Source: Blautia sp. (lineage in GTDB: Bacteria; Bacillota; Clostridia; Lachnospirales; Lachnospiraceae). Taken from it: a stretch of DNA of 64,000 nt. A program made the position numbers and the translations under genes. The DNA lies in contig JALEJS010000005.1 in assembly GCA_022769545.1 (NCBI GenBank), forward strand, positions 1 through 64,000, written 5' to 3'. Below the pieces are notes generated by a model. It saw nothing but the letters and a program-made list of their open reading frames with translations. It ran no database searches and had not been told where the DNA came from. Below, one piece after another: positions 1-64,000 of the stretch; the stretch's first letter is position 1, and every line of letters begins with the position of its first letter.

Positions 1-1
1 T

Positions 2-166
2 AAGGTTGGGCAGACACTGTATATTACTATTGACATTGACGAGCCCGAAATCATTAAAGAAATATATGATAATAAATATAGCAACAGTTTGTTATATGCG
101 GTGGTTCTTTGTATTCTTGTAGGACTGCTATCAATAATAACCATTACTGTGTCTAATGAACTCTAA
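2..166 (+). CDS. C-terminal end of a membrane protein, cut by window edge
   Basis: Only the last 54 codons are inside the window, ending at TAA 164-166. The fragment has a polar stretch with acidic residues (DIDEPEIIKE), then one hydrophobic helix of about 20 residues (LLYAVVLCILVGLLSIITIT) and a short tail ending SNEL. This looks like a single C-terminal membrane anchor with a short far-side tail. I do not recognise the family. It could also be part of a decayed gene, since the next stretch holds gene remnants. Confidence 0.45.
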   Translation, partial: KVGQTLYITIDIDEPEIIKEIYDNKYSNSLLYAVVLCILVGLLSIITITVSNEL

Positions 167-178
167 ATCTAAAATCTT

Positions 179-307
179 AGATATGATAAAGTTGATTTGT
201 TCCCCCGTACACCGGCATATGATTTATTCCCGTGTACTGTGGACATTCAAGCCATTGTCTCGACCCATACAGAATGTGTGACATTGCTTCAAAAAAAGAA
301 TTCCTGA
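179..307 (+). pseudogene. remnant of a 23S rRNA (uracil-C5)-methyltransferase (RlmD/TrmA-type) C-terminus
   Basis: One plus-strand frame, ending at TGA 305-307, reads VDLFPRTPAYDLFPCTVD and then THTECVTLLQKK. The extreme C-terminus of RlmD/TrmA-type enzymes normally ends with a (V/Y)D(L/M)FP(H/R)T..HVE(C/T)VxLL motif. Here the motif appears twice in tandem with divergence, and no catalytic domain precedes it, so I read it as a decayed 3' end. The assignment rests on this short motif only. The remnant lies 19 bases before the first inverted-repeat element, consistent with local rearrangement. Confidence 0.35.
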
Positions 308-325
308 AAACAATATCGGAATATT

Positions 326-424
326 GGTGCCAGGTACTCGAAAGTTTTGATGAATATTATAAAGCGGGAGTTAAATTTCTATTAATTGATTTTTAGAGTG
401 CCGATTTTTAGAGTACCTGGCACC
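326..424. repeat. 99-bp element with perfect 14-bp terminal inverted repeats (copy A)
   Basis: The left end GGTGCCAGGTACTC (326-339) is the exact reverse complement of the right end GAGTACCTGGCACC (411-424). The interior is AT-rich and holds a near-duplicate TTTTTAGAGT-C motif just inside the right end. A second copy in the same orientation sits at 1946-2041 and is almost identical across the interior. The layout fits a miniature or REP-like mobile repeat. Related GTGCC-GGCAC ends occur in REP families moved by Y1/TnpA-REP transposases (family knowledge), but no transposase is present here. Confidence 0.8.
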
Positions 425-431
425 AAGGCAT

Positions 432-713
432 GTGGATAAGCGTATTATGAACTTATCTCCAGCGGTAAAGAAGGAATATAAAAAGTTGTATGTTGCCTAT
501 AAGCTAGATACTAATTTTGTTGATATTGTTTTCCAGAAACAAAGATTGCGTATTTCGATTAATATGAAGATTTCAGAGATTAATGATCCTAACGGTATCT
601 GCAAAGATATTACAGATTTAGGACGCTGGGGAAATGGTGATGTAGAATTGTTTATGGAGCATCAGGATGAATTAGATCAAATTATGGAAATTGTGAAGCA
701 ATCCTTTGATTAA
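432..713 (+). CDS. DUF5655 domain protein, N-terminally truncated
   Basis: A 93-aa ORF starting at GTG 432, eight bases beyond repeat copy A. It contains YVAYKLDTNFVDIV, LRISINMK and GRWGNGDVE, which match the DUF5655 domain normally found at the C-terminus of larger proteins (COG3586 type). The N-terminal part of such proteins is missing and the frame runs back into the repeat, so this is probably a gene whose 5' part was lost. No convincing ribosome site precedes the GTG. It overlaps or abuts the RhuM gene downstream. The biochemical role of DUF5655 is unknown; it often sits near restriction or defence genes. Confidence 0.6.
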   Translation: MDKRIMNLSPAVKKEYKKLYVAYKLDTNFVDIVFQKQRLRISINMKISEINDPNGICKDITDLGRWGNGDVELFMEHQDELDQIMEIVKQSFD

Positions 714-756
714 CAGGCAGAATAATGATTTTGGAACGTTAAAGGAGGCCTCCTAT

Positions 757-1794
757 TTGAAAAAGAAAAACGATGAAATAACCATCCGTTCCAGCGCTGC
801 GGAATATCTGACCTATGTTGCCTCTGTCGGCGATCAGCAGGACAGCATTGAGATGCGCTATGAGGATGAGAATATATGGCTGACACAGAAAATGATGGCC
901 ACGTTGTACGATGTCGGTACTAACACTATAAATTATCATATTAAGAAAATCTTTGAGGACAGTGAGTTACAGGAGGATTCAGTTATTCGAAAATTTCGAA
1001 TAACTGCCGCTGACGGAAAAAGCTACAGCACAAATCACTATTCCTTAGAGATGATCATTGCAGTAGGCTTTAAGGTCAATTCTGAACGTGCAGTGCAGTT
1101 TCGTAAATGGGTAAATCAAATTGCAAAGGACTACACCATCAAAGGCTGGGTCATGGATGACGAGCGTCTGAAAAATGGTGGTTCCGTGCTCACAACAGAA
1201 TACTTTGACCGTTTGCTTGAGCAGATTCGTGAGATCCGTTTATCTGAGCGTAGGTTTTATCAGAAGATAACTGATATCTATGCTACAGCTCTCGATTATG
1301 ACCGCACAGCTAAAACAACAAAGCAGTTCTTTGCAAAGGTACAAAACAAGATGCATTATGCGGTTCACGGACATACGGCAGCAGAGTTAATTTATGAGCG
1401 AGCAGATGCAGATAAGCCACATATGGGACTAACCACGTGGGCGGCAGCACCGGAAGGTAAGATTGTAAAAAGCGATGTGAGTGTTGCGAAGAATTATCTT
1501 TCAGAGAAGGAAATGCGTTCGATAGAGCGTATCGTTTCAGCGTATCTGGATCTGGCAGAGGACCGTGCAGAGCGTCACATTCCGATGACAATGGAAGACT
1601 GGGCAAAGCGTCTGGATCTATTTCTGATGGCAGATGACAGAGAGGTTCTTCAGGATGCAGGCAAAATCACAGCAGAGATTGCCAAGGCAAAAGCTGAGAT
1701 CGAATTTGAAAAATATCGTGTTATTCAGGACAGACTGTTTATGTCTGACTTTGATAAGTACATGCTGGAATTGGAAAAACATGCAAAGAAGTAA
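757..1794 (+). CDS. rhuM: RhuM family protein
   Basis: A 345-aa protein. I chose TTG 757 because an ideal AAAGGAGG (741-748) lies 8 bases upstream; a longer reading from TTG 706 has no such site. The order MRYEDENIWLTQKMMATLYDVGTNTIN, then a helix-turn-helix-like region (IFEDSELQEDSVIRKFRI), NHYSLEMIIAVGFKVNS and RKWVNQIAKDYTIKGWVMDDERLKN, is typical of the RhuM family. That family is named after a Salmonella SPI-3 protein and related to Bro-N/KilA-like phage antirepressors and Fic-associated genes. The C-terminal third is charged and probably helical. RhuM genes are usually in mobile or defence contexts. Here the gene lies between two inverted-repeat elements next to a DUF5655 fragment, so it may be a mobile toxin-like or regulatory cassette; its function is not established. 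Confidence 0.85.
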   Translation: MKKKNDEITIRSSAAEYLTYVASVGDQQDSIEMRYEDENIWLTQKMMATLYDVGTNTINYHIKKIFEDSELQEDSVIRKFRITAADGKSYSTNHYSLEMIIAVGFKVNSERAVQFRKWVNQIAKDYTIKGWVMDDERLKNGGSVLTTEYFDRLLEQIREIRLSERRFYQKITDIYATALDYDRTAKTTKQFFAKVQNKMHYAVHGHTAAELIYERADADKPHMGLTTWAAAPEGKIVKSDVSVAKNYLSEKEMRSIERIVSAYLDLAEDRAERHIPMTMEDWAKRLDLFLMADDREVLQDAGKITAEIAKAKAEIEFEKYRVIQDRLFMSDFDKYMLELEKHAKK

Positions 1795-1945
1795 TAGGAT
1801 TGCTTTTCTCTTTTGCTGCTGGATTTTTAGGAATAATAAGGTCGAGTGCATGGAAGTTGTGCCATCAGTTAGGTTAAAAAATAGCCGTTGATCGGTTCTC
1901 TGTAATATCGGTGTAATATCGGTGCCTGTAATATCGGCAAATATC

Positions 1946-2041
1946 GGTGCCAGGTACTCGAAAGTTTTGATGAATATTATAAAACGGGAGTTAAATTTCT
2001 ATTAATTGATTTTTAGAGTGTCTTTTAGAGTGCCTGGCACC
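1946..2041. repeat. 96-bp element with 14-bp inverted ends (copy B), direct to copy A
   Basis: The left end GGTGCCAGGTACTC (1946-1959) and right end GAGTGCCTGGCACC (2028-2041) pair with one mismatch. The interior matches copy A at 326-424 except for a few substitutions and a 3-bp shorter right part. The preceding 1905-1945 holds partial echoes (three versions of AATATCGGTG), suggesting repeated slippage or nested insertions at this site. Copies A and B bracket a 1.5-kb segment carrying the DUF5655 fragment and rhuM. The 301 bases between rhuM and the VOC gene hold only this material and a short imperfect tandem (CACCACAGG-ACATTTCA) at about 2039-2080. Confidence 0.8.
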
Positions 2042-2095
2042 ACAGGCAGGACATTTCATGACACCACAGGACATTTCACGAGAAGGAGAAAAACA

Positions 2096-2506
2096 ATGAG
2101 ATTAGATGGATATGGATTGTTTGTCAAAGATATGCCGACAATGATCCGGTTTTATAGAGATGTATTAGGCTTTGAGATAAAGGAAGATGAGAATACAGAC
2201 AATGTTTATCTTTTGAAAGATGGAACATTATTCCTGTTATATGGAAGAGATGATTTTGAAAAATTAACAGGCAAAAGATATGAGTATCTTAAAGGTGTAA
2301 ATGCACATTCTGAGATGGCGCTGTACGTAGATACATATGAGGAAGTCGATGAGCAGTATCAAAACGCAATAAAGAACGGTGCGACATCTTTATTGGAGCC
2401 GACAACGGAGCCCTGGGGACAACGGACCTGTTTTATTGCTGATCCGGAAGGAAATATCATCGAAATCGGTTCATGGAATAAAGCATATGAAGAAAAAGAT
2501 CAGTGA
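2096..2506 (+). CDS. VOC (glyoxalase/bleomycin-resistance fold) protein
   Basis: A 136-aa protein from ATG 2096, with GAGAAGGAG 6 bases upstream; a longer reading from 2006 would begin inside repeat B and is rejected. The sequence starts MRLDGYGLFVKDMPTMIRFYRDVLGFEI and ends with EPWGQRTCFIADPEGNIIEIGSW, the two paired beta-alpha-beta modules of the vicinal oxygen chelate superfamily. The usual second-module metal ligand region (DPEGNIIEI) is present. Substrate cannot be predicted; such small VOC proteins include glyoxalase-like, antibiotic-binding and unknown members. It is the first intact housekeeping-like gene after the accessory patch. Confidence 0.8.
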   Translation: MRLDGYGLFVKDMPTMIRFYRDVLGFEIKEDENTDNVYLLKDGTLFLLYGRDDFEKLTGKRYEYLKGVNAHSEMALYVDTYEEVDEQYQNAIKNGATSLLEPTTEPWGQRTCFIADPEGNIIEIGSWNKAYEEKDQ

Positions 2507-2551
2507 GATATAAGCCGTGGTGCTCAAATTGGAAATATGAGGTGAATACTC

Positions 2552-3286
2552 ATGAAAAATGAAACAATCACACAATTATGGAAGCGGAAATCGATCCGCA
2601 GTTTTACACAGAAGGACATTACCCCGGAGGAGAAGCAGGAAATCCTGCTTGCAGCCATGCAGGCACCCTCTGCCGGAAACCAGCAGCTGTATACCATTCT
2701 GGATATCACGTCTGACAGGATCAAAGAAGAGCTTGTGATTACCTGTGACCATCAGCCAATGATTGCGAAAGCAAAAATGGTACTGATTTTCTGTGCGGAC
2801 TGTAAAAAATGGTATGATGGTTTCCGTTATGCAGGTGCCGGTCCCCGAAAGCCGGGAGCAGGAGATCTGATGCTGGCAGTGTGCGATGCCATGATTGCAG
2901 CGCAGAATGCGGTGGTCGCCGCAGAGAGCATGGGCATCGGTTCGTGTTACATAGGTGATATTATGGAAAACTGTGAACGGCAGCGGGAGCTGCTGAATCT
3001 GCCGGAGTATGTGTTCCCGGTGGGAATGGTCATCTTTGGTTATCCGACACAGCAGCAGATTTCACGCAGAAAGCCGGAACGAGCCGATCTCTCTTATGTG
3101 GTGCATGAGAACGGGTACCGGGAATTGTCCGAAGAAGAATTACAGGCCATGTGGGAACCCCGAAGCCAGGATAAGACATATGTGAAATGGATGCGTGCGT
3201 TCTGTGAGCGCAAGTACAACAGCGATTTTTCAAAAGAAATGACACGGTCTGTTGAGGAATATCTGAAACAGTTTGGAGAGTCCTGA
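2552..3286 (+). CDS. nitroreductase family protein (FMN oxidoreductase)
   Basis: A 244-aa cytoplasmic protein from ATG 2552 with a GAGGTG ribosome site. The N-terminal RKSIRSFTQKDI and APSAGNQQ segments and the later GIGSCYIGDI and FPVGMVIFGYPT segments are the FMN-binding and dimer signatures of the nitroreductase/NfsA-FrP type. These enzymes use NAD(P)H to reduce nitro groups, quinones or flavins; the natural substrate here is unknown. It lies directly before the AAA-CYTH gene (53 bases to that start), so the two may be co-transcribed. Confidence 0.85.
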   Translation: MKNETITQLWKRKSIRSFTQKDITPEEKQEILLAAMQAPSAGNQQLYTILDITSDRIKEELVITCDHQPMIAKAKMVLIFCADCKKWYDGFRYAGAGPRKPGAGDLMLAVCDAMIAAQNAVVAAESMGIGSCYIGDIMENCERQRELLNLPEYVFPVGMVIFGYPTQQQISRRKPERADLSYVVHENGYRELSEEELQAMWEPRSQDKTYVKWMRAFCERKYNSDFSKEMTRSVEEYLKQFGES

Positions 3287-3339
3287 AACATATGAAACTC
3301 GTGGAGGAGCTGCCTGAGAAGAGGGAGGAAAAGAAAGCT

Positions 3340-4425
3340 ATGCGTATTGAAAAAATAGTGATAACCGGAGGCCCCTGTGCCGGAAAAACAACAGGAATGA
3401 GCTGGATTCAGAATGCTTTTACCGAGAGAGGATATACGGTTCTTTTTATTCCGGAGACAGCAACGGAACTGATATCCGGAGGAGTCGCGCCCTGGACCTG
3501 TTCTTCGAATATCGAGTATCAGAAATGCCAGTTGAAGCTGCAGATGGAAAAAGAAAAAGTGTTTGAATATGCAGCGAAAACAATGAATTCCGAAAAAATT
3601 CTGATCGTCTGTGACAGAGGTGCACTGGACAATAAAGCATATATGACAGAGGCAGAATTTGCCGCTGCGGTTCAGTATATCGGAGCAAATGAAGTAGAAC
3701 TCAGGGATAATTATGATGCGGTGTTCCATCTCGTGACAGCGGCGAAAGGAGCAGAGGAATTTTATACAACGGCCAACAATTCGGCCCGTACCGAAACGGT
3801 TGAGCAGGCAGCAGCACTGGATGATAAACTGATTGCGGCATGGACAGGTCATCCGCACCTGAGAATTATTGATAATACTCTGGGGTTTGAAGATAAGATG
3901 AAGCATCTGATTTCCGAGATAGCAACGTTTCTCGGTGAGCCGGAGCCGTATGAAATAGAAAGAAAATTCCTGATAGAGTATCCGGATATCGACACGCTTC
4001 TTGCACTTCCGAACTGTGAAAAGGTTGAAATCATTCAGACATATCTGAATTCGCCGGAAGGAGAGGAGGTACGCATCCGCCAGCGTGGATCCAAAGGAAA
4101 TTATATCTATTTTGAGACCCGTAAAAGGACCGTTACCGGATTAAAGCGTGTTGAAATTGAACGCAGACTGACAAAAGAGGAATATCTGGAAAGACTGATG
4201 GATGCTGACCAGACGCGAAGACCGATTCGAAAGGACCGTTACTGTCTGGCAGATGGCAATCAGTATTTTGAAATAGATGTATATCCATTCTGGAAGGATA
4301 AAGCGATTGTTGAAATTGAATTATCGGATCCGGACGAAGAAATTCGTTTCCCGAAATTTTTAAAGCGGATTCGTGAAGTAACAGAGGAAGAGGAATACAG
4401 AAATTCTTCTCTGGCAAAAGTCTGA
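3340..4425 (+). CDS. AAA ATPase fused to CYTH domain
   Basis: A 361-aa protein. ATG 3340 is preferred over 3292 because GGGAGG (3323-3328) sits correctly upstream of it. Residues 1-190 form a P-loop kinase-like AAA_28 domain with Walker A GGPCAGKTTG and a later LIVCDRGALD Walker B-like segment. Residues 205-361 form a CYTH domain beginning YEIERKFLI, with the alternating charged strands (VRIRQRG, YFETRKRT, KRVEIERRLT) that line the triphosphate tunnel. CYTH proteins bind or cleave triphosphates with divalent metal. The fusion suggests an NTP-dependent kinase or phosphohydrolase acting on a nucleotide or polyphosphate substrate, which is inference. It is followed by a HAD phosphatase 39 bases later. 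Confidence 0.8.
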   Translation: MRIEKIVITGGPCAGKTTGMSWIQNAFTERGYTVLFIPETATELISGGVAPWTCSSNIEYQKCQLKLQMEKEKVFEYAAKTMNSEKILIVCDRGALDNKAYMTEAEFAAAVQYIGANEVELRDNYDAVFHLVTAAKGAEEFYTTANNSARTETVEQAAALDDKLIAAWTGHPHLRIIDNTLGFEDKMKHLISEIATFLGEPEPYEIERKFLIEYPDIDTLLALPNCEKVEIIQTYLNSPEGEEVRIRQRGSKGNYIYFETRKRTVTGLKRVEIERRLTKEEYLERLMDADQTRRPIRKDRYCLADGNQYFEIDVYPFWKDKAIVEIELSDPDEEIRFPKFLKRIREVTEEEEYRNSSLAKV

Positions 4426-4464
4426 CGGATGGCACCGACTGGCTCTGGAACGAAGGATAAAGAT

Positions 4465-5172
4465 ATGATGTTTATTTTTGATGTAGATGATACCATGTAT
4501 GATTTGATGTGGCCGTTTCGCAAGGCATATGAACAGATTCTTTCCGGACGGACGAAAACAGGCTGTGAAAAGCTGTTTCAGCGTTCAAGAATTTATTCGG
4601 ATGTGATACTGCAAAAGGAAAAGCAGGGACTGATCCGTCCGGAAGATGCATTCTATGAGCGAATGAAAATGACCTGTGAGGAAGCCGGTTTTTCAATTTC
4701 CAGAGAAGAATGTGATGCTTTTGAAAGGGAGTACCGGTATTATCAGAGCAGAATCAAGCTGTACGATTTTATGAGAGATATTCTGGACTACTGCAGAGAA
4801 AAGGGAATCCCGACGGCACTTCTGACCAACGGGAACCGCCGGAATCAGGGGAGAAAACTATCCGCACTTCAGCTGGAACGCTGGTTTGAGCCGGATAAAA
4901 TGTATATTTCCGGGGATCTTGGATATCACAAGCCGGATGTCCGTGCGTTCCAGAAGGTTCAGGAGTGCTTAAGAATCCTGCCGGAAGAGGCGTGGTATAT
5001 CGGGGATTCTTATGAGAGCGATATTGTGGGGGCTCACAGTGCCGGATGGCATTCCATCTGGCTGAATCACAGGGAACGTGAATGTCCGGATTCCAGGAGT
5101 CTGGCAGATATGGAAGTGAGAGATGGGGAAGAACTGTTCTGCCGGATGAGAGATATCTGGAATAATTTGTAA
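4465..5172 (+). CDS. HAD-superfamily hydrolase
   Basis: A 235-aa protein from the first of two adjacent ATG codons at 4465. Motif I is FDVDDT near residues 5-10 (Asp6 nucleophile, Asp8 acid/base), motif II is LLTNGN, the motif III lysine lies in YHKPDVRAF, and motif IV is YIGDSYESDIVGA. The cap is helical and inserted after motif I (subclass I, haloacid-dehalogenase/phosphoglycolate-phosphatase-like). It is a likely phosphatase of a small phosphorylated metabolite. It lies downstream of the AAA-CYTH gene and is probably in the same transcript. The substrate is unknown. Confidence 0.85.
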   Translation: MMFIFDVDDTMYDLMWPFRKAYEQILSGRTKTGCEKLFQRSRIYSDVILQKEKQGLIRPEDAFYERMKMTCEEAGFSISREECDAFEREYRYYQSRIKLYDFMRDILDYCREKGIPTALLTNGNRRNQGRKLSALQLERWFEPDKMYISGDLGYHKPDVRAFQKVQECLRILPEEAWYIGDSYESDIVGAHSAGWHSIWLNHRERECPDSRSLADMEVRDGEELFCRMRDIWNNL

Positions 5173-5211
5173 TATTTTGTTAAAAAATGTAATAAGTTAG
5201 CCGGCCCTGGC

Positions 5212-5240
5212 TTGCTATTCATGTACAAAGTTGGTATACT
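5212..5240 (+). promoter_or_regulatory. sigma-A type promoter before the membrane methyltransferase gene
   Basis: TTGCTA (5212-5217) and TATACT (5235-5240) are separated by 17 bases, with TG just before the -10 box (extended -10). The predicted start is near 5247, which argues for translation starting at ATG 5280 (AAAGGA upstream) and not at the in-frame ATG at 5247. Confidence 0.6.
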
Positions 5241-5279
5241 GAACGTATGATGAGCCAAGGGTCAAAAGGATGGAAGACC

Positions 5280-5876
5280 ATGGGAGCATTCATTTTGGGG
5301 ACAGTGGGATTCCTGCTGTATTTTGTGTATGATGTAAACAGTATCACATGGAAAAATTCTGTACTGCAGAGATTTTTTGTCGTCGGAAGTGCCTGCGTCG
5401 CGATTTCTGCCATATGGGCGCTGTGGGAGAGCCTGAGCGGAGGAACGGCTCATCCGGCAGTCTGTGCCGTTTTTGGAGCGGGAAGTATCGGCTTTCTGGG
5501 ATTGCTGATTTATACGCTCTTTTTTGCGTTGCCTTTCGAGGAAACATACCTGGAAAAAAATCAGAAGCGCATGGCATACACCGGGGGCGTTTATTGTTTA
5601 TGCCGCCATCCGGGAGTCCTGTGGTTCGCAGGGGCTTATCTGTGTTTCTGGGGAATGACGGGGAATCTGAGCAGAGGAATCTATTTTATTTCCATGATTT
5701 TGTGGGACTGTCTTTATATTGTGCTTCAGGATGTCTGGATTTTTCCGGCAACATTCACAAATTATGATGCGTATAAACGAAGTACGCCCTTTTTGGTTCC
5801 GGACAGAAAAAGTATGAAAACGTTTCTGAAGTGGAATGCAGAGCGGAAGAGGCGGCAGAAGGTGAAAAAGATATGA
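5280..5876 (+). CDS. membrane-bound isoprenylcysteine/phospholipid methyltransferase-like protein
   Basis: A 198-aa integral membrane protein with about five hydrophobic helices. The C-terminal half holds YTGGVYCLCRHPGVLWF, the RHPG signature of the ICMT/PEMT/NnrU methyltransferase superfamily, in which the Arg-His binds S-adenosylmethionine at the membrane face. The tail is highly basic. It ends in an ATGA overlap with the GH3-like gene, so the two are translationally coupled. The methyl acceptor is unknown; coupling to a GH3-type ligase hints at a small acid or lipid substrate, but this is inference. Confidence 0.65.
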   Translation: MGAFILGTVGFLLYFVYDVNSITWKNSVLQRFFVVGSACVAISAIWALWESLSGGTAHPAVCAVFGAGSIGFLGLLIYTLFFALPFEETYLEKNQKRMAYTGGVYCLCRHPGVLWFAGAYLCFWGMTGNLSRGIYFISMILWDCLYIVLQDVWIFPATFTNYDAYKRSTPFLVPDRKSMKTFLKWNAERKRRQKVKKI

Positions 5877-7492
5877 ATCTGAAGGAAAAGCTGAAAAAAC
5901 AACAATATAAAGAAATATGGCAGCAGTATTGCGGTTTTTTGGATTTGTCCATGGACGGTTATATGAAGATTCAGAAACGTCTGATGGAAGAACAGATTCA
6001 GCTTTGGAGCAGCAGCGGACTGGGACAGTCCATCTTAAAAGGAAAGCACCCGAAAAACCTGGATGAGTTCAGGGAAATGGTACCCTTGACGGAATATGAG
6101 GATTATGCAGATATTCTTTTGTCAAAACAGCCGGATATGCTTCCCGGAAACCCGATCATCTGGATTCAGACAACCTGGGAGGGCGGCAAGCATCCGATCA
6201 AGGTGGCACCCTATACAAGAAGCATGCTGGATACATATCGCAACAATGTCGTCGCGTGCCTGATTTTGTCTACAAGTGAGGAAAAAGGAAAGTTTGACGT
6301 GGAAGCTACCGATACGTTTCTCTATGGTCTGGCACCGCTGCCGTATGCGACGGGGCTGTTTCCGCTTGCACTGGGAGAGGACATCGACATTGAGTTTCTG
6401 CCGGCAGTGGAAGACGCTGTAAATATGAGCTTCAGCGAGAGAAATAAAGCCGGATTTAAGCTTGCGATGAAGAAAGATCTTGGCTTTTTCTTCGGGCTTG
6501 GAAGTGTGGCTTATGCAGTGAGCCGGAGCCTGTCCACCATGACCGGCTCCGGTGGAGGGGTACATGTCTCCGATCTGTTAAAATGTAAGCCGCACATGAT
6601 TGCAAGACTTCTGAAAGCAAAACAGACATGCCGGCAGGAAAAGCGCGGGCTGATGCCGAAAGACCTGTTCCGGTTAAAAGGTTTTATGGTGGCCGGAACA
6701 GACAATCAGTGTTACAAAGATGATCTGGAAAAGCTCTGGGGAATCCGCCCAATGGAGCTTTTTGCAGGAACGGAGCCATCCATTATCGGGACAGAGACGT
6801 GGACGAGGAAGGGAATGTATTTTTTTCCGGATACGGCATTTTATGAATTTATTACCGAAGCGGATATGCTGAGAAATTACGAAGATCCTTCGTTTGTTCC
6901 CAGAACGTATCTTATGGATGAGGTTCATCCGGGAGAAAAGTATGAGCTTGTGTTTACCATTCTGAAGGGAGGAGCGTTTGCCCGGTATCGATGCGGTGAT
7001 ATGTATCGCTGCGTCGGACTTGAGAATAAGGAAGACGAGACCAGAATTCCGAGATTTGAGTATGTGGACCGCGTTCCGTGGATCATTGATATTGCCGGTT
7101 TTACCAGAATTTCGGAAAATGGAATTCGAAGTGTCATAAAATTGTCGGGACTTCCGATCGGCAACTGGGTTGCGGCAAAGGAATACAACGATAAAAATCG
7201 CCCGTATCTGCACATGTATGTGGAGCTTGAGCCGGATGCCCTGGTAAAGCAGGCGATGAGTGCGGATATCCTGAAGGAGCTTCTCAGTACCTATTTTAAA
7301 TATATCGATCAGGATTATCGTGATCTGAAAAAAATACTGGGAATGGATCCGCTTGTGGTGACGATCCTTCGCTGTGGCACATTTCATAGATTCGAAGAGA
7401 AGACCGGAAAAAAGATACGTCAGATGAGCCCTCCTTATTACGAGTTAAAAGAGCTGCTGGAAGCACAGGACGAGATAAATTCTTATAGATAA
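5873..7492 (+). CDS. GH3-family acyl-acid amido synthetase-like protein
   Basis: A 539-aa protein. ATG 5873 overlaps the previous stop and has AGAAGG upstream; the longer reading from 5831 is rejected. The sequence follows the GH3 auxin-responsive family, a branch of the ANL adenylating enzymes: an N-terminal ATP region (WIQTTWEGGKHPIKVAPYT), a central substrate pocket (FAGTEPSIIGTETW), and the C-terminal domain FEYVDRVPWIIDIAGFTRISE. Plant GH3 enzymes adenylate a carboxylic acid and join it to an amino acid. Bacterial homologues are mostly uncharacterised. The position after a membrane methyltransferase suggests a role in a cell-surface or signalling small molecule, but the substrate cannot be read from sequence. 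Confidence 0.8.
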   Translation: MNLKEKLKKQQYKEIWQQYCGFLDLSMDGYMKIQKRLMEEQIQLWSSSGLGQSILKGKHPKNLDEFREMVPLTEYEDYADILLSKQPDMLPGNPIIWIQTTWEGGKHPIKVAPYTRSMLDTYRNNVVACLILSTSEEKGKFDVEATDTFLYGLAPLPYATGLFPLALGEDIDIEFLPAVEDAVNMSFSERNKAGFKLAMKKDLGFFFGLGSVAYAVSRSLSTMTGSGGGVHVSDLLKCKPHMIARLLKAKQTCRQEKRGLMPKDLFRLKGFMVAGTDNQCYKDDLEKLWGIRPMELFAGTEPSIIGTETWTRKGMYFFPDTAFYEFITEADMLRNYEDPSFVPRTYLMDEVHPGEKYELVFTILKGGAFARYRCGDMYRCVGLENKEDETRIPRFEYVDRVPWIIDIAGFTRISENGIRSVIKLSGLPIGNWVAAKEYNDKNRPYLHMYVELEPDALVKQAMSADILKELLSTYFKYIDQDYRDLKKILGMDPLVVTILRCGTFHRFEEKTGKKIRQMSPPYYELKELLEAQDEINSYR

Positions 7493-7509
7493 TAAAATAA
7501 GAGGAAGCT

Positions 7510-10044
7510 ATGGGTACATATGGTTACATTTCGATGATTGCCATGCTTTGTTATGGTTTTATGCTGTTAACATTTCTGGCTGCAAAAAGGAATAAGCTGG
7601 TAAACAGTTTTTTGATTGTGCTGGTTGGACTGATTTTCTGGACAGGCGGCTCTGTTTTCATGCGTACAGAATTATGGCCTTCCTATAAATTCTGGTTTCA
7701 GGTGTCTCTTCTGGGTATTTTGCTGCTTCCTTATGCCTACTATCGCTTTACGCTGGCGTTTGGCGGCGTGCGGGAACACAAGACCGGCAAAGCATATCTG
7801 ATCATCATCCTTTTGTGTTTCCTGATCAATATTCCCGGGGGAATTTTGCTGAAAAGTCCCGAGCTTGTGGAAAAGAACGGTGTCCGTTCTTTTGTCTATG
7901 ATATCAATTTAAATGTATGTGTTTTCTTTTTCGCAGCGGCGGCCCTTCTGATTCACATGTTCTGGATTCTGTATCGTCTGTGCAGAAAAAATCTGAATAT
8001 GAAAAGACAATATGAACCGATCATCGCGGGGATTCTTGTGCTGTTTGTAGGAAATATGTTGATTGCTGTTCCGTTTTTCACCGGTTTTCCCATTGACCTT
8101 CTGTGCGGCCTGATCAATGCCTTTTTCCTGCTGTATGCATTGATAAAGCGAAGACTGTTTCGTCTGCAGCTGCTGGCATCGCCCGGATTGTGCTATGCGG
8201 TCGGTCTTTTTCTGTCCCTGCTTCTGTTCTTTAATCTGTCTCCGTATCTGCAGGAACTGATCGGTCAGTATGCTCCGTCCAGATATTATCCGCTGTTTTA
8301 TGCAGTGTTGTTTCTGGTGATTTATACTGCTTTTACATTTCTGTGGAGGCTGCTTGTCAATAATGTGTTTGTAAAGGAAGAGCTTCACCAGGCAGAAAAG
8401 CTGAAGGAATTCAGCCTGTCTGTTTCCAGGACCCTGGATTTGAAAGAAATCATGAGTGAGACGATCCGGATCATCAAAGAAACCATGGATGTGGACAGCA
8501 TTTATATCTGCATGCAGGAACAGCCCCAGGGACTGTATCGCGCACTGTACAGTGACAAACCGCTGAATGATCTGTCGGTTTCTCTGGAGGAACAGAATCC
8601 GATGATTCAGTGGATGCTTCTGAATGATGAGCCTTTGATCTATCAGGAGTTTAAATATACGGTGGAATATAAATCCATGTGGGAAAGCGAGAAAAACGAG
8701 CTTGAGAAAATGGGACTGAGATGCTGTGTGGCTTTGAAGGATGCGCATTCTCTGACCGGCGTGATTCTGATCGCGTCGAGAAATTCACGAAAGACACTTC
8801 TGAATGTGGATGTTCAAATGTTGTCTTCCGTTTCATCTGTGGCATCCATTGCGATCAAAAATGCGAAATTGTATGAGCGGGCTTATCTGGAGGCAAGAAC
8901 AGATGAAATGACCGGCTTGCTGAACCGGAAATATTTTTACGAAGTGCTGAATGAGGAATTTGAAAAAAACCGGGATGGTTCCCTTGCTCTGGCAATCATT
9001 AATGTAGATGATTTCAAATTGTACAATCAGCTGTACGGACAGAAAGAGGGGGACCGCTGCCTGATCCGGATTGCGGATATTATACGAAGAAGTGTGGGAG
9101 ACAGCGGATATACGGCACGTTACAGTGGAAAGGAATTTGCAGTCCTTCTCCCGAAATATGATATATATTCCGCAAGAAATCTGGTTGAGTCTGTTGCAGG
9201 ACAGATTTATGAAATGAATAACCGATACTCGGAAATGAAATTGAAATCGGTAACGGTCAGTGCCGGGATCAGTGCGTCGCCGTATGCCGCGAAAAATGTC
9301 AAAGAGCTTGTGGAGACGGTTGATCTTGCAGTGTATCATGTGAAACACAGCGGGAAAAACGGAATTCAGGTATTTGACGCCATGTTCCAGAACGTGGGCG
9401 GAATCCAGAAGAAGACGGATCATGTACATATTTATCAGGAGTACGAATCGACCATATATGCACTTACGGCTGCGATTGATGCAAAAGATCATTATACCTT
9501 CAGTCATTCCAACAATGTCGCATATTATGCCACAGAGCTGGCATCCTATATCGGACTGAATGCAGATGTGATTGAAATCATCCGTCAGGCGGCACTTCTT
9601 CATGATGTGGGAAAAATCGGAATTCCGGAAGTAATCCTGAATAAGCAGGAACGTCTGACAAGCGATGAGTATGAAGTGATCAAGGGACACGTGGAAGCAT
9701 CTATCGATATTGTGCGCCATCTGCCCTCTCTGGACTATGTTATTCCTGCAGTCATTGGACATCATGAGCGGTATGACGGGAAAGGCTATCCCCGGAGAAT
9801 TGCAGGGGAGGACATTCCTCTTACGGCCCGTGTCCTGTGCATTGCGGATTCTTTTGATGCAATGACATCCAAGCGGTGCTATAAAAAGGCGTATTCTTTT
9901 GACCTTGCCATACAAAATCTTCTGGAAGGTGCCGGAACACAGTTTGATCCGGAACTGGTCCGGGTATTTGTGAAGTGCCTGAAGGAAGGAAAAATAAAAC
10001 TCGTTGACAGTGAATTCAGCGGAAATCATAAGGCATCCACCTAA
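7510..10044 (+). CDS. membrane GAF/degenerate GGDEF/HD-GYP signalling protein
   Basis: An 844-aa protein with GAGGAAG before ATG 7510. Residues 1 to about 295 carry about nine membrane helices; about 300-450 is GAF-like; about 455-625 is a GGDEF domain; about 645-830 is HD-GYP. The GGDEF active loop reads SGKEF (539-543) in place of GGDEF/GGEEF: the catalytic acidic residue at the third position is Lys, so cyclase activity is probably lost. The HD-GYP site is intact: HD at 698-699 (LLHDVGKIGIP) and HHERYDGKGYP at 751-761. I therefore infer a membrane sensor that degrades c-di-GMP or a related cyclic dinucleotide. A hairpin overlapping the stop ends transcription. Confidence 0.88.
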   Translation: MGTYGYISMIAMLCYGFMLLTFLAAKRNKLVNSFLIVLVGLIFWTGGSVFMRTELWPSYKFWFQVSLLGILLLPYAYYRFTLAFGGVREHKTGKAYLIIILLCFLINIPGGILLKSPELVEKNGVRSFVYDINLNVCVFFFAAAALLIHMFWILYRLCRKNLNMKRQYEPIIAGILVLFVGNMLIAVPFFTGFPIDLLCGLINAFFLLYALIKRRLFRLQLLASPGLCYAVGLFLSLLLFFNLSPYLQELIGQYAPSRYYPLFYAVLFLVIYTAFTFLWRLLVNNVFVKEELHQAEKLKEFSLSVSRTLDLKEIMSETIRIIKETMDVDSIYICMQEQPQGLYRALYSDKPLNDLSVSLEEQNPMIQWMLLNDEPLIYQEFKYTVEYKSMWESEKNELEKMGLRCCVALKDAHSLTGVILIASRNSRKTLLNVDVQMLSSVSSVASIAIKNAKLYERAYLEARTDEMTGLLNRKYFYEVLNEEFEKNRDGSLALAIINVDDFKLYNQLYGQKEGDRCLIRIADIIRRSVGDSGYTARYSGKEFAVLLPKYDIYSARNLVESVAGQIYEMNNRYSEMKLKSVTVSAGISASPYAAKNVKELVETVDLAVYHVKHSGKNGIQVFDAMFQNVGGIQKKTDHVHIYQEYESTIYALTAAIDAKDHYTFSHSNNVAYYATELASYIGLNADVIEIIRQAALLHDVGKIGIPEVILNKQERLTSDEYEVIKGHVEASIDIVRHLPSLDYVIPAVIGHHERYDGKGYPRRIAGEDIPLTARVLCIADSFDAMTSKRCYKKAYSFDLAIQNLLEGAGTQFDPELVRVFVKCLKEGKIKLVDSEFSGNHKAST

Positions 10045-10067
10045 AGCGGGCGGATGCCTTTGATTTT
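10030..10067 (+). terminator. Rho-independent terminator of the HD-GYP gene
   Basis: AAGGCATCC (10030-10038) pairs with GGATGCCTT (10052-10060); the stop codon lies in the loop, and GATTTTTGA follows. Confidence 0.7.
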
Positions 10068-10123
10068 TGAATACATTGGACATTGTCACCGTCTGCCGTT
10101 GCAAGACGATTTGTCCGGAACTT

Positions 10124-10150
10124 TCCCGGAACGGAGGAAGCGTTCCGGGA
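10124..10150. promoter_or_regulatory. perfect 10-bp inverted repeat in the leader upstream of a sugar-binding gene
   Basis: TCCCGGAACG (10124-10133) and CGTTCCGGGA (10141-10150) are exact reverse complements around a 7-base loop. It lies about 100 bases before the -35 box of the binding-protein promoter. It could be an operator for the response regulator encoded in this locus or a stable hairpin. The rest of 10068-10251 shows no other clear feature. Confidence 0.45.
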
Positions 10151-10251
10151 TGCAGCATGAGCCTTTGTTGCTTTTTATCGAATGTGAAAAAATCATAAAA
10201 TTGTGCAGAAAATATGATAATTGTCATATAAAAGTCATTACATTGTGCATC

Positions 10252-10279
10252 TTTACAAAAATGTTGTGAATGTTATAAT
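10252..10279 (+). promoter_or_regulatory. promoter of the sugar-binding protein gene
   Basis: TTTACA (10252-10257) and TATAAT (10274-10279) are separated by 16 bases. A strong AAAGGAGG site follows at 10316-10323, giving a leader of roughly 45 bases before ATG 10333. Confidence 0.75.
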
Positions 10280-10332
10280 TGTTTTATACAAAATGTACGA
10301 AAAACAGTACGGATTAAAGGAGGTATTTTGTT

Positions 10333-11262
10333 ATGAACAAGAAAATGGTAGGTGCAGTTGTTTTGGCAGCAGCAATGATGATTCCAGCTACAGCAGTTTC
10401 TGCAGAAGGTCTGAAACTGGGTTACACCTGTATGGATGGAACAAACCCGTTCTTCGTTACCATCGAGAACAAAATGCGTGAAATGGTAGAAGCAAATGGT
10501 GACGAACTGATTGCTGTTGACCCGGCAAATGATGTTACAAAACAGATCCCGATGGTAGAAGACCTGATTGTTCAGAACATCGACGGAATGTTCATGAATC
10601 CCGTTGATGCAGAAGGTATCCTCCCGGCACTGGATCAGCTCAAAGATGCCGGAATTCCGATCGTCGGATTCGATACAGAAGTTGCAGATATGTCTTATCT
10701 GGTATCTTATGCAGGATCTGATAACTACAATGCTGGTAAAGTTTGTGGTGAAGACCTCGTGAAGAGATGCCCGGACGGAGGAAAAATCCTTGTTCTTGAC
10801 TCCCCGACCATGCAGTCTGTAACAGACAGAACCAACGGATTCCTGGAAGCAATCGACGGCGCAGGCTTTGAAATTGTTGGACAGCAGGATGCAAAAGGTA
10901 ACCTTCAGGTTGCACAGGGACTGGCAGAAGACCTTCTGACAGCAAACCCAGATGTAGTTGCTATTTTCGGCGGAAATGACCCGACAGCTCTTGGCGCTCT
11001 GGCAGCAGCAAAAGGACAGGGCTTCACAGATCTCTTAATTTATGGTGTTGATGGTTCTCCGGACATCAAAGCAGAACTGGCTAAAGAAGGTTCCATGATC
11101 GCAGGTACCGGTGCACAGTCTCCTGTAACGATCGCTGAGACTGCAGTTGATATCATGTACAAACATCTCAACGGAGAAGAAGTAGAAGACAGATATCCGG
11201 TTGAGACCTTCCTGATCACAGCAGACAACGTGGCAGACTACGGCACAGATGGATGGCAGTAA
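10333..11262 (+). CDS. CUT2-type sugar-binding protein (periplasmic-binding-protein type 1)
   Basis: A 309-aa exported protein. The first 24 residues form a Sec signal peptide ending AVSA-E (signal peptidase I type); no lipobox cysteine is present. The mature part begins LKLGYTCMDGTNPFF and contains the two alternating lobes of the ribose/galactose-binding family: MFMNPVDAEGILPALDQL, GIPIVGFDTEV, IFGGNDPTALGALAA, IYGVDGSPDIK. It delivers a monosaccharide or similar ligand to the ATPase/permease that follow. A hairpin separates it from the ATPase gene, which would give more binding protein than transporter. It is closely related to the anchored protein at 13949-14917, and both end in GWQ. Confidence 0.9.
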   Translation: MNKKMVGAVVLAAAMMIPATAVSAEGLKLGYTCMDGTNPFFVTIENKMREMVEANGDELIAVDPANDVTKQIPMVEDLIVQNIDGMFMNPVDAEGILPALDQLKDAGIPIVGFDTEVADMSYLVSYAGSDNYNAGKVCGEDLVKRCPDGGKILVLDSPTMQSVTDRTNGFLEAIDGAGFEIVGQQDAKGNLQVAQGLAEDLLTANPDVVAIFGGNDPTALGALAAAKGQGFTDLLIYGVDGSPDIKAELAKEGSMIAGTGAQSPVTIAETAVDIMYKHLNGEEVEDRYPVETFLITADNVADYGTDGWQ

Positions 11263-11274
11263 TCAGAGTTTAAT

Positions 11275-11313
11275 TGTGCCAGGCTCTCCTTATGGGGAGC
11301 CTGCACATTTTTT
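11275..11313 (+). terminator. intercistronic terminator/attenuator between binding-protein and ATPase genes
   Basis: GTGCCAGGCTCTCC pairs (one bulge) with GGGGAGCCTGCAC and is followed by a T run at 11308-11313. It probably lets only part of transcription continue into the ABC genes. Confidence 0.75.
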
Positions 11314-11354
11314 AGCGTTCAGACGGTTATTAATTAGAACAGGCAGGTGAAGTT

Positions 11355-12842
11355 ATGAGTGAACACGTATTGCTTCAAATGAAAAACATACATAAATCCT
11401 TTCCGGGTGTCAAAGCGCTGCAGGCGGTAGATTTTGAACTCCGTGCAGGCGAGGTACATGCGCTGCTGGGGGAAAATGGTGCAGGAAAGTCCACTCTGAT
11501 CAAGGTGCTGGGCGGCATCTATATCGCTGAGGAAGGAGAAATCTTTATCAATGGCAGGAAAGTGAACATTGACAGCGTCAATGCTTCCCATGAAAATGGA
11601 ATCGCCATTATCCATCAGGAGCTTGTACTGGTGCCGTATATGACTGTGGCAGAGAATATTTTCCTCGGAAGAGAAGCGGGAGGAAAACTGGTGAAGCATG
11701 AGAAGATGGAGAGGGATGCACAGGAACTTCTTGATGCGTATGGCCTGAATTTCAAAGCAGATACTCTGGTCAAGAATCTGACGATTGCGCAGCAGCAGAT
11801 GGTGGAAATCATCAAAGCGATTTCCTATGATTCCAAAATTCTTGTTATGGATGAGCCGACTTCCTCCATTTCCGACAAGGAAGTAAGTTTCTTATTTGAA
11901 ACCATGCGTGCACTCACTGCGAAAGGCGTTGGCATTATTTACATTTCACATAAAATGAGTGAGCTGGAACAGATCTGCGACCGTGTCACTGTCATGCGTG
12001 ACGGAATGTATGTAGGTACGGAGGTCGTGAAAGAGACGAATAAAGACAAGCTGATTGCGATGATGGTTGGCCGTGAATTGACAAACTACTATACACGGGA
12101 TTTCCTTCCCCAGAACAAGGAAATTGTTCTGAAATGTGATAATATCGCAGACGGAAAGATGGCGAAGGGAGCATCCTTCGAGGTACATAAAGGCGAGATC
12201 GTCGGCTTTGCCGGACTGGTAGGTGCCGGGCGAAGTGAGACGATGAAGGCCGTGTTTGGACTGACACCGGGATCGACGGGAGATGTGTATGTGGATGGAA
12301 AGAAGGTTTCAATCAAATCTCCGGTAGATGCCATCAAATATGGTATTGCCCTTGTCCCTGAGGACAGAAAACTGGAGGGACTCTACAAAGTGCAGAGCGT
12401 CCGGTTCAATTCCACCATCGAGGTGCTCGGTGAGTTTATCAGAAGACTTCGTGTCAATGCGGAAAAAGAAGAAGAAATCACGCAGAAATATATCGATATG
12501 ATGGCAACCAAGACACCCAGCCAGGAGCAGACGATCGGAAATCTGTCCGGTGGAAATCAGCAGAAGGTTATGATCGGAAGGTGGCTTGCAACTTCGCCGA
12601 AACTGCTGATTCTGGATGAGCCGACACGAGGTGTGGATGTCGGTGCGAAAGCGGAAATTTATGGAATTATGAATGAGCTGGCAAAACAGGGGATGTCGAT
12701 TATTATGATTTCATCGGAGCTTCCGGAGATCCTGAATATGAGCGACCGTATTTACGTCATGTGTGACGGAAAGGTGACCGGCTGCTTCGCCCACGACGAG
12801 GGTGTTACTCAGGAAACGATCATGAAACTGGCTGCGAAATAG
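11355..12842 (+). CDS. CUT2 sugar ABC transporter ATPase (RbsA/MglA type)
   Basis: A 495-aa protein with two fused ATP-binding domains. Domain 1 has Walker A GENGAGKST and a Q-loop near IIHQELVLVPYMTVAENIFLGRE, with a weak signature around NLTIAQQQM. Domain 2 has the altered Walker A GLVGAGRSE typical of this family, followed by VPEDRKLEGL and the signature LSGGNQQKV. Energises import of the ligand bound by the upstream binding protein. The permease gene starts 13 bases after the stop. Confidence 0.92.
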   Translation: MSEHVLLQMKNIHKSFPGVKALQAVDFELRAGEVHALLGENGAGKSTLIKVLGGIYIAEEGEIFINGRKVNIDSVNASHENGIAIIHQELVLVPYMTVAENIFLGREAGGKLVKHEKMERDAQELLDAYGLNFKADTLVKNLTIAQQQMVEIIKAISYDSKILVMDEPTSSISDKEVSFLFETMRALTAKGVGIIYISHKMSELEQICDRVTVMRDGMYVGTEVVKETNKDKLIAMMVGRELTNYYTRDFLPQNKEIVLKCDNIADGKMAKGASFEVHKGEIVGFAGLVGAGRSETMKAVFGLTPGSTGDVYVDGKKVSIKSPVDAIKYGIALVPEDRKLEGLYKVQSVRFNSTIEVLGEFIRRLRVNAEKEEEITQKYIDMMATKTPSQEQTIGNLSGGNQQKVMIGRWLATSPKLLILDEPTRGVDVGAKAEIYGIMNELAKQGMSIIMISSELPEILNMSDRIYVMCDGKVTGCFAHDEGVTQETIMKLAAK

Positions 12843-12854
12843 GGAGGAGAAACA

Positions 12855-13811
12855 ATGTCTAGATTTCAGAAAAATGTCAAAACTTATGTGAAAGAAAATC
12901 TGGGAATTCTGGTAGCACTGATCGCAATCTGTGTGTTCCTGGCAGTTTTCCCGAAAACCAGCGGAGTATTTCTGACCCAGAGAAATATTTTCAACGTGCT
13001 TCGGCAGATTGCACCGAATATGTTCCTGGCATGTGGTATGCTGATGGTTATTATTCTTGGCGGTATTGACCTGTCCGTAGGTATGGTCATCGCACTTTCC
13101 GGATGTTTTGCAGCCGGCTGTGTATCCCGTTACGGACTTCCGATTCCGGTGGCTTTCCTGATCGGTATTCTGGTTGGCGTGGTTGTCGGTATGTTCAACG
13201 GTATCTGGATTGCAAAAACAACAATCCCGCCATTTATTGTTACGCTTGCTTCCATGAATATTTCCAAAGGTCTGGCGCAGGTTTACACCGGCGGTTCCCC
13301 GGTGCGAGTGGTAAATGATGAATGGCAGTTCCTCGGTGCAGGATATGTAGGACCGGTACCGGTGCCGGTTATTCTGATGCTGATTGTTCTGATCATCACT
13401 GCGTTTATCCTGAACAAAACACAGCTTGGCCGTCATATCTATGCAGTGGGCGGCAACCCGCAGGCGGCAAAATTCTCCGGTATCGATGCCGGAAAGGTTA
13501 AATTCCTGGTTCATACCTATTCCGGCCTGATGGCAGGTCTTGCAGGTGTGGTTTGGGCATCCCGTATGTATTCCGGACAGCCTACCGCAGGTGAGGGAAG
13601 TGAGATGGATGCCATCGCAGCCGTAGTTGTCGGCGGAACATCCATGGCCGGTGGATCCGGTAAACTCGGTGGTATGATTATCGGTGCGATTATCATTGGT
13701 GTACTGAACAATGGTCTGAACCTGATGAACGTAAATACCTCCTGGCAGTACTGTGTAAAAGGTATCGTAATCCTTCTGGCAGTATTTACCGATTACATTC
13801 GTAACAGATAA
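12855..13811 (+). CDS. CUT2 sugar ABC transporter permease (RbsC type)
   Basis: A 318-aa membrane protein with a GGAGGAG ribosome site. About eight to ten hydrophobic helices. Shows the family segments VIILGGIDLSVG, NGIWIAKTTIPPFIVTLASM and AVVVGGTSMAGGSGKLGGM, which contact the ATPase. Forms the membrane channel with the preceding ATPase. A terminator follows. Confidence 0.92.
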   Translation: MSRFQKNVKTYVKENLGILVALIAICVFLAVFPKTSGVFLTQRNIFNVLRQIAPNMFLACGMLMVIILGGIDLSVGMVIALSGCFAAGCVSRYGLPIPVAFLIGILVGVVVGMFNGIWIAKTTIPPFIVTLASMNISKGLAQVYTGGSPVRVVNDEWQFLGAGYVGPVPVPVILMLIVLIITAFILNKTQLGRHIYAVGGNPQAAKFSGIDAGKVKFLVHTYSGLMAGLAGVVWASRMYSGQPTAGEGSEMDAIAAVVVGGTSMAGGSGKLGGMIIGAIIIGVLNNGLNLMNVNTSWQYCVKGIVILLAVFTDYIRNR

Positions 13812-13858
13812 AACGGATTGTCTGCAAAACAGGCGGTATCCGAAACACAAAATTCAGG

Positions 13859-13893
13859 GAGTCGCCCGGTTGCTGCCGGACGGCTCTTTATTT
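13859..13893 (+). terminator. terminator after the permease gene
   Basis: GAGTCGCCCGG (13859-13869) pairs with CCGGACGGCTC (13876-13886) with two mismatches and is followed by TTTATTT. It separates the transporter transcript from the sensor module downstream. Confidence 0.65.
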
Positions 13894-13948
13894 CCCTGTG
13901 AAAAAGTAGTAAAATGGTAAGCAGTATATGGAAGGAAGATGGGAAAGC

Positions 13949-14917
13949 GTGGCAAAATACAACAAGATATTGACGGGGCTGGCAATGACCGTGTTTTTGG
14001 CAGTTCTGCTGATCCGCCTGTCGGCAATGCTGTCTCAGGACAGTGATGTGTCGTCAGAGCATAATCCAAGACTGTTCGGGTCGACTTATATGACAAGAAA
14101 CAATCCCTTTTTCGATGTGCTCCATGAATCGCTGGAGGAAGTGGTGGAGGAAAACGGTGATATTCTGATTACCAGGGACCCACTGCAGAATCAGGAAAAA
14201 CAAAATGAACAGATCATGGATATGATCAATGAAGGAATAGAACTGCTGTTTATCAATCCGGTGGACTGGGAAGCGGCACAGCCGGCTGTGGAAGCGTGTA
14301 AAAAGGCAGGTGTGCCGATTATCAATATTGATACGAAACTGAAGGATCAGGATGCGGTTGTCTCCTGTATTGAGACGGATAATTACCAGGCAGGGCAGGA
14401 GTGCGCAATTGATATGATGAAAAGACTGGATGCTGCCAGAATTGTCATTCTGGACAATCCTATTCAGACATCCATCTCGGACCGGGTGCAGGGATTTCTG
14501 GATACGATAGAGGGTCATGATAAGTATGAGGTGATCTTTCAGGAGGCAGGAGCCGGAGAACTGGAAGTATCTGCGGAGGTGATTGCCGGATTTCTGAAGA
14601 ACAATGAGGAATTTGATGTTCTGTTTGGAGGAAATGATCCGTCTGCGCTGGGCGGACTCTCCAGCCTGCAGCAATATAAAAAGGATGAAGGTGTACTGAT
14701 CTATGGGGTGGACGGGTCCCCTGATTTTAAAGTCATGCTGGAGATGGGATTTGTCACGGGAACCAGCTGTCAGAGTCCGAAGTCTCTTGGAAGGACGGCA
14801 GGAGAGACTGCATACAGATATCTGAACGGAGAGAAAGTTCCCAAATACATCAGCCTTCCCAGCAGGCTGATCACAAAGGAAAATCTGAACGAATATGAAA
14901 TAAATGGATGGCAGTAG
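13949..14917 (+). CDS. membrane-anchored sugar-binding protein paralogue, likely co-sensor
   Basis: A 322-aa protein. GTG 13949 has GGAAGGAAG (13931-13939) upstream; ATG 13928 is possible but lacks a site. One uncleaved-looking N-terminal helix (ILTGLAMTVFLAVLLIRL) replaces a cleavable signal, and the rest is an extracellular type-1 binding fold. It parallels the soluble protein at 10333 throughout: NPFF, FINPVDWEAAQPAV, VPIINIDT, FGGNDPSALGGL, IYGVDGSPDFK, and the closing NGWQ. The histidine kinase starts 17 bases downstream. I infer that it binds the same class of ligand and presents it to the kinase. Confidence 0.8.
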   Translation: MAKYNKILTGLAMTVFLAVLLIRLSAMLSQDSDVSSEHNPRLFGSTYMTRNNPFFDVLHESLEEVVEENGDILITRDPLQNQEKQNEQIMDMINEGIELLFINPVDWEAAQPAVEACKKAGVPIINIDTKLKDQDAVVSCIETDNYQAGQECAIDMMKRLDAARIVILDNPIQTSISDRVQGFLDTIEGHDKYEVIFQEAGAGELEVSAEVIAGFLKNNEEFDVLFGGNDPSALGGLSSLQQYKKDEGVLIYGVDGSPDFKVMLEMGFVTGTSCQSPKSLGRTAGETAYRYLNGEKVPKYISLPSRLITKENLNEYEINGWQ

Positions 14918-14933
14918 GAGGAAGACTGACGGT

Positions 14934-16235
14934 ATGAAGAGCAAGAGAATTCGATTTTTCCAGATCGGGATTCTGATTCTGAATATGATAACAGTGATCG
15001 GGATCAGTGCTTTTACCTGTTATACGACAGAACTGATCTGCTCCAGGTATGATGCCAGAGAATTTCTGAGCGGTGTGTCTGCGATTCCGTGGAGCCCGTG
15101 GCGCAAATTGTATATCTGCGTGATCCTTCTTCTGCTTCTGTGTGTTGGGTTTGCTCTGCGCGAGACGGTTTTTAAAGCAAACATGAAAATGATTACATTT
15201 TGTCTGGTTGCGGAGCTTTTTGTGGCTGTTCTGATTGTGTATCAGCTCAATTTTAATTACAATGGAATTCTGATTATGGTGTTTTCCGGTATGCTGATGT
15301 ATGTCAAGGACAGGAAGGCGCAGATGACGCTGATGGCCCTGTCCATTGCCTGTTTCCTTCTGGCGGATTACAGCCTGATTTCGGTGAAGTGGAATCTGTA
15401 TTCCATCGAATCGTACATGCGATACTATGATTCAGCTACGCAGCAGACGCTGCTCAGTATTTATAATGTGTTGATTTCCCTGAATATGGCAGTCTTCGTC
15501 ATGTATTGTGTCGATTTTATTGTGACACAGCGAGGCAGAATCGATGAAGTAAATGCACTGTACGAAGAGCTGGAAAAAGTAAATGAACAGATTCAGGAAT
15601 ATGCGGTCATGTCGGAAAAGATGGCGGAAACCAGAGAAAGAAACCGTCTGGCAAGGGAAATCCATGATACACTGGGGCATACACTCACGGGAATCGCTGC
15701 GGGGATCGATGCCTGCATTGCAACCGTTGATGTAGCACCGGAGACGACAAAAAAGCAGCTGGAGCTGATATCCAATGTTACCAGGGATGGTATCAAGGAG
15801 ATCCGCCGCTCCGTGAGTGAGCTGCGGCCGGATGCTCTGGACCGGTTCAGTCTGGACTACGCCATCGCAAAAATGGTGGCAGACATGAATGCAGTGTCCG
15901 GGACCAAGGTGTATTTTAACTGTCAGGTAAAAAACCTGAAGTTTGACGAGGACGAAGAAAATGCAATTTACCGTGTGATTCAGGAGGGTATTACAAATTC
16001 CATACGTCACGGGAAGGCGGAAAAAATCTGGATCACCATGAACCGGGAGGATTCCGATATTCTGCTTCAGATCAAGGACAACGGAATCGGAAGCAAAGAA
16101 ATAAAAACAGGATTTGGTACGAAACATATGAAAGAAAGGATTGGAATGCTGGGAGGCACGGTAACCTTTGACGGAAGCAATGGATTTACCGTAAATGCAA
16201 GAATTCCGATCCGATGGGGGGAAAATTATGATTAA
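14934..16235 (+). CDS. sensor histidine kinase (NarX/LiaS-type, HisKA_3)
   Basis: A 433-aa protein; ATG 14934 follows AGGAGGAAG, and the longer reading from 14904 overlaps the previous gene without a site. Six membrane helices fill residues 1 to about 195, with no large extracellular domain of its own. A short coiled coil leads into the HisKA_3 dimerisation domain with phospho-acceptor His244 in LAREIHDTLGHTL. The HATPase has YRVIQEGITNSIRHG and IKDNGIGSKEI. With almost no external loop, it probably relies on the anchored binding proteins encoded on either side for ligand sensing. It overlaps the regulator gene by 8 bases. Confidence 0.88.
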   Translation: MKSKRIRFFQIGILILNMITVIGISAFTCYTTELICSRYDAREFLSGVSAIPWSPWRKLYICVILLLLLCVGFALRETVFKANMKMITFCLVAELFVAVLIVYQLNFNYNGILIMVFSGMLMYVKDRKAQMTLMALSIACFLLADYSLISVKWNLYSIESYMRYYDSATQQTLLSIYNVLISLNMAVFVMYCVDFIVTQRGRIDEVNALYEELEKVNEQIQEYAVMSEKMAETRERNRLAREIHDTLGHTLTGIAAGIDACIATVDVAPETTKKQLELISNVTRDGIKEIRRSVSELRPDALDRFSLDYAIAKMVADMNAVSGTKVYFNCQVKNLKFDEDEENAIYRVIQEGITNSIRHGKAEKIWITMNREDSDILLQIKDNGIGSKEIKTGFGTKHMKERIGMLGGTVTFDGSNGFTVNARIPIRWGENYD

Positions 16236-16896
16236 AGTATTGGTAGCAGATGATCAGGAACTGATTCGCCAGAGCCTGCAGATCGTGCTGGACAGCAAGG
16301 ACAATATAGAAGTGACGGATGTGGCGTCCAACGGGCAGGAAGTGGTGCAGAGCGTGCGCAGGGAGAAACCGGATGTGATCCTGATGGATATCCGGATGCC
16401 GAAGATGGACGGCGTTCAGTGTACAAAAATTATCAAGGATAATTATCCGGAGATTAAGATTATTATTCTGACCACATTTGACGATGATGAGTATGTTTAC
16501 AATGCGCTGAAATTTGGTGCCAGCGGATATCTGTTAAAGGGTGTCTCCATGGATGAGCTGGTGAATGCCATTGTGACAGTTCACAGTGGAAGAGCGATGA
16601 TCAATCCGGATATTGCCACCAAGGTAGTTCGTCTTTTTTCACAGATGGCAAGAGCGGATTATGTAATTCCGGTGGGAATCAAGGATGTGGAAGATCTGAC
16701 GAAAACGGAATGGAAAGTGATTGCCGAGGTGGAAAAAGGTGCAAGCAACAAGGAAATCGCAGAGCGTCTGAAGCTTTCAGAGGGAACCGTTCGGAATTAC
16801 CTCAGTGCGATTCTGAATAAACTGGATTTGCGTGACCGTACGCAGCTGGCGATCTGGGCGGTACAGACCAGTGTCACTCAGAAGCAGCCAAAATAA
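16228..16896 (+). CDS. response regulator (NarL/FixJ family)
   Basis: A 222-aa protein from ATG 16228 with GGGGGAAAA upstream. The receiver domain has the acidic pair ADDQE, phospho-acceptor Asp54 in ILMDIRMPKMDG, Thr in ILTTFDDDEYV and Lys in YLLKGV. The C-terminal LuxR-type helix-turn-helix is KTEWKVIAEVEKGASNKEIAERLKLSEGTVRNYLSAIL. Cognate partner of the kinase it overlaps. Its likely target is the promoter at 10252-10279 (inference). Confidence 0.92.
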   Translation: MIKVLVADDQELIRQSLQIVLDSKDNIEVTDVASNGQEVVQSVRREKPDVILMDIRMPKMDGVQCTKIIKDNYPEIKIIILTTFDDDEYVYNALKFGASGYLLKGVSMDELVNAIVTVHSGRAMINPDIATKVVRLFSQMARADYVIPVGIKDVEDLTKTEWKVIAEVEKGASNKEIAERLKLSEGTVRNYLSAILNKLDLRDRTQLAIWAVQTSVTQKQPK

Positions 16897-16910
16897 GATG
16901 GGAGAGCGGA

Positions 16911-18224
16911 ATGAAGAAACGCAAGTGGATCACTATGGCCGCAGCGGTACTGGTTCTGGCTGCGGCCGCAGCCGGAATGATAAAAATGAAAAGTCAGAAA
17001 GAGATCACACTGGAATTTGGAATGTTTACCGGAAGCAACTGGGACGTGGCCAGCGCCAACTGCTTTGTGATCATGGATAAGGCAATTGAAGCTTTTGAAG
17101 AGAGCCATCCAGGGGTAAAAATCCATTATGACAGCGGAATCCTGAAAGAAGATTATTCTGAGTGGTGTGCCCGCAAGCTGCTGAAGGGGGAACTGCCGGA
17201 TGTATTTATGGTGATGGATACCGATTTTAATCAGTACTGTGCACTGGGCGCGCTGAAAAATCTGGATGATGTGATTGCGGCAGACAAAGAGTTTGACGAA
17301 TCGAAATACTTTACTACGGCGCTTAATATTGGAAAAAATGACGGATGTCAGTATGCGCTGCCTTACGAGGTGGTTCCCACGCTGTTGTTTGTGAATAAAT
17401 CACTGCTGGCAGCAGAGGGGATCGAGATGCCCAAACAGGACTGGACCTGGAATGACATGTATGAGATCTGCAGACAGGTGACCAGAGATACGGACGGAGA
17501 CGGGTGGATCGATCAGTTCGGAACGTATAATTATGGCTGGCTGAATGTTGTTCATACAAGCGGGGCAAGTCTTTTTGACGATGATTTTTCCAGGGTGAAT
17601 TTCGCCAGTGAAGAGGTTTACAGTTCCCTTCGGTTTGTCAGAAAAATGTACGAATTGAATCATGGACAAAAGGTCACGCAAGAGGACTACAACAACGGTA
17701 AGGTGGCTTTCATGCCGCTTACTTTTGCGGAGTACAGAACGTATAAAACCTATCCGTATAAAATCAAAAAGTACACAGGCTTTCAGTGGGACTGTACGAC
17801 GTTTCCGGCCGGCAGCAGAGGTGCCAATACTTCGGAGGTGGATGCACTGCTGATCGGAGTCAGTGCGTGGACAGAACATGAGCAGCTTGCGTGGGAATTT
17901 TTGAAGCAGCTCACCTATGAGCAGGAGATGCAGATGGACATTTTCCGGTATTCGCAGGGAGTTTCCGTGCTCAAGGATGTAACAATGTCAGAGGAAGCGG
18001 CGGCAGCCATTCAGGAGGATATGGATGAGGGTGAGCAGGTTATCGACAGCGGCCTTCTGTGTACGGTCATTGAAGAGGGCACGATCGCGCCGCATTTCCA
18101 GCAGTATGATCAGGTAATCAATCTTGCGGACAATGAGATTTCCAAAATGCTGGAAGAGGAAAAGAATATCGACAGTACGATCAAAATATTTCAGCGTTCG
18201 ATCAACAGCTATCTGAAACAATAG
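16911..18224 (+). CDS. orphan membrane-anchored family-1 extracellular solute-binding protein
   Basis: A 437-aa protein directly after the response regulator (14-base gap). Residues 4-24 are a hydrophobic helix ([19 protein letters not shown]) with no lipobox and no clear cleavage site, so it probably stays anchored. The remainder is a CUT1-type sugar-binding fold (FAYE-like segments such as [12 protein letters not shown]-type [30 protein letters not shown]) with a DTDGDGWID calcium-loop-like motif. No CUT1 permease is nearby. Its position in the two-component operon suggests a second sensory input or a binding partner, not a transporter component. Confidence 0.75.
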
Positions 18225-18353
18225 CATACAATGCTGGTCTGCACTGCTGGAAAAGGCAGATGCTTCTGTCTGTTGCGGGAGGGACGGTCTGCTATATGCT
18301 GCTGGTGCAATTTGTTTTCTGATCTTCAAAATATGACATAGAACCGGTAATAA

Positions 18354-18382
18354 ACAAAGCTGGTGATCCGGCTTTGTTTTTT
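18354..18382 (+). terminator. terminator of the two-component/binding-protein operon
   Basis: ACAAAGCTGG pairs with CCGGCTTTGT and runs directly into a T run (18376-18382). Confidence 0.75.
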
Positions 18383-18440
18383 GTCGGGCACCTCATACGA
18401 CATATCCTTTCGTATGGGATTTTTTCTTTGTCTCTCCGGC

Positions 18441-18650
18441 TGTTTTGGGCTTTCTTGCACGTCACCTCATCCCGGTGGGAAATTCATTTCTATTTGTCCG
18501 GACATTTTGGGCTTTTCTGCTTATTTTCCCTTCAAAATAGAAAAAAATCTTTCTTTTACCAGTTATTTTGGACTTTAATACACGTCACCTCATCCTGGTG
18601 GGAAAATTTTCTTTATTCATCCAGCCATCTTGGACTTTTCTGGTCACTTT
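18441..18650. repeat. two-unit intergenic tandem repeat, period about 123 bp
   Basis: The motif TTTGG(G/A)CTTT followed by CACGTCACCTCATCC-GGTGGGAAA occurs at about 18444-18482 and again at about 18566-18604, and the trailing CAT(T/C)TTGG(G/A)CTTTTCTG is duplicated at about 18502 and 18627. No credible gene is present; an ORF over this stretch (18374-18694) simply repeats the DNA periodicity. The 18225-18840 gap otherwise holds the terminator before it and the trkA promoter after it. Confidence 0.65.
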
Positions 18651-18748
18651 CCCTCCGGAAAAGAAAACTTATTCAGAAAAACTGGAAACTGTGAGAACAG
18701 GAAAGTGAAAGCAGAACCGGAAAGTATGAACTTTTTCTTGTCAGAACA

Positions 18749-18776
18749 TTGCCTTTCCTGTAAATCTTGCTATAAT
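18749..18776 (+). promoter_or_regulatory. promoter of the trkA-trkH operon
   Basis: TTGCCT (18749-18754) and TATAAT (18771-18776) are separated by 16 bases, with TGC before the -10 box (extended -10). Confidence 0.7.
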
Positions 18777-18843
18777 ATTAATGTGTTCTTAATGGGGACA
18801 ATATAAAGCATTAAGAAAAATTAATTTATGCGAGGATAAAATT

Positions 18844-20205
18844 TTGAAGATCATCATTGCAGGAGACGGCAAACTGGGCGCTACGCTGACCAGGCAGCTG
18901 TCTTCATCCGGATATGATATTACACTCATTGATGCGAAGAAAAATGTTCTGGAGAACAGTATGGAGCGTTATGATGTCCTGGCCATACAGGGAAACTGTG
19001 TGACCATGACGGTGCTGGAAATGGCAGGCGTGAAGGATGCCGACCTTCTCATTGCGGCTACCGGTGCCGATGAGACGAATCTTCTCTGCTGTGCGACGGC
19101 CCATGTAATGAATCCGAAGCTTCATACGATAGCCAGAATCCGTAACCCGGAATACTATGAGCAGATTTATACACTGAGAGATTTGTATGGCCTTTCTCTG
19201 GTGGTAAATCCTGACAGACAGGCAGCGATTGAGATCGGACATCTGCTGAAATATCCGGGATTCCTGAAGCGGGAAGGTTTCGCCAAGGGCAGGGTGGAAA
19301 TTGTGGAACTGCGGATTGACAGCAAGAGTAAGCTGTGCAATATTGCCCTGAATGACATGTACCGGATCGTGCGGTGTAAGGTTCTGGTCTGCACGGTTCT
19401 CCGCTGCGGAAAGGCAATTATCCCGGATGGTAATTTTGTGCTTCGGGAAGGAGACCGCATATTTGTAACCGCCCCTGCCAACCATATGACGATCCTGCTG
19501 AAATATCTGGGAATCATTACCCGAAAGGTAAAACGGGTGATCCTGTGCGGCGGAGGAAAGATCAGCTATTATCTGGCACAGCAGCTGGAAAAGAGCGGCA
19601 TGACCGTGCAACTGATCGAGCAGAAACAGGAACGGTGTCTGGATCTGGCGGAGCGTCTGCCGAACACGAGCATCATTCACGGAGATGCCAGCAGCCAGTA
19701 TCTTCTGGACCGGGAAGGACTGGCGAGCTGTGACGCACTTGTCACGCTGACAGGCATGGATGAACTGAATATGTTTATCTCCATGTATGGAAGCAGCTGC
19801 GGCGTTCCGCAGGTAATTACCAAGCTGGATCATATTGAACCGAATGATATGGTAAACAATCTGTCCATCGGCAGTGTGATCAGCCCCAAGGATCTGTGCT
19901 GCAACACCATCGTGCGATATGTGCGTGCGATCCACAACCAGACAGGAGCGGCCATTTCCATACATACCATAGCGGATGGAAAAGCCGAGGCTGTGGAGTT
20001 TGAAGTGAATGAATCCACGAATCACTGCGGTCAGCCGCTGAAAGAACTGAAAATCAAAAAAGGCGTTCTGATCGCCTGCATTTCCCGGGAGGGAATGATC
20101 GAAATCCCCAACGGAGAATCCAGCTTCCGGGCAGGAGACATGGTGATCATTGTCTCCAGCGGAGGAGAAGTGCTGTACCAGATGAATGATATTTTTGCGA
20201 ACTGA
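18844..20205 (+). CDS. trkA: Trk potassium uptake regulatory protein TrkA
   Basis: A 453-aa cytoplasmic protein from TTG 18844 (GAGGAT upstream). Two tandem RCK_N/RCK_C units: the first Rossmann fold starts KIIIAGDGKLGATLTRQL, and the second starts VKRVILCGGGKISYYLAQQL at about residue 226; each is followed by a TrkA-C domain (about 140-220 and 370-453). It binds NAD(H)/ATP and gates the TrkH channel. The trkH start lies 11 bases after the stop, so they form one operon. Confidence 0.93.
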   Translation: MKIIIAGDGKLGATLTRQLSSSGYDITLIDAKKNVLENSMERYDVLAIQGNCVTMTVLEMAGVKDADLLIAATGADETNLLCCATAHVMNPKLHTIARIRNPEYYEQIYTLRDLYGLSLVVNPDRQAAIEIGHLLKYPGFLKREGFAKGRVEIVELRIDSKSKLCNIALNDMYRIVRCKVLVCTVLRCGKAIIPDGNFVLREGDRIFVTAPANHMTILLKYLGIITRKVKRVILCGGGKISYYLAQQLEKSGMTVQLIEQKQERCLDLAERLPNTSIIHGDASSQYLLDREGLASCDALVTLTGMDELNMFISMYGSSCGVPQVITKLDHIEPNDMVNNLSIGSVISPKDLCCNTIVRYVRAIHNQTGAAISIHTIADGKAEAVEFEVNESTNHCGQPLKELKIKKGVLIACISREGMIEIPNGESSFRAGDMVIIVSSGGEVLYQMNDIFAN

Positions 20206-20216
20206 GGGAATGTGAC

Positions 20217-21671
20217 ATGAATTATAAAATGATGGGACGGTTTATTTCTCAGATCCTGCTTCTGGAAGCGGTGTTTATGCTTCCGGCGCTTAGTATCAGC
20301 CTGGTATGCCGGGAAGGGAATGCGGTGTATGGCTTCTGTGTGAGCATTGCAGTCATTCTTGCGGCTTTTTGGGTGCTGAGATATCTGTGCAGGGGAAGTC
20401 AAAAAGGTTTTTACGCCAGAGATGGTCTGGTGTGTGTGGGACTCGGGTGGATCGTTCTGAGTCTGATGGGGTGTCTTCCGTTTTATCTTTCAGGTGAGAT
20501 TCCCTCTTTTCTTGATGCACTGTTTGAAATTGTATCCGGATTTACCACGACAGGGGCCTCCATTCTTCCGGAAGTGGAATCCCTCTCCAGGGGGATTTTG
20601 TACTGGAGAAGCTTCAGCCACTGGCTGGGCGGCATGGGAATTCTGGTATTTCTTCTTGCTGTGGTGCCGGCAGGAGAGCGCCAGAGCGGCTTTACCATGC
20701 ACATCCTCCGGGCGGAAAGTCCGGGCCCCACAGTGGGAAAGCTGGTGCCAAGGATGCGCCGGACAGCATCCATTCTGTATCTGCTTTATATTGCACTGAC
20801 GATCCTGAATGTACTGTTCCTGCTGATCGGCAAAATGCCTTTGTATGATGCAGTCTGTACTGCTTTCGGAACGGCGGGAACCGGGGGATTCGGAATTAAA
20901 AATGACAGTATCGGTGGATACAGTCCTTATATTCAAAATGTATGTACCGTGTTCATGCTGCTGTTCGGAGTGAACTTCAGCTGCTACTATCTTCTGGTGA
21001 TGAAGCGGATCCGTAATGTGTTCCGTGATGAAGAGCTGCGGCTGTATTTCGGAATCGTTCTGGTCAGCACAGGGCTGATCGTCTGGAATATCAGAGGCGT
21101 TTACGGCACGCTGGGGGAGACCCTCCGGCATGGTGCTTTTCAGGTGGCAAGTATCATTACCACGACCGGATTTTCCACGACGGATTTTGATCTGTGGCCG
21201 TCCTTTTCCAAGGCGATTCTGCTGTGCCTGATGGTAGTGGGGGCCTGCGCGGGAAGTACCGGCGGGGGAATCAAGTGCAGCCGTGTGCTGCTCCTGTTTA
21301 AGAGTCTCTACCGGAATGTCCGGAAGGCTCTGGATCCTCAGAAGATCCAGACGGTCCGGATCAACGGAAACCGGGTGGATGAGAGTGTGGTGGAAAACAC
21401 CGGAATGTATCTGGTGGCTTACGTTTTTATCATCGTGTTCAGCTTCCTGCTCCTCTCACTGGACGGTTTTTCCACGACCACCAATTTCTCTGCGGTTCTG
21501 GCCTGTTTCAACAACATCGGTCCTGGACTGGAGGCAGTCGGGCCTGCGGCAAACTTCTCAGGGTACAGCATGCTTTCCAAATGTGTGCTGATCGGAGATA
21601 TGCTGGCGGGAAGACTGGAGATTTATCCGATTCTGATCCTGTTTTCCAGAAGCGCATGGCGTCATCGCTAA
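20217..21671 (+). CDS. trkH: Trk potassium uptake membrane protein TrkH
   Basis: A 484-aa membrane protein of the TrkH/KtrB family. Four M1-P-M2 repeats can be seen through the selectivity-filter segments: FTTTGAS, GTAGTGGFG, ITTTGFSTTDF and FNNIGPGLE. Also shows the typical WLGGMGILVF segment. Mediates potassium entry with TrkA. Confidence 0.93.
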   Translation: MNYKMMGRFISQILLLEAVFMLPALSISLVCREGNAVYGFCVSIAVILAAFWVLRYLCRGSQKGFYARDGLVCVGLGWIVLSLMGCLPFYLSGEIPSFLDALFEIVSGFTTTGASILPEVESLSRGILYWRSFSHWLGGMGILVFLLAVVPAGERQSGFTMHILRAESPGPTVGKLVPRMRRTASILYLLYIALTILNVLFLLIGKMPLYDAVCTAFGTAGTGGFGIKNDSIGGYSPYIQNVCTVFMLLFGVNFSCYYLLVMKRIRNVFRDEELRLYFGIVLVSTGLIVWNIRGVYGTLGETLRHGAFQVASIITTTGFSTTDFDLWPSFSKAILLCLMVVGACAGSTGGGIKCSRVLLLFKSLYRNVRKALDPQKIQTVRINGNRVDESVVENTGMYLVAYVFIIVFSFLLLSLDGFSTTTNFSAVLACFNNIGPGLEAVGPAANFSGYSMLSKCVLIGDMLAGRLEIYPILILFSRSAWRHR

Positions 21672-21703
21672 GCCGGGAGAAGAAAAGAATATGACAGAAA
21701 AAA

Positions 21704-21750
21704 ACGTCGGATTTTCTGCTTTCAGGTGGAAAATCCGGCGTACATTTTTT
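21704..21750 (+). terminator. terminator of the trkA-trkH operon
   Basis: ACGTCGGATTTTC (21704-21716) pairs with GAAAATCCGGCGT (21729-21741), then ACATTTTTT. Confidence 0.8.
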
Positions 21751-21774
21751 ATTTCTTGGGATATAGTGAGTTCG

Positions 21775-21812
21775 AAGCGGACTTGTCCGCTTGTTCCCTG
21801 CAGTGTTATAAT
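21775..21812 (+). promoter_or_regulatory. promoter with an 18-bp palindrome over the -35 box, upstream of the AbgA-like gene
   Basis: TTGTCC (21783-21788) and TATAAT (21807-21812) are separated by 18 bases. AAGCGGACTTGTCCGCTT (21775-21792) is a perfect 8+8 inverted repeat around TT and covers the -35 hexamer, the usual arrangement of a repressor operator. No regulator gene lies next to it. Confidence 0.65.
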
Positions 21813-21850
21813 AGCAGAAAAGGACAGCGAAAAAAAGGGGAAATGAACCG

Positions 21851-23194
21851 ATGGAATCAGATAACATACGTTGGAATAATGTGCAGACAGCGGGGAAAGA
21901 ACAGGGTTTTGATCTGAATGAACTGCAGAAAAAAATGGTCACCTGGCGCAGAGATTTCCACAGATATCCGGAAAAAGGCTGGCTGGAGATGCGTACGGCG
22001 TCCAGGATCGCGCGGATCCTGAAAGATCTGGGCTATGAAGTACTTACGGGAAAAGTAGTCTGCGAAGAAGCCTCCAGGATGGGACTTCCGACAAAAGAAG
22101 AGCTGGAAGCACAGTATCTGTGGGCTGGAAAGAACGGTGCAGATCCGGAATATCTGGAGGAAATGAAGGATGGTTTTACCGGTGTGATCGGCATCCTGCA
22201 CTGCGGCCGGGGACCTGTGACGGCACTTCGGTTCGATATGGACGCCCTGGGCGTATATGAAAAGAAGGAAGGGCACCGGCCACAGGAATGTGGCTTTGCC
22301 TCCTGCCGGGAAGGCGTGATGCATGCCTGTGGGCATGACGGACACATGGCCATGGGACTCGGCACGGCCGAAATTCTGTCAGGGATGCGCAGTCAGCTGT
22401 CCGGAACGATCAAACTGATTTTTCAGCCGGCGGAGGAGGGTGTCCGGGGAGCAAAATCCATTGTGGATAAGGGCCATCTGGATGATGTGGATGTTCTTCT
22501 GGGAATTCACCTGATGCAGTCGGAGGATGGAACCTGTTATGTGAGCCCGGGTATGGCAGGAACGCTGGCGACGACCAAGCTGGATGTGCTGTTTCAGGGG
22601 AAGGCCTCGCATGCAGGAATTTCTCCCCAGGAGGGAAATAATGCCATGCTTGCAGCGGCTGCGGCAGTGCTGAATCTGCATGCCATACCAAGACATGCAG
22701 AGGGAAGCAGCCGGGTGAACGTGGGAACGCTTCGGGCAGGAACCGGCCGGAATGTCATCTGTGACCGGGCTGTGCTGGAACTGGAAACACGGGGGGAAAC
22801 GACGGAAATCAATCGTTATATGGAGGAGTATGCCAGACGGATCCTTCAGGGGGCTGCCATGATGCACGGGTGTGAGGTGAGCTGTTCTCTGGCAGGGGCG
22901 TCTGCAGCAATGGAATGCTCGCCTGAACTGGCGTCAGACCTGTGGGAAATCTGTGAGAAAAAGCTGAAAATTCCGGTGAAAAAACCGAGGGATATGGGGG
23001 GAAGTGAGGACTTCGCATATATGGCAGAACGGGTGCTTCAAAGGGGAGGTCAGGTCTGTTTTAATGGTGTTCATACCCCCTGTGCGGATGCACTTCACGG
23101 AAGCGGATTTGACTTTGAAGAGCAGGTGCTGGCGATGGGAGTGCGCTGTTTATGCGGGGTTGTGGCGCAATTATCTGACAGGATTGTTTGTTAA
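21851..23194 (+). CDS. M20-family amidohydrolase, AbgA-like
   Basis: A 447-aa cytoplasmic zinc peptidase-like protein. The region TGKVVCEEASRMGLPTKEEL followed later by FASCREGVMHACGHDGHMAMGLG resembles p-aminobenzoyl-glutamate hydrolase subunit A more than generic IAA-amino-acid hydrolases. Metal-site residues: Asp in RFDMDALG, HACGHDGH, QPAEEG, and GGSEDF near the C-terminus; the lid/dimer domain is inserted (about residues 215-335). AbgA works with AbgB in E. coli, but no abgB or abgT is visible here. Probable role: cleavage of an N-acyl or aminobenzoyl-glutamate-type amide. Confidence 0.85.
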   Translation: MESDNIRWNNVQTAGKEQGFDLNELQKKMVTWRRDFHRYPEKGWLEMRTASRIARILKDLGYEVLTGKVVCEEASRMGLPTKEELEAQYLWAGKNGADPEYLEEMKDGFTGVIGILHCGRGPVTALRFDMDALGVYEKKEGHRPQECGFASCREGVMHACGHDGHMAMGLGTAEILSGMRSQLSGTIKLIFQPAEEGVRGAKSIVDKGHLDDVDVLLGIHLMQSEDGTCYVSPGMAGTLATTKLDVLFQGKASHAGISPQEGNNAMLAAAAAVLNLHAIPRHAEGSSRVNVGTLRAGTGRNVICDRAVLELETRGETTEINRYMEEYARRILQGAAMMHGCEVSCSLAGASAAMECSPELASDLWEICEKKLKIPVKKPRDMGGSEDFAYMAERVLQRGGQVCFNGVHTPCADALHGSGFDFEEQVLAMGVRCLCGVVAQLSDRIVC

Positions 23195-23243
23195 AAAACA
23201 GTCGATTTCACCAGAAAGTTCTTAAAAAAATACAGAAATTTTG

Positions 23244-23272
23244 TTGAAAAAAGCAGATGAATTGATTACTAT
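23244..23272 (+). promoter_or_regulatory. promoter of the rnf operon
   Basis: TTGAAA (23244-23249) and TACTAT (23267-23272) are separated by 17 bases; the rnfC ATG follows about 70 bases later. Confidence 0.55.
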
Positions 23273-23340
23273 ATAGAAAGGAAGCGCAGGCAGATATTTT
23301 TAGATGCCAAATAAATAAAAGGAAAAGGAGAGTGAGCGTT

Positions 23341-24669
23341 ATGAGATTAGCAACGTTTCAGGGCGGTGTCCATCCTTTCGAGGGGAAAGAGCTTACACAG
23401 GATAAGCCGATCAGGACATATGAGCCCCAGGGAGATCTGATTTTTCCGCTTTCTCAGCATATCGGCGCACCGGCCAGTGCAGTGGTAAAGAAAAATGACA
23501 CTGTATTGATGGGGCAGGTAATTGCGGAAGCCGGTGGTTTTGTATCCGCCAATATCGTCAGTTCTGTCTCCGGTAAGGTTAAGGCAGTAGAGCCGAGACT
23601 GACGGTGTCCGGAATGAAAGTTCCGGCGATCGTAATCGAAAACGACGGAAACTATACGCCGGTGGAAGGTCTGGGACAGAAGCGTGATTACACGAAAATG
23701 TCCAAACAGGAGATCATCGATGCAGTAAAGGCAGCCGGGATCGTGGGTCTTGGAGGCGCAGGCTTCCCCACCCATGTCAAGCTGATGCCGAAGGATCCGG
23801 ATGCAATTGATTATATTATTGTGAACGGAGCCGAATGTGAGCCTTATCTGACAAGTGACCACAGGCAGATGATCGAATGTCCGGAAGAGATCGTGAAAGG
23901 ACTGAAAGTAGTCCTTCAGCTGTTTGACCATGCAAAGGGTGTCATTGCCGTTGAGGAAAACAAACCGGACGGGATCCGGAACCTTCAGAAACTTGTGGAA
24001 GCGGAACCGAGGATCGAGGTCGTTCCGCTGAAAACAAAGTATCCGCAGGGCGGTGAGCGCAATATCATCTATGCGGTGACCGGACGTCAGATCAATTCCA
24101 CGAAGCTCCCTGCAGATGCCGGATGTATTGTGGATAATGTCTCCACGATCATTGCAATTTATCATGCAGTATGCGAAAATACCCCGATTCTGACCCGTGT
24201 ATTTACGGTGACCGGTGACGGTGTCAATGATCCCGGAAATTTCCGGGTGCGAATCGGCACGATGATTTCTGAAATTGCGGAAGCGGCAGGCGGACTGAAG
24301 GATACCACCAAAAAACTGATTTCCGGCGGTCCGATGATGGGTATGGCAATGGCTACGACAGAGGTTCCGGTTGTGAAGACATCCTCCGCACTGACCTGCT
24401 TTACGCAGGACCAGGTAGAGCTTCTGCAGGAAACAGCATGTATCCGCTGCGGACGGTGCGTACAGGTCTGTCCGTCAAATATCGTTCCCACCATGATGCT
24501 GGAAGCAGCCAGACGTCAGGATCTTGCTGAATTTGTCACGCTTCATGGAATGGAGTGTATGGAATGCGGCAGCTGTACCTATATATGTCCGGCCAGAAGA
24601 CCGATGACTCAGGCATTCAAGCAGATGCGTCAGGCAGTGATGGCTGAGCGCAGAAAGCAGAAGAAGTAG
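23341..24669 (+). CDS. rnfC: Rnf complex subunit C
   Basis: A 442-aa peripheral subunit; ATG 23341 is preferred because AAAAGGAGA lies at the right distance, while GTG 23332 abuts the site. Contains the NADH/FMN-binding Complex I 51-kDa-like fold (VGLGGAGFPTHVKL, NGAECEPYLTSDH) and a C-terminal two-[4Fe-4S] domain with CIRCGRCVQVCPSN and CMECGSCTYICPA. Passes electrons between ferredoxin and NAD in the ion-translocating Rnf complex at the membrane. First gene of the C-DG-E-A-B operon. Confidence 0.95.
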   Translation: MRLATFQGGVHPFEGKELTQDKPIRTYEPQGDLIFPLSQHIGAPASAVVKKNDTVLMGQVIAEAGGFVSANIVSSVSGKVKAVEPRLTVSGMKVPAIVIENDGNYTPVEGLGQKRDYTKMSKQEIIDAVKAAGIVGLGGAGFPTHVKLMPKDPDAIDYIIVNGAECEPYLTSDHRQMIECPEEIVKGLKVVLQLFDHAKGVIAVEENKPDGIRNLQKLVEAEPRIEVVPLKTKYPQGGERNIIYAVTGRQINSTKLPADAGCIVDNVSTIIAIYHAVCENTPILTRVFTVTGDGVNDPGNFRVRIGTMISEIAEAAGGLKDTTKKLISGGPMMGMAMATTEVPVVKTSSALTCFTQDQVELLQETACIRCGRCVQVCPSNIVPTMMLEAARRQDLAEFVTLHGMECMECGSCTYICPARRPMTQAFKQMRQAVMAERRKQKK

Positions 24670-24681
24670 GGAGGGATTGTG

Positions 24682-26244
24682 ATGAGTGGATTATATAACG
24701 TATCATCGTCACCACATGTTCGTGGCGCTGATTCTACGCAGAGAATCATGTTCGATGTGGCAGTCGCCCTGATTCCGGCAGCAGGCTTCGGAGTTGTACA
24801 GTTTGGACTTTATTCCCTTCTGGTGCTGCTGGTTTCTGTCGCTTTTGCAATATTGACAGAATATGTTTTTCAGAAGCTTGCAAAGCAGCCGGTGACGGTT
24901 TCTGACGGAAGTGCTCTTGTGACAGGACTTTTGCTTGGAATGAACCTTCCGCCTTCTGTTCCGATCTGGATTCCGGCACTGGGCAGTATTTTTGCGATTC
25001 TGGTAGTGAAACAGTTCTTCGGAGGAATCGGACAGAACTTCATGAACCCGGCACTGGGTGCGAGATGTTTCCTTCTGATCTCCTTTACCGGAATTATGAG
25101 TGATTATGTCCTGGACGGTGTGTCCACGGCAACACCGCTGGCACTGATGAAAAACGGAGAGACACCGGAACTGCTGTCCACATTCCTGGGGACACATGCA
25201 GGATGTATCGGTGAAGTTTCCGCACTTGCCATTCTGATCGGTGCGGCTTATCTTCTGATCCGCAAAGTGATCACATGGGAAATTCCGGTGTGCTATATTG
25301 TAAGCTTTGTGATTTTTGAGATTCTGTTTGGCGGGCACGGATTTGATCCGGTATATCTTCTGACACAGGTTTGCTCCGGCGGTCTGCTTCTGGGTGCATT
25401 CTTTATGGCGACCGATTATGCGACCAGTCCGATTACCAAAAACGGGAAGTATCTGTTCGGAATCCTTCTTGGTGTGCTGACCGGAATCCTTCGTATTTTC
25501 GGTGCGTCGGCAGAGGGTGTTTCCTACGCGATCATTATTTCCAACCTGCTGGTTCCGCTGATCGAGCGTATCACCATGCCGGTGGCATACGGATTCAAGC
25601 ATGGTTCTCTGGAAGGAAAACAGAAAGTATCTCTTCGTACATATAAAGCAGCCTTAACACTGTGTGCGATCACTCTGGTGGCAGGTCTGGCGCTGGGTGC
25701 CGCTTATCAGGCGACGAAAGAGCCCATCGCACTGGCAGAACTGGCAGCACAGGCAGAAGCATATCGTGCGGTTGCCCCGGGCTCTGAGGAGTTTGAGCCG
25801 TCCGCAGAACTGCAGGAAGCGGCAGCTGGTATCACAGCAGAGGATGGAACCGTGGCAGAGGGACAGTTTGGCGGAATCCGCTTTGAGGATGTGTTAAATG
25901 CTCTGGATGCGTCCGGAAACAAAGTGGGATATGTGGTCAATGTAACCTCCAAGGACGGTTTCGGCGGTGAGATGACACTCAGCCTTGGTGTGGATCTGGA
26001 AGGTGTTGTGACCGGTCTGGAATTCCTTACCATCAATGAGACTGCCGGTCTTGGTATGAACGCAAAAGAAGAGTCCTTCAGAAACCAGTATCTTGGCACT
26101 GCAGTGGATTCCTTCAGCCTTGTGAAAGAGGCTCCGTCCGCAGACAATGAGATTCAGGCAATCAGCGGTGCGACCATCACATCCACGGCAGTAACCAATG
26201 CGGTGAATGCGGCACTGTATCTTGTCAGCAGCGTACAGGGATAG
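24682..26244 (+). CDS. rnfD: Rnf subunit D fused to subunit G
   Basis: A 520-aa single ORF with GGGAGG upstream. Residues 1 to about 315 are RnfD: about ten membrane helices and the covalent-FMN motif in DGVSTATPLA (Thr151). Residues about 320-520 are RnfG: one membrane helix (ALTLCAITLVAGLALGAAY) and an extracellular FMN-binding domain with AISGATITS (Thr498, the ApbE target). In most Rnf operons D and G are separate genes; no stop codon, frameshift or second start is visible here, so the fusion appears real. The ApbE gene in the same cluster supplies the flavin transferase. Confidence 0.92.
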   Translation: MSGLYNVSSSPHVRGADSTQRIMFDVAVALIPAAGFGVVQFGLYSLLVLLVSVAFAILTEYVFQKLAKQPVTVSDGSALVTGLLLGMNLPPSVPIWIPALGSIFAILVVKQFFGGIGQNFMNPALGARCFLLISFTGIMSDYVLDGVSTATPLALMKNGETPELLSTFLGTHAGCIGEVSALAILIGAAYLLIRKVITWEIPVCYIVSFVIFEILFGGHGFDPVYLLTQVCSGGLLLGAFFMATDYATSPITKNGKYLFGILLGVLTGILRIFGASAEGVSYAIIISNLLVPLIERITMPVAYGFKHGSLEGKQKVSLRTYKAALTLCAITLVAGLALGAAYQATKEPIALAELAAQAEAYRAVAPGSEEFEPSAELQEAAAGITAEDGTVAEGQFGGIRFEDVLNALDASGNKVGYVVNVTSKDGFGGEMTLSLGVDLEGVVTGLEFLTINETAGLGMNAKEESFRNQYLGTAVDSFSLVKEAPSADNEIQAISGATITSTAVTNAVNAALYLVSSVQG

Positions 26245-26256
26245 GAGGGATGGAAA

Positions 26257-26934
26257 ATGAATGAATATAAAGATCGAATTTTAAATGGTATCATAAAAGA
26301 AAATCCTACCTTTATCCTGATTCTTGGTATGTGTCCCACACTTGCCGTTACCACATCGGCGATGAACGGTGTCGGAATGGGATTGTCAACCACAGCAGTA
26401 CTGATCTTTTCCAATCTGCTGATTTCTCTTCTGAGAAATATTATTCCGGATAAGGTAAGAATTCCGGCGTACATTGTAGTCATTGCTTCACTGGTAACTG
26501 TAGTGGAGCTGGTTCTGAAGGCATATATTCCGGCGCTTTATTCCGCGCTTGGCCTGTACATCCCGCTGATCGTTGTAAACTGCATCATCCTGGGGCGTGC
26601 AGAGGCATATGCTTCCAAATCCACACCGGTGCTGGCTGTCTGTGACGGTATCGGAATGGGTCTTGGCTTTACCATCGCACTGACCCTGATCGGTATATTA
26701 AGAGAGCTGATCGGTGCAGGCTCCTTCTTCGGAATGAACATTATGCCTTCCGCATATCAGCCGGTGGCAATCTTTGTCAAGGCACCCGGAGCATTTATTG
26801 TTCTGGGAGGCATCATCGCCGTGATGAATGGTCTGAAGATCAAGAACAACAGCAGCAAGAAGGTGGAAGGCTGTTCCGGTGACTGCTGCAGCTGTGGTTC
26901 TTCTGACTGCTCGGACGCAAAAAAGAAAAAATAA
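26257..26934 (+). CDS. rnfE: Rnf complex subunit E
   Basis: A 225-aa membrane protein with about six helices and the RnfE/NqrD segments NPTFILILGMCPTLAVT and YIPLIVVNCIILGRAEAYASK; pairs with RnfA in the membrane core. The C-terminus is unusual: about 25 residues rich in Cys and Lys (EGCSGDCCSCGSSDCSDA then KKKK), which could bind a metal. Confidence 0.92.
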   Translation: MNEYKDRILNGIIKENPTFILILGMCPTLAVTTSAMNGVGMGLSTTAVLIFSNLLISLLRNIIPDKVRIPAYIVVIASLVTVVELVLKAYIPALYSALGLYIPLIVVNCIILGRAEAYASKSTPVLAVCDGIGMGLGFTIALTLIGILRELIGAGSFFGMNIMPSAYQPVAIFVKAPGAFIVLGGIIAVMNGLKIKNNSSKKVEGCSGDCCSCGSSDCSDAKKKK

Positions 26935-26946
26935 GGAGGGGTTATC

Positions 26947-27522
26947 ATGTCTGAAATGGTTTTGATATTTGTGGGTGCAGCACTGGTGAATAACGTTGTA
27001 CTCAGTCAGTTTTACGGTTTGTGCCCGTTCCTTGGTGTGTCCAAGCAGATTAAAACAGCAGCAAGTATGGGCGTTGCCATCATCTTCGTAATTACCATCG
27101 CTTCGGCGGTCTGCAGTGTGATCTATACGTATCTGCTGACACCGCTGGATCTGCAGTTCCTGCAGACGATCGTGTTTATTCTGGTAATTGCGGGACTGGT
27201 TCAGTTTGTGGAAATGTTCCTTAAGAAAAACAGCCCTGCACTGTTCCAGGCGCTGGGTGTATATCTTCCCCTGATCACCACCAACTGTGCGGTTCTTGGC
27301 GTTGCCCTGACAAACGTACAGAAGGAATATTCTTTTGTTCCGAGTGTGGTGAATGGTCTTGGCACATCCGTCGGCTTCACCATTTCCATCGTAATTCTGG
27401 CGGGAATTCGTGAACGTATGGAAAACAACAATATCATTGCACCGTTAAAGGGAATGCCCATCGTTCTGTTTGCAGCGGCACTGATGGCAATCGCATTTAA
27501 CGGATTTGCCGGTCTGATTTAA
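26947..27522 (+). CDS. rnfA: Rnf complex subunit A
   Basis: A 191-aa membrane protein of six helices, homologous to RnfE. Shows VNNVVLSQFYGLCPFLGVSK and YLPLITTNCAVLGVAL, the two inverted half-repeats with the cysteines that hold the shared intramembrane iron-sulfur centre in Rnf/Nqr. 12-base gaps on both sides. Confidence 0.95.
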   Translation: MSEMVLIFVGAALVNNVVLSQFYGLCPFLGVSKQIKTAASMGVAIIFVITIASAVCSVIYTYLLTPLDLQFLQTIVFILVIAGLVQFVEMFLKKNSPALFQALGVYLPLITTNCAVLGVALTNVQKEYSFVPSVVNGLGTSVGFTISIVILAGIRERMENNNIIAPLKGMPIVLFAAALMAIAFNGFAGLI

Positions 27523-27533
27523 GGAGGGAGATT

Positions 27534-28328
27534 ATGGTAACATCAATTCTGATAACGGCCCTTGTTGTGGGCGCGGTTGGACTGATCATAGGTTTTCTCC
27601 TGGTTACAGCCGGAGAAAAATTCAAGGTTCAGGTAGATGAGAGAGAAGCTGCAGTCCGGGCGGAGCTTCCCGGAAACAACTGCGGCGGCTGCGGCTATCC
27701 GGGTTGTGACGGTCTTGCGGCAGCAATCGTGAAAGGCGATGCTCCCACAAATGCATGTCCGGTAGGCGGAGCAGTGGTAGGAGCAAAGATCAGTGCCATC
27801 ATGGGTGTGGCATCTGAGGATCTGGGAAAACGTGTGGCATTTGTCCGCTGTTCCGGTGACTGCAATTCAGCAGTGTCTGACTGTAAGTACATCGGTATTC
27901 AGGACTGTCGTGCGGCAGCAGTCGTTCCAGGCAAAGGTGCAAAACGCTGTATCAACGGCTGCCGGGGCTACGGCTCCTGTATCACGGTTTGTAAATTCGA
28001 TGCGATTCACGTGGAGAACGGTGTTGCAGTGGTGAATCCTCTGAACTGTGTGGGATGCGGAAAATGTGTGCAGGCCTGCCCGAACGGACTGATCACCTTG
28101 ATTCCGGAACATACGGCATACATGGTTGCCTGCAGCTCTCAGGAGAAAGGAAAAGCGGTGAAGGAATCCTGTTCGGCAGGATGTATCGGCTGTACCTTAT
28201 GTACGAAGCAGTGTGAATACGGTGCCATTTCCATGAATGGAAATGTATCGGTGATCGATCCTGACAAGTGTCAGGCATGTGGAAAATGTGCGGAGAAATG
28301 TCCGGTTAAGGTCATCCGCAAGCGATAG
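27534..28328 (+). CDS. rnfB: Rnf complex subunit B (ferredoxin-like)
   Basis: A 264-aa protein with one N-terminal membrane helix, then the CGGCGYPGC four-cysteine Fe-S domain and several ferredoxin-type clusters (CINGCRGYGSC, CVGCGKCVQACP, CIGCTLCTKQC, CQACGKCAEKCP). Entry point for electrons from reduced ferredoxin. Last gene of the rnf operon proper. Confidence 0.95.
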   Translation: MVTSILITALVVGAVGLIIGFLLVTAGEKFKVQVDEREAAVRAELPGNNCGGCGYPGCDGLAAAIVKGDAPTNACPVGGAVVGAKISAIMGVASEDLGKRVAFVRCSGDCNSAVSDCKYIGIQDCRAAAVVPGKGAKRCINGCRGYGSCITVCKFDAIHVENGVAVVNPLNCVGCGKCVQACPNGLITLIPEHTAYMVACSSQEKGKAVKESCSAGCIGCTLCTKQCEYGAISMNGNVSVIDPDKCQACGKCAEKCPVKVIRKR

Positions 28329-28337
28329 GAGACTGGG

Positions 28338-28367
28338 ACAGGGGAAAACAGCAGGGTTTTCCCCTGT
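28338..28367 (+). promoter_or_regulatory. perfect 11-bp hairpin between rnfB and apbE
   Basis: ACAGGGGAAAA (28338-28348) and TTTTCCCCTGT (28357-28367) pair exactly around an 8-base loop. No T run follows, so it is unlikely to be an efficient terminator; it may be an RNA-processing or stability element that sets apbE expression, and it leaves little room for a ribosome site before ATG 28376/28382. Confidence 0.55.
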
Positions 28368-28375
28368 TGTCGTAA

Positions 28376-29365
28376 ATGCAGATGAAAAAAACAAAAGTAG
28401 TATCCGTGCTGGCGGGGATTCTGATTCTCTGTCTGCTGTCAGGGCTGCGGAACGGAAAAAAAGAATATTCCAGACAGACGCTCTATTTTGACACGGTGAT
28501 TTCTGTGAGCTTTTATGCCGGAAGAAACGGCGGGGAACTGATGGATCACTGCATGGAAATGTGTGAGGAATTTGAGCGCATTTTCAGCAGAACAGATGAG
28601 AACAGTGAACTGTATGCAGTCAATCACAGAAGCACAAATCGTGTGAAGGTTTCGGATGAGATCCGGGAGCTGACAGAAAAAGGTCTGGAATATTATGCGC
28701 TGTCCGGGGGAAAATTTGACATTACCATTGCTCCTCTTTCGGATCTGTGGGATTTTAAGAGTGAGGATGCCGCAGTGCCTGCAGAAGCTAAGATCCGGGA
28801 GGCGCAAAAAAAGGTGGGTGCCGACCGTGTCCATATCGACGGCGAGGAGCTTGTCTTTGACAGGGACGATACCATGATCGATCTTGGGGCACTGGTCAAA
28901 GGATATGCGGCAGATTGTATGAAGGAATATCTTACCGGGGAAGGTGTCACTTCCGGCCTGATCAATCTGGGCGGAAATGTTCTGACCATCGGCAGCAAGC
29001 CGGGCGGGAAAAAGTGGAATATCGGGATTCAGAAGCCATTTGGAACGCATGACCAGACTGCAGACGTGGTCGCTGTGGAGGATCAGACGGTGGTTTCTTC
29101 CGGGATTTATGAGAGATATTTTGAGCAGGACGGAAAGATATACCATCACATTCTGGATCCGGATACGGGATATCCGGTGGACAATGATATAGAAGGAATA
29201 TCCGTGATCTGCGATTCCTCTCTGGAAGGGGATGCCATGAGTACCACCTGCCTCCTTCTGGGGGTATCCGGTGCGGAAGCATTTCTGAGGGAGAGAGAGG
29301 GTGTGGAAGGGATTCTGATCACCAGAGATTCGGAAATCATTCATACAGGTGAATCAAATGAATAA
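28376..29365 (+). CDS. apbE: FAD:protein FMN transferase (ApbE family)
   Basis: A 329-aa protein (ATG 28376 or 28382). The N-terminal segment VVSVLAGILILCLLSGL is a signal/anchor; no clear lipobox. Shows the ApbE core: FDTVISVSFYAG, SELYAVNH, GKFDITIAPLSDLWDF, MIDLGALVKGYAADCM, GLINLGGNVLTIGSKP, and HHILDPDTGYPVDNDI (Mg-binding). It transfers FMN from FAD to Thr in RnfD and RnfG outside the membrane, consistent with its place after rnfB. Confidence 0.92.
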   Translation: MQMKKTKVVSVLAGILILCLLSGLRNGKKEYSRQTLYFDTVISVSFYAGRNGGELMDHCMEMCEEFERIFSRTDENSELYAVNHRSTNRVKVSDEIRELTEKGLEYYALSGGKFDITIAPLSDLWDFKSEDAAVPAEAKIREAQKKVGADRVHIDGEELVFDRDDTMIDLGALVKGYAADCMKEYLTGEGVTSGLINLGGNVLTIGSKPGGKKWNIGIQKPFGTHDQTADVVAVEDQTVVSSGIYERYFEQDGKIYHHILDPDTGYPVDNDIEGISVICDSSLEGDAMSTTCLLLGVSGAEAFLREREGVEGILITRDSEIIHTGESNE

Positions 29366-29735
29366 AAAAACACGCAACACAGCAGTGCTGGTGATACTGC
29401 TGCTTTCGATTTCTGCGGCAGGTCTGCTGGTACGTTATATACAGGGTCAAAAGACAGGCGCATATGCAGTGCTCACGAAAGCAGGAGAAGTTCTGTATCG
29501 ACTGCCGCTGTCCGGAGAATGTCAGCTGACGGTGGGAGAAAAGACCGGGGGATACAATCGTGTGGTGCTTCAGGACGGAGAAATCTCCGTCACAGATGCA
29601 GACTGTCCCAATCATGACTGCATCCGCCAGGGGGCGATCAAAGATCCCGGCCAGGTAATCGCCTGTCTTCCCCATGACCTGATCATCACCATAGAATCCG
29701 ATGATGAGAACACTGTGGATTCCTCTGCATGGTAA
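29358..29735 (+). CDS. NusG domain II-containing protein
   Basis: A 125-aa protein from ATG 29358, overlapping the end of apbE. One N-terminal membrane helix (NTAVLVILLLSISAAGLLVRYI) and an extracellular beta-rich NusG-II-like domain with DADCPNHDCIRQGAIKDPGQVIACLPHDLIIT. Two cysteines flank His-Asp, suggesting a disulfide or metal site. Members often neighbour ApbE and Gx transporter genes; the function is unknown but probably tied to redox/flavin or isoprenoid membrane biology. Confidence 0.85.
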   Translation: MNKKTRNTAVLVILLLSISAAGLLVRYIQGQKTGAYAVLTKAGEVLYRLPLSGECQLTVGEKTGGYNRVVLQDGEISVTDADCPNHDCIRQGAIKDPGQVIACLPHDLIITIESDDENTVDSSAW

Positions 29736-29826
29736 ATCCAGAGGAAATGGTGGAAAGATAGAATGATTTTCTGGCTGGTGGAAACGTGCAGATTTCAACA
29801 TGCAGTCAAACGACTATGCCTGGAAA

Positions 29827-29868
29827 AACAGATCAGGGACGGCGTGTGCACCGTCCCTGATCTGTTTT
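29827..29868 (+). terminator. perfect 16-bp hairpin between the rnf/apbE genes and the next locus
   Basis: AACAGATCAGGGACGG (29827-29842) and CCGTCCCTGATCTGTT (29851-29866) pair fully around 8 bases. TTTT follows on the plus strand and AAAAA precedes the left arm, so it may terminate in both directions. It lies only 34 bases before ATG 29901 and I see no promoter in between, so it could also be part of that gene's leader. Confidence 0.7.
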
Positions 29869-29900
29869 GTCGAAAAGAACTCTTTTGAAAAGGTAAAAAA

Positions 29901-30863
29901 ATGAATAAGAGAGTACTGAGTATTTTAGTAGCAGCAAGTGTAACAGCGGTAAGCGGACTTTGTGCGACTGCAGTTTCTGCAGAAGAAACAGAGGAAAAAA
30001 CAATCAAAATCGGTTTTTCTTCGAAAGATAATTCCGATATCTTCGTGGCAGCGATCGCAGACGCAGCACAGAAAAAAGCAGAAGAAATGGGTGTAGAGCT
30101 GCTGATGAATGATGCGAACGGTGATGTAAACAAACAGATCAACGACTGCGAAACCATGATCGTAGCCGGTGTTGATGCACTGATCGTTATTCCGCAGAGT
30201 ATTGAAGGAAGTGCTCCGGTTGTACAGATGGCAAATGATGCCGGTGTTCCGATTATCATTGATAACGGTGATATTGCAGATAAAAACTACACAGCATTTG
30301 TAGGATGTACCGATCAGGAATCTGGTGAATTGCTTGGTCAGTGGTTTATGGATAACATGGAAGAGGGATCCAAAGTTTGTATCATGGAAGGACCGATGGG
30401 TGGTTCCGGACAGGTTGGAAGAATGAATGGATTTCTTGAAGTGGGAATGATCGATTATTTTGATGTACTTTCTACGCAGACCGCAAACTGGAAACGTGAA
30501 GAAGCAGTTGCTCTTGCGGAAGACTGGCTGGTAACTTATGGAGAAGATCTGAAAGCAATCATCTGTGAGAACGATGATGAAGCATTAGGTGCACTTTCCG
30601 TTTGTAAAGCAACTGGAAGAACAGACATCTTAATTGGTGGTGTAGACGGTCTGGATGAAGCAGTAGAAGCAGTGAAAAACGGTGAAATGGGTGTGACGAT
30701 CCTTCAGGACTCCAAAGGACAGGGAGAAAAAGGTGTCGAAGTTGCAGTTGCGGCAGCAAGAGGAGAAGAAGTTCCTTATGATACCAGAATCCCGTTTATC
30801 CCGATCACAAAAGACAATGTAGATGCATATCTTGAAGGCGGTGTAGACGCTATTACAAAATAA
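29901..30863 (+). CDS. CUT2-type sugar-binding protein (first of the Tm-1/PEP-hydrolase locus)
   Basis: A 320-aa exported protein with a 28-residue Sec signal peptide ending AVSA-E; no lipobox cysteine at the cleavage site. Type-1 binding fold: IKIGFSSKDNSDIFVAAIAD, IVIPQSIEGSAPVV, AGVPIIIDNGDI, EGPMGGSGQVGRMNGFLE, IICENDDEALGAL, GGVDGLDEAVEAV. The ribosome site (GAAAAGG) is modest. It lies upstream of the LacI regulator and ABC genes; a terminator follows it, so it is a separate transcript unit. Confidence 0.88.
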   Translation: MNKRVLSILVAASVTAVSGLCATAVSAEETEEKTIKIGFSSKDNSDIFVAAIADAAQKKAEEMGVELLMNDANGDVNKQINDCETMIVAGVDALIVIPQSIEGSAPVVQMANDAGVPIIIDNGDIADKNYTAFVGCTDQESGELLGQWFMDNMEEGSKVCIMEGPMGGSGQVGRMNGFLEVGMIDYFDVLSTQTANWKREEAVALAEDWLVTYGEDLKAIICENDDEALGALSVCKATGRTDILIGGVDGLDEAVEAVKNGEMGVTILQDSKGQGEKGVEVAVAAARGEEVPYDTRIPFIPITKDNVDAYLEGGVDAITK

Positions 30864-30940
30864 GAATCAACAAATGGGAATGGCGAAGAACAGCTGATTT
30901 GTCAGCTATATAAGCGTGACCTCCTGGTTTTGGGTAAAAA

Positions 30941-30979
30941 AGAGAAGATTTCCGGATTTGCGGATCTCTTCTTTTTTTT
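30941..30979 (+). terminator. terminator after the first binding-protein gene
   Basis: AGAGAAGAT (30941-30949) pairs with ATCTCTTCT (30964-30972), followed by a long T run. The rest of the 250-base gap holds the promoter of the LacI gene. Confidence 0.75.
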
Positions 30980-31046
30980 ATTTCATAGGAAATTCCTCCG
31001 TATGGAAAACGATGTAACATTTTCGGGGACACTTCAATCTTTTTTA

Positions 31047-31076
31047 TTGCATTACTTGCAGTTGTTATGCTAATAT
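31047..31076 (+). promoter_or_regulatory. promoter of the LacI-family regulator gene
   Basis: TTGCAT (31047-31052) and TAATAT (31071-31076) are separated by 18 bases with TGC before the -10 box. Confidence 0.55.
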
Positions 31077-31115
31077 TAGCTATGAAAAGCAAAGGTTAAG
31101 GAGAGAGATTGCGCT

Positions 31116-32117
31116 ATGTCGAACGTTAAAAGAGGCGGTATTACATTGGATGATATTGCAAGAGAGACAGGGCTTTCGAAATTTTCTGTCTCAAGAGCGG
31201 TGTCCGGAAAAAACGGAGTCAGTGAGGAGACCAGAAAGCGGGTTCTCGAGGCCTGCGATCGGCTTGGATATGAACGTAAGGCATCGAAAAATTCCTCAAA
31301 GAAATATGTGCTGTTGATCCTTCCGAGGCATGATTCACAGGACAACAGCTTTTGGATGAAGGTGATTGTGGGGATTGAGAATGGTTTGACTCGCCAGGGA
31401 TATTCCCTTCATTTGAAGGTGGTATCCGATAAAGAGGATGAAATGACGAGTGTGGAGGCGCAGGAGGCAGCCGGTATCCTGTTTGTGGGATACAAAAGTC
31501 TGCCGTATGTGGATAAGCTTGCCGTATACAATAAGCCCATGCTGATCCTTACATACCCGCCATATAATCTGTTCCCGTATGATACCATGCATTTTGCGGA
31601 TCGGGAGGGGGCATGTGCACTGTGCGAATATCTGATCAACAATGGGCATAAAAGAATCGGGTTTTACGGCTCTTTGGAACGCCCTTCTATGAAATACCGG
31701 TTTAACGGTATTCTTGAAACGGTAAACCGTATGGGTGCAGAGCTGACGCATGTATGGGATATGGAGAGCTATCTGAATTCGTTTGAAATGATTGAAGAAT
31801 TAAAACGAATGAAGGAAGACAACACATTGCCGTCGGCGATTGTGTGCAGCACGGACAAATATGCGCAGTCGCTGCTGATTATGCTGAACAGTATTGGGCT
31901 GACGGTTCCGCAGGAGGTTTCGGTTACGGGATTTAACAGTGATTTTGATGAAGCGCAGTCGATTCCGCTGACGAGTATCGGGTACAGCAGACGGAAATAT
32001 GGCATTCAGGTGGCAGATAATCTGCTGGCGAAAATCAATAATCCGGGACGCGCGGTGGTTTCGATGTCGGTCATTCCGAAGCTGGTGATCGGTGCAACAA
32101 CAAAAAGCATTCTTTGA
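31116..32117 (+). CDS. LacI-family transcriptional regulator
   Basis: A 333-aa protein. N-terminal helix-turn-helix and hinge: ITLDDIARETGLSKFSVSRAVSGKNGVSEETRKRV, about residues 8-55. The C-terminal periplasmic-binding-like effector domain runs from about residue 65 (VLLILPRHDSQDN) to SMSVIPKLVIGATT. A probable repressor of the flanking transport/catabolic genes, with the transported compound or a derivative as effector (inference). A terminator follows, so the ABC operon has its own promoter. Confidence 0.92.
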   Translation: MSNVKRGGITLDDIARETGLSKFSVSRAVSGKNGVSEETRKRVLEACDRLGYERKASKNSSKKYVLLILPRHDSQDNSFWMKVIVGIENGLTRQGYSLHLKVVSDKEDEMTSVEAQEAAGILFVGYKSLPYVDKLAVYNKPMLILTYPPYNLFPYDTMHFADREGACALCEYLINNGHKRIGFYGSLERPSMKYRFNGILETVNRMGAELTHVWDMESYLNSFEMIEELKRMKEDNTLPSAIVCSTDKYAQSLLIMLNSIGLTVPQEVSVTGFNSDFDEAQSIPLTSIGYSRRKYGIQVADNLLAKINNPGRAVVSMSVIPKLVIGATTKSIL

Positions 32118-32138
32118 AAAGTGACAGAAATGATAATC

Positions 32139-32188
32139 AAAAGGGCTGTGGATATCCGGCAAAATCCGGATATTCATAAGCCCTTTTT
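32139..32188 (+). terminator. terminator of the LacI gene
   Basis: AAAGGGCTGTGGATATCCGG pairs with CCGGATATTCATAAGCCCTTT (one short bulge), with a T run. Confidence 0.85.
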
Positions 32189-32250
32189 CAGTCTTTGTCT
32201 GTTTGGGTTGTTGCCTGCCTAACAAACATAAAATTAGGTTTAATATTTAG

Positions 32251-32280
32251 TTGACTACAAACCAAATATAATGCTATTAT
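32251..32280 (+). promoter_or_regulatory. promoter of the ABC/Tm-1/PEP-hydrolase operon
   Basis: TTGACT (32251-32256) and TATTAT (32275-32280) are separated by 18 bases. The surrounding AT-rich stretch (ATTAGG...TAATATTTAG) is weakly dyadic and could hold the LacI operator, but no clean CG-centred palindrome is seen. Confidence 0.65.
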
Positions 32281-32311
32281 ATTAGGCATAAGGAGAGACG
32301 GAGGTAAAGAA

Positions 32312-33832
32312 ATGAGTAGAGAACCCATCCTGCAAGTTTCAAATATAAAAAAATCCTTTAACGGTGTTGAGGTTCTTCATAATGTCAGTCTTTCGATATA
32401 TCCGGGAGAAGTAACAGCGCTTGTCGGCGAAAACGGAGCCGGAAAATCAACGCTGATGAAGATTCTTATGGGGGAATACAGGGCTGATGGCGGAGAGATG
32501 ATATTCGAGGGAAAGAAAGTATTCTTTGAAAACCCGCATCAGGCACTGGCAAAAGGTCTTTCTATGGTGTTTCAGGAGATGTCTCCGTTTCCGCATATGA
32601 CGGTTGCGCAGAATATGTTTGTCGGGCGTGAACCGCATAAGGGAATTCTGATCGACCGCAAAGCGCAGAGAACGAAAGCAAAAGAAATACTCCGTGATCT
32701 GAATATCCATCTGGATGTCAATGAAAAAGTGGGAAATCTCACGGTGTCAGAAATGCAGCTTCTTGAGATTGCCAAAGCGGTATCCAACAACTCGAAAATC
32801 GTTATCATGGATGAGCCGTCGTCCGCACTCTCGGAAAATGAAGTAAATTTGTTGTTCAAAACGATACATGACCTTACGCAGCGAGGTGTGGCGATCATTT
32901 ATATCAGCCACAAGCTGGATGAGCTCAGTCAGATCGCAGATCATGTATGTGTATTACGAGACGGAAGTATCATCAGCAGCCGGCCGATCGCGGAAGTGAA
33001 ACGAAATGTCATAATCAGTGAAATGGTCGGGCGGAGTATTGATGATGTATACCCTCATATCGAGAAGGAAATCGGAGAGGTTGTGCTGGAAGTGGAAAAT
33101 CTGGAACTTCGGAATGTCATCCACAACGTATCGTTTTCGTTGAGAAGAGGGGAGATTTTAGGGATTGCAGGAATTGTCGGAGCAGGACGTACAGAGCTTG
33201 TATCCACGCTTTTTGGAATTACTCCTCCGACAGGAGGAATGATTCGCCTGAATGGGAAAGAAATCAAAATAAAAAATCCGCGCAATGCGATCGCGAATCA
33301 TTTTGCATTAATTCCGGAAGACCGTGCAAGAGATGGATTGAACCTGATCAGCTCCATACAGTCAAATATGACCATGACCGTTCTGGATAAAACAAACCGG
33401 GCAAAAATTCTGTCAAATAACAAAGAAGCTGCAAAACTCACAGATAAAATGATTCAGGCACTGAAGATCAAATGCAACAGCAAAAATCAGAGAGCCGGTT
33501 CATTATCCGGTGGAAATCAGCAGAAGATCGTAGTCGGAAAATGGCTTTTGACAGATCCGAACATCATTTTTCTTGACGAGCCCACGCGGGGAATCGATGT
33601 CGGGGCAAAATATGAAATTTATCAGTTGATCCTGAATATGGCCAGAGAAGGCAAATCCATTATCATGATTTCTTCCGAAATGCCGGAGCTTCTGGGAATA
33701 TGTGACCGAATCATTGTTATGAGAGACGGACATATCTCCGGAGAGCTGAGTAAAGAAGAGGCAAATCAGGAAGCAATTATGCAGATCATTGTGAACGATA
33801 GTAATCAGGAGGCTAATAAGAATGGAAAATAG
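32312..33832 (+). CDS. CUT2 sugar ABC transporter ATPase
   Basis: A 506-aa protein of two fused ATPase domains. Domain 1: Walker A GENGAGKST, MVFQEMSPFPHMTVAQNMFVGRE, signature-like NLTVSEMQLLEIAKA, Walker B VIMDEPSSAL. Domain 2: altered Walker A GIVGAGRTE, IPEDRARDGL, signature LSGGNQQKI. Overlaps the permease gene by 11 bases. Drives import of the substrate captured by the two binding proteins in the locus. Confidence 0.92.
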   Translation: MSREPILQVSNIKKSFNGVEVLHNVSLSIYPGEVTALVGENGAGKSTLMKILMGEYRADGGEMIFEGKKVFFENPHQALAKGLSMVFQEMSPFPHMTVAQNMFVGREPHKGILIDRKAQRTKAKEILRDLNIHLDVNEKVGNLTVSEMQLLEIAKAVSNNSKIVIMDEPSSALSENEVNLLFKTIHDLTQRGVAIIYISHKLDELSQIADHVCVLRDGSIISSRPIAEVKRNVIISEMVGRSIDDVYPHIEKEIGEVVLEVENLELRNVIHNVSFSLRRGEILGIAGIVGAGRTELVSTLFGITPPTGGMIRLNGKEIKIKNPRNAIANHFALIPEDRARDGLNLISSIQSNMTMTVLDKTNRAKILSNNKEAAKLTDKMIQALKIKCNSKNQRAGSLSGGNQQKIVVGKWLLTDPNIIFLDEPTRGIDVGAKYEIYQLILNMAREGKSIIMISSEMPELLGICDRIIVMRDGHISGELSKEEANQEAIMQIIVNDSNQEANKNGK

Positions 33833-34823
33833 TAAAAAAGTGGACATCAAAAGGATCATATCAAAAGGCGGCATCGTTTTTGTGCTCCTGGGCCTGATCG
33901 TATTGTGGTCATGTCTGTCCAAATCATTCCTGACCGTCAATAATCTGCTTCTGATTATGAAGCAGGTCAGTCTGTACAGTATTCTGACAATTGGGATGAC
34001 GGTTGTATTGATTACGGGAGGAATTGATCTTTCGGTTGGGTCGATCGTGGCAATGGGTGCAGTGATTGCCGCGCATTATTGTTCCGGTGATTACATTGAT
34101 ATGCCGCTGATCGTACCGATCCTGCTTTCGATCGGTGTCGGTCTGCTTTGCGGTCTGATCAATGGTATCGGGGTTGCGTTCTGCAGAGTACCTGCATTTA
34201 TTATGACAATGTGCATGATGCTTGCCGCCAGAGGTGCAGCCTATGTTTATACAAATGCAAAAGCAATTTTCAATCTGAATGAAAAGTTTACAGAGATTGC
34301 GAACGGTTTTCTGGGAAGGACATTTGACGAGAGTGGTGTGGTTGTTAATTATGGGATCCCCTATATGGTGTTTTATTTCCTGATTGCCGTTGTTGCAGGT
34401 ATATTTATCCTGCATGCGACAACCTACGGACAGAGGCTTTATGCAATCGGAGGAAACAAAAACGCGGCGCGATATTCCGGAATCGACACGAAATTACTGG
34501 AGTGTTCTGCATATGTGATCAGCGGCATCTGTTCCGGAATCGTGGGATTCCTTATGGCCAGCCGGATCTCTTCCGGCAATGCAAACTCGGCAGACGGCTA
34601 TGAAATGACAGTCATATCTGCATCTGTCATTGGAGGGGTATCACTTTCGGGTGGCGTCGGAACGATGTATGGCGCTATGATCGGCGTATTGATCGTTGGT
34701 GTTATCAGTAACGGTATGGATATTTTAGGTATCAACACGTACTATCAGAAGATCTTAAATGCTGTCATTATCTTTGTGGCGGTATTCATTGATGTACGTG
34801 CAAATGATAAAAAAGAAAAATAA
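33822..34823 (+). CDS. CUT2 sugar ABC transporter permease
   Basis: A 333-aa membrane protein, about nine helices, ATG 33822 within the ATPase 3' end with AGGAGG upstream. Family segments: VLITGGIDLSVGSIVAM, RVPAFIMTMCMMLAARGAA, VIGGVSLSGGVGTMYGAMIG. Forms the transport channel with the preceding ATPase. Confidence 0.92.
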   Translation: MENSKKVDIKRIISKGGIVFVLLGLIVLWSCLSKSFLTVNNLLLIMKQVSLYSILTIGMTVVLITGGIDLSVGSIVAMGAVIAAHYCSGDYIDMPLIVPILLSIGVGLLCGLINGIGVAFCRVPAFIMTMCMMLAARGAAYVYTNAKAIFNLNEKFTEIANGFLGRTFDESGVVVNYGIPYMVFYFLIAVVAGIFILHATTYGQRLYAIGGNKNAARYSGIDTKLLECSAYVISGICSGIVGFLMASRISSGNANSADGYEMTVISASVIGGVSLSGGVGTMYGAMIGVLIVGVISNGMDILGINTYYQKILNAVIIFVAVFIDVRANDKKEK

Positions 34824-34842
34824 AAAAAGGAGAGAAAGAAAC

Positions 34843-35793
34843 ATGAATAAGAAAATTTTATCTTCACTTATGGTAGGAACCATGATCGCGGCTATGGCGG
34901 CAACCTCTGTATCTGCCGAAGAAGGATACGGAAAACTTCTTTTCCTGCAGACACACAACAACAACTCATTCATGTCCTATATGGGCGAGACATTCGTTGA
35001 GCTTGCGGAAGAAGCCGGATTTGATGTGACGCATCTGACTGCTGACTCCGATGAGGGAACACAGCTTTCTCAGATTGAGCAGGCAGTTGCTTCCGGAGAA
35101 TATGTAGGTGTCATTTGTGACTGTACAGGTGAAGGCGTAACACAGGGATTCAAAGAAGCAAAAGAAGCAGGAATGTTTGTAGAAACGCTTCACGAAGGTG
35201 TGGAAGACAATACATATGTAGACGTTGTAGTTGCCTGCTCACTGGCAGAGACAGGTCATACGGCAATCAATCTGGAAGTGGAAGAGCTTGGGGAAGAATT
35301 CAACCTTGCAATTGTGAATGGTTCGGAAGGACACGGTGCGACAGTAGCAATCCGTAAAGGTTATGATCAGGCTCTTGAAGAGCATCCTGGAATCAACGTT
35401 GTATTTGACGGTGCCGGAAACTGGAATGCAGAAGATGCTATGGCATTGACAGAATCCTGGTTCAGCTCAGGTACACAGATCGACGGTATTGTTTGTATGA
35501 ATGATGGTATGGCTACAGGTGTTCGTCAGGTTATGAAAGACAATGGCGTGCTTGGTCAGATTCCGATCTACTCGAATGACTGTGAAATCGACACTCTGGC
35601 GGCAATTGAAGCCGGCGAACAGAGGGGCTCCTTTGACATGAACGCGGAAGCTCAGTGTAAGGCAGCAATTGATTCCATGATCAGCCTGATCAAGGGTGAA
35701 GAAATCACAGAAAAAGAAATTTATGTAGATCCTCTGCTGGTTACCATTGATAACCTTGAAGAGTACAGATCTACACATAGCGGAAATTACTAA
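34843..35793 (+). CDS. CUT2-type sugar-binding protein (second in locus)
   Basis: A 316-aa exported protein; ATG 34843 follows AAAGGAGAG. The signal peptide of about 25 residues ends SVSA-E with no lipobox. Type-1 binding fold: KLLFLQTHNNNSFMSYMGET, VGVICDCTGEGVTQGFKEA, IVNGSEGHGATVAIRKGYD, GIVCMNDGMATGVRQVM, GSFDMNAEAQCKAAIDSM. It differs clearly from the locus's first binding protein at 29901, so the one ATPase/permease may serve two ligands. Followed 33 bases later by the Tm-1-like gene. Confidence 0.88.
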   Translation: MNKKILSSLMVGTMIAAMAATSVSAEEGYGKLLFLQTHNNNSFMSYMGETFVELAEEAGFDVTHLTADSDEGTQLSQIEQAVASGEYVGVICDCTGEGVTQGFKEAKEAGMFVETLHEGVEDNTYVDVVVACSLAETGHTAINLEVEELGEEFNLAIVNGSEGHGATVAIRKGYDQALEEHPGINVVFDGAGNWNAEDAMALTESWFSSGTQIDGIVCMNDGMATGVRQVMKDNGVLGQIPIYSNDCEIDTLAAIEAGEQRGSFDMNAEAQCKAAIDSMISLIKGEEITEKEIYVDPLLVTIDNLEEYRSTHSGNY

Positions 35794-35826
35794 AAACGAA
35801 AATAATATAAGAAAGAACAGAATAAT

Positions 35827-37044
35827 ATGAAAACAATTCTTCTGCTTGGGACACTGGATTCCAAGGGGAAAGAGTTTGATTATCTGTATAGTGAGTTGAT
35901 AAGACGCCATGTGAATGTCAAAACGATGAATGTCGGTATTTTTGAACCGACAAACTCATTTCCCATTGACATTAACGCAGATGTTGTTGCAAGAACTGCA
36001 GGTGAGAGTATCGATGAGCTGCGTGAAAAAAATGACCGTGGTCATGCGATGAAGATCATGAGTCAGGGTGCCAGAACTCTTGCGATGAAATTGCAGCAGG
36101 AAAACGAAATTGACGGAATAATAAGTATGGGTGGCGGTGGAGGTACTTCCATCGCTACCACTGCTATGCAGGGACTTCCTCTTGGCTTTCCAAAGATTTG
36201 TATTACCACTCTTGCGTCAGGTGATACACATGAATATGTAGGAACAAAAGATATTGTTCTTTATCCATCGATTGTGGATATTTCAGGAATTAACCGATTT
36301 TCAAGAATGATTATTTCCCGTGCGGCAGGTGCGATCTGTGGAATGACGCTGGATGATCCCCTCCCTGATGAAAATGACAAACCGATCATTTGTATTTCCA
36401 TGTTTGGAAATTCCACGGAAGGTGTGGAGAAGTGTGCGAAGCTTCTGGAAGAAAAAGGATACGCGACTATGATCTTCCATGCAACAGGCGGCGGCGGAAG
36501 GTCGATGGAGGAATTTATCAAAAGCGGTGGCTGCGTAGCCTGCCTTGATATTACGACAACGGAGTGGGCGGACGAGTACTGCGGCGGAATTCTTTCAGCG
36601 GGACCAAAGCGCCTTGACGGGCCATCCATTGCGGGTATCCCGCATGTGATCTGTCCGGGATGTCTTGACATGGTCAATTTTGGCACATGGCAGTCTGTGC
36701 CGGAGAAATATAAAACAGAAGACAGGGTTTTCTATGAATGGAACCCGATGGTTACACTCATGAGAACAACCAGAGACGAGAATAAAGAACTTGGGAAAAT
36801 ACTGGCTGAAAAGGCCAATAAGTCTAACGCGCCGGTGGCATTTATTCTTCCGGAAAAGGGTCTTTCTATCCTTGACGGCGAGAATCAGGTTTTCTGTGAC
36901 TGGGATGCAGATGAAGCACTTTTTAAAGCAATCGAAGAAAACGTACATGAAGGTATTGCAGTTGAGAGAGTGGCAGCAAATGTAAACGATCAGGCTTTTG
37001 CGGATGCAGCAGTCAGCCTTCTCTTGAAAATCATCAATCATTAA
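35827..37044 (+). CDS. Tm-1-like ATP-binding protein (UPF0261)
   Basis: A 405-aa protein starting with a Rossmann-like TILLLGTLDSKGKEFDYL, then MGGGGGTSIATTAMQGLPLG, ICITTLASGDTHEYVGTKDIV, SMFGNSTEGVEKCAKLLEEKGY, HATGGGGRSMEEFIKSGG and GAGPKRLDG-type SAGPKRLDGPS. This is the UPF0261/Tm-1 N-terminal family; the plant Tm-1 protein has this domain fused to a TIM-barrel like the product of the next gene. Enzymatic activity in bacteria is not defined. It is co-transcribed with a sugar-type transporter, suggesting a metabolic role in processing the imported compound. Confidence 0.9.
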   Translation: MKTILLLGTLDSKGKEFDYLYSELIRRHVNVKTMNVGIFEPTNSFPIDINADVVARTAGESIDELREKNDRGHAMKIMSQGARTLAMKLQQENEIDGIISMGGGGGTSIATTAMQGLPLGFPKICITTLASGDTHEYVGTKDIVLYPSIVDISGINRFSRMIISRAAGAICGMTLDDPLPDENDKPIICISMFGNSTEGVEKCAKLLEEKGYATMIFHATGGGGRSMEEFIKSGGCVACLDITTTEWADEYCGGILSAGPKRLDGPSIAGIPHVICPGCLDMVNFGTWQSVPEKYKTEDRVFYEWNPMVTLMRTTRDENKELGKILAEKANKSNAPVAFILPEKGLSILDGENQVFCDWDADEALFKAIEENVHEGIAVERVAANVNDQAFADAAVSLLLKIINH

Positions 37045-37088
37045 AAAATTCCCCGTTTCTATGAGGGAAGAATTATAAGGAGATAGCC

Positions 37089-37919
37089 ATGAGAATTGAA
37101 AGACAGGAAATACTCAGAAGATTAAGAAAAAATATTGAAGAAGGAAAGCCGATCATCGGTACCGGCGGCGGCACCGGTATCAGTGCAAAGTTTGAAGAAG
37201 CAGGCGGATCCGATCTGATCATCGTCTACAACTCGGGACGTTACAGAATGGCCGGACGTGGATCGTCTGCAGGTCTTCTCGCGTATGGTGACGCAAACCA
37301 GATCGTTATGGATATGGCTGGCGAAATCCTTCCGGTAGTAAAAAACACACCGGTATTGGCAGGCGTAAATGGAACAGACCCGTTCAAAGACATGAGATAC
37401 TTTATCAAACAGCTCAAAGAGATCGGATATTCCGGCGTACAGAACTTCCCGACCGTAGGTCTGTTTGAAGGAAGAATGAGACAGACATTCGAAGAGACCG
37501 GTATGAGCTACAACCTTGAAGTTGACATGGTTCGTATCGCAAACGAACTGGATATGTTTACGTCTCCCTATGCATTTAATCCGGAAGAAGCCATCAAGAT
37601 GACAAAAGCCGGAGCAGATGTGGTGGTAGCACATGTAGGATGTACGATCGGCGGTTCGATCGGAGCTACCGATTCTGTCATGGAACTCGATGCGGCAGCG
37701 AAAATCGTGCAGGAGATCCATGACGCAGCAGTCGCAGAAAGAAGCGATGTGATCGTTCTTTGCCACGGCGGTCCGATTTCCAGCCCGGAAGATGCACAGT
37801 ACATTCTTCGTCATACAAAAGGTGTGCATGGATTCTATGGGGCATCCAGTGCAGAAAGAATGCCGGTAGAGATTGCAATCACAGAACACATTAAGAAGTT
37901 CAAGTCAATCACATTTTAA
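37089..37919 (+). CDS. phosphoenolpyruvate hydrolase family protein (TIM barrel)
   Basis: A 276-aa protein with AAGGAGATAG upstream. PEP_hydrolase-type (PF09370) beta/alpha barrel: [121 protein letters not shown]. Homologous to the C-terminal domain of plant Tm-1. The glycine-rich N-terminal loop resembles a phosphate-binding site. Together with the preceding gene it likely forms a two-subunit enzyme; the reaction is unknown. Confidence 0.9.
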
Positions 37920-37934
37920 AAGTTCCTATGCAAA

Positions 37935-37984
37935 GGGGCGCTGCAAAACAGTTGAGTAATCATTTGTGGAGCAGCGCTCCTTTT
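37935..37984 (+). terminator. terminator of the Tm-1/PEP-hydrolase operon
   Basis: GGGGCGCTGC (37935-37944) pairs with GCAGCGCTCC (37971-37980), followed by TTTT. Confidence 0.7.
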
Positions 37985-38096
37985 GTGCGCGGTTTTTAAG
38001 GGGAAGACCGCTTTTTCATTTTGGATAAAAGCGGTAGTTGATGATTTGGCGGACAGATGATAAAATGAGGAGGATCAGGAAATGGCAGGCAGATAA

Positions 38097-38651
38097 ATGA
38101 GAAGAATGGGAAATGTAAAACGAAATGTAAAACGAAATAAAAAAGACAATATCGCTTCCAGAGTGGCAGTGTTTGGCATGCTCACGGCGCTTGCAATGAT
38201 TCTGAGTTATGTGGAGACTCTGATTCCCATCTCTCTCGGAATCCCGGGTGTGAAGCCGGGCCTGGCCAATCTGGCAGTATTCACGGCACTTTATTTGACG
38301 ACGCCGGCAAATGCCTTTGGGATATCCGTGGTCAGGATCCTTCTGGTTGCATTCACCTTCGGAAACCTTTATTCCATGCTGTACAGCCTTGCAGGAGGTA
38401 TTTTAAGCTTTCTTTTGATGCTTCTGTGCAAAAAGAAAGACTGGCTGAGCAAAACCGGAGTGAGTATTGTGGGAGGGGTGTCCCACAATCTGGGGCAGCT
38501 GGCGGTTGCTGCGGCTGTCGTGGAAAACGCAGCGGTATTTTCCTATTTTCCGATGCTGCTTCTGGCAGGAACCGCGGCAGGGACTCTGATCGGACTTCTG
38601 GGATCGCTGATTCTTGCAAGGCTGCCCAAAAATCTTTTTTTCATATCCTGA
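38097..38651 (+). CDS. Gx transporter family protein (heptaprenyl diphosphate synthase component I-like)
   Basis: A 184-aa membrane protein with five to six helices: AVFGMLTALAMILSYVETLIP, GVKPGLANLAVFTALYL, AFGISVVRILLVAFTFGNLYSMLYSLAGG. Basic N-terminus with a repeated KRNVKRN. Such genes usually sit beside ApbE and NusG-II genes; here they are 8.4 kb apart. The clear AGGAGG site (about 38069) serves an upstream ATG at 38082 that encodes only M-A-G-R before TAA, directly followed by this ATG (TAAATG), so translation may be coupled through a tetrapeptide leader. Confidence 0.8.
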   Translation: MRRMGNVKRNVKRNKKDNIASRVAVFGMLTALAMILSYVETLIPISLGIPGVKPGLANLAVFTALYLTTPANAFGISVVRILLVAFTFGNLYSMLYSLAGGILSFLLMLLCKKKDWLSKTGVSIVGGVSHNLGQLAVAAAVVENAAVFSYFPMLLLAGTAAGTLIGLLGSLILARLPKNLFFIS

Positions 38652-38692
38652 CGGACAGGATTTACGAAGAAACACATAGGAGGAATCGTATA

Positions 38693-39931
38693 TTGAGTTT
38701 GGGAAAATCAAGAGTGGTGTGGATCGATCAGCTGAGAGGCTTTGCGTTTTTTTGTGTGCTTTTCAGCCATCTGAATACCTATTCACAGATCAAACAGGTC
38801 ATCGGATCGTTCCATATGCCGCTGTTTTTTATCATTTCCGGGCTGCTTCTGAACCCGGAACGCATATTACAGAAAAAGCTGGGGCCGCAGATTCTTCATA
38901 AAATGCAGGCACTGGGGATACCATACCTGTGGACCTGCTTTGCATTATTTCCCTTCTGGGTGATCACTTATAAGATCCTCGGGAATACAAAAGTCTCTCT
39001 GGGACATGTGGTCAAGGGGATTTTCGTCTCTCAGAATCTATGGTATACAGCGCCGGCAAATCCGGTCTGGTTCATCGGGGCACTGTTTTTTGCCACACTG
39101 TATGTTTATGTGATAATAAAAATAACCGGTACGCACAAAAGAGTCCGTTTTGTTCTGATGGCTGCACTGATGGCAGCAGGGTTTGCATGCAGAGATCTGG
39201 TCATGCCGTGGCATATCAATACCGCCATGGTTGGAGCTGGATATATCTACATCGGTTATCTGATCCGCACATATCTTCTGGACCGAACAGAAAAAATGGA
39301 AAAAAACCGTCAGATCCTGGTCCTGTCACTGCTGATTGCGGGCATGTTTTTTTCCTACACCAACACGCCGGCAATCATGGTGACGGGTGGATACGGAAGA
39401 GCATATCTTTTCCTTGGGTCTTCGGTACTCATCAGTCTGGCGCTGATCCTGATGTTTCAGAAAGCGAAAGAAGACCGGTTTATGGCATTTATGGGACAGA
39501 ATACACTGTTTATTCTGGGTGCCCATATCTCGATCATTCGTCTCATGGAAAAGCTTTTTCCGTATACCATGCAGGCGAATAACCGCTGTGTGCTTCTGTC
39601 CATTCTGATGTTTTTCCTGCTGGCAGGAATCAGTTTTGCCATAAATCGGTACTGGCCCTATGTAAACGGAAAATTCAGCACGTTTACTGGGACGGTCCGG
39701 GAGTATGTACTGCGTTATCTCATGATTGTGTGGTGCGCCATGATTCCGGTCTATATCGTTCTGAAAAAAATCGGAGTGCTTGCTGCCGGAACCGGAATTT
39801 TTGTGCAGGCGGTGATTCTCGGCGTGTGTGTGCTGCTGGCTTCCGCACTGTTTCTTCTGGTCACCAGCCGCTGGTGTCCGTGGATTTATCTCAGTCGGAG
39901 GATGCCTCCTGCTTCTGCAAATGGTGAGTAA
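38693..39931 (+). CDS. membrane acyltransferase (acyltransferase-3 family)
   Basis: A 412-aa protein; TTG 38693 has AGGAGGA (38678-38684) upstream and overlaps nothing, while the longer frame from 38426 runs inside the previous gene. Begins IDQLRGFAFFCVLFSHLN and FHMPLFFIISGLLLN, the His-containing first helices of acyltransferase-3 proteins, followed by about nine more helices. Transfers acyl groups to a cell-surface carbohydrate or lipid; the acceptor is unknown. Loosely linked to the Gx transporter gene upstream (41-base gap). Confidence 0.85.
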   Translation: MSLGKSRVVWIDQLRGFAFFCVLFSHLNTYSQIKQVIGSFHMPLFFIISGLLLNPERILQKKLGPQILHKMQALGIPYLWTCFALFPFWVITYKILGNTKVSLGHVVKGIFVSQNLWYTAPANPVWFIGALFFATLYVYVIIKITGTHKRVRFVLMAALMAAGFACRDLVMPWHINTAMVGAGYIYIGYLIRTYLLDRTEKMEKNRQILVLSLLIAGMFFSYTNTPAIMVTGGYGRAYLFLGSSVLISLALILMFQKAKEDRFMAFMGQNTLFILGAHISIIRLMEKLFPYTMQANNRCVLLSILMFFLLAGISFAINRYWPYVNGKFSTFTGTVREYVLRYLMIVWCAMIPVYIVLKKIGVLAAGTGIFVQAVILGVCVLLASALFLLVTSRWCPWIYLSRRMPPASANGE

Positions 39932-39964
39932 TGACAAAAGAAATGACAGGACTACAGAGAAAGC

Positions 39965-39981
39965 AGCACATGTGCTATAGT
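39965..39981 (+). promoter_or_regulatory. palindrome abutting a -10-like box upstream of the L,D-transpeptidase gene
   Basis: AGCACATGTGCT (39965-39976) is a perfect 12-bp palindrome that shares its last base with TATAGT (39976-39981). No good -35 is seen. Confidence 0.35.
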
Positions 39982-40056
39982 AATTCCAGAAGCATGCAAA
40001 AATTGTAAAAAAATGCAGATGTGCAATTGTACAGAAAGCAAGGTACAGGGGAGAAA

Positions 40057-41487
40057 ATGGAAAAAAAGAAAAAAGGAAAACGGATCGTCATCATCTGTCT
40101 GGTGACGGCAGCGGTGGTATTTCTGGGATTTATGGGGTTTCACGAGTATATGGATTACACCAGAATCGGCTGTAAGACGCGGATCTATGGACAGGATATC
40201 AGCTGGAAGACGGTGGATGAGGCGGTGCAGATCGTTGAGAACCGATTTGCACAGCGCAGGATTTCCTATACGGAGAATGGGACAGAGGTTTATTCCCTGT
40301 CCATGGCGGAGGCTGGCTGTACTCTGAATGAGGAGGTTCTCAGGCAGAAGCTGAATGCCATAAAGGATCGAAAGAAATTCTGTACGGTTTTTGCGGAAAA
40401 AATATACGATTATGTGATGAATTATCAGCTGGATGAGCAGGAAGGGCAGATGACGGCTGCGCTCACCGAGGACCATTTCGGGGACAGCACCCGGCGTCAG
40501 ACTTCTCAGGATGCGTATATCCGGTATGACAATGAGACCAGGCAGTATGTCATTGTGGATGCCGTGCTTGGAACCCATATTGACAGCGCCGCCATGGAGG
40601 AAAAGACCAGAGAGGCCATTGCCGCAGCGGTGCAGGAAAATCCGCTGGGCGGACAGATCGATATCATCATTGATGAGAACTTTTATCAGAAAGCTGCGGT
40701 GCAGGGAGATCAGGCAGAGCTGACACAGCAGCTGACCGGACTCAATGAGAAGCTGAGCAAATACCGCCAGGCTGCCATTACATATACCTTCGGACAGACG
40801 ACAGAGGTTCTGGATCAGACGGTGATCGAGGGCTGGCTGAAGATCGGTGACACTTCGGTGGAGCTGGATACCGAAGCGGTAAAAAGCTATGTGTCCGATC
40901 TGGGAACGAAATATAATACGATATATAATCCAAGATCCTTTCATACTTCTCTTGGGGCAGATATTACCATTGAAAACAATGAGTACGGATACTGGATCGA
41001 CAATGACGGGGAATATCAGCAGCTGCTTCAGAATATTGAGAATGGCGATGTGGTGTCCAGAGATCCGGTATACAGCCATGAGGGCTTTAACCGGAACGGA
41101 AGAGACGATCTGATGGGAAATTATGTGGAAGTGGATCTGAATACCCAGCAGCTCTGGCTGTACCGGGACGGACAGCTGATCACCAATACCGGAATTGTGA
41201 GCGGTCTGCCCACGCCGGAGCGTGAGACTTACCGCGGAGCCTACTTCATTGCCTACAAGGAGAGCCCTGCAAATCTCACCAGTGAGGAAAACGGCTACGA
41301 CGTTCAGGTACAGTACTGGATGCCCTTCGTGTACGGACAGGGACTCCACGATGCCACCTGGCAGTCGTCCTTCGGAGGCGATCGCTATAAAACAAACGGA
41401 AGTCATGGCTGCGTCAACCTTCCAAAGGACCAGGCTGCTCTGATTTTTGAATATGTGGATGCGGGATTTCCCATCATCCTGTACTGA
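40057..41487 (+). CDS. L,D-transpeptidase (YkuD domain with peptidoglycan-binding-like repeats)
   Basis: A 476-aa protein. ATG 40057 follows GGGGAG; the GTG at 40021 lacks a site. One N-terminal membrane helix (IVIICLVTAAVVFLGFMGF) preceded by a Lys-rich tail; residues about 55-330 hold two PG_binding_4/YoaR-like regions; the YkuD domain is at the end, with catalytic Cys452 in NGSHGCVNLP. Forms 3-3 cross-links in peptidoglycan or attaches proteins to it outside the membrane. The last gene before the minus-strand ALDH, with which it converges 37 bases away. Confidence 0.9.
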   Translation: MEKKKKGKRIVIICLVTAAVVFLGFMGFHEYMDYTRIGCKTRIYGQDISWKTVDEAVQIVENRFAQRRISYTENGTEVYSLSMAEAGCTLNEEVLRQKLNAIKDRKKFCTVFAEKIYDYVMNYQLDEQEGQMTAALTEDHFGDSTRRQTSQDAYIRYDNETRQYVIVDAVLGTHIDSAAMEEKTREAIAAAVQENPLGGQIDIIIDENFYQKAAVQGDQAELTQQLTGLNEKLSKYRQAAITYTFGQTTEVLDQTVIEGWLKIGDTSVELDTEAVKSYVSDLGTKYNTIYNPRSFHTSLGADITIENNEYGYWIDNDGEYQQLLQNIENGDVVSRDPVYSHEGFNRNGRDDLMGNYVEVDLNTQQLWLYRDGQLITNTGIVSGLPTPERETYRGAYFIAYKESPANLTSEENGYDVQVQYWMPFVYGQGLHDATWQSSFGGDRYKTNGSHGCVNLPKDQAALIFEYVDAGFPIILY

Positions 41488-41523
41488 TGTGTTTCCCGGC
41501 AGGAGGGAAGCGGCGCGAAACTT

Positions 41524-42903
41524 CTATTTCAGAAACATATGAATCAGTTTGTTATGAATCTTACGATATGGCTGGTATCTCATTGGCAGATCCAGCCATG
41601 TTTTTTTGTCTACGATACTCTTGTAATGGGAGAAGGTCCGGAAACCGTTCTCGCCGTGATAGCTTCCCATGCCGCTCTCACCGAAACCGCCGAAGCCCAT
41701 GTTGCTGGTCGCGAGATGAATGATGGTGTCGTTGATACATCCTCCGCCAAAGCCGCAGCGGGAGGTCACCTGCCGTATGGTTTCCTTATCCTCGGAAAAC
41801 AGATAGAGTGCCAGAGGATGCGGCAGGGAATGGATCCTTTCGATGACCTGTTCCAGGGACTGGTAGGTGAGGATCGGAAGAATCGGCCCGAAAATCTCCT
41901 GCTGCATGACGGCATCCTCATAACGGACATCATCCATGACGGTGGGCTCGATCCGCAGTGTCTCCGGATCGGATGCCCCGCCGTAAACGGTTTTGTCCGG
42001 GTCAATCAGAGACAGGATCCTGTCAAAATGTTTTTCGCTGATGATCTTTCCGTAGTTCGGATTTTTCAGGGGGTCTGCGCCGAACTGCTTTTTGATCTGG
42101 TGCGTGATATGCCGGATCAGTGTGTCTTTCACTTCGCTGTCACAGAGAATGTAATCCGGTGCCACACAGGTCTGGCCGCAGTTCAGATATTTCCCGAAAA
42201 CGATGCGCTTTGCGGCAAGTTTTAAGTTGGCCGTCTTGTCTACGATACAGGGACTTTTTCCACCCAGCTCCAGTGTGACCGGAGTCAGGTGGGCAGCAGC
42301 ACTTTTCATGACCTCTTTGCCGACGGCCTGGCTTCCGGTAAAGAAGATATAATCAAAATGCTCGTTCAGAAGACAGGTGTTTTCCTGACGTCCTCCGGTT
42401 ACGACGGTGACATACTGGGTGGGGAAGCATTCCCGGATGATTTTTTCCACCAGCTCGCTGGTGGCAGGAGAGTAGGCACTTGGCTTTATGATGGCAGTGT
42501 TGCCGGCGGCGAGTGCGTCCACCAGAGGCTCCATGGTGAGAAGAAACGGGTAGTTCCAGGGGCTCATGATCAGGACGACTCCGTGGGGAGAGGGCTTGAC
42601 ATAGCTTCTGGAATGAAACTGGGCCAGAGGGGTGGCAACTCTTTTTTCTCTTACAAAAGAAGGAAGATGCTTCTGCATGTACGAGATTTCCGAAAGAGTA
42701 ATACCCGTTTCACACATATAGCCCTCAAAGGGGCTCTTTCCCAGATCCTGTTTCAGAGCAGCATTGATTTCACCCTCGTATTTTTGGATAGTTTCTTTTA
42801 ATCGTGTCAGAGCGTCCATGCGTGCCGACAGCTCCAGTGTGGCGCCGGAGCAGAAATACTGGCGCTGGAGCATAGTGAGCTGGTGGATTTCGTTTTGGGT
42901 CAT
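41524..42903 (-). CDS. aldehyde dehydrogenase (ALDH3-like)
   Basis: A 459-aa minus-strand enzyme, ribosome site AAAGGAG. NAD(P) ALDH core: VLIMSPWNYPFLLTMEPL, IIKPSAYSPATS, FFTGSQAVGKEV, catalytic Glu in TLELGGKSP, catalytic Cys in NCGQTCVAPDY, EIFGPILP. Short length and the missing long N-terminal extension match the class 3 ALDH group. Oxidises an aldehyde to the acid. Immediately upstream on the same strand is the truncated end of an iron alcohol dehydrogenase, suggesting that an ADH-ALDH operon was damaged. Confidence 0.93.
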   Translation of the reverse strand: MTQNEIHQLTMLQRQYFCSGATLELSARMDALTRLKETIQKYEGEINAALKQDLGKSPFEGYMCETGITLSEISYMQKHLPSFVREKRVATPLAQFHSRSYVKPSPHGVVLIMSPWNYPFLLTMEPLVDALAAGNTAIIKPSAYSPATSELVEKIIRECFPTQYVTVVTGGRQENTCLLNEHFDYIFFTGSQAVGKEVMKSAAAHLTPVTLELGGKSPCIVDKTANLKLAAKRIVFGKYLNCGQTCVAPDYILCDSEVKDTLIRHITHQIKKQFGADPLKNPNYGKIISEKHFDRILSLIDPDKTVYGGASDPETLRIEPTVMDDVRYEDAVMQQEIFGPILPILTYQSLEQVIERIHSLPHPLALYLFSEDKETIRQVTSRCGFGGGCINDTIIHLATSNMGFGGFGESGMGSYHGENGFRTFSHYKSIVDKKTWLDLPMRYQPYRKIHNKLIHMFLK

Positions 42904-42915
42904 AACCGTTCTCCT

Positions 42916-43110
42916 TTAATCATTGTTTTCCATAAGCAGATCGTAAAATAACTGCAGTTCCTTTGCGTCCATCAGTACCGGTACAGGATAAAGCGGGTTG
43001 GCCTCCCTGTCCGCATAGGCGGCAAGCTTGGGAATATCTTCCCTGCGGATTTCGATAGGGAAGAAAGGGAATGGCGATTTTAAATGCGGTCTGAAAGATA
43101 CGGCAGTACG
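42916..43110 (-). pseudogene. C-terminal remnant of an iron-containing alcohol dehydrogenase
   Basis: Minus-strand frame ending TAA 42916-42918, 13 bases before the ALDH start. It reads FPFFPIEIRREDIPKLA, EANPLYPVPVLMDAKELQLF and ends MENND, the typical end of group III Fe-ADHs. Upstream the frame stops at 43117-43119 and nothing recognisable precedes it, so about 85% of the gene is gone. The remaining 43111-43285 gap is AT-rich with no clear feature apart from weak promoter-like boxes near 43226-43254. Confidence 0.7.
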
Positions 43111-43292
43111 CTTTTTTTATTTTGTTAATAACAAATACCTCATATATACCTTATATTTTGAGATTCAAATAATTTAAACATAACAATGAAGCGGGAAAAA
43201 GTCAATATAAATGGAAGATTATCAGTGGAAAAAAAGCAGAATCCGTATTATGATAGTAACGTGTCAGAAGAGAAAAACGAGAGGTGAATATT

Positions 43293-45422
43293 TTGAGACT
43301 ATATAAAAAGAAATATACGCCGGAGGAGCCGGTATCGGTCACCCCGATGGGAAAAATCAAGGGATATCCGGTCCGTCCGGGCATGTTCGACAAAAACGGT
43401 GCCACAGTACTTCCGGTCGGCGTAAATTTTACCATACACACCCATCACGGAACCAGCTGTGAGCTGCTTTTGTTTCACCGGGGAGAGCAGGAGCCTTTTG
43501 TGGTGCTGCCGTTTCCGGAAACGTATAAAATCGGAGACGTATATTCCATGATCGTGTTCGGCCTGAAAATCAAGAATCTGGAGTACGCGTATCGGGTGGA
43601 CGGGCCTTATAATCCGAAAAAGGGCATGATCTATAACAAAAACAAGATCCTGCTGGATCCCTATGCCAAGGCAGTGGCCGGGCAGCGGATCTGGGGAGAG
43701 ACACAGAAAGGTCCTTACCGCGCAAGGATCGTGGAAGATACCTTTGACTGGGGAAATTCGCACCAGTCGACCAAAAAGATGAGTGATCTGGTCATCTATG
43801 AGCTGCATGTAAGAGGCTTCACCCAGCACGAATCCTCCGGTGTGACGAATCGGGGAACATTTCGGGGCCTGCAGGAGAAAATTCCTTATCTGAAGGAGCT
43901 GGGAATCAATGCAGTGGAGCTGATGCCGATATTCGAGTTCGATGAGACGATGGGAATCCGCGAGCACAATGGGAAGAAGCTCTGCGATTACTGGGGATAC
44001 AATACCGTCAGCTTCTTTGCGCCAAACACCAGCTACAACGCCACAGACGAGTATAATCAGGAGGGAAAAGAACTGAAAAGCCTGATCCGGGAGCTTCATG
44101 ACAACGGCATTGAGGTGATCCTGGATGTGGTGTTTAATCACACGGCAGAGGGAAATGAGCAGGGTCCCACCTTCAGCTTCAAAGGGCTGGATAATAAAAT
44201 CTATTATCTGCTTACGCCCGACGGACATTATTATAATTTCAGCGGCTGCGGAAACACACTGAACTGCAATCATCCCATTGTGCAGCAGATGATTCTGGAA
44301 TGTCTGCGCTACTGGACCATCAACTACCGCATCGACGGATTCCGCTTTGACCTGGCAAGCATTCTGGGAAGAAATGAGGACGGTTCCCCGATGAACAACC
44401 CGCCGCTTCTTCGGACGCTGGCATACGATCCGGTCCTCAGCAATGTGAAACTGATCGCGGAGGCATGGGATGCCGGCGGAATGTATCAGGTTGGAAAATT
44501 TCCTGCCAGCAAGCGCTGGGCAGAGTGGAACGGAAGATACCGTGATGTGATCCGCGGATATCTGAAGGGAGAAAACTGGGAGGCCTGGGCGGCAGCCTGG
44601 AGCATCTGCGGCTCCGGTGACCTGTACGGCGGCTTTGATGTGGAATATAAAGGGGATTATGCAGGCTATGATTCCTGCATCAATTTCCTGACCTGTCATG
44701 ACGGGTTTACATTGTATGATCTGTATTCCTATAACGAAAAGCACAATGAAGAAAATGGCTGGAACAACACAGACGGTGCCAACGACAACCGCAGCTGGAA
44801 CTGCGGTGCCGAAGGGGATACCGATGATCCGCAGGTTCTTGCGCTGCGTTTCCGTATGATGCGGAATGCGGCGGCAGTGCTTTTCTGTAGCAGAGGAACG
44901 CCCATGTTTCTGGCCGGAGATGAATTCGGGAATACTCAGTTTGGAAATAACAACAGCTATTGCCAGGACAATGAGATTTCCTGGCTGAACTGGGGCCTTC
45001 TGGAGAAAAACAGGGAACTGTTCGAGTTCTTTCAATATATGATCGCATTCCGGCATGCCCATCCGGCCATCCGCCGGCATCTTCCGCAGGCTGTCTGCGG
45101 GATGGAACCGATGAGCAGTCACGATGTGGACGGGGAAAACACGAAGCTGCCCCCGGATACCCGTACCTTTGCGGTGAGCTTTGCCGGCTATGATGTCCAA
45201 AAAGGCAGGGATGATGTGGTTTATATTGCGCTGAACACCTACTGGGAGAATGTAAAAATCACCCTCCCGTATGTACCGAACGGTGCGTGGTACCTCAGCG
45301 TCAATACCTACGGGGATGAAAACGGGACTTACTGTTACCGGGAAGGTGAGGAAATCCGTATTTATCAGGAGTTTGTGATGATGCCGCGGTCGGTGGCGGT
45401 ATTTATCCGAAAGAATTTTTAG
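43293..45422 (+). CDS. glgX: glycogen debranching enzyme (GlgX/isoamylase type, GH13)
   Basis: A 709-aa protein; TTG 43293 lies 9 bases after GAGAGG, better placed than GTG 43284. Residues about 25-130 form a CBM48-like domain (GVNFTIHTHHGTSCELLLF, YAYRVDGPYNP); the GH13 barrel has LDVVFNHTAEG, YRIDGFRFDLAS (nucleophile Asp), LIAEAWDAGG (acid/base Glu) and NFLTCHDGFTLYDL (stabilising Asp). Hydrolyses alpha-1,6 branches of glycogen or limit dextrins. 10 bases before trmO. Confidence 0.88.
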   Translation: MRLYKKKYTPEEPVSVTPMGKIKGYPVRPGMFDKNGATVLPVGVNFTIHTHHGTSCELLLFHRGEQEPFVVLPFPETYKIGDVYSMIVFGLKIKNLEYAYRVDGPYNPKKGMIYNKNKILLDPYAKAVAGQRIWGETQKGPYRARIVEDTFDWGNSHQSTKKMSDLVIYELHVRGFTQHESSGVTNRGTFRGLQEKIPYLKELGINAVELMPIFEFDETMGIREHNGKKLCDYWGYNTVSFFAPNTSYNATDEYNQEGKELKSLIRELHDNGIEVILDVVFNHTAEGNEQGPTFSFKGLDNKIYYLLTPDGHYYNFSGCGNTLNCNHPIVQQMILECLRYWTINYRIDGFRFDLASILGRNEDGSPMNNPPLLRTLAYDPVLSNVKLIAEAWDAGGMYQVGKFPASKRWAEWNGRYRDVIRGYLKGENWEAWAAAWSICGSGDLYGGFDVEYKGDYAGYDSCINFLTCHDGFTLYDLYSYNEKHNEENGWNNTDGANDNRSWNCGAEGDTDDPQVLALRFRMMRNAAAVLFCSRGTPMFLAGDEFGNTQFGNNNSYCQDNEISWLNWGLLEKNRELFEFFQYMIAFRHAHPAIRRHLPQAVCGMEPMSSHDVDGENTKLPPDTRTFAVSFAGYDVQKGRDDVVYIALNTYWENVKITLPYVPNGAWYLSVNTYGDENGTYCYREGEEIRIYQEFVMMPRSVAVFIRKNF

Positions 45423-45432
45423 CGGAGGAAAC

Positions 45433-46131
45433 ATGAAAATAATCGCACATATCAGGACCGATTTCCCGACGAAGTTCGGGATTCCCAGGCAGAGCGGTTG
45501 TGTGGAAAGCCTGCGCGGCAGGATCATCATGGAGCCGGAGTACCGCCAGCCGGAGGCGTTTCGGGGTCTGGAGGATTTTTCGCACATCTGGCTTCTGTGG
45601 GAATTTTCGGAAGCGATCCGCAGTGACTGGTCGCCGACGGTGCGGCCACCCAGGCTGGGGGGGAATGTCCGGAAAGGGGTGTTTGCCACCCGTTCGCCGT
45701 TCCGCCCCAATCCGCTGGGGCTGTCCTGCGTGAAACTGGAGAAAATAGAATTTGACAAAAAGCTGGGGCCGGTGCTGTACGTAACAGGAGCAGATCTGAT
45801 GGACCGCACGCCCATTTACGACATCAAGCCGTACCTGCCGGAATTTGACAGCCATCCGTCGGCGCTGGGAGGATTCACGGCGCAGATAAACAAAAAGGCG
45901 CTGGAGGTGGCTATTCCGGAGGAGCTGCTTTTGAAGCTGCCGGAGGAGCTGCGGCAGCCGCTGCGGGAGGTGCTGGCTCATGATCCAAGGCCCGGGTATC
46001 AGGAGGATCCTCACAGAATTTACGGCATGCCGTTCGGCGGCTTTGATGTCCGTTTTTGGGTGGCAGAGGGAATTCTGAGGGTTTGCCGGGTAGAGGAATA
46101 CAAACCCTTCTCCGAAAAAGAAGAAGATTAA
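45433..46131 (+). CDS. trmO: tRNA m6t6A37 methyltransferase TrmO (YaeB/TsaA)
   Basis: A 232-aa protein. Starts IAHIRTDFPTKFGIPRQSG; core FRGLEDFSHIWLLWEF, RPPRLGGN, GVFATRSPFRPNPLGLS (SAM-binding TrmO signature), GADLMDRTPIYDIKPYLP; the C-terminal part holds the DPRPGYQEDPHRIYGM segment. Methylates t6A37 in tRNA-Thr. 10 bases after glgX, possibly co-transcribed; followed by a terminator. Confidence 0.92.
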   Translation: MKIIAHIRTDFPTKFGIPRQSGCVESLRGRIIMEPEYRQPEAFRGLEDFSHIWLLWEFSEAIRSDWSPTVRPPRLGGNVRKGVFATRSPFRPNPLGLSCVKLEKIEFDKKLGPVLYVTGADLMDRTPIYDIKPYLPEFDSHPSALGGFTAQINKKALEVAIPEELLLKLPEELRQPLREVLAHDPRPGYQEDPHRIYGMPFGGFDVRFWVAEGILRVCRVEEYKPFSEKEED

Positions 46132-46140
46132 TGTTTGGCG

Positions 46141-46201
46141 AAAGTGCACAAAAAATCTATGATTTTTTTGATGAATATCATGGTTTTTGTGCGCTTTTAT
46201 T
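46141..46201 (+). terminator. terminator after trmO
   Basis: AAAGTGCACAAAAA pairs with TTTTTGTGCGCTTT (one mismatch), then T-rich sequence. Confidence 0.65.
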
Positions 46202-46228
46202 GTTTTTCAGAGATGCGAATGCTATAGT
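46200..46228 (+). promoter_or_regulatory. promoter of the YesM/YesN-type two-component operon
   Basis: TTGTTT (46200-46205) and TATAGT (46223-46228) are separated by 17 bases; ATG 46260 follows. Confidence 0.5.
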
Positions 46229-46259
46229 GTAGGGGAAGAAATCGTTATGCAGTGACAGA

Positions 46260-48122
46260 ATGGGGAAGAAAATGGTTTTCAGAAAAATTGTGAATCATGT
46301 AAAAAGTCATATGTCTTACAGCTTTATCGGAACAGGCATCGCGCTGTTTCTTTTTGCAGTTTTTTTCTTCCAGAGTTATCTGCAAAATGAATATATGCAG
46401 TATCTGCTGGCGGAAACCAGCAAGACAGAAAGTGCGGTGCTGGATGCTTCGGCAAACAATTTCAACAGTATGCTGCGGGATGCGCTGCTGATGGGGGCGG
46501 ATGCGGTGATGGATTCGGAACTGTATACGCTGGTGGAGAATGTGATCGAAAGCGAAGGCGCACTCAGAGATACCATGCGTCTGGACATAAAACTGAATAA
46601 TATTACACATTACAACAGTGACATTGCGGCGACGACCGTGGTGACAGAAGACGGTCTGCTGTGCGAGTATGGCAGATACTGGAACAACAGCGGTTATCAT
46701 GAACTCTGGCGGGGAGATAATCTGGAGGTTCTGACCAGACTGTATGAAGAGGTGATGGAGCTGACGCAGATCCGTTCAGCCGCCAGCTATGCGGTGAGTA
46801 CAGCACCGCTCACACATGAGGATTTTCCGCAGATGCTTCTGTATCATATCGCGTATCCGCTGGTGGGAAGCCGTGCGGACAAAACCGCCAGCTGCGCAGT
46901 GGTGGTATTTTCCATGCGTCTGGACCGGATCATACAGTCCAGTGCGCTTTCAAACGCCGAACAGGGTGATTACATCAGTGAATATATTACAGACGGGGAT
47001 GGAACGGTGCTGTACCACCGCAACAGCGAGCTGCAGGGAGAGAATGAGAGGCATCTCAACACCGAGTCCATTGAGGAACTGGAAAAATCGCTGGATTATA
47101 TGGGGTGGACCATCCATATTGACATTGATACCAACCGTATGCGCAAAACCGTACAGAATATGTTTGGCGAGGGAGTGGTTGTCTATCTCGTGCTCCTGCT
47201 GTTCTGCATTGTGATCTGGAATGTTCTGCTCTGGAGAATCCTGCAGCCTGTGGGAGATATCGGAAGGGCCATGCGGGAGATCCGCCATGGCGAATTCGGA
47301 GGAGAAATCAAAATCAGGGGTACGCATGAGCTGTGGCAGCTGGCACACCAGTACAACCGAACGGTTCGTGCCCTTGAGGTGCAAAGGGAGGAGACGAAAC
47401 GGGAGTTTGAGGAGAAAACCCTCACGCTGCAGCGCTGCAATGAGGCGGAAAAGGAGGCGCTGGAATCGCAGATCAATGCGCATTTTCTGTGCAACACACT
47501 GGGAGCAATCAATTACAGCGCCATCGAAAACGGGGACACGGAAGTGTCTGTTCTTCTGAAAAATCTTTCCGGAATTTTGTATTATACGTTTTCCAAAGAG
47601 ACAAAGATGGTTACGCTGGGAGAGGAGATCGACTGGGTCTGCCAGTATCTGTACCTGCAGAAATTCCGTCTGATGGACGTGTTTGACTATGAAATCAGCT
47701 TTCCGGAGGAATACAACGAATGGCCATGCTGCAAGCTGTTTCTGCAGCCCTTTGTGGAGAATTCCATCCTGCACGGGTTCGAAGGATGGGAGAGAGGCGG
47801 AAAAATCGTGATCGCGGGAAAAGAGTCCGGCGGGCGGCTGATGATGACGGTGGAGGATAATGGCTGCGGAATGGAAAAGGATGTCAGTGATGCGATCGAG
47901 CGGATTCTTTCAGGAAATGCCGAAATCGAGAGAAACCACATCGGCATCGGGATCCAGAACGTACTGGCGAGATTGCGGATGTATTATGGACCGGAGATGG
48001 AAGTGAAGCTGGAAACGGCACCCGGTAAGGGTACAAAATTTATTATGTGGCTGCCGATTCCTGCAGACATTCTGGAAGAGAGTGCGGATTTTGGCACGGA
48101 AGATACATTTGAAAATATCTGA
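46260..48122 (+). CDS. sensor histidine kinase (YesM type)
   Basis: A 620-aa protein (ATG 46260; ATG 46272 also possible). N-terminal helix at about 18-38, an extracellular sensor region of about 260 residues, a second helix (VVVYLVLLLFCIVIWNVLLW), a HAMP-like linker, a coiled coil, and a His_kinase domain. The phospho-acceptor region reads INAHFLCNTLG (His408) where the family normally has INPHFLYNTL. HATPase: LFLQPFVENSILHGF, VEDNGCGM. Senses a sugar outside the cell and controls the adjacent YesN-like regulator, with the glycan-use genes downstream as likely targets. Confidence 0.88.
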   Translation: MGKKMVFRKIVNHVKSHMSYSFIGTGIALFLFAVFFFQSYLQNEYMQYLLAETSKTESAVLDASANNFNSMLRDALLMGADAVMDSELYTLVENVIESEGALRDTMRLDIKLNNITHYNSDIAATTVVTEDGLLCEYGRYWNNSGYHELWRGDNLEVLTRLYEEVMELTQIRSAASYAVSTAPLTHEDFPQMLLYHIAYPLVGSRADKTASCAVVVFSMRLDRIIQSSALSNAEQGDYISEYITDGDGTVLYHRNSELQGENERHLNTESIEELEKSLDYMGWTIHIDIDTNRMRKTVQNMFGEGVVVYLVLLLFCIVIWNVLLWRILQPVGDIGRAMREIRHGEFGGEIKIRGTHELWQLAHQYNRTVRALEVQREETKREFEEKTLTLQRCNEAEKEALESQINAHFLCNTLGAINYSAIENGDTEVSVLLKNLSGILYYTFSKETKMVTLGEEIDWVCQYLYLQKFRLMDVFDYEISFPEEYNEWPCCKLFLQPFVENSILHGFEGWERGGKIVIAGKESGGRLMMTVEDNGCGMEKDVSDAIERILSGNAEIERNHIGIGIQNVLARLRMYYGPEMEVKLETAPGKGTKFIMWLPIPADILEESADFGTEDTFENI

Positions 48123-48138
48123 GACGGGAGGTTTTAGC

Positions 48139-48888
48139 TTGAAAATTATTATTGTGGAGAATGAGCAGAGAGCCAGACAGGGGATATGCAGACTGATCGA
48201 GAGTATTCCGGGCGATTATGAGGTGACGGCACAGGCCTCAAATGGAGAGACGGCACTGGAACTGATTCAGCAGCTGAACCCGGATGTGGTATTTACGGAT
48301 ATCAAAATGCCGTATATGGATGGAATTACTCTGATCCAGGAGGCGCGTGCCAGAAATCTGACGGCAGAATTCGTGGTGATCAGTGCGTATGCCGATTTTC
48401 AGATGGCACAGCAGTGCATCTCTCTGGATGTGACAGAATATCTTCTGAAGCCCCTGACCAAAAATGAGATGGAAAATGTTCTGACACGGCTTTCGGCCAG
48501 AATGAAGGGTGAGAGAGTTTATCTGAAAAAGGAACAGAAAGACGATCATCTGCGCAGCCGGTATCCGGATGCACACCCCATGGTCCTTCGTGCGCTGGAT
48601 ATGATCGAAAAAGATTACGACAAGAAAATCACACAGACCGATCTGGCAGAGAAGCTGGGAATCAGTCCGCAGTATTTCAGCTATATTTTTTCCAGACATG
48701 TGGGAGAGGGCTTCGCCACATTCCTGAAAAAATACAGAATCAGTCAGGCGCAGAGGCTGCTCCGGGAAAGTGATGCGGACAAAAATCAGATCGCTTATAT
48801 GGTGGGATTTTCCGATGTCAAATATTTTCACAAGGTATTTCGTGAGGTGACAGGAAAAAACCTGTCCGAATATCTTCATGAACAGTAA
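48139..48888 (+). CDS. response regulator with AraC-type DNA-binding domain (YesN type)
   Basis: A 249-aa protein. TTG 48139 follows GGGAGG (48126-48131); the longer reading lies inside the kinase gene. The receiver has VENEQ, phospho-acceptor Asp54 in VVFTDIKMPYMDG, and VISAYADF. The C-terminal AraC helix-turn-helix runs from about residue 155 (ALDMIEKDYDKKITQTDLAEKLGIS) to YFHKVFREVTGKNLSEYL. Partner of the preceding kinase; likely activates the promoter at 49023-49051. Confidence 0.92.
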   Translation: MKIIIVENEQRARQGICRLIESIPGDYEVTAQASNGETALELIQQLNPDVVFTDIKMPYMDGITLIQEARARNLTAEFVVISAYADFQMAQQCISLDVTEYLLKPLTKNEMENVLTRLSARMKGERVYLKKEQKDDHLRSRYPDAHPMVLRALDMIEKDYDKKITQTDLAEKLGISPQYFSYIFSRHVGEGFATFLKKYRISQAQRLLRESDADKNQIAYMVGFSDVKYFHKVFREVTGKNLSEYLHEQ

Positions 48889-48914
48889 ATGGCATATAAA
48901 ATGACGATAAAGTG

Positions 48915-48952
48915 CGTGAATTTGCATAAATTATTATGCGAATTCACGTTTT
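48915..48952 (+). terminator. dyad/terminator after the YesN-type gene
   Basis: CGTGAATTTGCATAA (48915-48929) pairs with TTATGCGAATTCACG (48934-48948) with one mismatch, followed by TTTT. The dyad could also be a binding site for the regulator encoded just upstream. Confidence 0.6.
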
Positions 48953-49022
48953 CTATATTAAAATCAAACGAAAATATTAAAAAAATGTACTAAAATTCTC
49001 CTTAAAATATTAAAAACCTCAG

Positions 49023-49051
49023 TGGACTGAACAAAAAAGCAAGAGTATAAT
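49023..49051 (+). promoter_or_regulatory. promoter of the CUT1/GH31/GH127 operon
   Basis: TGGACT (49023-49028) and TATAAT (49046-49051) are separated by 17 bases. The -35 departs from TTGACA, as expected for an activated promoter. The leader is about 115 bases. Confidence 0.7.
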
Positions 49052-49129
49052 AAAACTATCAATTAAGGCACGTGCTTTAAAAATGTCAGACAATTTGTGT
49101 TCGCGCGGCAAAAACTGACAACCAGGAAA

Positions 49130-49150
49130 CGGATTCCGGATGGGAATCCG
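49130..49150 (+). promoter_or_regulatory. hairpin in the leader of the sugar-binding protein gene
   Basis: CGGATTC (49130-49136) pairs with GAATCCG (49144-49150). The loop repeats CGGATG, and the same motif recurs after the right arm. It ends just before AAAAGGAGGA, so it could affect translation. Confidence 0.45.
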
Positions 49151-49173
49151 GATGCAAGAAAAGGAGGACGAAA

Positions 49174-50427
49174 ATGAAAAAACAGTTAACACTGGCAATC
49201 GCTGCTGTTGCAGCAAGCGTATCTTTCTCTGCGATCGCAGTACAGGCAGAGCCGACAGAAATCGAACTCTGGCATTATTTCGATGCGTCTGCAGATGCAA
49301 AGGCAATCGTAGACTGGGTAGACGAATACAATACTCTTCAGGATGACATCCATATTACAGCTACCTATGTATCCCGTGACGAGTTGATGAACCAGTATAC
49401 AGTAGGTGCTCTTTCTGGTGAACTTCCGGATATCGGTATGGTGGACTCTCCGGATATGGCTTCTTACATTTCTCTCGGTGTTTTCGAAGACATCACAGAC
49501 GAATTAGAGGCATGGGGAGAACTGGGTAACTTCTATGAAGGACCGCTCAGCTCCTGTATGGATCCGGACGGAAGAATTTACGGTCTTCCTCAGAATTCCA
49601 ACTGTCTGGCTCTTGCATGCAACCTGGATGCACTTGAGGCAGCCGGATATGATCATATGCCGACAAGCCTGGCAGAACTTCAGGAAATGGCAGCAGCTAC
49701 CACAGATCCTGATACACAGACCTACGGTTTTGCAATGTGCTGTATCTCCACAGAAGAGGGAACCTTCCAGATCCTTCCGTGGCTGCGCGGTACACAGGAC
49801 GGTGCAGAGCGCGTGAACGTTGACAACCTGACAGCAGATTCTGCAGTGAAAGGTCTGACCGCTCTCTCCGACATGATCAACAATGGCTACATGAGCAAAG
49901 AATGTATCAACTGGACACAGGCTGACGCGTTCAATCAGTTCGCAGCAGGAAAGGCTGCTATGGCTGAGGTTGGTACATGGCATCTGGCACAGACAGACGC
50001 GATTGCCGGATTCAATTACGGATTCTGCCTGCTTCCGACTGGTGATGAAGGAACATCCAGCTCCACAATCGGCGGTGAAAACTTTGGTGTATGCTCCGGT
50101 GCAGAAAACAAAGAAGCATGTGTGGCATTCCTTGAGTGGCTGTGCTCTCAGGAAAAAGAAGGCGAATGGGGCGTAGTAGCCGGCAAGATCCCGACCCGTT
50201 CCGATTCCACATCCGAATACGACTATGAGCAGGAAGGCTTTGCTGTCTTCACAGATGAAATGAATTATGCCGATGCACGTGGACCGCACGCTGAATGGCC
50301 AAGCATTTCCGAAGCAATCTACAGTGCTACACAGTCTGTATTTGTAGACGGTGTTGCTCCTGCAGATGCTATGGCAGCTGCAATGGAAAAAATTTCCCCG
50401 ATCGTTGAGGAGACTCCTCTTCCATAA
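49174..50427 (+). CDS. CUT1 extracellular sugar-binding protein (family 1)
   Basis: A 417-aa exported protein. The signal peptide of about 25 residues ends AVQA-E with no lipobox. Mature start EIELWHYFDASADAKAIVDW, then GELPDIGMVDSPDMASYISLGVF, PQNSNCLALACNLDALEAAGY, AGKAAMAEVGTWHLAQT, PTGDEGTSSSTIGGENFGV. Family-1 binding proteins capture oligosaccharides for MalF/MalG-type permeases, which follow. A strong hairpin separates it from them. Confidence 0.92.
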   Translation: MKKQLTLAIAAVAASVSFSAIAVQAEPTEIELWHYFDASADAKAIVDWVDEYNTLQDDIHITATYVSRDELMNQYTVGALSGELPDIGMVDSPDMASYISLGVFEDITDELEAWGELGNFYEGPLSSCMDPDGRIYGLPQNSNCLALACNLDALEAAGYDHMPTSLAELQEMAAATTDPDTQTYGFAMCCISTEEGTFQILPWLRGTQDGAERVNVDNLTADSAVKGLTALSDMINNGYMSKECINWTQADAFNQFAAGKAAMAEVGTWHLAQTDAIAGFNYGFCLLPTGDEGTSSSTIGGENFGVCSGAENKEACVAFLEWLCSQEKEGEWGVVAGKIPTRSDSTSEYDYEQEGFAVFTDEMNYADARGPHAEWPSISEAIYSATQSVFVDGVAPADAMAAAMEKISPIVEETPLP

Positions 50428-50491
50428 GTCGGACGGCGCAATGCCGGATGGTATTTCGGGTATTTCATACAGTGATTTCTGAAACTGAATT

Positions 50492-50534
50492 CCACGTTTC
50501 CGGCAGCCATGCTGCCGGAGAACGTGGATTTTTT
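50492..50534 (+). terminator. intercistronic terminator between binding-protein and permease genes
   Basis: CCACGTTTCCGGCAGC pairs with GCTGCCGGAGAACGTGG around CAT, with a T run to 50534. Probably a partial terminator giving excess binding protein. Confidence 0.85.
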
Positions 50535-50607
50535 AAAAGTCACTAAACGGAAATGTCTGCTCGCGCAGACATTATCAATCATAAAAGGAAAGAGAGGCGA
50601 TTCGCTT

Positions 50608-51495
50608 ATGAAAACAAAAAAGGCCAGCTCCAGGCGAGAGAATGACGGATATCTGTTTATTCTTCCGGCATTCATTTATATGCTGGTAGTTCTGGGCTAT
50701 CCTCTGGTATACAACCTGGTCCTCAGCTTTAAAAATGTGGATGTGAAAAACCTTACAAAAGGCGGATCCGTGTTTATTGGTTTTGAAAATTATATCAACC
50801 TCTTCCATGACAGCACGTTCCTGCTGGTTCTGAGAAACACGTTTATTTTTACGATTACGTGTCTGGTGTTCCAGTTTACGATCGGTTTTGCATTTGCCAT
50901 GTTCTTTAATCAGAAATTCAAGCTCTCCGGTCCGATCCGGGGTATGATTCTGGTCAGCTACATGATGCCGATGTCGGTTACCGGTCTTCTGGGTAAAAAT
51001 ATTTTCTCCAATGCCGGTCTGATCAATGACCTGCTTTCCAAAATCGGTATTTCCGGACCGGAATGGCTGGTTACCGGTTCGACGGCATTGATTGCCGTGA
51101 TTATTATGAACTGCTGGGTAGGTATTCCATTCAATATGCTGCTTCTGATGTCCGGTCTGACCAGTATTTCCCAGGATGTATACGAAAGTGCATCCATCGA
51201 CGGTGCAAACTGGGGACAGAAGTTTTTGCATATCACCCTGCCGCTGATGAAGGGCTCCATCATGGCAGTACTGATGCTGGGCTTCATTTATACCTTCCGT
51301 GCATTCGACCTTATGTATATCATGACCGCAGGTGGTCCTCTGAATGCGACCGATGTGCTGGGTACCTATTCCTATGTAAAATCCTTTACGCAGTTTAAGT
51401 TCTCGGAAGGTGCTGCAGTTGCCATGGTACTGTTTGCATGCCTCTTCGTGATCGGACTGTTTTATCTGAGACTGCTGGCAAAGGAGGATGATTAG
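50608..51495 (+). CDS. CUT1 sugar ABC transporter permease (MalF type)
   Basis: A 295-aa membrane protein; ATG 50608 is supported by GAGAGG upstream and by lying after the terminator. Six helices, starting GYLFILPAFIYMLVVLGYPLVYNL. The cytoplasmic EAA loop is around YESASIDGANWGQKFLHITLPLMKG. Pairs with the MalG-type permease that starts 2 bases after its stop. Confidence 0.92.
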   Translation: MKTKKASSRRENDGYLFILPAFIYMLVVLGYPLVYNLVLSFKNVDVKNLTKGGSVFIGFENYINLFHDSTFLLVLRNTFIFTITCLVFQFTIGFAFAMFFNQKFKLSGPIRGMILVSYMMPMSVTGLLGKNIFSNAGLINDLLSKIGISGPEWLVTGSTALIAVIIMNCWVGIPFNMLLLMSGLTSISQDVYESASIDGANWGQKFLHITLPLMKGSIMAVLMLGFIYTFRAFDLMYIMTAGGPLNATDVLGTYSYVKSFTQFKFSEGAAVAMVLFACLFVIGLFYLRLLAKEDD

Positions 51496-51496
51496 A

Positions 51497-52333
51497 ATGT
51501 TTAAGACAAAAGAAGGAAAAAAGGAACTGATCAATTCCATCATCGCAATCATTATCGCACTTATTTTTCTTTTTCCCATTTACTGGCTGATACAGATCTC
51601 TTTTAAATCAGATACAGAGACATTCGGAAAAATACTGACCTATTTTCCGCATGAGTTCACCGTGGATCCCTGGCTGGTGAACCTGACCGATACAACGTTC
51701 CTGTTATCGCTGAGAAACAGTTTTATCAATGGTTTCCTGACCATGGGTATCGCGCTGCTTCTTGGCGTTCCGGCAGCCTACGGAATGGGCCGGTTTAAAG
51801 TGCGCGGCTCACATGTCTTTTTGCTGACCTTCCTGGTGGCACAGATGCTTCCCGCATCTCTGACGCTGACTCCGATGTACCTGATTTTTAACAAGCTTCA
51901 TATCCTCGGAACACATTTTACTGCGCCGATCGCCATAGCGGCGGCGTCCATTCCGTTTGCGGTTGTCACGCTCCGGCCGTATTTCAAGAGTGTGCCGAAG
52001 GCGCTGGATGAAGCAGCCAGACTGGATGGATGCGGTGCTCTGAAATCATTTTTATTTGTCATGATTCCGGCAGTAAAAACCGGTATTATTACCATCGTTG
52101 TAATCTCCTTCCTCAATGGATGGAATGACCTGGTATATTCCATGACCTTTAACGTAAATGCAGAGATGCGTCCTCTGACAGCAAATATTTACAAATTCCA
52201 GAATGCGTATGGTACCAAATGGAACTGTATCATGGCGTATGGAACCATTCTGGTAATTCCGGTCGTTCTGCTCTTTATTTTCCTGCAGAAATATATTGTG
52301 GGCGGACTGGTGGCAGGTGCGGTAAAAGACTGA
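51497..52333 (+). CDS. CUT1 sugar ABC transporter permease (MalG type)
   Basis: A 278-aa membrane protein, ATG 51497 with AGGAGG 9 bases upstream. Six helices (IIAIIIALIFLFPIYWLIQISF first) and the EAA loop DEAARLDGCGALKSFLFVMIPAVKTG. No ATPase gene is in the operon; such systems usually use a shared MsmK/UgpC-type ATPase encoded elsewhere. Confidence 0.92.
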   Translation: MFKTKEGKKELINSIIAIIIALIFLFPIYWLIQISFKSDTETFGKILTYFPHEFTVDPWLVNLTDTTFLLSLRNSFINGFLTMGIALLLGVPAAYGMGRFKVRGSHVFLLTFLVAQMLPASLTLTPMYLIFNKLHILGTHFTAPIAIAAASIPFAVVTLRPYFKSVPKALDEAARLDGCGALKSFLFVMIPAVKTGIITIVVISFLNGWNDLVYSMTFNVNAEMRPLTANIYKFQNAYGTKWNCIMAYGTILVIPVVLLFIFLQKYIVGGLVAGAVKD

Positions 52334-52354
52334 TAAAAAAAGGAGACATTTGTT

Positions 52355-54388
52355 ATGGCATCACAGGATGAAGTAAAAGTTGTTTATGGCTATTTTGAAC
52401 AGAAGGGAAATGCTCTTTGCTACCGCTATGAGGCAGAGAGACTGATCATCGAGCCGTGGGGAGAAAACAGCCTGCGTGTGCGCTCTACAAAGCTGGCACA
52501 GATGCCGGAGGAGGACTGGGCGCTTCTGAAACAGGAAAACCCCGGAACTCCCCGGATCACAGTGCGGGAAGACGGCGGAGAGATCGTGAACGGAAAAATC
52601 CGGGCAGAGATCAATCTGATCGGTAAGATCACATTTTATAACCAGAAAAACGAAATTCTTCTGGAAGAATATCTGCGCACGAGAAAAGATATGTTTGGCA
52701 GCACCTGCAGCTCTCTGGAGGTGGATGCGAGAGAATTTAAGCCAATCATCGGCGGAGATTACCGTCTGTCCATGCGGTTTATCTCCAACCCGGACGAAAA
52801 AATCTTCGGTATGGGCCAGTATCAGCAGCCGTTCCTGGATGTGAAGGGAGCAGATCTGGAGCTGGCACACAGAAATTCACAGGCAAGTGTGCCGTTTGCC
52901 GTATCCAGTCTTGGATATGGATTTCTCTGGAACAATCCGGCAGTTGGCCGTGTGAATTTCGGAAAGAATATCACCACATGGGAAGCTTTTTCCACGAAGA
53001 AGCTGGATTACTGGATCACCGCAGGAGACACACCGGCAGAAATTGAGGAGGCATATGCAAATGCCACCGGAAAAGTTCCGATGATGCCGGATTACGCTAT
53101 GGGCTTCTGGCAGTGCAAGCTCCGCTATCAGACCCAGGAAGAGCTTCTGGAGGTTGCGAGAGAATATAAGAGAAGAGGTCTGCCGATTTCTGTGATCGTT
53201 GTGGATTTCTTCCACTGGCCGATGCAGGGAGAATGGAAGTTTGATCCCACCTACTGGCCGGATCCGGATGCGATGATTGCCGAGCTGAAGGAAATGGGCA
53301 TTGAGCTGATGGTTTCCATCTGGCCTACCGTGGATTACCGCAGTGAGAACTTTGAGGAAATGAAAGGCAAGGGCCTTCTGATCCGTGTGGAATCCGGATA
53401 TCCCATCTCCATGGACTTCCAGGGAAATACGCTGCATTACGATGCGACCAATCCGGAAGCAAGAGAGTATGTGTGGGAAAAGGCAAAGAAGAATTATTAC
53501 GACAAAGGTGTCAGAGTGTTCTGGCTGGATGAGGCAGAGCCGGAATATACGGTATATGATTTTGAGAATTACCGTTATCATCTGGGGCCGGATGTGCAGG
53601 TGGGAAACATCTATCCGGTGATGTACGCCAAGACATTCTTTGACGGCATGAAGGCAGAGGGACAGGAAAACATCATCAACCTTTTGCGCTGTGCATGGGC
53701 AGGATCACAGAGATATGGCGCTCTGGTATGGTCCGGTGATATCAAATCTTCCTTCCCGAGCATGAAAAACCAGGTGGCAGCAGGTCTGAATATGGGAATG
53801 GCAGGTATTCCGTGGTGGACGACCGATATCGGCGGATTCTTCGGAGCAAACGTGAATGATCCGGCCTTCCATGAAATCCTGATTCGCTGGTTCGAGTATG
53901 GATGCTTCTGCCCGGTTATGCGTCTTCACGGATACCGCTGGCCGCTGCAGCCGCAGTATGGGACAACGGGCGGCGCAACATGCGTATCCGGTGCGCCGAA
54001 TGAAGTGTGGAGCTACACCGATCAGGTATATGAGATCCTGAGCTATTATCTGAACCTTCGTGAGAAAATCCGTCCGTACGTGGCAGAACGTATGAAGGAA
54101 GCCCACGAAAAGGGCACTCCGGTCATGCGGACGCTGTTCTATGAATTCCCGGAGGACAGGGAATCCTGGAACGTGGAAGACGAGTATATGTTCGGACCGG
54201 ATATCCTGGTAAAACCGATCACGGATGCGGGCTGTACACAGACGGCTGTCTATCTGCCGGCTGGCGCAAAATGGACCAATGCATGGACCGGTGAGGAATT
54301 TGAGGGAGGTCAGACTGTGACAACCGCAGCGCCCATCGAGCAGATTCCGCTGTTTACAAAGGACGGATACAGACTGGATCTGAAATAA
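52355..54388 (+). CDS. GH31 glycoside hydrolase, alpha-xylosidase/alpha-glucosidase-like
   Basis: A 677-aa enzyme, ribosome site AAAAGGAG. N-terminal beta-sandwich, then the barrel from about residue 245 (PDYAMGFWQCKLRYQTQEELLEVAREY). Catalytic nucleophile Asp392 in FWLDEAEPE, a WLDxxEPE form seen in CjXyl31A-like alpha-xylosidases, not the WxDMNE form of alpha-glucosidases. The acid/base is probably in WSGDIKSSF. No signal peptide, so it acts on imported oligosaccharides. It differs from the YicI-like enzyme in the same operon. Confidence 0.9.
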   Translation: MASQDEVKVVYGYFEQKGNALCYRYEAERLIIEPWGENSLRVRSTKLAQMPEEDWALLKQENPGTPRITVREDGGEIVNGKIRAEINLIGKITFYNQKNEILLEEYLRTRKDMFGSTCSSLEVDAREFKPIIGGDYRLSMRFISNPDEKIFGMGQYQQPFLDVKGADLELAHRNSQASVPFAVSSLGYGFLWNNPAVGRVNFGKNITTWEAFSTKKLDYWITAGDTPAEIEEAYANATGKVPMMPDYAMGFWQCKLRYQTQEELLEVAREYKRRGLPISVIVVDFFHWPMQGEWKFDPTYWPDPDAMIAELKEMGIELMVSIWPTVDYRSENFEEMKGKGLLIRVESGYPISMDFQGNTLHYDATNPEAREYVWEKAKKNYYDKGVRVFWLDEAEPEYTVYDFENYRYHLGPDVQVGNIYPVMYAKTFFDGMKAEGQENIINLLRCAWAGSQRYGALVWSGDIKSSFPSMKNQVAAGLNMGMAGIPWWTTDIGGFFGANVNDPAFHEILIRWFEYGCFCPVMRLHGYRWPLQPQYGTTGGATCVSGAPNEVWSYTDQVYEILSYYLNLREKIRPYVAERMKEAHEKGTPVMRTLFYEFPEDRESWNVEDEYMFGPDILVKPITDAGCTQTAVYLPAGAKWTNAWTGEEFEGGQTVTTAAPIEQIPLFTKDGYRLDLK

Positions 54389-54450
54389 TGCAGAAGCAGT
54401 GCGGAAACAGTGCAGAAATAATGCAGAAATAATGATGTCGGAGGAATCGG

Positions 54451-55110
54451 ATGAAAAAACAGGACAAATCCTTTGGGAAAAAAATGTTTGACTTTGATGG
54501 CAATTTTTACACCTATACGGGAAAGATTTTTGATCTGCTGCTGGTGAGTGTCTACTGGCTGATCGGATGTCTTCCAGTGATTACGATTGGAGCATCCTTC
54601 AGTGCGTTATATGCGGCAGTGACAAAATCTGTGCGGCATGACCGGGATTCGGTGTCTGCCCAGTTCTGGCACGCATATAAGCAGAACCTTCTTTCATCCA
54701 TTCCTCTTACATTGATTTACGGAGGCGTGATTTTTCTCATGTTTCTGAATATCGGTATTCTGCATGCGAAAACGAACGGCTTATTTGGATTGTTTTTTAT
54801 TGTTTTGTATGCACTGGTGATTGTATTTTTTATCGCCGCTGCATGCTATGTATTTCCGGCGCTGTCGCGGTTTGCGATGCCGTCAGGATGGTTTGTAAAA
54901 TTATCTTTTTATATGACTGTCAAACATTTGCCGATCACACTGATGCTGCTGGTGATGTTTGCGGCATCCTACCTGGCGCTGCTGGCTCAGCCGGCATTGT
55001 TTCTGGTGATTCCGGGAGTGGTTTCCTGTGTGTCGTCTTATATGATCGAACCGCTTCTGGACCGGCATATGCCAGAGGAAAATCATACATCAGGGGAAAA
55101 CTGTGAGTAG
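54451..55110 (+). CDS. YesL family membrane protein (DUF624)
   Basis: A 219-aa membrane protein with about five helices: LLVSVYWLIGCLPVITIGASFSALYAA is the typical YesL start. Such genes accompany YesM/YesN and CUT1 permeases in sugar loci; the function is unknown. Preceded by a run of imperfect repeats (AGTGCAGAAATA-like) at about 54390-54430 and a GGAGGAA site. Confidence 0.88.
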   Translation: MKKQDKSFGKKMFDFDGNFYTYTGKIFDLLLVSVYWLIGCLPVITIGASFSALYAAVTKSVRHDRDSVSAQFWHAYKQNLLSSIPLTLIYGGVIFLMFLNIGILHAKTNGLFGLFFIVLYALVIVFFIAAACYVFPALSRFAMPSGWFVKLSFYMTVKHLPITLMLLVMFAASYLALLAQPALFLVIPGVVSCVSSYMIEPLLDRHMPEENHTSGENCE

Positions 55111-55125
55111 GAGGAGTGGACAAAG

Positions 55126-57414
55126 ATGAAATTTACAAATGGATTCTGGTTAATGAGAGAAGAATATGAGCCCACCTTTGCGGTGGAATACGCAGGCCAT
55201 GAAGTGGAAGGTGAGAGCCTTGTGGTCTATGGAGTGGCAAAGCACATTACGGATCGTGGAGACTGTCTCAATATCGGGATGCTGACAGTGACCTTCACAA
55301 GTCCGATGGAGGATGTGATTCACACAGAGGTGACTCATTTTGACGGGAAAGCCGGGAAATCGGTCCGGCCAGTCATATATCCCGCGGAACGTACGGTGGC
55401 TGTCACAGAAGATGAGAGTACACTGACTTATCAGAGCGGGACAGCAAAAGCAGTGATTGCGAAGGCACCGGGCAGCTGGTGCGTGGCTTATTACAGAAAT
55501 GACAGCTTTCTGACCATGTCGGATTACCGGAACATGGCCAGGATGCTTAACAAAAAGACCGGGGAAAGCTACATGGTCGAACAGCTCAGCCTGGATACCG
55601 GGGAATATGTATACGGACTGGGAGAGCGTTTTACCGCATTTGTGAAAAACGGACAGATCGTGGAGAACTGGAACGAGGACGGCGGTACAGCCAGTGAGCA
55701 GGGCTATAAGTGTATCCCGTTCTACCTGAGCAATAAAGGCTACGGCATTCTGGTGGACACGCTGGGAGAGGTATCCTTTGAGATCGGCAGCGAAAAGGTG
55801 GAGGAGGTACAGTTCTCGGTACCGGGTGAAACACTTGGCTATTATGTGATAGCAGGAGAAGATCCGAAGGGAGCTGTTTCCAGATACTGTGAACTGACCG
55901 GAAAGCCGGCACTTCCTCCGGCATGGTCCTTCGGACTCTGGCTGACGACCTCCTTTACGACAAATTATGATGAGGAAACGACCAGCAGTTTTATTCAGGG
56001 AATGGAAGACAGAGAGATTCCGCTTCATGTATTCCATTTCGACTGCTACTGGATGCGTGCCTACCGGTGGTGTGACTTTATCTGGGATCCGGATACCTTC
56101 TCCGATCCGGAGGGAATGCTGAAGCGTTACCATGACCGCGGTCTGAAAATCTGTGTGTGGATCAATCCCTACATCGGGCAGATGTCCTGTCTGTTTAAAG
56201 AAGGAAAAGAAAATGGCTACCTGTTAAAGAAGACAGACGGCTCTGTATGGCAGACCGATCTGTGGCAGCCAGGCATGGCACTGGTGGATTTCACAAATCC
56301 GGATGCGGTGGCCTGGTACCAGAGTAAGCTGAAAGCGCTTCTGGACATGGGTGTGGACTGCTTTAAGACAGACTTCGGTGAGAGAGTTCCGGTAACGGAT
56401 ATTCAGTGGTTTGACGGCTCGGATCCGGTGGATATGCATAATGCTTATACCTATCTGTATAACCAGGCGGTATTTACATTGCTGGAACAGGAAAAACAGA
56501 AAGGCAATGCAGTTCTGTTTGCCCGTTCGGCAACGGTTGGCGGACAGCAGTTCCCGGCACATTGGGGCGGTGACTGTTCTGCAACCTACAGCTCCATGGC
56601 AGAGACGCTGCGCGGCGGTCTTTCCCTTGCCTGCGGCGGATTCGGATTCTGGAGCCACGACATCAGTGGATTTGAACAGACGGCATCGCCGGATATTTAT
56701 AAGAGATGGTGCCAGTTTGGCCTTATGAGCTCCCACAGCCGTCTGCACGGAAGCTCTTCTTACCGTGTACCGTGGCTGTTTGATGACGAAGCCAGCGTGG
56801 TATTAAAGGAAATGGTGGAGCTGAAATGCCGCCTGATGCCGTATCTGTATCAGATGGCTGTGGTTTCCGCAGAAACCGGTGTGCCGATGATGCGCCCCAT
56901 GTTTATGGAGTATCCGAAGGACCGTACCTGTCTGCCGCTGGATATGCAGTATATGATGGGTGACAGCCTGCTGGTGGCTCCTGTTTTCCGAGAAAACGGA
57001 GAAGTGGAATATTATCTCCCGCAGGGCAGATGGTACAATCTGATGACCGGTGAGCTCCGGGAAGGCGGAAGATGGCATACCGATACATTTGATTATCATG
57101 CAATGCCCCTGATGGTGGCACCGGGCAGGATCCTTGCAGTCGGAAGCATCAGCACAAAGCCGGATTATGATTATGCGGCAGGTGTGACGCTGGGTGTCTC
57201 CTGGCTGGCTGACGGGGAAAGCACACAGGTGACGATTCCGGATATCAGCGGAAAACCGGTGATGACAGCAGAAGCAGTCAGATGCGGACAGAAGATCACA
57301 GTGACAGTGCAGGGAGGAGACGGCACCTGGAAGACAAAAGCACTCTGGGATCCGGATGCCGTGATCAGCAGAGACGATAATCAGGCAGTGATTACTTTAA
57401 GTGAAGGAAAATAG
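55126..57414 (+). CDS. yicI: alpha-xylosidase, YicI type (GH31)
   Basis: A 762-aa enzyme close in length to E. coli YicI (772). N-terminal beta domains up to about 265; the barrel starts PPAWSFGLWLTTSFTTNYDEETT. Nucleophile Asp416 in KTDFGERVP, the YicI-specific KTDFGE form. Acid/base Asp483 in HWGGDCSATYSSMAETLRGG. Removes alpha-1,6-linked xylose from the reducing-end-free side of xyloglucan oligosaccharides such as isoprimeverose. No signal peptide. Starts 15 bases after yesL. Confidence 0.93.
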   Translation: MKFTNGFWLMREEYEPTFAVEYAGHEVEGESLVVYGVAKHITDRGDCLNIGMLTVTFTSPMEDVIHTEVTHFDGKAGKSVRPVIYPAERTVAVTEDESTLTYQSGTAKAVIAKAPGSWCVAYYRNDSFLTMSDYRNMARMLNKKTGESYMVEQLSLDTGEYVYGLGERFTAFVKNGQIVENWNEDGGTASEQGYKCIPFYLSNKGYGILVDTLGEVSFEIGSEKVEEVQFSVPGETLGYYVIAGEDPKGAVSRYCELTGKPALPPAWSFGLWLTTSFTTNYDEETTSSFIQGMEDREIPLHVFHFDCYWMRAYRWCDFIWDPDTFSDPEGMLKRYHDRGLKICVWINPYIGQMSCLFKEGKENGYLLKKTDGSVWQTDLWQPGMALVDFTNPDAVAWYQSKLKALLDMGVDCFKTDFGERVPVTDIQWFDGSDPVDMHNAYTYLYNQAVFTLLEQEKQKGNAVLFARSATVGGQQFPAHWGGDCSATYSSMAETLRGGLSLACGGFGFWSHDISGFEQTASPDIYKRWCQFGLMSSHSRLHGSSSYRVPWLFDDEASVVLKEMVELKCRLMPYLYQMAVVSAETGVPMMRPMFMEYPKDRTCLPLDMQYMMGDSLLVAPVFRENGEVEYYLPQGRWYNLMTGELREGGRWHTDTFDYHAMPLMVAPGRILAVGSISTKPDYDYAAGVTLGVSWLADGESTQVTIPDISGKPVMTAEAVRCGQKITVTVQGGDGTWKTKALWDPDAVISRDDNQAVITLSEGK

Positions 57415-57422
57415 GTACCGAT

Positions 57423-59333
57423 ATGAAAAATAATATCCGTTCTGTTTCTTTAAAACAGACAAAATGTGATGATAAATTCTGGTCTCCTTATCAGAAGCTT
57501 GTGGTGGATACGGTGATACCATATCAGCAGAAAATTCTGAATGATGAGATACCAGGTGCGGAAAAAAGCCATGCGATCGCAAATTTCCGGATTGCTGCCG
57601 GCATGGAGCAGGGGGAATTTTACGGTATGGTTTTCCAGGACAGTGATGTGGCGAAGTGGCTGGAAGCAGTGGCCTATTCTCTGTGGGTACATCCGGATCC
57701 GGAGCTGGAAAAGTATGCGGATGAAGTCATTGATATTGTTGCGAAAGCGCAGCAGGAGGATGGCTATCTGGATACCTATTTTACGATTAAGGAGCCGGAG
57801 CATCGCTGGAAAAACCTGCTGGAAGGCCATGAGCTGTACTGTATGGGACACATGATGGAAGCTGCCTGCGGTTACTATGAGGTGACCGGCAAGAAGAAAA
57901 TTCTCGAGGTAGCGGAGAAGATGACCGACTGTATAGCTTCTGTATTTGATGAAGAGCATTACGGAATTCCGGGACACGAGGAAGTGGAAGTGGGGCTTAT
58001 GCGGCTCTACGAGGTGACCGGAGACGAGAAATACAGCAGACTGGCATCTTATTTCATTGAGAGCAGAGGAAAGCGCAAAGACTTTTTTCACGAGGAAAAA
58101 GACAATCGCGACTTTGATATTTTCAACATGGATCCGGATTATCTGGAGTACAACCAGTCGCATGCGCCGGTACGGGAGCAGACCTCCGCGGAAGGACATG
58201 CAGTGCGTGCGGTCTATCTTTACCGTGCCATGGCAAATCTTGCGGCAGCCACACAGGATGAATCTCTGAAGCAGGCATGTGAGAGACTGATGGACAGCAT
58301 TCTTCAGAAAAAAATGTATCTTACCGGTGCAATCGGATCCTCCGGAGAGTGGGAAGCTTTTTCAAAGGATTACGACCTTCCCCCGGACAGAGCATATGCG
58401 GAAACCTGTGCACAGATCGGTCTGGTATTTTTCGCAAAAGCCATGCTGGATATGGAACCGAAAGGAAAATATGCAGATGTGATGGAACGCTGCATTTATA
58501 ATTCCACCATCAGCGGCATGCAGCTGGACGGCAGACATTTCTTCTACGTAAATCCGCTGGAGACAAATCCGGGACTTTCCGGGGAGGTCTTTGGCATGAA
58601 GCATGTGCTTCCGGAGCGTCCGGGCTGGTATGCGTGTGCATGCTGTCCTCCGAACCTGGCAAGAATGATCCTTTCCATCGGAAAATACTGCTGGAATGAA
58701 AGTGAGGATACGATTTACGCGCATCTTATGATCGGGCAGAGGGCAGAGCTTGCACATGCGGACATTGCTGTAGAAAGCGGTTATCCGTGGAAGGGTGAGG
58801 CCCGATATACGCTGACACCGAAGACGGAAGAACCGTTTGCTCTGGCAATTCATGTGCCGGGATATGTATCGGCAGATACGCTGAAAATCACAGTGAATGG
58901 TGAGGCGGCAGAGTATCAGATGAAAGATGGCTATGCATACATCCTGCGAAAATGGAATGAGGGAGATGTGGCAGAAATGAACTTCCCCATGGAAATCCGC
59001 AGAATGTACGGAACGGTACGCTGCATTGACACGGCAGGATGTGTCGGGCTGATGCGCGGTCCCATCGTATACTGTATCGAGGGCGTTGATAACGGACCGC
59101 AGCTCCAGGCGCTGATTCTCCCCCGTGAGAGCAGCATTTCGGAACACTGGGAGACGGAAGGTGTTCTGGCAGGTACCGTGACACTGTCCATGGAAGGACT
59201 CCGGGAAGAGGACAGCGACGAGCTGTACTCCACAGCTGCGCCGGAAAAGAAACCGGTGAAGATCAGGGCGGTACCGTATTACATCTGGGGAAACCGCGGA
59301 CTGGGACAGATGAGAGTTTGGATCCGGGAATAA
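57423..59333 (+). CDS. GH127 beta-L-arabinofuranosidase (DUF1680)
   Basis: A 636-aa enzyme starting 8 bases after the alpha-xylosidase stop. (Alpha/alpha)6 barrel and C-terminal beta domains, with no signal peptide. Zinc-thiolate catalytic site: CACCPPN with Cys405, Cys407 and Cys408 (Cys417 is the nucleophile in HypBA1, equivalent to Cys407 here) and the upstream Glu region AIGSSGEWEAF and RAYAETCAQIG. HypBA1-type enzymes release beta-L-arabinofuranose from plant hydroxyproline-linked arabino-oligosaccharides; some relatives act on rhamnogalacturonan II sugars. Alternative substrates are possible. The last gene of the operon. Confidence 0.9.
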   Translation: MKNNIRSVSLKQTKCDDKFWSPYQKLVVDTVIPYQQKILNDEIPGAEKSHAIANFRIAAGMEQGEFYGMVFQDSDVAKWLEAVAYSLWVHPDPELEKYADEVIDIVAKAQQEDGYLDTYFTIKEPEHRWKNLLEGHELYCMGHMMEAACGYYEVTGKKKILEVAEKMTDCIASVFDEEHYGIPGHEEVEVGLMRLYEVTGDEKYSRLASYFIESRGKRKDFFHEEKDNRDFDIFNMDPDYLEYNQSHAPVREQTSAEGHAVRAVYLYRAMANLAAATQDESLKQACERLMDSILQKKMYLTGAIGSSGEWEAFSKDYDLPPDRAYAETCAQIGLVFFAKAMLDMEPKGKYADVMERCIYNSTISGMQLDGRHFFYVNPLETNPGLSGEVFGMKHVLPERPGWYACACCPPNLARMILSIGKYCWNESEDTIYAHLMIGQRAELAHADIAVESGYPWKGEARYTLTPKTEEPFALAIHVPGYVSADTLKITVNGEAAEYQMKDGYAYILRKWNEGDVAEMNFPMEIRRMYGTVRCIDTAGCVGLMRGPIVYCIEGVDNGPQLQALILPRESSISEHWETEGVLAGTVTLSMEGLREEDSDELYSTAAPEKKPVKIRAVPYYIWGNRGLGQMRVWIRE

Positions 59334-59414
59334 AAAAGTGGACTTGTTTCAGAATCAAATTGTGTTTCCTCGAAAAAACATACTGCATGACAGCGTATTT
59401 TTTTAAATTAGCTA

Positions 59415-59443
59415 TTGCAAAATCCGACATTTTTTTCTAAAAT
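59415..59443 (+). promoter_or_regulatory. promoter of the aspartate kinase gene
   Basis: TTGCAA (59415-59420) and TAAAAT (59438-59443) are separated by 17 bases. A weak hairpin with a T run (about 59380-59407) may end the preceding operon. No lysine riboswitch fits in this 80-base leader. Confidence 0.6.
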
Positions 59444-59483
59444 GTATACGGATTTTTATGAGACAAATGCGAGGAAATATATT

Positions 59484-60803
59484 ATGAAAAAAGTAGTGAA
59501 GTTTGGAGGCAGTTCTCTGGCAAATGCAGAGCAGTTCCAGAAAGTCGGAAATATTATCCGCAGTGATGAGAGCAGAAGGTTTGTTGTTCCCTCTGCGCCG
59601 GGCAAACGCTTTTCCGGTGATACGAAAGTAACAGACATGCTTTACCGGTGCTACGAGGCGGCACAGGAAGGCGAGGACTTTATAAACCAGCTGAAAGCAA
59701 TCAAGGATCGTTATTATGAGATCATCCGTGGACTGAATCTGAATCTTTCTCTGGAGGAAGAATTCAATCAGATCAAAACGGATTTTGAATTGCAGGCAGG
59801 AAGAGAATATGCGGCATCCAGAGGAGAGTTTCTCAATGGAAAAATTATGGCAGCATATCTTGGCTATGAATTTATCGATGCGGCAGATGTGATTCGTTTT
59901 CACAGAGACGGCGGATTCGATCCGGAAACGACCAATGAACTTCTTTCCAAACGTCTTTTCAGATGTGAGAATGCAGTCATTCCGGGATTCTACGGAGCAT
60001 CTGCAGATGGCATTGTAAAAACCTTCTCGAGAGGCGGTTCCGATGTCACAGGCTCTCTTGTGGCAAGAGCCATTAAAGCAGACATGTATGAGAACTGGAC
60101 CGATGTATCCGGATTCCTTGTGACAGATCCGAGAATCGTAAAGGACCCGGTGGCCATTGAATCCATCACGTACCGTGAGCTTCGTGAGCTTTCCTATATG
60201 GGAGCGACCGTACTTCACGAAGAAGCGATTTTCCCTGTTCGAAAAGAGGGAATTCCCATCAATATCCGCAATACCAATAAGCCGGAGGATGAGGGAACCT
60301 ATATTGTGGAAAGCACCTGCAGAAAACCGAAGTACACGATTACCGGTATTGCCGGCAAAAAAGGCTTCTGTTCGATCAGTGTGGAGAAATCTCTGATGAA
60401 CAATGAAATCGGATTCGGCAGAAAGATTCTTCAGGTTTTTGAAGATCAGGGAATCAGTTTTGAACATATGCCTTCCGGTATAGATACGATGACGGTTTAC
60501 GTGCATCAGGATGAATTTGAGCAGAAAGAGCAGCAGGTGATAGCGGGAATTCATCGGGCTGTACAGCCGGATCTGGTGGAAATGGAATCAGATCTTGCGC
60601 TGATCGCAGTTGTTGGACGCGGAATGAAATCCACGCGCGGAACTGCAGGCAGAATCTTCTCCGCACTTGCACATGCAAATGTAAATGTGAAGATGATCGA
60701 TCAGGGATCCAGCGAGCTGAATATCATTATCGGAGTAGAAGACCGCGATTTTGAGACAGCCGTAAGAGCAATTTACGATATTTTTGTAATGACACAGTGT
60801 TAA
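59484..60803 (+). CDS. aspartate kinase
   Basis: A 439-aa enzyme; ATG 59484 follows GAGGAAA, and the in-frame reading from 59415 starts within the promoter. Kinase domain: KVVKFGGSSLANAEQF, then FSRGGSDVTGSLVARAI and TDPRIVKDP. Two C-terminal ACT domains (ITGIAGKKGFCSISVEKSLMN and LALIAVVGRGMKSTRGTAGRIF). Phosphorylates aspartate at the start of the lysine/threonine/methionine pathway, with feedback through ACT. A monocistronic unit. Confidence 0.92.
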   Translation: MKKVVKFGGSSLANAEQFQKVGNIIRSDESRRFVVPSAPGKRFSGDTKVTDMLYRCYEAAQEGEDFINQLKAIKDRYYEIIRGLNLNLSLEEEFNQIKTDFELQAGREYAASRGEFLNGKIMAAYLGYEFIDAADVIRFHRDGGFDPETTNELLSKRLFRCENAVIPGFYGASADGIVKTFSRGGSDVTGSLVARAIKADMYENWTDVSGFLVTDPRIVKDPVAIESITYRELRELSYMGATVLHEEAIFPVRKEGIPINIRNTNKPEDEGTYIVESTCRKPKYTITGIAGKKGFCSISVEKSLMNNEIGFGRKILQVFEDQGISFEHMPSGIDTMTVYVHQDEFEQKEQQVIAGIHRAVQPDLVEMESDLALIAVVGRGMKSTRGTAGRIFSALAHANVNVKMIDQGSSELNIIIGVEDRDFETAVRAIYDIFVMTQC

Positions 60804-60818
60804 AACAGACTACTCCCT

Positions 60819-60859
60819 ATGGCAGTGATTCCATACATGTGGAATCGCTGCCATTTTTT
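60819..60859 (+). terminator. terminator of the aspartate kinase gene
   Basis: ATGGCAGTGATTCC (60819-60832) pairs with GGAATCGCTGCCAT (60841-60854) with one G-T, then TTTTT. Confidence 0.9.
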
Positions 60860-60918
60860 GTGTATGAGCGTGTCGTCTGAGGATATGACCGCAGATGAGC
60901 TTGTTTTGCTGCTCGCCT

Positions 60919-61000
60919 CTCGAATTCTTATCATTACCGCCATTCGCTCGGAACTCGCTTCGCTCAGACATCTCGCTCGGTGGCGGATTTCATTCTCGAG
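60919..61000. repeat. long imperfect inverted repeat with CTCGCT-rich loop
   Basis: CTCGA and CCGCCA (60919-60942) pair with TGGCGG and CTCGAG (60981-61000), partly interrupted. The loop is rich in (A/T)CTCGCT units. It resembles the short palindromic intergenic repeats seen in Lachnospiraceae; the function is unknown. It fills part of the 460-base gap between aspartate kinase and the repair genes, with the short minus-strand frame next to it and the SOS promoter after that. Confidence 0.45.
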
Positions 61001-61006
61001 ACTCGC

Positions 61007-61111
61007 TTACGCAAAACGGCGAATCATCTGCTTGTCATAGCCCATAGACCTCCACGTTTTCTCACACAATCCCATCACGATTCCTATATCTTCATGAAAT
61101 TCATCTGCCAT
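61007..61111 (-). CDS. small minus-strand ORF of unknown nature
   Basis: A 34-codon frame from ATG (61111) reading MADEFHEDIGIVMGLCEKTW, then MGYDKQMIRRFA and TAA; the open frame reaches back to about 61169. The amino-acid mix looks protein-like, but the ribosome site is weak and length is minimal, so it may be a gene remnant or chance. It lies between the inverted repeat and the SOS box, divergent to the repair operon. Confidence 0.25.
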   Translation of the reverse strand: MADEFHEDIGIVMGLCEKTWRSMGYDKQMIRRFA

Positions 61112-61163
61112 GTACGCCACACCCGCTGCCGCGGTCTGATTTAACTCGTCCCGTTTTATGGCC

Positions 61164-61211
61164 TTGAACTTTCAGAACAAATGTTCTATAATATAACAAA
61201 ACACATGTTCG
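61164..61211 (+). promoter_or_regulatory. LexA/SOS-box promoter of the DNA-repair pair
   Basis: TTGAAC (61164-61169) and TATAAT (61187-61192) are separated by 17 bases. GAACAAATGTTC (61175-61186), a perfect GAAC-N4-GTTC SOS box of the Firmicute LexA (DinR) type, occupies the spacer up to the -10 box. A second, one-mismatch copy AAACACATGTTC lies at 61199-61210, just after the expected start. This arrangement should repress transcription until DNA damage. Confidence 0.85.
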
Positions 61212-61264
61212 ATACATGAAAGAAACAGAAAAGAGAGGAAAACAGAAAGGCGGGGAAAGAACAG

Positions 61265-62578
61265 ATGATATACCAGGAGAACATGACCATAGAAGAAAAA
61301 CTGTCCATTCTGGCAGATGCAGCCAAATACGATGTTGCCTGCACCTCCAGCGGAGTGAATCGGAATGGGGACGGGACTGGAATCGGCAACAGCATGGCCA
61401 GTGGGATCTGCCACAGCTTTTCGGGGGACGGCAGATGCATCAGTCTGCTGAAAATACTGTATACAAATGAGTGTGTCTTTGACTGCAAATATTGTGTAAA
61501 CCGCAGGTCGAATGACGTGGTGCGGGCGAGCTTCACACCGGAGGAGGTCTGCCGCCTGACCATCCAGTTTTACCGCAGAAATTATATTGAAGGACTGTTT
61601 CTGAGCTCCGGGGTGAAAGGAAGCCCGGATGCCACTATGGAAGCACTCTGCGAGACGGTACGGCTTCTTCGGCAGAAATATCATTTTCAGGGATATATTC
61701 ATCTGAAAGCAATTCCAGGGGCTTCTCCGGAGCTGATCGAACAGGCAGGTTGTCTGGCGGACCGAATGAGTGTCAATATGGAGCTTCCCACAGCAGAAGG
61801 CCTGAAACGTCTGGCACCTCATAAAAGCCGCCAGACCATTCTGCGCCCGATGAAGCAGATTCAGCTGCGCAGGGAGGAAAACAAAAATGAACTGGTGCTG
61901 TACCGACATGCCCCCAGATTTGTCCCGGCGGGACAGAGTACCCAGATGATCATCGGTGCCGCGGGAGAGAGTGATTTTCAGATTGTCTCCATGGCAGAAG
62001 CACTTTATAAGGGATATTCTCTGAAACGGGTATTTTATTCTGCCTTTGTTCCGGTCAATGAGGACAAAGAACTGCCAAGTCTTCCGGGGGGACCGCCGCT
62101 GCTGCGGGAACACAGACTGTACCAGGCAGACTGGCTGCTTCGCTTCTACGGATTTCAGGCTTCGGAGCTCCTTTCGGAAAAAAGGCCTAATTTCAACCTT
62201 TTGCTGGATCCGAAATGCGACTGGGCCCTGGGGCATCTGGAGCATTTTCCGGTGGAAATCAATCAGGCGGATTTTTATTCTCTGGTGCGCGTTCCCGGGA
62301 TCGGGGATAAATCTGCCAGAAGAATCGTGCAGGCCAGGAGGCATCACAGTCTGGATTTTCCAGATCTGAAAAAAATCGGTGTTGTTCTGAAACGGGCACT
62401 TTATTTTATAACCTGCAGCGGAAAGATGATGTACCACACCAGACTGGAAGAGGATTATATTCTGCGGGGACTGATGGATGGAAAAATGCCGAAAAGCCGG
62501 CAGGAGGAGATCACCTACCGTCAGATGTCGCTGTTTGAGGATGGATTTCTTCAGAAAGGAGGCACTGCCAATGGATGA
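61265..62578 (+). CDS. putative DNA modification/repair radical SAM protein (TIGR03916 type)
   Basis: A 437-aa protein with GGCGGGG upstream. Radical-SAM cluster cysteines Cys70, Cys74 and Cys77 (CVFDCKYC) follow the conserved CTSSGVNRNGDGTGIGNSMASGICHSF start. The barrel continues (SSGVKGSPDATMEAL, VNMELPTAEGLKRLAP); at about residues 340-375 there is a helix-hairpin-helix DNA-binding motif (LVRVPGIGDKSARRIVQARR). Overlaps the next gene by 8 bases. Members are paired with TIGR03915 proteins and thought to act in DNA repair linked to uracil-DNA glycosylase-like domains; the reaction is not established. SOS-box control supports the repair role. Confidence 0.88.
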   Translation: MIYQENMTIEEKLSILADAAKYDVACTSSGVNRNGDGTGIGNSMASGICHSFSGDGRCISLLKILYTNECVFDCKYCVNRRSNDVVRASFTPEEVCRLTIQFYRRNYIEGLFLSSGVKGSPDATMEALCETVRLLRQKYHFQGYIHLKAIPGASPELIEQAGCLADRMSVNMELPTAEGLKRLAPHKSRQTILRPMKQIQLRREENKNELVLYRHAPRFVPAGQSTQMIIGAAGESDFQIVSMAEALYKGYSLKRVFYSAFVPVNEDKELPSLPGGPPLLREHRLYQADWLLRFYGFQASELLSEKRPNFNLLLDPKCDWALGHLEHFPVEINQADFYSLVRVPGIGDKSARRIVQARRHHSLDFPDLKKIGVVLKRALYFITCSGKMMYHTRLEEDYILRGLMDGKMPKSRQEEITYRQMSLFEDGFLQKGGTANG

Positions 62579-63359
62579 CAGACTGATATTGCTGTGTGAG
62601 GACAGCACAGATGGAATGTTTACAGCGGTTTACGACGGCTGGACGTTTCAGCTGCATGGAAAAGAAGTAGAGATCCGTAGCACCGATGAATATGAGCCGG
62701 AGCTGTTCTGCAGCTTCAGAAGAATCGAAACGGATCCGGAAAAGGCGGAAAAGGTAGTGTCCTCTGTCCGGAAAAAGCTGGGAATCCGTGTGTACGAAGA
62801 TATCTGTTATGTGGCGGCTTCCTCGCGAGCCGTCGACAAAGGTACGGTTATTTTCCGGCTTTTGTGGAAAGCACTCCGGAGCAGACCATATCGCAGGGAT
62901 ATCATGGAAGAACTGACCGATCCATGGGTGATCCGCGCACTGAAGATCCGGATTCAGGTATGGCATGAATTTCATCGGATGCTGGGCTTTGTCCGGTTTC
63001 GGGAACTGAGCGGGGAAATCCTTTATTCGGAAATCACGCCGGATAATGATATTCTGGCACTTCTCGGTCCTCATTTTGAAAATCGCTTTCCAAACGAAAA
63101 CTGGATGATCTGTGATAAAAAAAGGAAGAAAGTGCTGGTGCATCCCAGACAGAAGACAAGCTATCTCTATTATCCGGTTTCCCGGGCAGAGAAGAATGCA
63201 TCGGATCTGGCGCAGCCGGAGGAATACGAAGAACTCTGGAAGGTGTTCTGCCGTCAGATCACGATCCATGAGCGGAAGAATCCGGGTCTGCAGGGGCAGA
63301 TGCTTCCGTTGAAGTATCGCGTGAACATGACGGAATTCACGGAAACCGTTCAGCCTTAG
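62571..63359 (+). CDS. TIGR03915 family putative DNA repair protein (DUF4130)
   Basis: A 262-aa protein; ATG 62571 overlaps the preceding stop in ATGGATGA. Starts ILLCEDSTDGMFTAVYDGW; central WVIRALKIRIQVWHEFHRMLGFVRFREL; later LALLGPHFENRFPNENWMICDKKRKKVLVHP. It is the standard partner of the radical-SAM gene upstream; in other bacteria it is sometimes fused to a uracil-DNA glycosylase domain. The biochemical role is unknown. Its last 16 bases form one arm of a predicted branched RNA. Confidence 0.88.
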   Translation: MDDRLILLCEDSTDGMFTAVYDGWTFQLHGKEVEIRSTDEYEPELFCSFRRIETDPEKAEKVVSSVRKKLGIRVYEDICYVAASSRAVDKGTVIFRLLWKALRSRPYRRDIMEELTDPWVIRALKIRIQVWHEFHRMLGFVRFRELSGEILYSEITPDNDILALLGPHFENRFPNENWMICDKKRKKVLVHPRQKTSYLYYPVSRAEKNASDLAQPEEYEELWKVFCRQITIHERKNPGLQGQMLPLKYRVNMTEFTETVQP

Positions 63360-63419
63360 CTGCATTCGCAGCGGAAAAGACTGGGGAGCAGTCGGGTCGA
63401 GCTGTATGGCTGAACGGTT
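63344..63419 (+). ncRNA. predicted three-way-junction RNA at the end of the repair operon
   Basis: An outer 12-bp stem, AACCGTTCAGCC (63344-63355) with GGCTGAACGGTT (63408-63419), encloses two exact hairpins: GCTGC-ATTC-GCAGC (63359-63372) and GACTG-GGGAG-CAGTC (63379-63393). The left arm overlaps the stop region of the TIGR03915 gene. No T run follows, so this is not a standard terminator. It could be a 3'-end stability structure, a processed RNA, or a leader element for the helicase gene 100 bases downstream. Confidence 0.5.
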
Positions 63420-63470
63420 ACAATCTGCGAAATGATCTGAAAAAAACAGAATGCGAAAATCTCCGGATAG

Positions 63471-63479
63471 TGATATAAT
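63471..63479 (+). promoter_or_regulatory. extended -10 promoter before the nuclease/helicase-like gene
   Basis: TG at 63471-63472 precedes TATAAT (63474-63479); the -35 is weak. Confidence 0.5.
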
Positions 63480-63521
63480 CGTAGGCAATAAGCAGTGCCA
63501 AAATCATTACAGGAGAAAAAA

Positions 63522-64000
63522 ATGGAAAAACCGGTCGTTCATATATCCGTCAGAAATCTGGTGGAATTCATTCTGAGAAGCGGTGATCTGGACAGCCGCA
63601 AAACCACAGCTGATAAAGAAGCGATGCAGAAAGGCAGCCGGATTCACCGGAAAATCCAGCGGCAGATGGGAAGCGCCTATCAGGCAGAGGTTCCTTTAAA
63701 ATATGACACAGAATTTGAGGATCTGATCATTCAGGCAGAGGGCCGTGCGGACGGGATCTTCGCGGAAGAGGGAAAAACATGGATTGATGAGATAAAAGGT
63801 ACTTTCCAGAACCTGAATCATCTGGAACAGCCGGTGGAGGTTCACCGTGCACAGGCCATGTGCTATGCGTGGTACCGGGCCGAACAGCAGGGGCTGGAAT
63901 CCATCGGGATTCAGATCACATATGTAAATATGGATACAGAAGAAATCCGCAGATTTCGGGAGGAAATATCTGTGTCCGCACTGAGCGAATGGTATCGGTC
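63522..64000 (+). CDS. N-terminal part of a PD-(D/E)XK nuclease/DinG-like helicase, cut by window end
   Basis: At least 159 residues from ATG 63522 (AGGAG upstream). Starts VHISVRNLVEFILRSGDLD, then GSRIHRKIQRQMGSAYQAEVPL, IIQAEGRADGIFAEEGKTWIDEIKGT and HRAQAMCYAWY. The ADGIF...WIDEIKG pair is a PD-(D/E)XK nuclease active site, and the later HRAQ matches the conserved Gln motif. In Clostridia this start normally belongs to a large ATP-dependent helicase (DEAD_2/DinG-like). The rest lies outside the window. It may be functionally linked to the repair pair upstream. Confidence 0.8.
   Translation, partial: MEKPVVHISVRNLVEFILRSGDLDSRKTTADKEAMQKGSRIHRKIQRQMGSAYQAEVPLKYDTEFEDLIIQAEGRADGIFAEEGKTWIDEIKGTFQNLNHLEQPVEVHRAQAMCYAWYRAEQQGLESIGIQITYVNMDTEEIRRFREEISVSALSEWYR

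Follow-up and report, generated by a model that had tools for sequence, protein, structure and literature searches.

A CUT2 importer operon of Blautia harbouring the UPF0261/PF09370 gene pair: a candidate inducible catabolic unit related to plant Tm-1

Plant Tm-1 and Tm-1-like proteins are characterized by a UPF0261 domain and a PF09370-type domain (excerpts of PMC5028733), arranged in the same order as the gene pair described here. In our structure-database search the N-domain is homologous over its full length. Tm-1 is a single fused chain whose inhibition of tobamovirus replication has been the subject of study, whereas the present locus encodes two separate proteins and an importer. The co-occurrence of the two domains and the fused plant version are published; in addition, COG5441-COG5564 ranks third among fungal pairs in excerpts of PMC8963296, and UPF0261 appears in gene lists in the excerpted parts of PMC2364660 and PMC6867892. 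The literature searched yielded no accepted reaction for UPF0261 or PF09370. PEP hydrolase is a name given to the PF09370 family, and the same literature yielded no paper describing that activity for it, and no chemistry of the family was found in the available sections of PMC12733950, PMC12140429 and PMC5214455.

A stand-alone PF09370 protein like that of the present locus is represented by Mll9387 of Mesorhizobium (2p10; match 357.8 bits). The PF09370 copy on pMLa of M. japonicum (L079), presumably the Mll9387 gene, adjoins a Tm-1-like gene; its surroundings include a cupin, Gfo/Idh/MocA and a PF09370-sigma-54 activator instead of the CUT2 importer seen at the present locus. Further points of comparison are provided by LacI-regulated CUT2 sugar operons, such as one on contig C22 of the same genome with RbsD, DUF4432, an FGGY kinase, Gfo-Idh and an aldolase II, and by DUF1537 acid-sugar kinase pathways, in which an ATP-using protein is paired with a second enzyme beside importers, as is proposed here.

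The window, a stretch of 64,000 nucleotides from Blautia sp. (contig JALEJS010000005.1), harbours the following features.

29901-30863, + strand: first Peripla_BP_4 binding protein (Pfam), judged not to be part of the operon
31116-32117, + strand: LacI-family regulator (Pfam LacI and Peripla_BP_3; 61.7% orthologue in L008), the probable operon regulator
32139-32187, + strand: terminator-like hairpin separating the LacI gene from the operon (folding and pattern scan)
32218-32280, + strand: probable promoter/operator region (inverted repeat and promoter match)
32312-33832, + strand: CUT2-type ABC ATPase with a double ATPase domain (Pfam; 60-64% identity to L005-L008, 47% to L126)
33822-34823, + strand: CUT2-type permease, BPD_transp_2 (Pfam; 73-76% identity to L005-L008)
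34843-35793, + strand: Peripla_BP_4 binding protein of the importer (Pfam; 70-81% identity to L005-L008)
35827-37044, + strand: UPF0261 (Tm-1-like) protein with N and C domains (PF06792 and PF23189)
37089-37919, + strand: PF09370 (PEP-hydrolase-like) protein (Pfam; solved relative 2p10; comparison of stand-alone with fused copies)
37931-38011, + strand: terminator-like hairpins 3' of the PF09370 gene (folding and pattern scan)

All genes named in the initial annotation were recovered at their coordinates and strand with strong family matches. The operon itself is smaller than the unit drawn there: it extends over 32312-37919, consists of the CUT2 ATPase, the permease, one binding protein, UPF0261 and PF09370, and is flanked on either side by strong hairpins. 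Profile searches identify a double ATPase domain, a BPD_transp_2 permease and a Peripla_BP_4 protein, the composition of a CUT2 ABC importer. Neither binding protein attains an NCBIfam cut-off, and the same holds for the ATPase, permease and LacI regulator. The open reading frame of the importer's binding protein is listed from 34759 and ends at 35793, and its true start is most likely 34843, downstream of AGGAGAG. The protein carries a Sec-type signal without a lipobox cysteine and shares ∼30% identity over most of its length with its best same-genus matches among those listed. The solved structures nearest to it are proteins named CUT2, some of which were reportedly solved with polyols.

Family assignments of the two enzymes are secure: the UPF0261 product scores 198.2 bits for PF06792 and 264.8 bits for PF23189 (curated cut-off 27), and the PF09370 protein reaches 417 bits (cut-off 33.8) and covers model positions 1-267 of 267. 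The former matches the Tm-1 N-domain structures 3wrw, 3wrx, 3wry and 3wrv, and also 9mpy; a PDB search with both enzymes returned no homologues with E < 0.01 beyond Tm-1, 9mpy and 2p10. A Tm-1-type fusion does not occur at this locus, the two genes being separate reading frames. The pair are relatives of a tomato virus-resistance protein. The region 26000-40000 contains no RNA element above Rfam gathering thresholds, and megablast of 32312-38000 against plasmids gave no matches.

In the initial annotation both binding proteins belonged to one 8-kb system and served one transporter. They do lie on the same strand, no more than 6 kb apart, but the first has a 71% paralogue in its own genome that sits inside the complete, separate CUT2 operon on C22. 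Its relatives in four same-genus genomes (66-74% identity) are placed behind an ATPase and a permease in three of the four. The gene is also bracketed by strong hairpins, directly 5' (29825-29880, z -7.7) and, with a T run, directly 3' (30936-30980, -19.9 kcal/mol, z -5.3), both derived from folding and neither present in the pattern-scan list. Moreover, no counterpart exists in L006-L008, and the L005 contig ends before that place. The paralogous operon, the hairpins and the comparison with L006-L008 place the first binding protein outside the operon and speak against a shared system, leaving the larger unit an extremely slim likelihood. The C22-type operons and the window operon have in common a LacI regulator, a double ATPase, a single permease and a Peripla_BP_4 protein; unlike the former, the latter lacks a recognised sugar kinase, isomerase, dehydrogenase and aldolase and harbours UPF0261 and PF09370 instead.

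The order ATPase, permease, binding protein, UPF0261, PF09370 is identical in the window and in four Lachnospiraceae loci, L005-L008, the first of which is cut by a contig end and lacks its upstream part. This recurrence is more than chance. L126 belongs to a different family of the same class; there PF09370 and UPF0261 are separated by genes for a CUT2 binding protein, ATPase and permease, and the locus also has genes for MmgE/PrpD, a zinc dehydrogenase and, on the opposite strand, a PF09370-AraC protein. The operons of L006 and L007 start with a glycerate kinase (PF02595) adjoining a divergent sugar-diacid regulator. Glycerate kinases are common enzymes: each of the four L005-L008 genomes has one of the PF02595 type at some location, and the Blautia genome has one MOFRL-type match and no PF02595 kinase. 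Glycerate as a certain product was dropped because the kinase belongs to the operon in only two of five sister loci, being absent from the window and L008, with the upstream end of L005 missing. Pyruvate kinase is the second gene downstream of the pair in L084 and L165. A point against the catabolic reading proposed below is that the two Bradyrhizobium loci belong to one genus.

Beyond these relatives, the two enzyme genes form a genuine pair, as initially proposed. UPF0261 lies directly upstream of PF09370 on one strand in 41 of 72 loci and anywhere within the fetched stretch in 59, and the distance matrices of the two families are correlated (r = 0.842; 0 of 999 permutations). The pair is widespread and co-evolving, with a patchy distribution that encompasses bacteria, haloarchaea, fungi and plants (this survey and excerpts of PMC5028733). 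The proposed tie to a dedicated importer holds for the window, with its CUT2 system, but not as a general rule. In the survey of neighbours, the gene run that holds the pair also includes a transporter at 21 of 72 loci, compared with 39 of 399 control genes, and in just two of 18 stretches sampled from the same class. The link is real but variable, and importers near the pair elsewhere carry various annotations, CUT1-like, BMP-type and branched-chain-amino-acid-type among them. Because the link varies and the importers fall into several classes, it is unlikely that the pair generally serves one sugar-like substrate.

The differing importer classes are in line with another explanation: the pair would carry out a generic step, such as repair, detoxification or housekeeping, on a common metabolite. 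Its placement behind an importer here would then be one recruitment among many, and the importer's own pathway may be encoded elsewhere. This explanation is also in keeping with the 16 of 18 own-class stretches that hold none of the sought transporter kinds in the run, with the 14 of 72 loci in which the two genes lie on opposite strands, and with the fused plant version (excerpts of PMC5028733). Against it stand the five genes kept together in the Lachnospiraceae loci, the fusions of UPF0261 to an ABC ATPase, with adjoining permeases, in L045, L067 and L069, and the PF09370-bearing regulators (AraC or sigma-54) encoded alongside the two genes in 11 of the 18 same-class stretches, as in substrate-induced catabolism. 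On balance the generic step is rather unlikely, although it deserves serious consideration. The regulators beside the pair suggest that the inducing signal is the ligand of PF09370.

These regulators also offer a residue contrast that is new here. Nine PF09370 copies are fused to AraC, all Pfam-confirmed, and seven to sigma-54 activator domains, six of them Pfam-confirmed and the seventh (L115) assigned by tree position and length. Two points temper the contrast: the fused copies make up one sister clade, in which His226 may have been lost just once, and they retain only 29 of the 59 conserved columns. Every one of the 103 stand-alone copies has His226 and 100 of them have Tyr47, whereas both are missing from all 16 fused copies; Arg53, Glu144, Arg257 and Glu261 occur in every copy of either kind. 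The presence of the domain in AraC and sigma-54 activators, and the former family name, TIM-barrel signal transduction, would accord with PF09370 being a small-molecule sensor or scaffold that controls UPF0261, with UPF0261 performing the chemistry. The retention of His226 and Tyr47 in stand-alone copies argues against this role, as do the mostly longer branches of the fused copies, although some stand-alone branches are long too, and we regard it as improbable. Comparison by hhalign with the PEP/pyruvate TIM-barrel superfamily had no power: PF09370 gave a probability of 2.3 against PanB (eight of nine sequences, one being dropped for internal stops) and 0.8 against PEP mutase (two sequences), and the PanB-PEP mutase control only 3.0.

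The residue pattern points instead to PF09370 as a probable His226-using enzyme, for which UPF0261 would be the ATP-using partner. Structural work on Tm-1 reportedly documents ATP binding and, together with the database name, is the basis for assigning ATP binding to UPF0261. In the scheme that we infer, the CUT2 importer would import a sugar-, polyol- or acid-sugar-like compound, on which UPF0261 and PF09370 would act as a two-protein enzyme. UPF0261 would activate the compound with ATP, and PF09370 would cleave or isomerise it via His226 and probably Tyr47, candidate catalytic residues because they are absent from the sensor-like relatives. The product would join central metabolism near glycerate, phosphoglycerate or PEP, the weakest step of the scheme. 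Taken whole, an acquired inducible catabolic operon in which the importer feeds this enzyme has roughly even chances of being correct. The broader generalization is more tentative: the pair would be an undescribed ATP-dependent two-protein enzyme with catalytic His226 behind many importer classes, and the PF09370 sensor clade would have arisen once, lost the catalytic residues and come to detect the pathway's own compound. With a single importer, binding protein and regulator, two enzymes and a specific residue proposed for catalysis, the operon offers a compact test case. Knowledge of its chemistry would assign a function to the family to which a virus-resistance protein of a crop plant belongs, and would put to the test the database name 'PEP hydrolase', for which support was not found.

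The operon was probably acquired by transfer into an Rnf-associated cluster and would be an inducible unit, probably under LacI control. The LacI orthologue of L008 occupies the equivalent place; L006 and L007 have the sugar-diacid regulator in its stead, and L005 is cut there. The hairpin at 32139-32187 (-30.5 kcal/mol, z -7.2) has a 13-pair core at 32147-32178 in the pattern scan. At the distal end the fold of 37925-38000 reaches -32.7 kcal/mol (z -4.8), and the scan places terminator-like hairpins at 37968-37980 and 37989-38011, among 10 in the region against 7.7 expected. Within 32218-32280 a CCTAA...TTAGG inverted repeat precedes TTGACT-18-TATTAT, a 10/12 promoter match (32251-32280) in a scan that gave 15 promoter-like sites against 15.0 expected by chance; the inverted-repeat/promoter block is common to the window and L008.

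The genes named in the initial annotation were all found in the window and correctly called:

29901-30863, + strand, first Peripla_BP_4 binding protein (family match)
31116-32117, + strand, LacI regulator (family match)
32312-33832, + strand, CUT2 ATPase (family match)
33822-34823, + strand, CUT2 permease (family match)
34843-35793, + strand, second Peripla_BP_4 binding protein (start 34843 chosen from ribosome site and signal peptide)
35827-37044, + strand, UPF0261 (family match)
37089-37919, + strand, PF09370 (family match)

The two enzyme families match once each in the host genome, which is 91% complete. The five-gene order from the ATPase to PF09370 (32312-37919) is repeated in four Lachnospiraceae sister loci, L005, L006, L007 and L008, the first of which starts inside the ATPase gene. 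Strong hairpins (each against 200 shuffles) lie between the LacI and ATPase genes (z -7.2) and 3' of the PF09370 gene (z -4.8). The region 5' of the ATPase gene contains a CCTAA...TTAGG block and a promoter-like TTGAC that are common to L008 ([Clostridium] citroniae), where an orthologue of the LacI gene (61.7%) is also present. L006 and L007 have, instead, a divergent regulator bearing a domain for sugar-diacid recognition; their operons open with a glycerate kinase gene. The five genes form a real operon of the CUT2 kind, probably catabolic, built around the conserved UPF0261-PF09370 pair.

The first binding protein had also been assigned to this unit, and that assignment does not survive. 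The protein shares 71% identity with the binding protein encoded in a CUT2 operon of C22, another contig of the host genome, and has relatives at 66-74% identity in four same-genus genomes, in three of which (L154-L156) the relative sits 3' of an ATPase and a permease. Downstream in L155 are genes matching the Pfam families RbsD/FucU, DUF4432, FGGY kinase, Gfo/Idh/MocA, xylose-isomerase-like and class II aldolase; C22 (locus L158) holds counterparts of all of them in the same order at 76-99% identity, and the set is an ordinary sugar pathway. The gene stands alone, its start about 30 bases 3' of a strong hairpin. The hairpins on its two sides are strong (z -7.7 before and -5.3 after, 200 shuffles each), and both are absent from the list of a pattern scan that returned 15 promoter-like sites against 15.0 expected by chance and 10 terminator-like sites against 7.7. 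No counterpart of the protein was found in L006-L008. That both binding proteins belong to one system was already highly improbable, and the ordered counterparts of the C22 paralogue operon, together with the hairpins, made it marginally more so. The paralogue operon, the flanking hairpins and the absence from L006-L008 speak against a place for the first binding protein in the unit, and it is judged foreign to the operon.

The operon was probably acquired horizontally. PF09370 was found in none of 36 same-genus genomes and in one of 24 other genomes of the order, and the best same-genus matches among those listed for the operon binding protein reach 30% over most of its length and 34% over short stretches. 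NusG-II-like and Hpre_diP_synt_I genes lie 15-106 bases apart (alignment ends) in five of 11 same-genus loci read; a sixth, L133, has both with ApbE between, and the remaining five gave no NusG-II match within the 1.5-kb flank. In the window the two genes flank the region and stand 8.4 kb apart, so that insertion of the region into this cluster is most likely. They belong to the Rnf-associated cluster and, within 26947-38651, are parted by the presumed insert. Compositional differences are mild: operon G+C is 44-47% against 47.5% for the window, and third-position G+C 41-49% against 51-54% in flanking genes. Read by eye, the binding proteins of L005-L008 have lipoprotein-type signal peptides; that of the window (34843-35793) has a Sec-type signal without lipobox cysteine, as do five other binding proteins of the host genus (L148, L151-L153, L158).

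PF09370 is uncommon in the host's own class (17 of 391 sampled genomes above the cut-off, host included). The 18 own-class stretches comprise 16 other genomes above the cut-off, one represented twice, plus G060 from the genus and order survey; UPF0261 and PF09370 are adjacent in 16, and one of the two exceptions, L131, is a 5.5-kb contig. Of 72 PF09370 loci, 59 have UPF0261 somewhere in the sequence retrieved, and in 41 it is the gene immediately upstream, on the same strand. Distance matrices of the two families correlate at r = 0.842, a figure that ignores shared species history (77 loci in which both proteins are full-length; 0/999 permutations as high). Co-evolution of the pair and the plant fusion have been described before (PMC5028733). 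In Clostridium senegalense JC122 (L062:8604-9988) UPF0261 is broken into two ORFs and PF09370 is one ORF; at L129:10524-11801 a RuBisCO-like protein is encoded two genes away from PF09370, an amidohydrolase gene separating them.

The argument for a dedicated importer holds for this lineage and fails as a general rule: of 18 own-class stretches, just two have a transporter in the pair's gene run. A search with 14 query proteins placed one there in 21 of 72 loci; the control figure, from genes over five positions away from the pair across 91 loci, is 39 of 399. Seven of the 21 are related Komagataeibacter loci whose transporter is an MFS gene, and in another two, L057 and L059, the retrieved sequence lacks UPF0261. 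Among 14 plasmid loci, picked from 60 of 239 records, importer genes are found in the fetched neighbourhood of ten (L077, L078, L079, L084, L160-L165), those of L079 lying about 4 kb off on the opposite strand; they are arguably present in L080 and not clearly so in L081, L082 and L083, and no UPF0261 was found in the 18.7 kb of L083. Annotations of these importers are carbohydrate (CUT1-like), BMP-type, branched-chain-amino-acid-type and other ABC. In L161 an annotated beta-L-arabinofuranosidase domain protein (3740-5659) lies within the importer operon carrying the pair. At L045:7777-9996, L067:7726-9996 and L069:7792-9996 an ABC ATPase carries UPF0261 at its C-terminus, each fusion adjoining BPD_transp_2 permeases.

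Small proteins directly adjoin the pair at 24 of the 105 loci compared; the control genes gave 5 out of 455. The comparison is rough in that the queries were drawn from such neighbours and each locus offers several neighbour places. These 24 are cupin (8), ABM (13, all from Acetobacteraceae according to record titles) and SRPBCC (3) proteins, different families in one position (e.g. L011, L016, L080); the pair in the window has no such neighbour.

As for chemistry, solved relatives are Tm-1 and 9mpy for UPF0261 and 2p10 for PF09370, and profile comparison of the latter to PanB and PEP mutase lacked discriminating power. The nearest solved CUT2 relatives of the operon binding protein are 4rs3, 5hko and 4rsm, at least some of them reportedly solved with polyols. 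The glycerate kinase and sugar-diacid regulator of two sister operons (L006, L007), and a pyruvate kinase gene lying second after the pair in the Bradyrhizobium plasmid loci L084 and L165, weakly suggest a product near glycerate or PEP. No PF02595 glycerate kinase was found in the host genome, which has one MOFRL match; the L005-L008 genomes have one PF02595 match each.

PF09370 is also fused to AraC DNA-binding domains, in nine copies that Pfam confirms throughout, and to sigma-54 activator domains in seven, six of them confirmed by Pfam and L115 assigned from its tree position and length. Such a fusion accompanies the pair in 11 of 18 own-class stretches. Activators of these two types near the pair, with PF09370 N-terminal, include:

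L070:7498-8679
L003:1138-2346
L079:8508-10337
L080:5773-7599
L084:4719-6494

The 16 fused copies form one clade (support 100/100), where the tree program warns that long branches meet. They were compared with 103 stand-alone copies, identical sequences dropped and near-duplicates retained. Fifty-nine columns are at least 97% conserved in stand-alone copies; 29 are retained in at least 90% of fused copies, Arg53, Asn70, Glu79, Glu144, Arg257 and Glu261 among them, and 11 in fewer than half, several of these by mild substitutions, Phe249 to Tyr for example. Tyr47, Val93, His226 and Ala252 are missing from all 16 fused copies, the His226 position being occupied by Tyr (12), Glu (3) or Gly (1). 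All 103 stand-alone copies have His226, the divergent L129, L130, L084 and L165 included, and Tyr47 is absent from three (L083, L129 and one of L130). Read most simply, this residue pattern means that the fused copies would bind a similar ligand without turnover and that His226 is a candidate catalytic residue; against it count the single clade, which may represent one loss, and the retention of only half of the columns.
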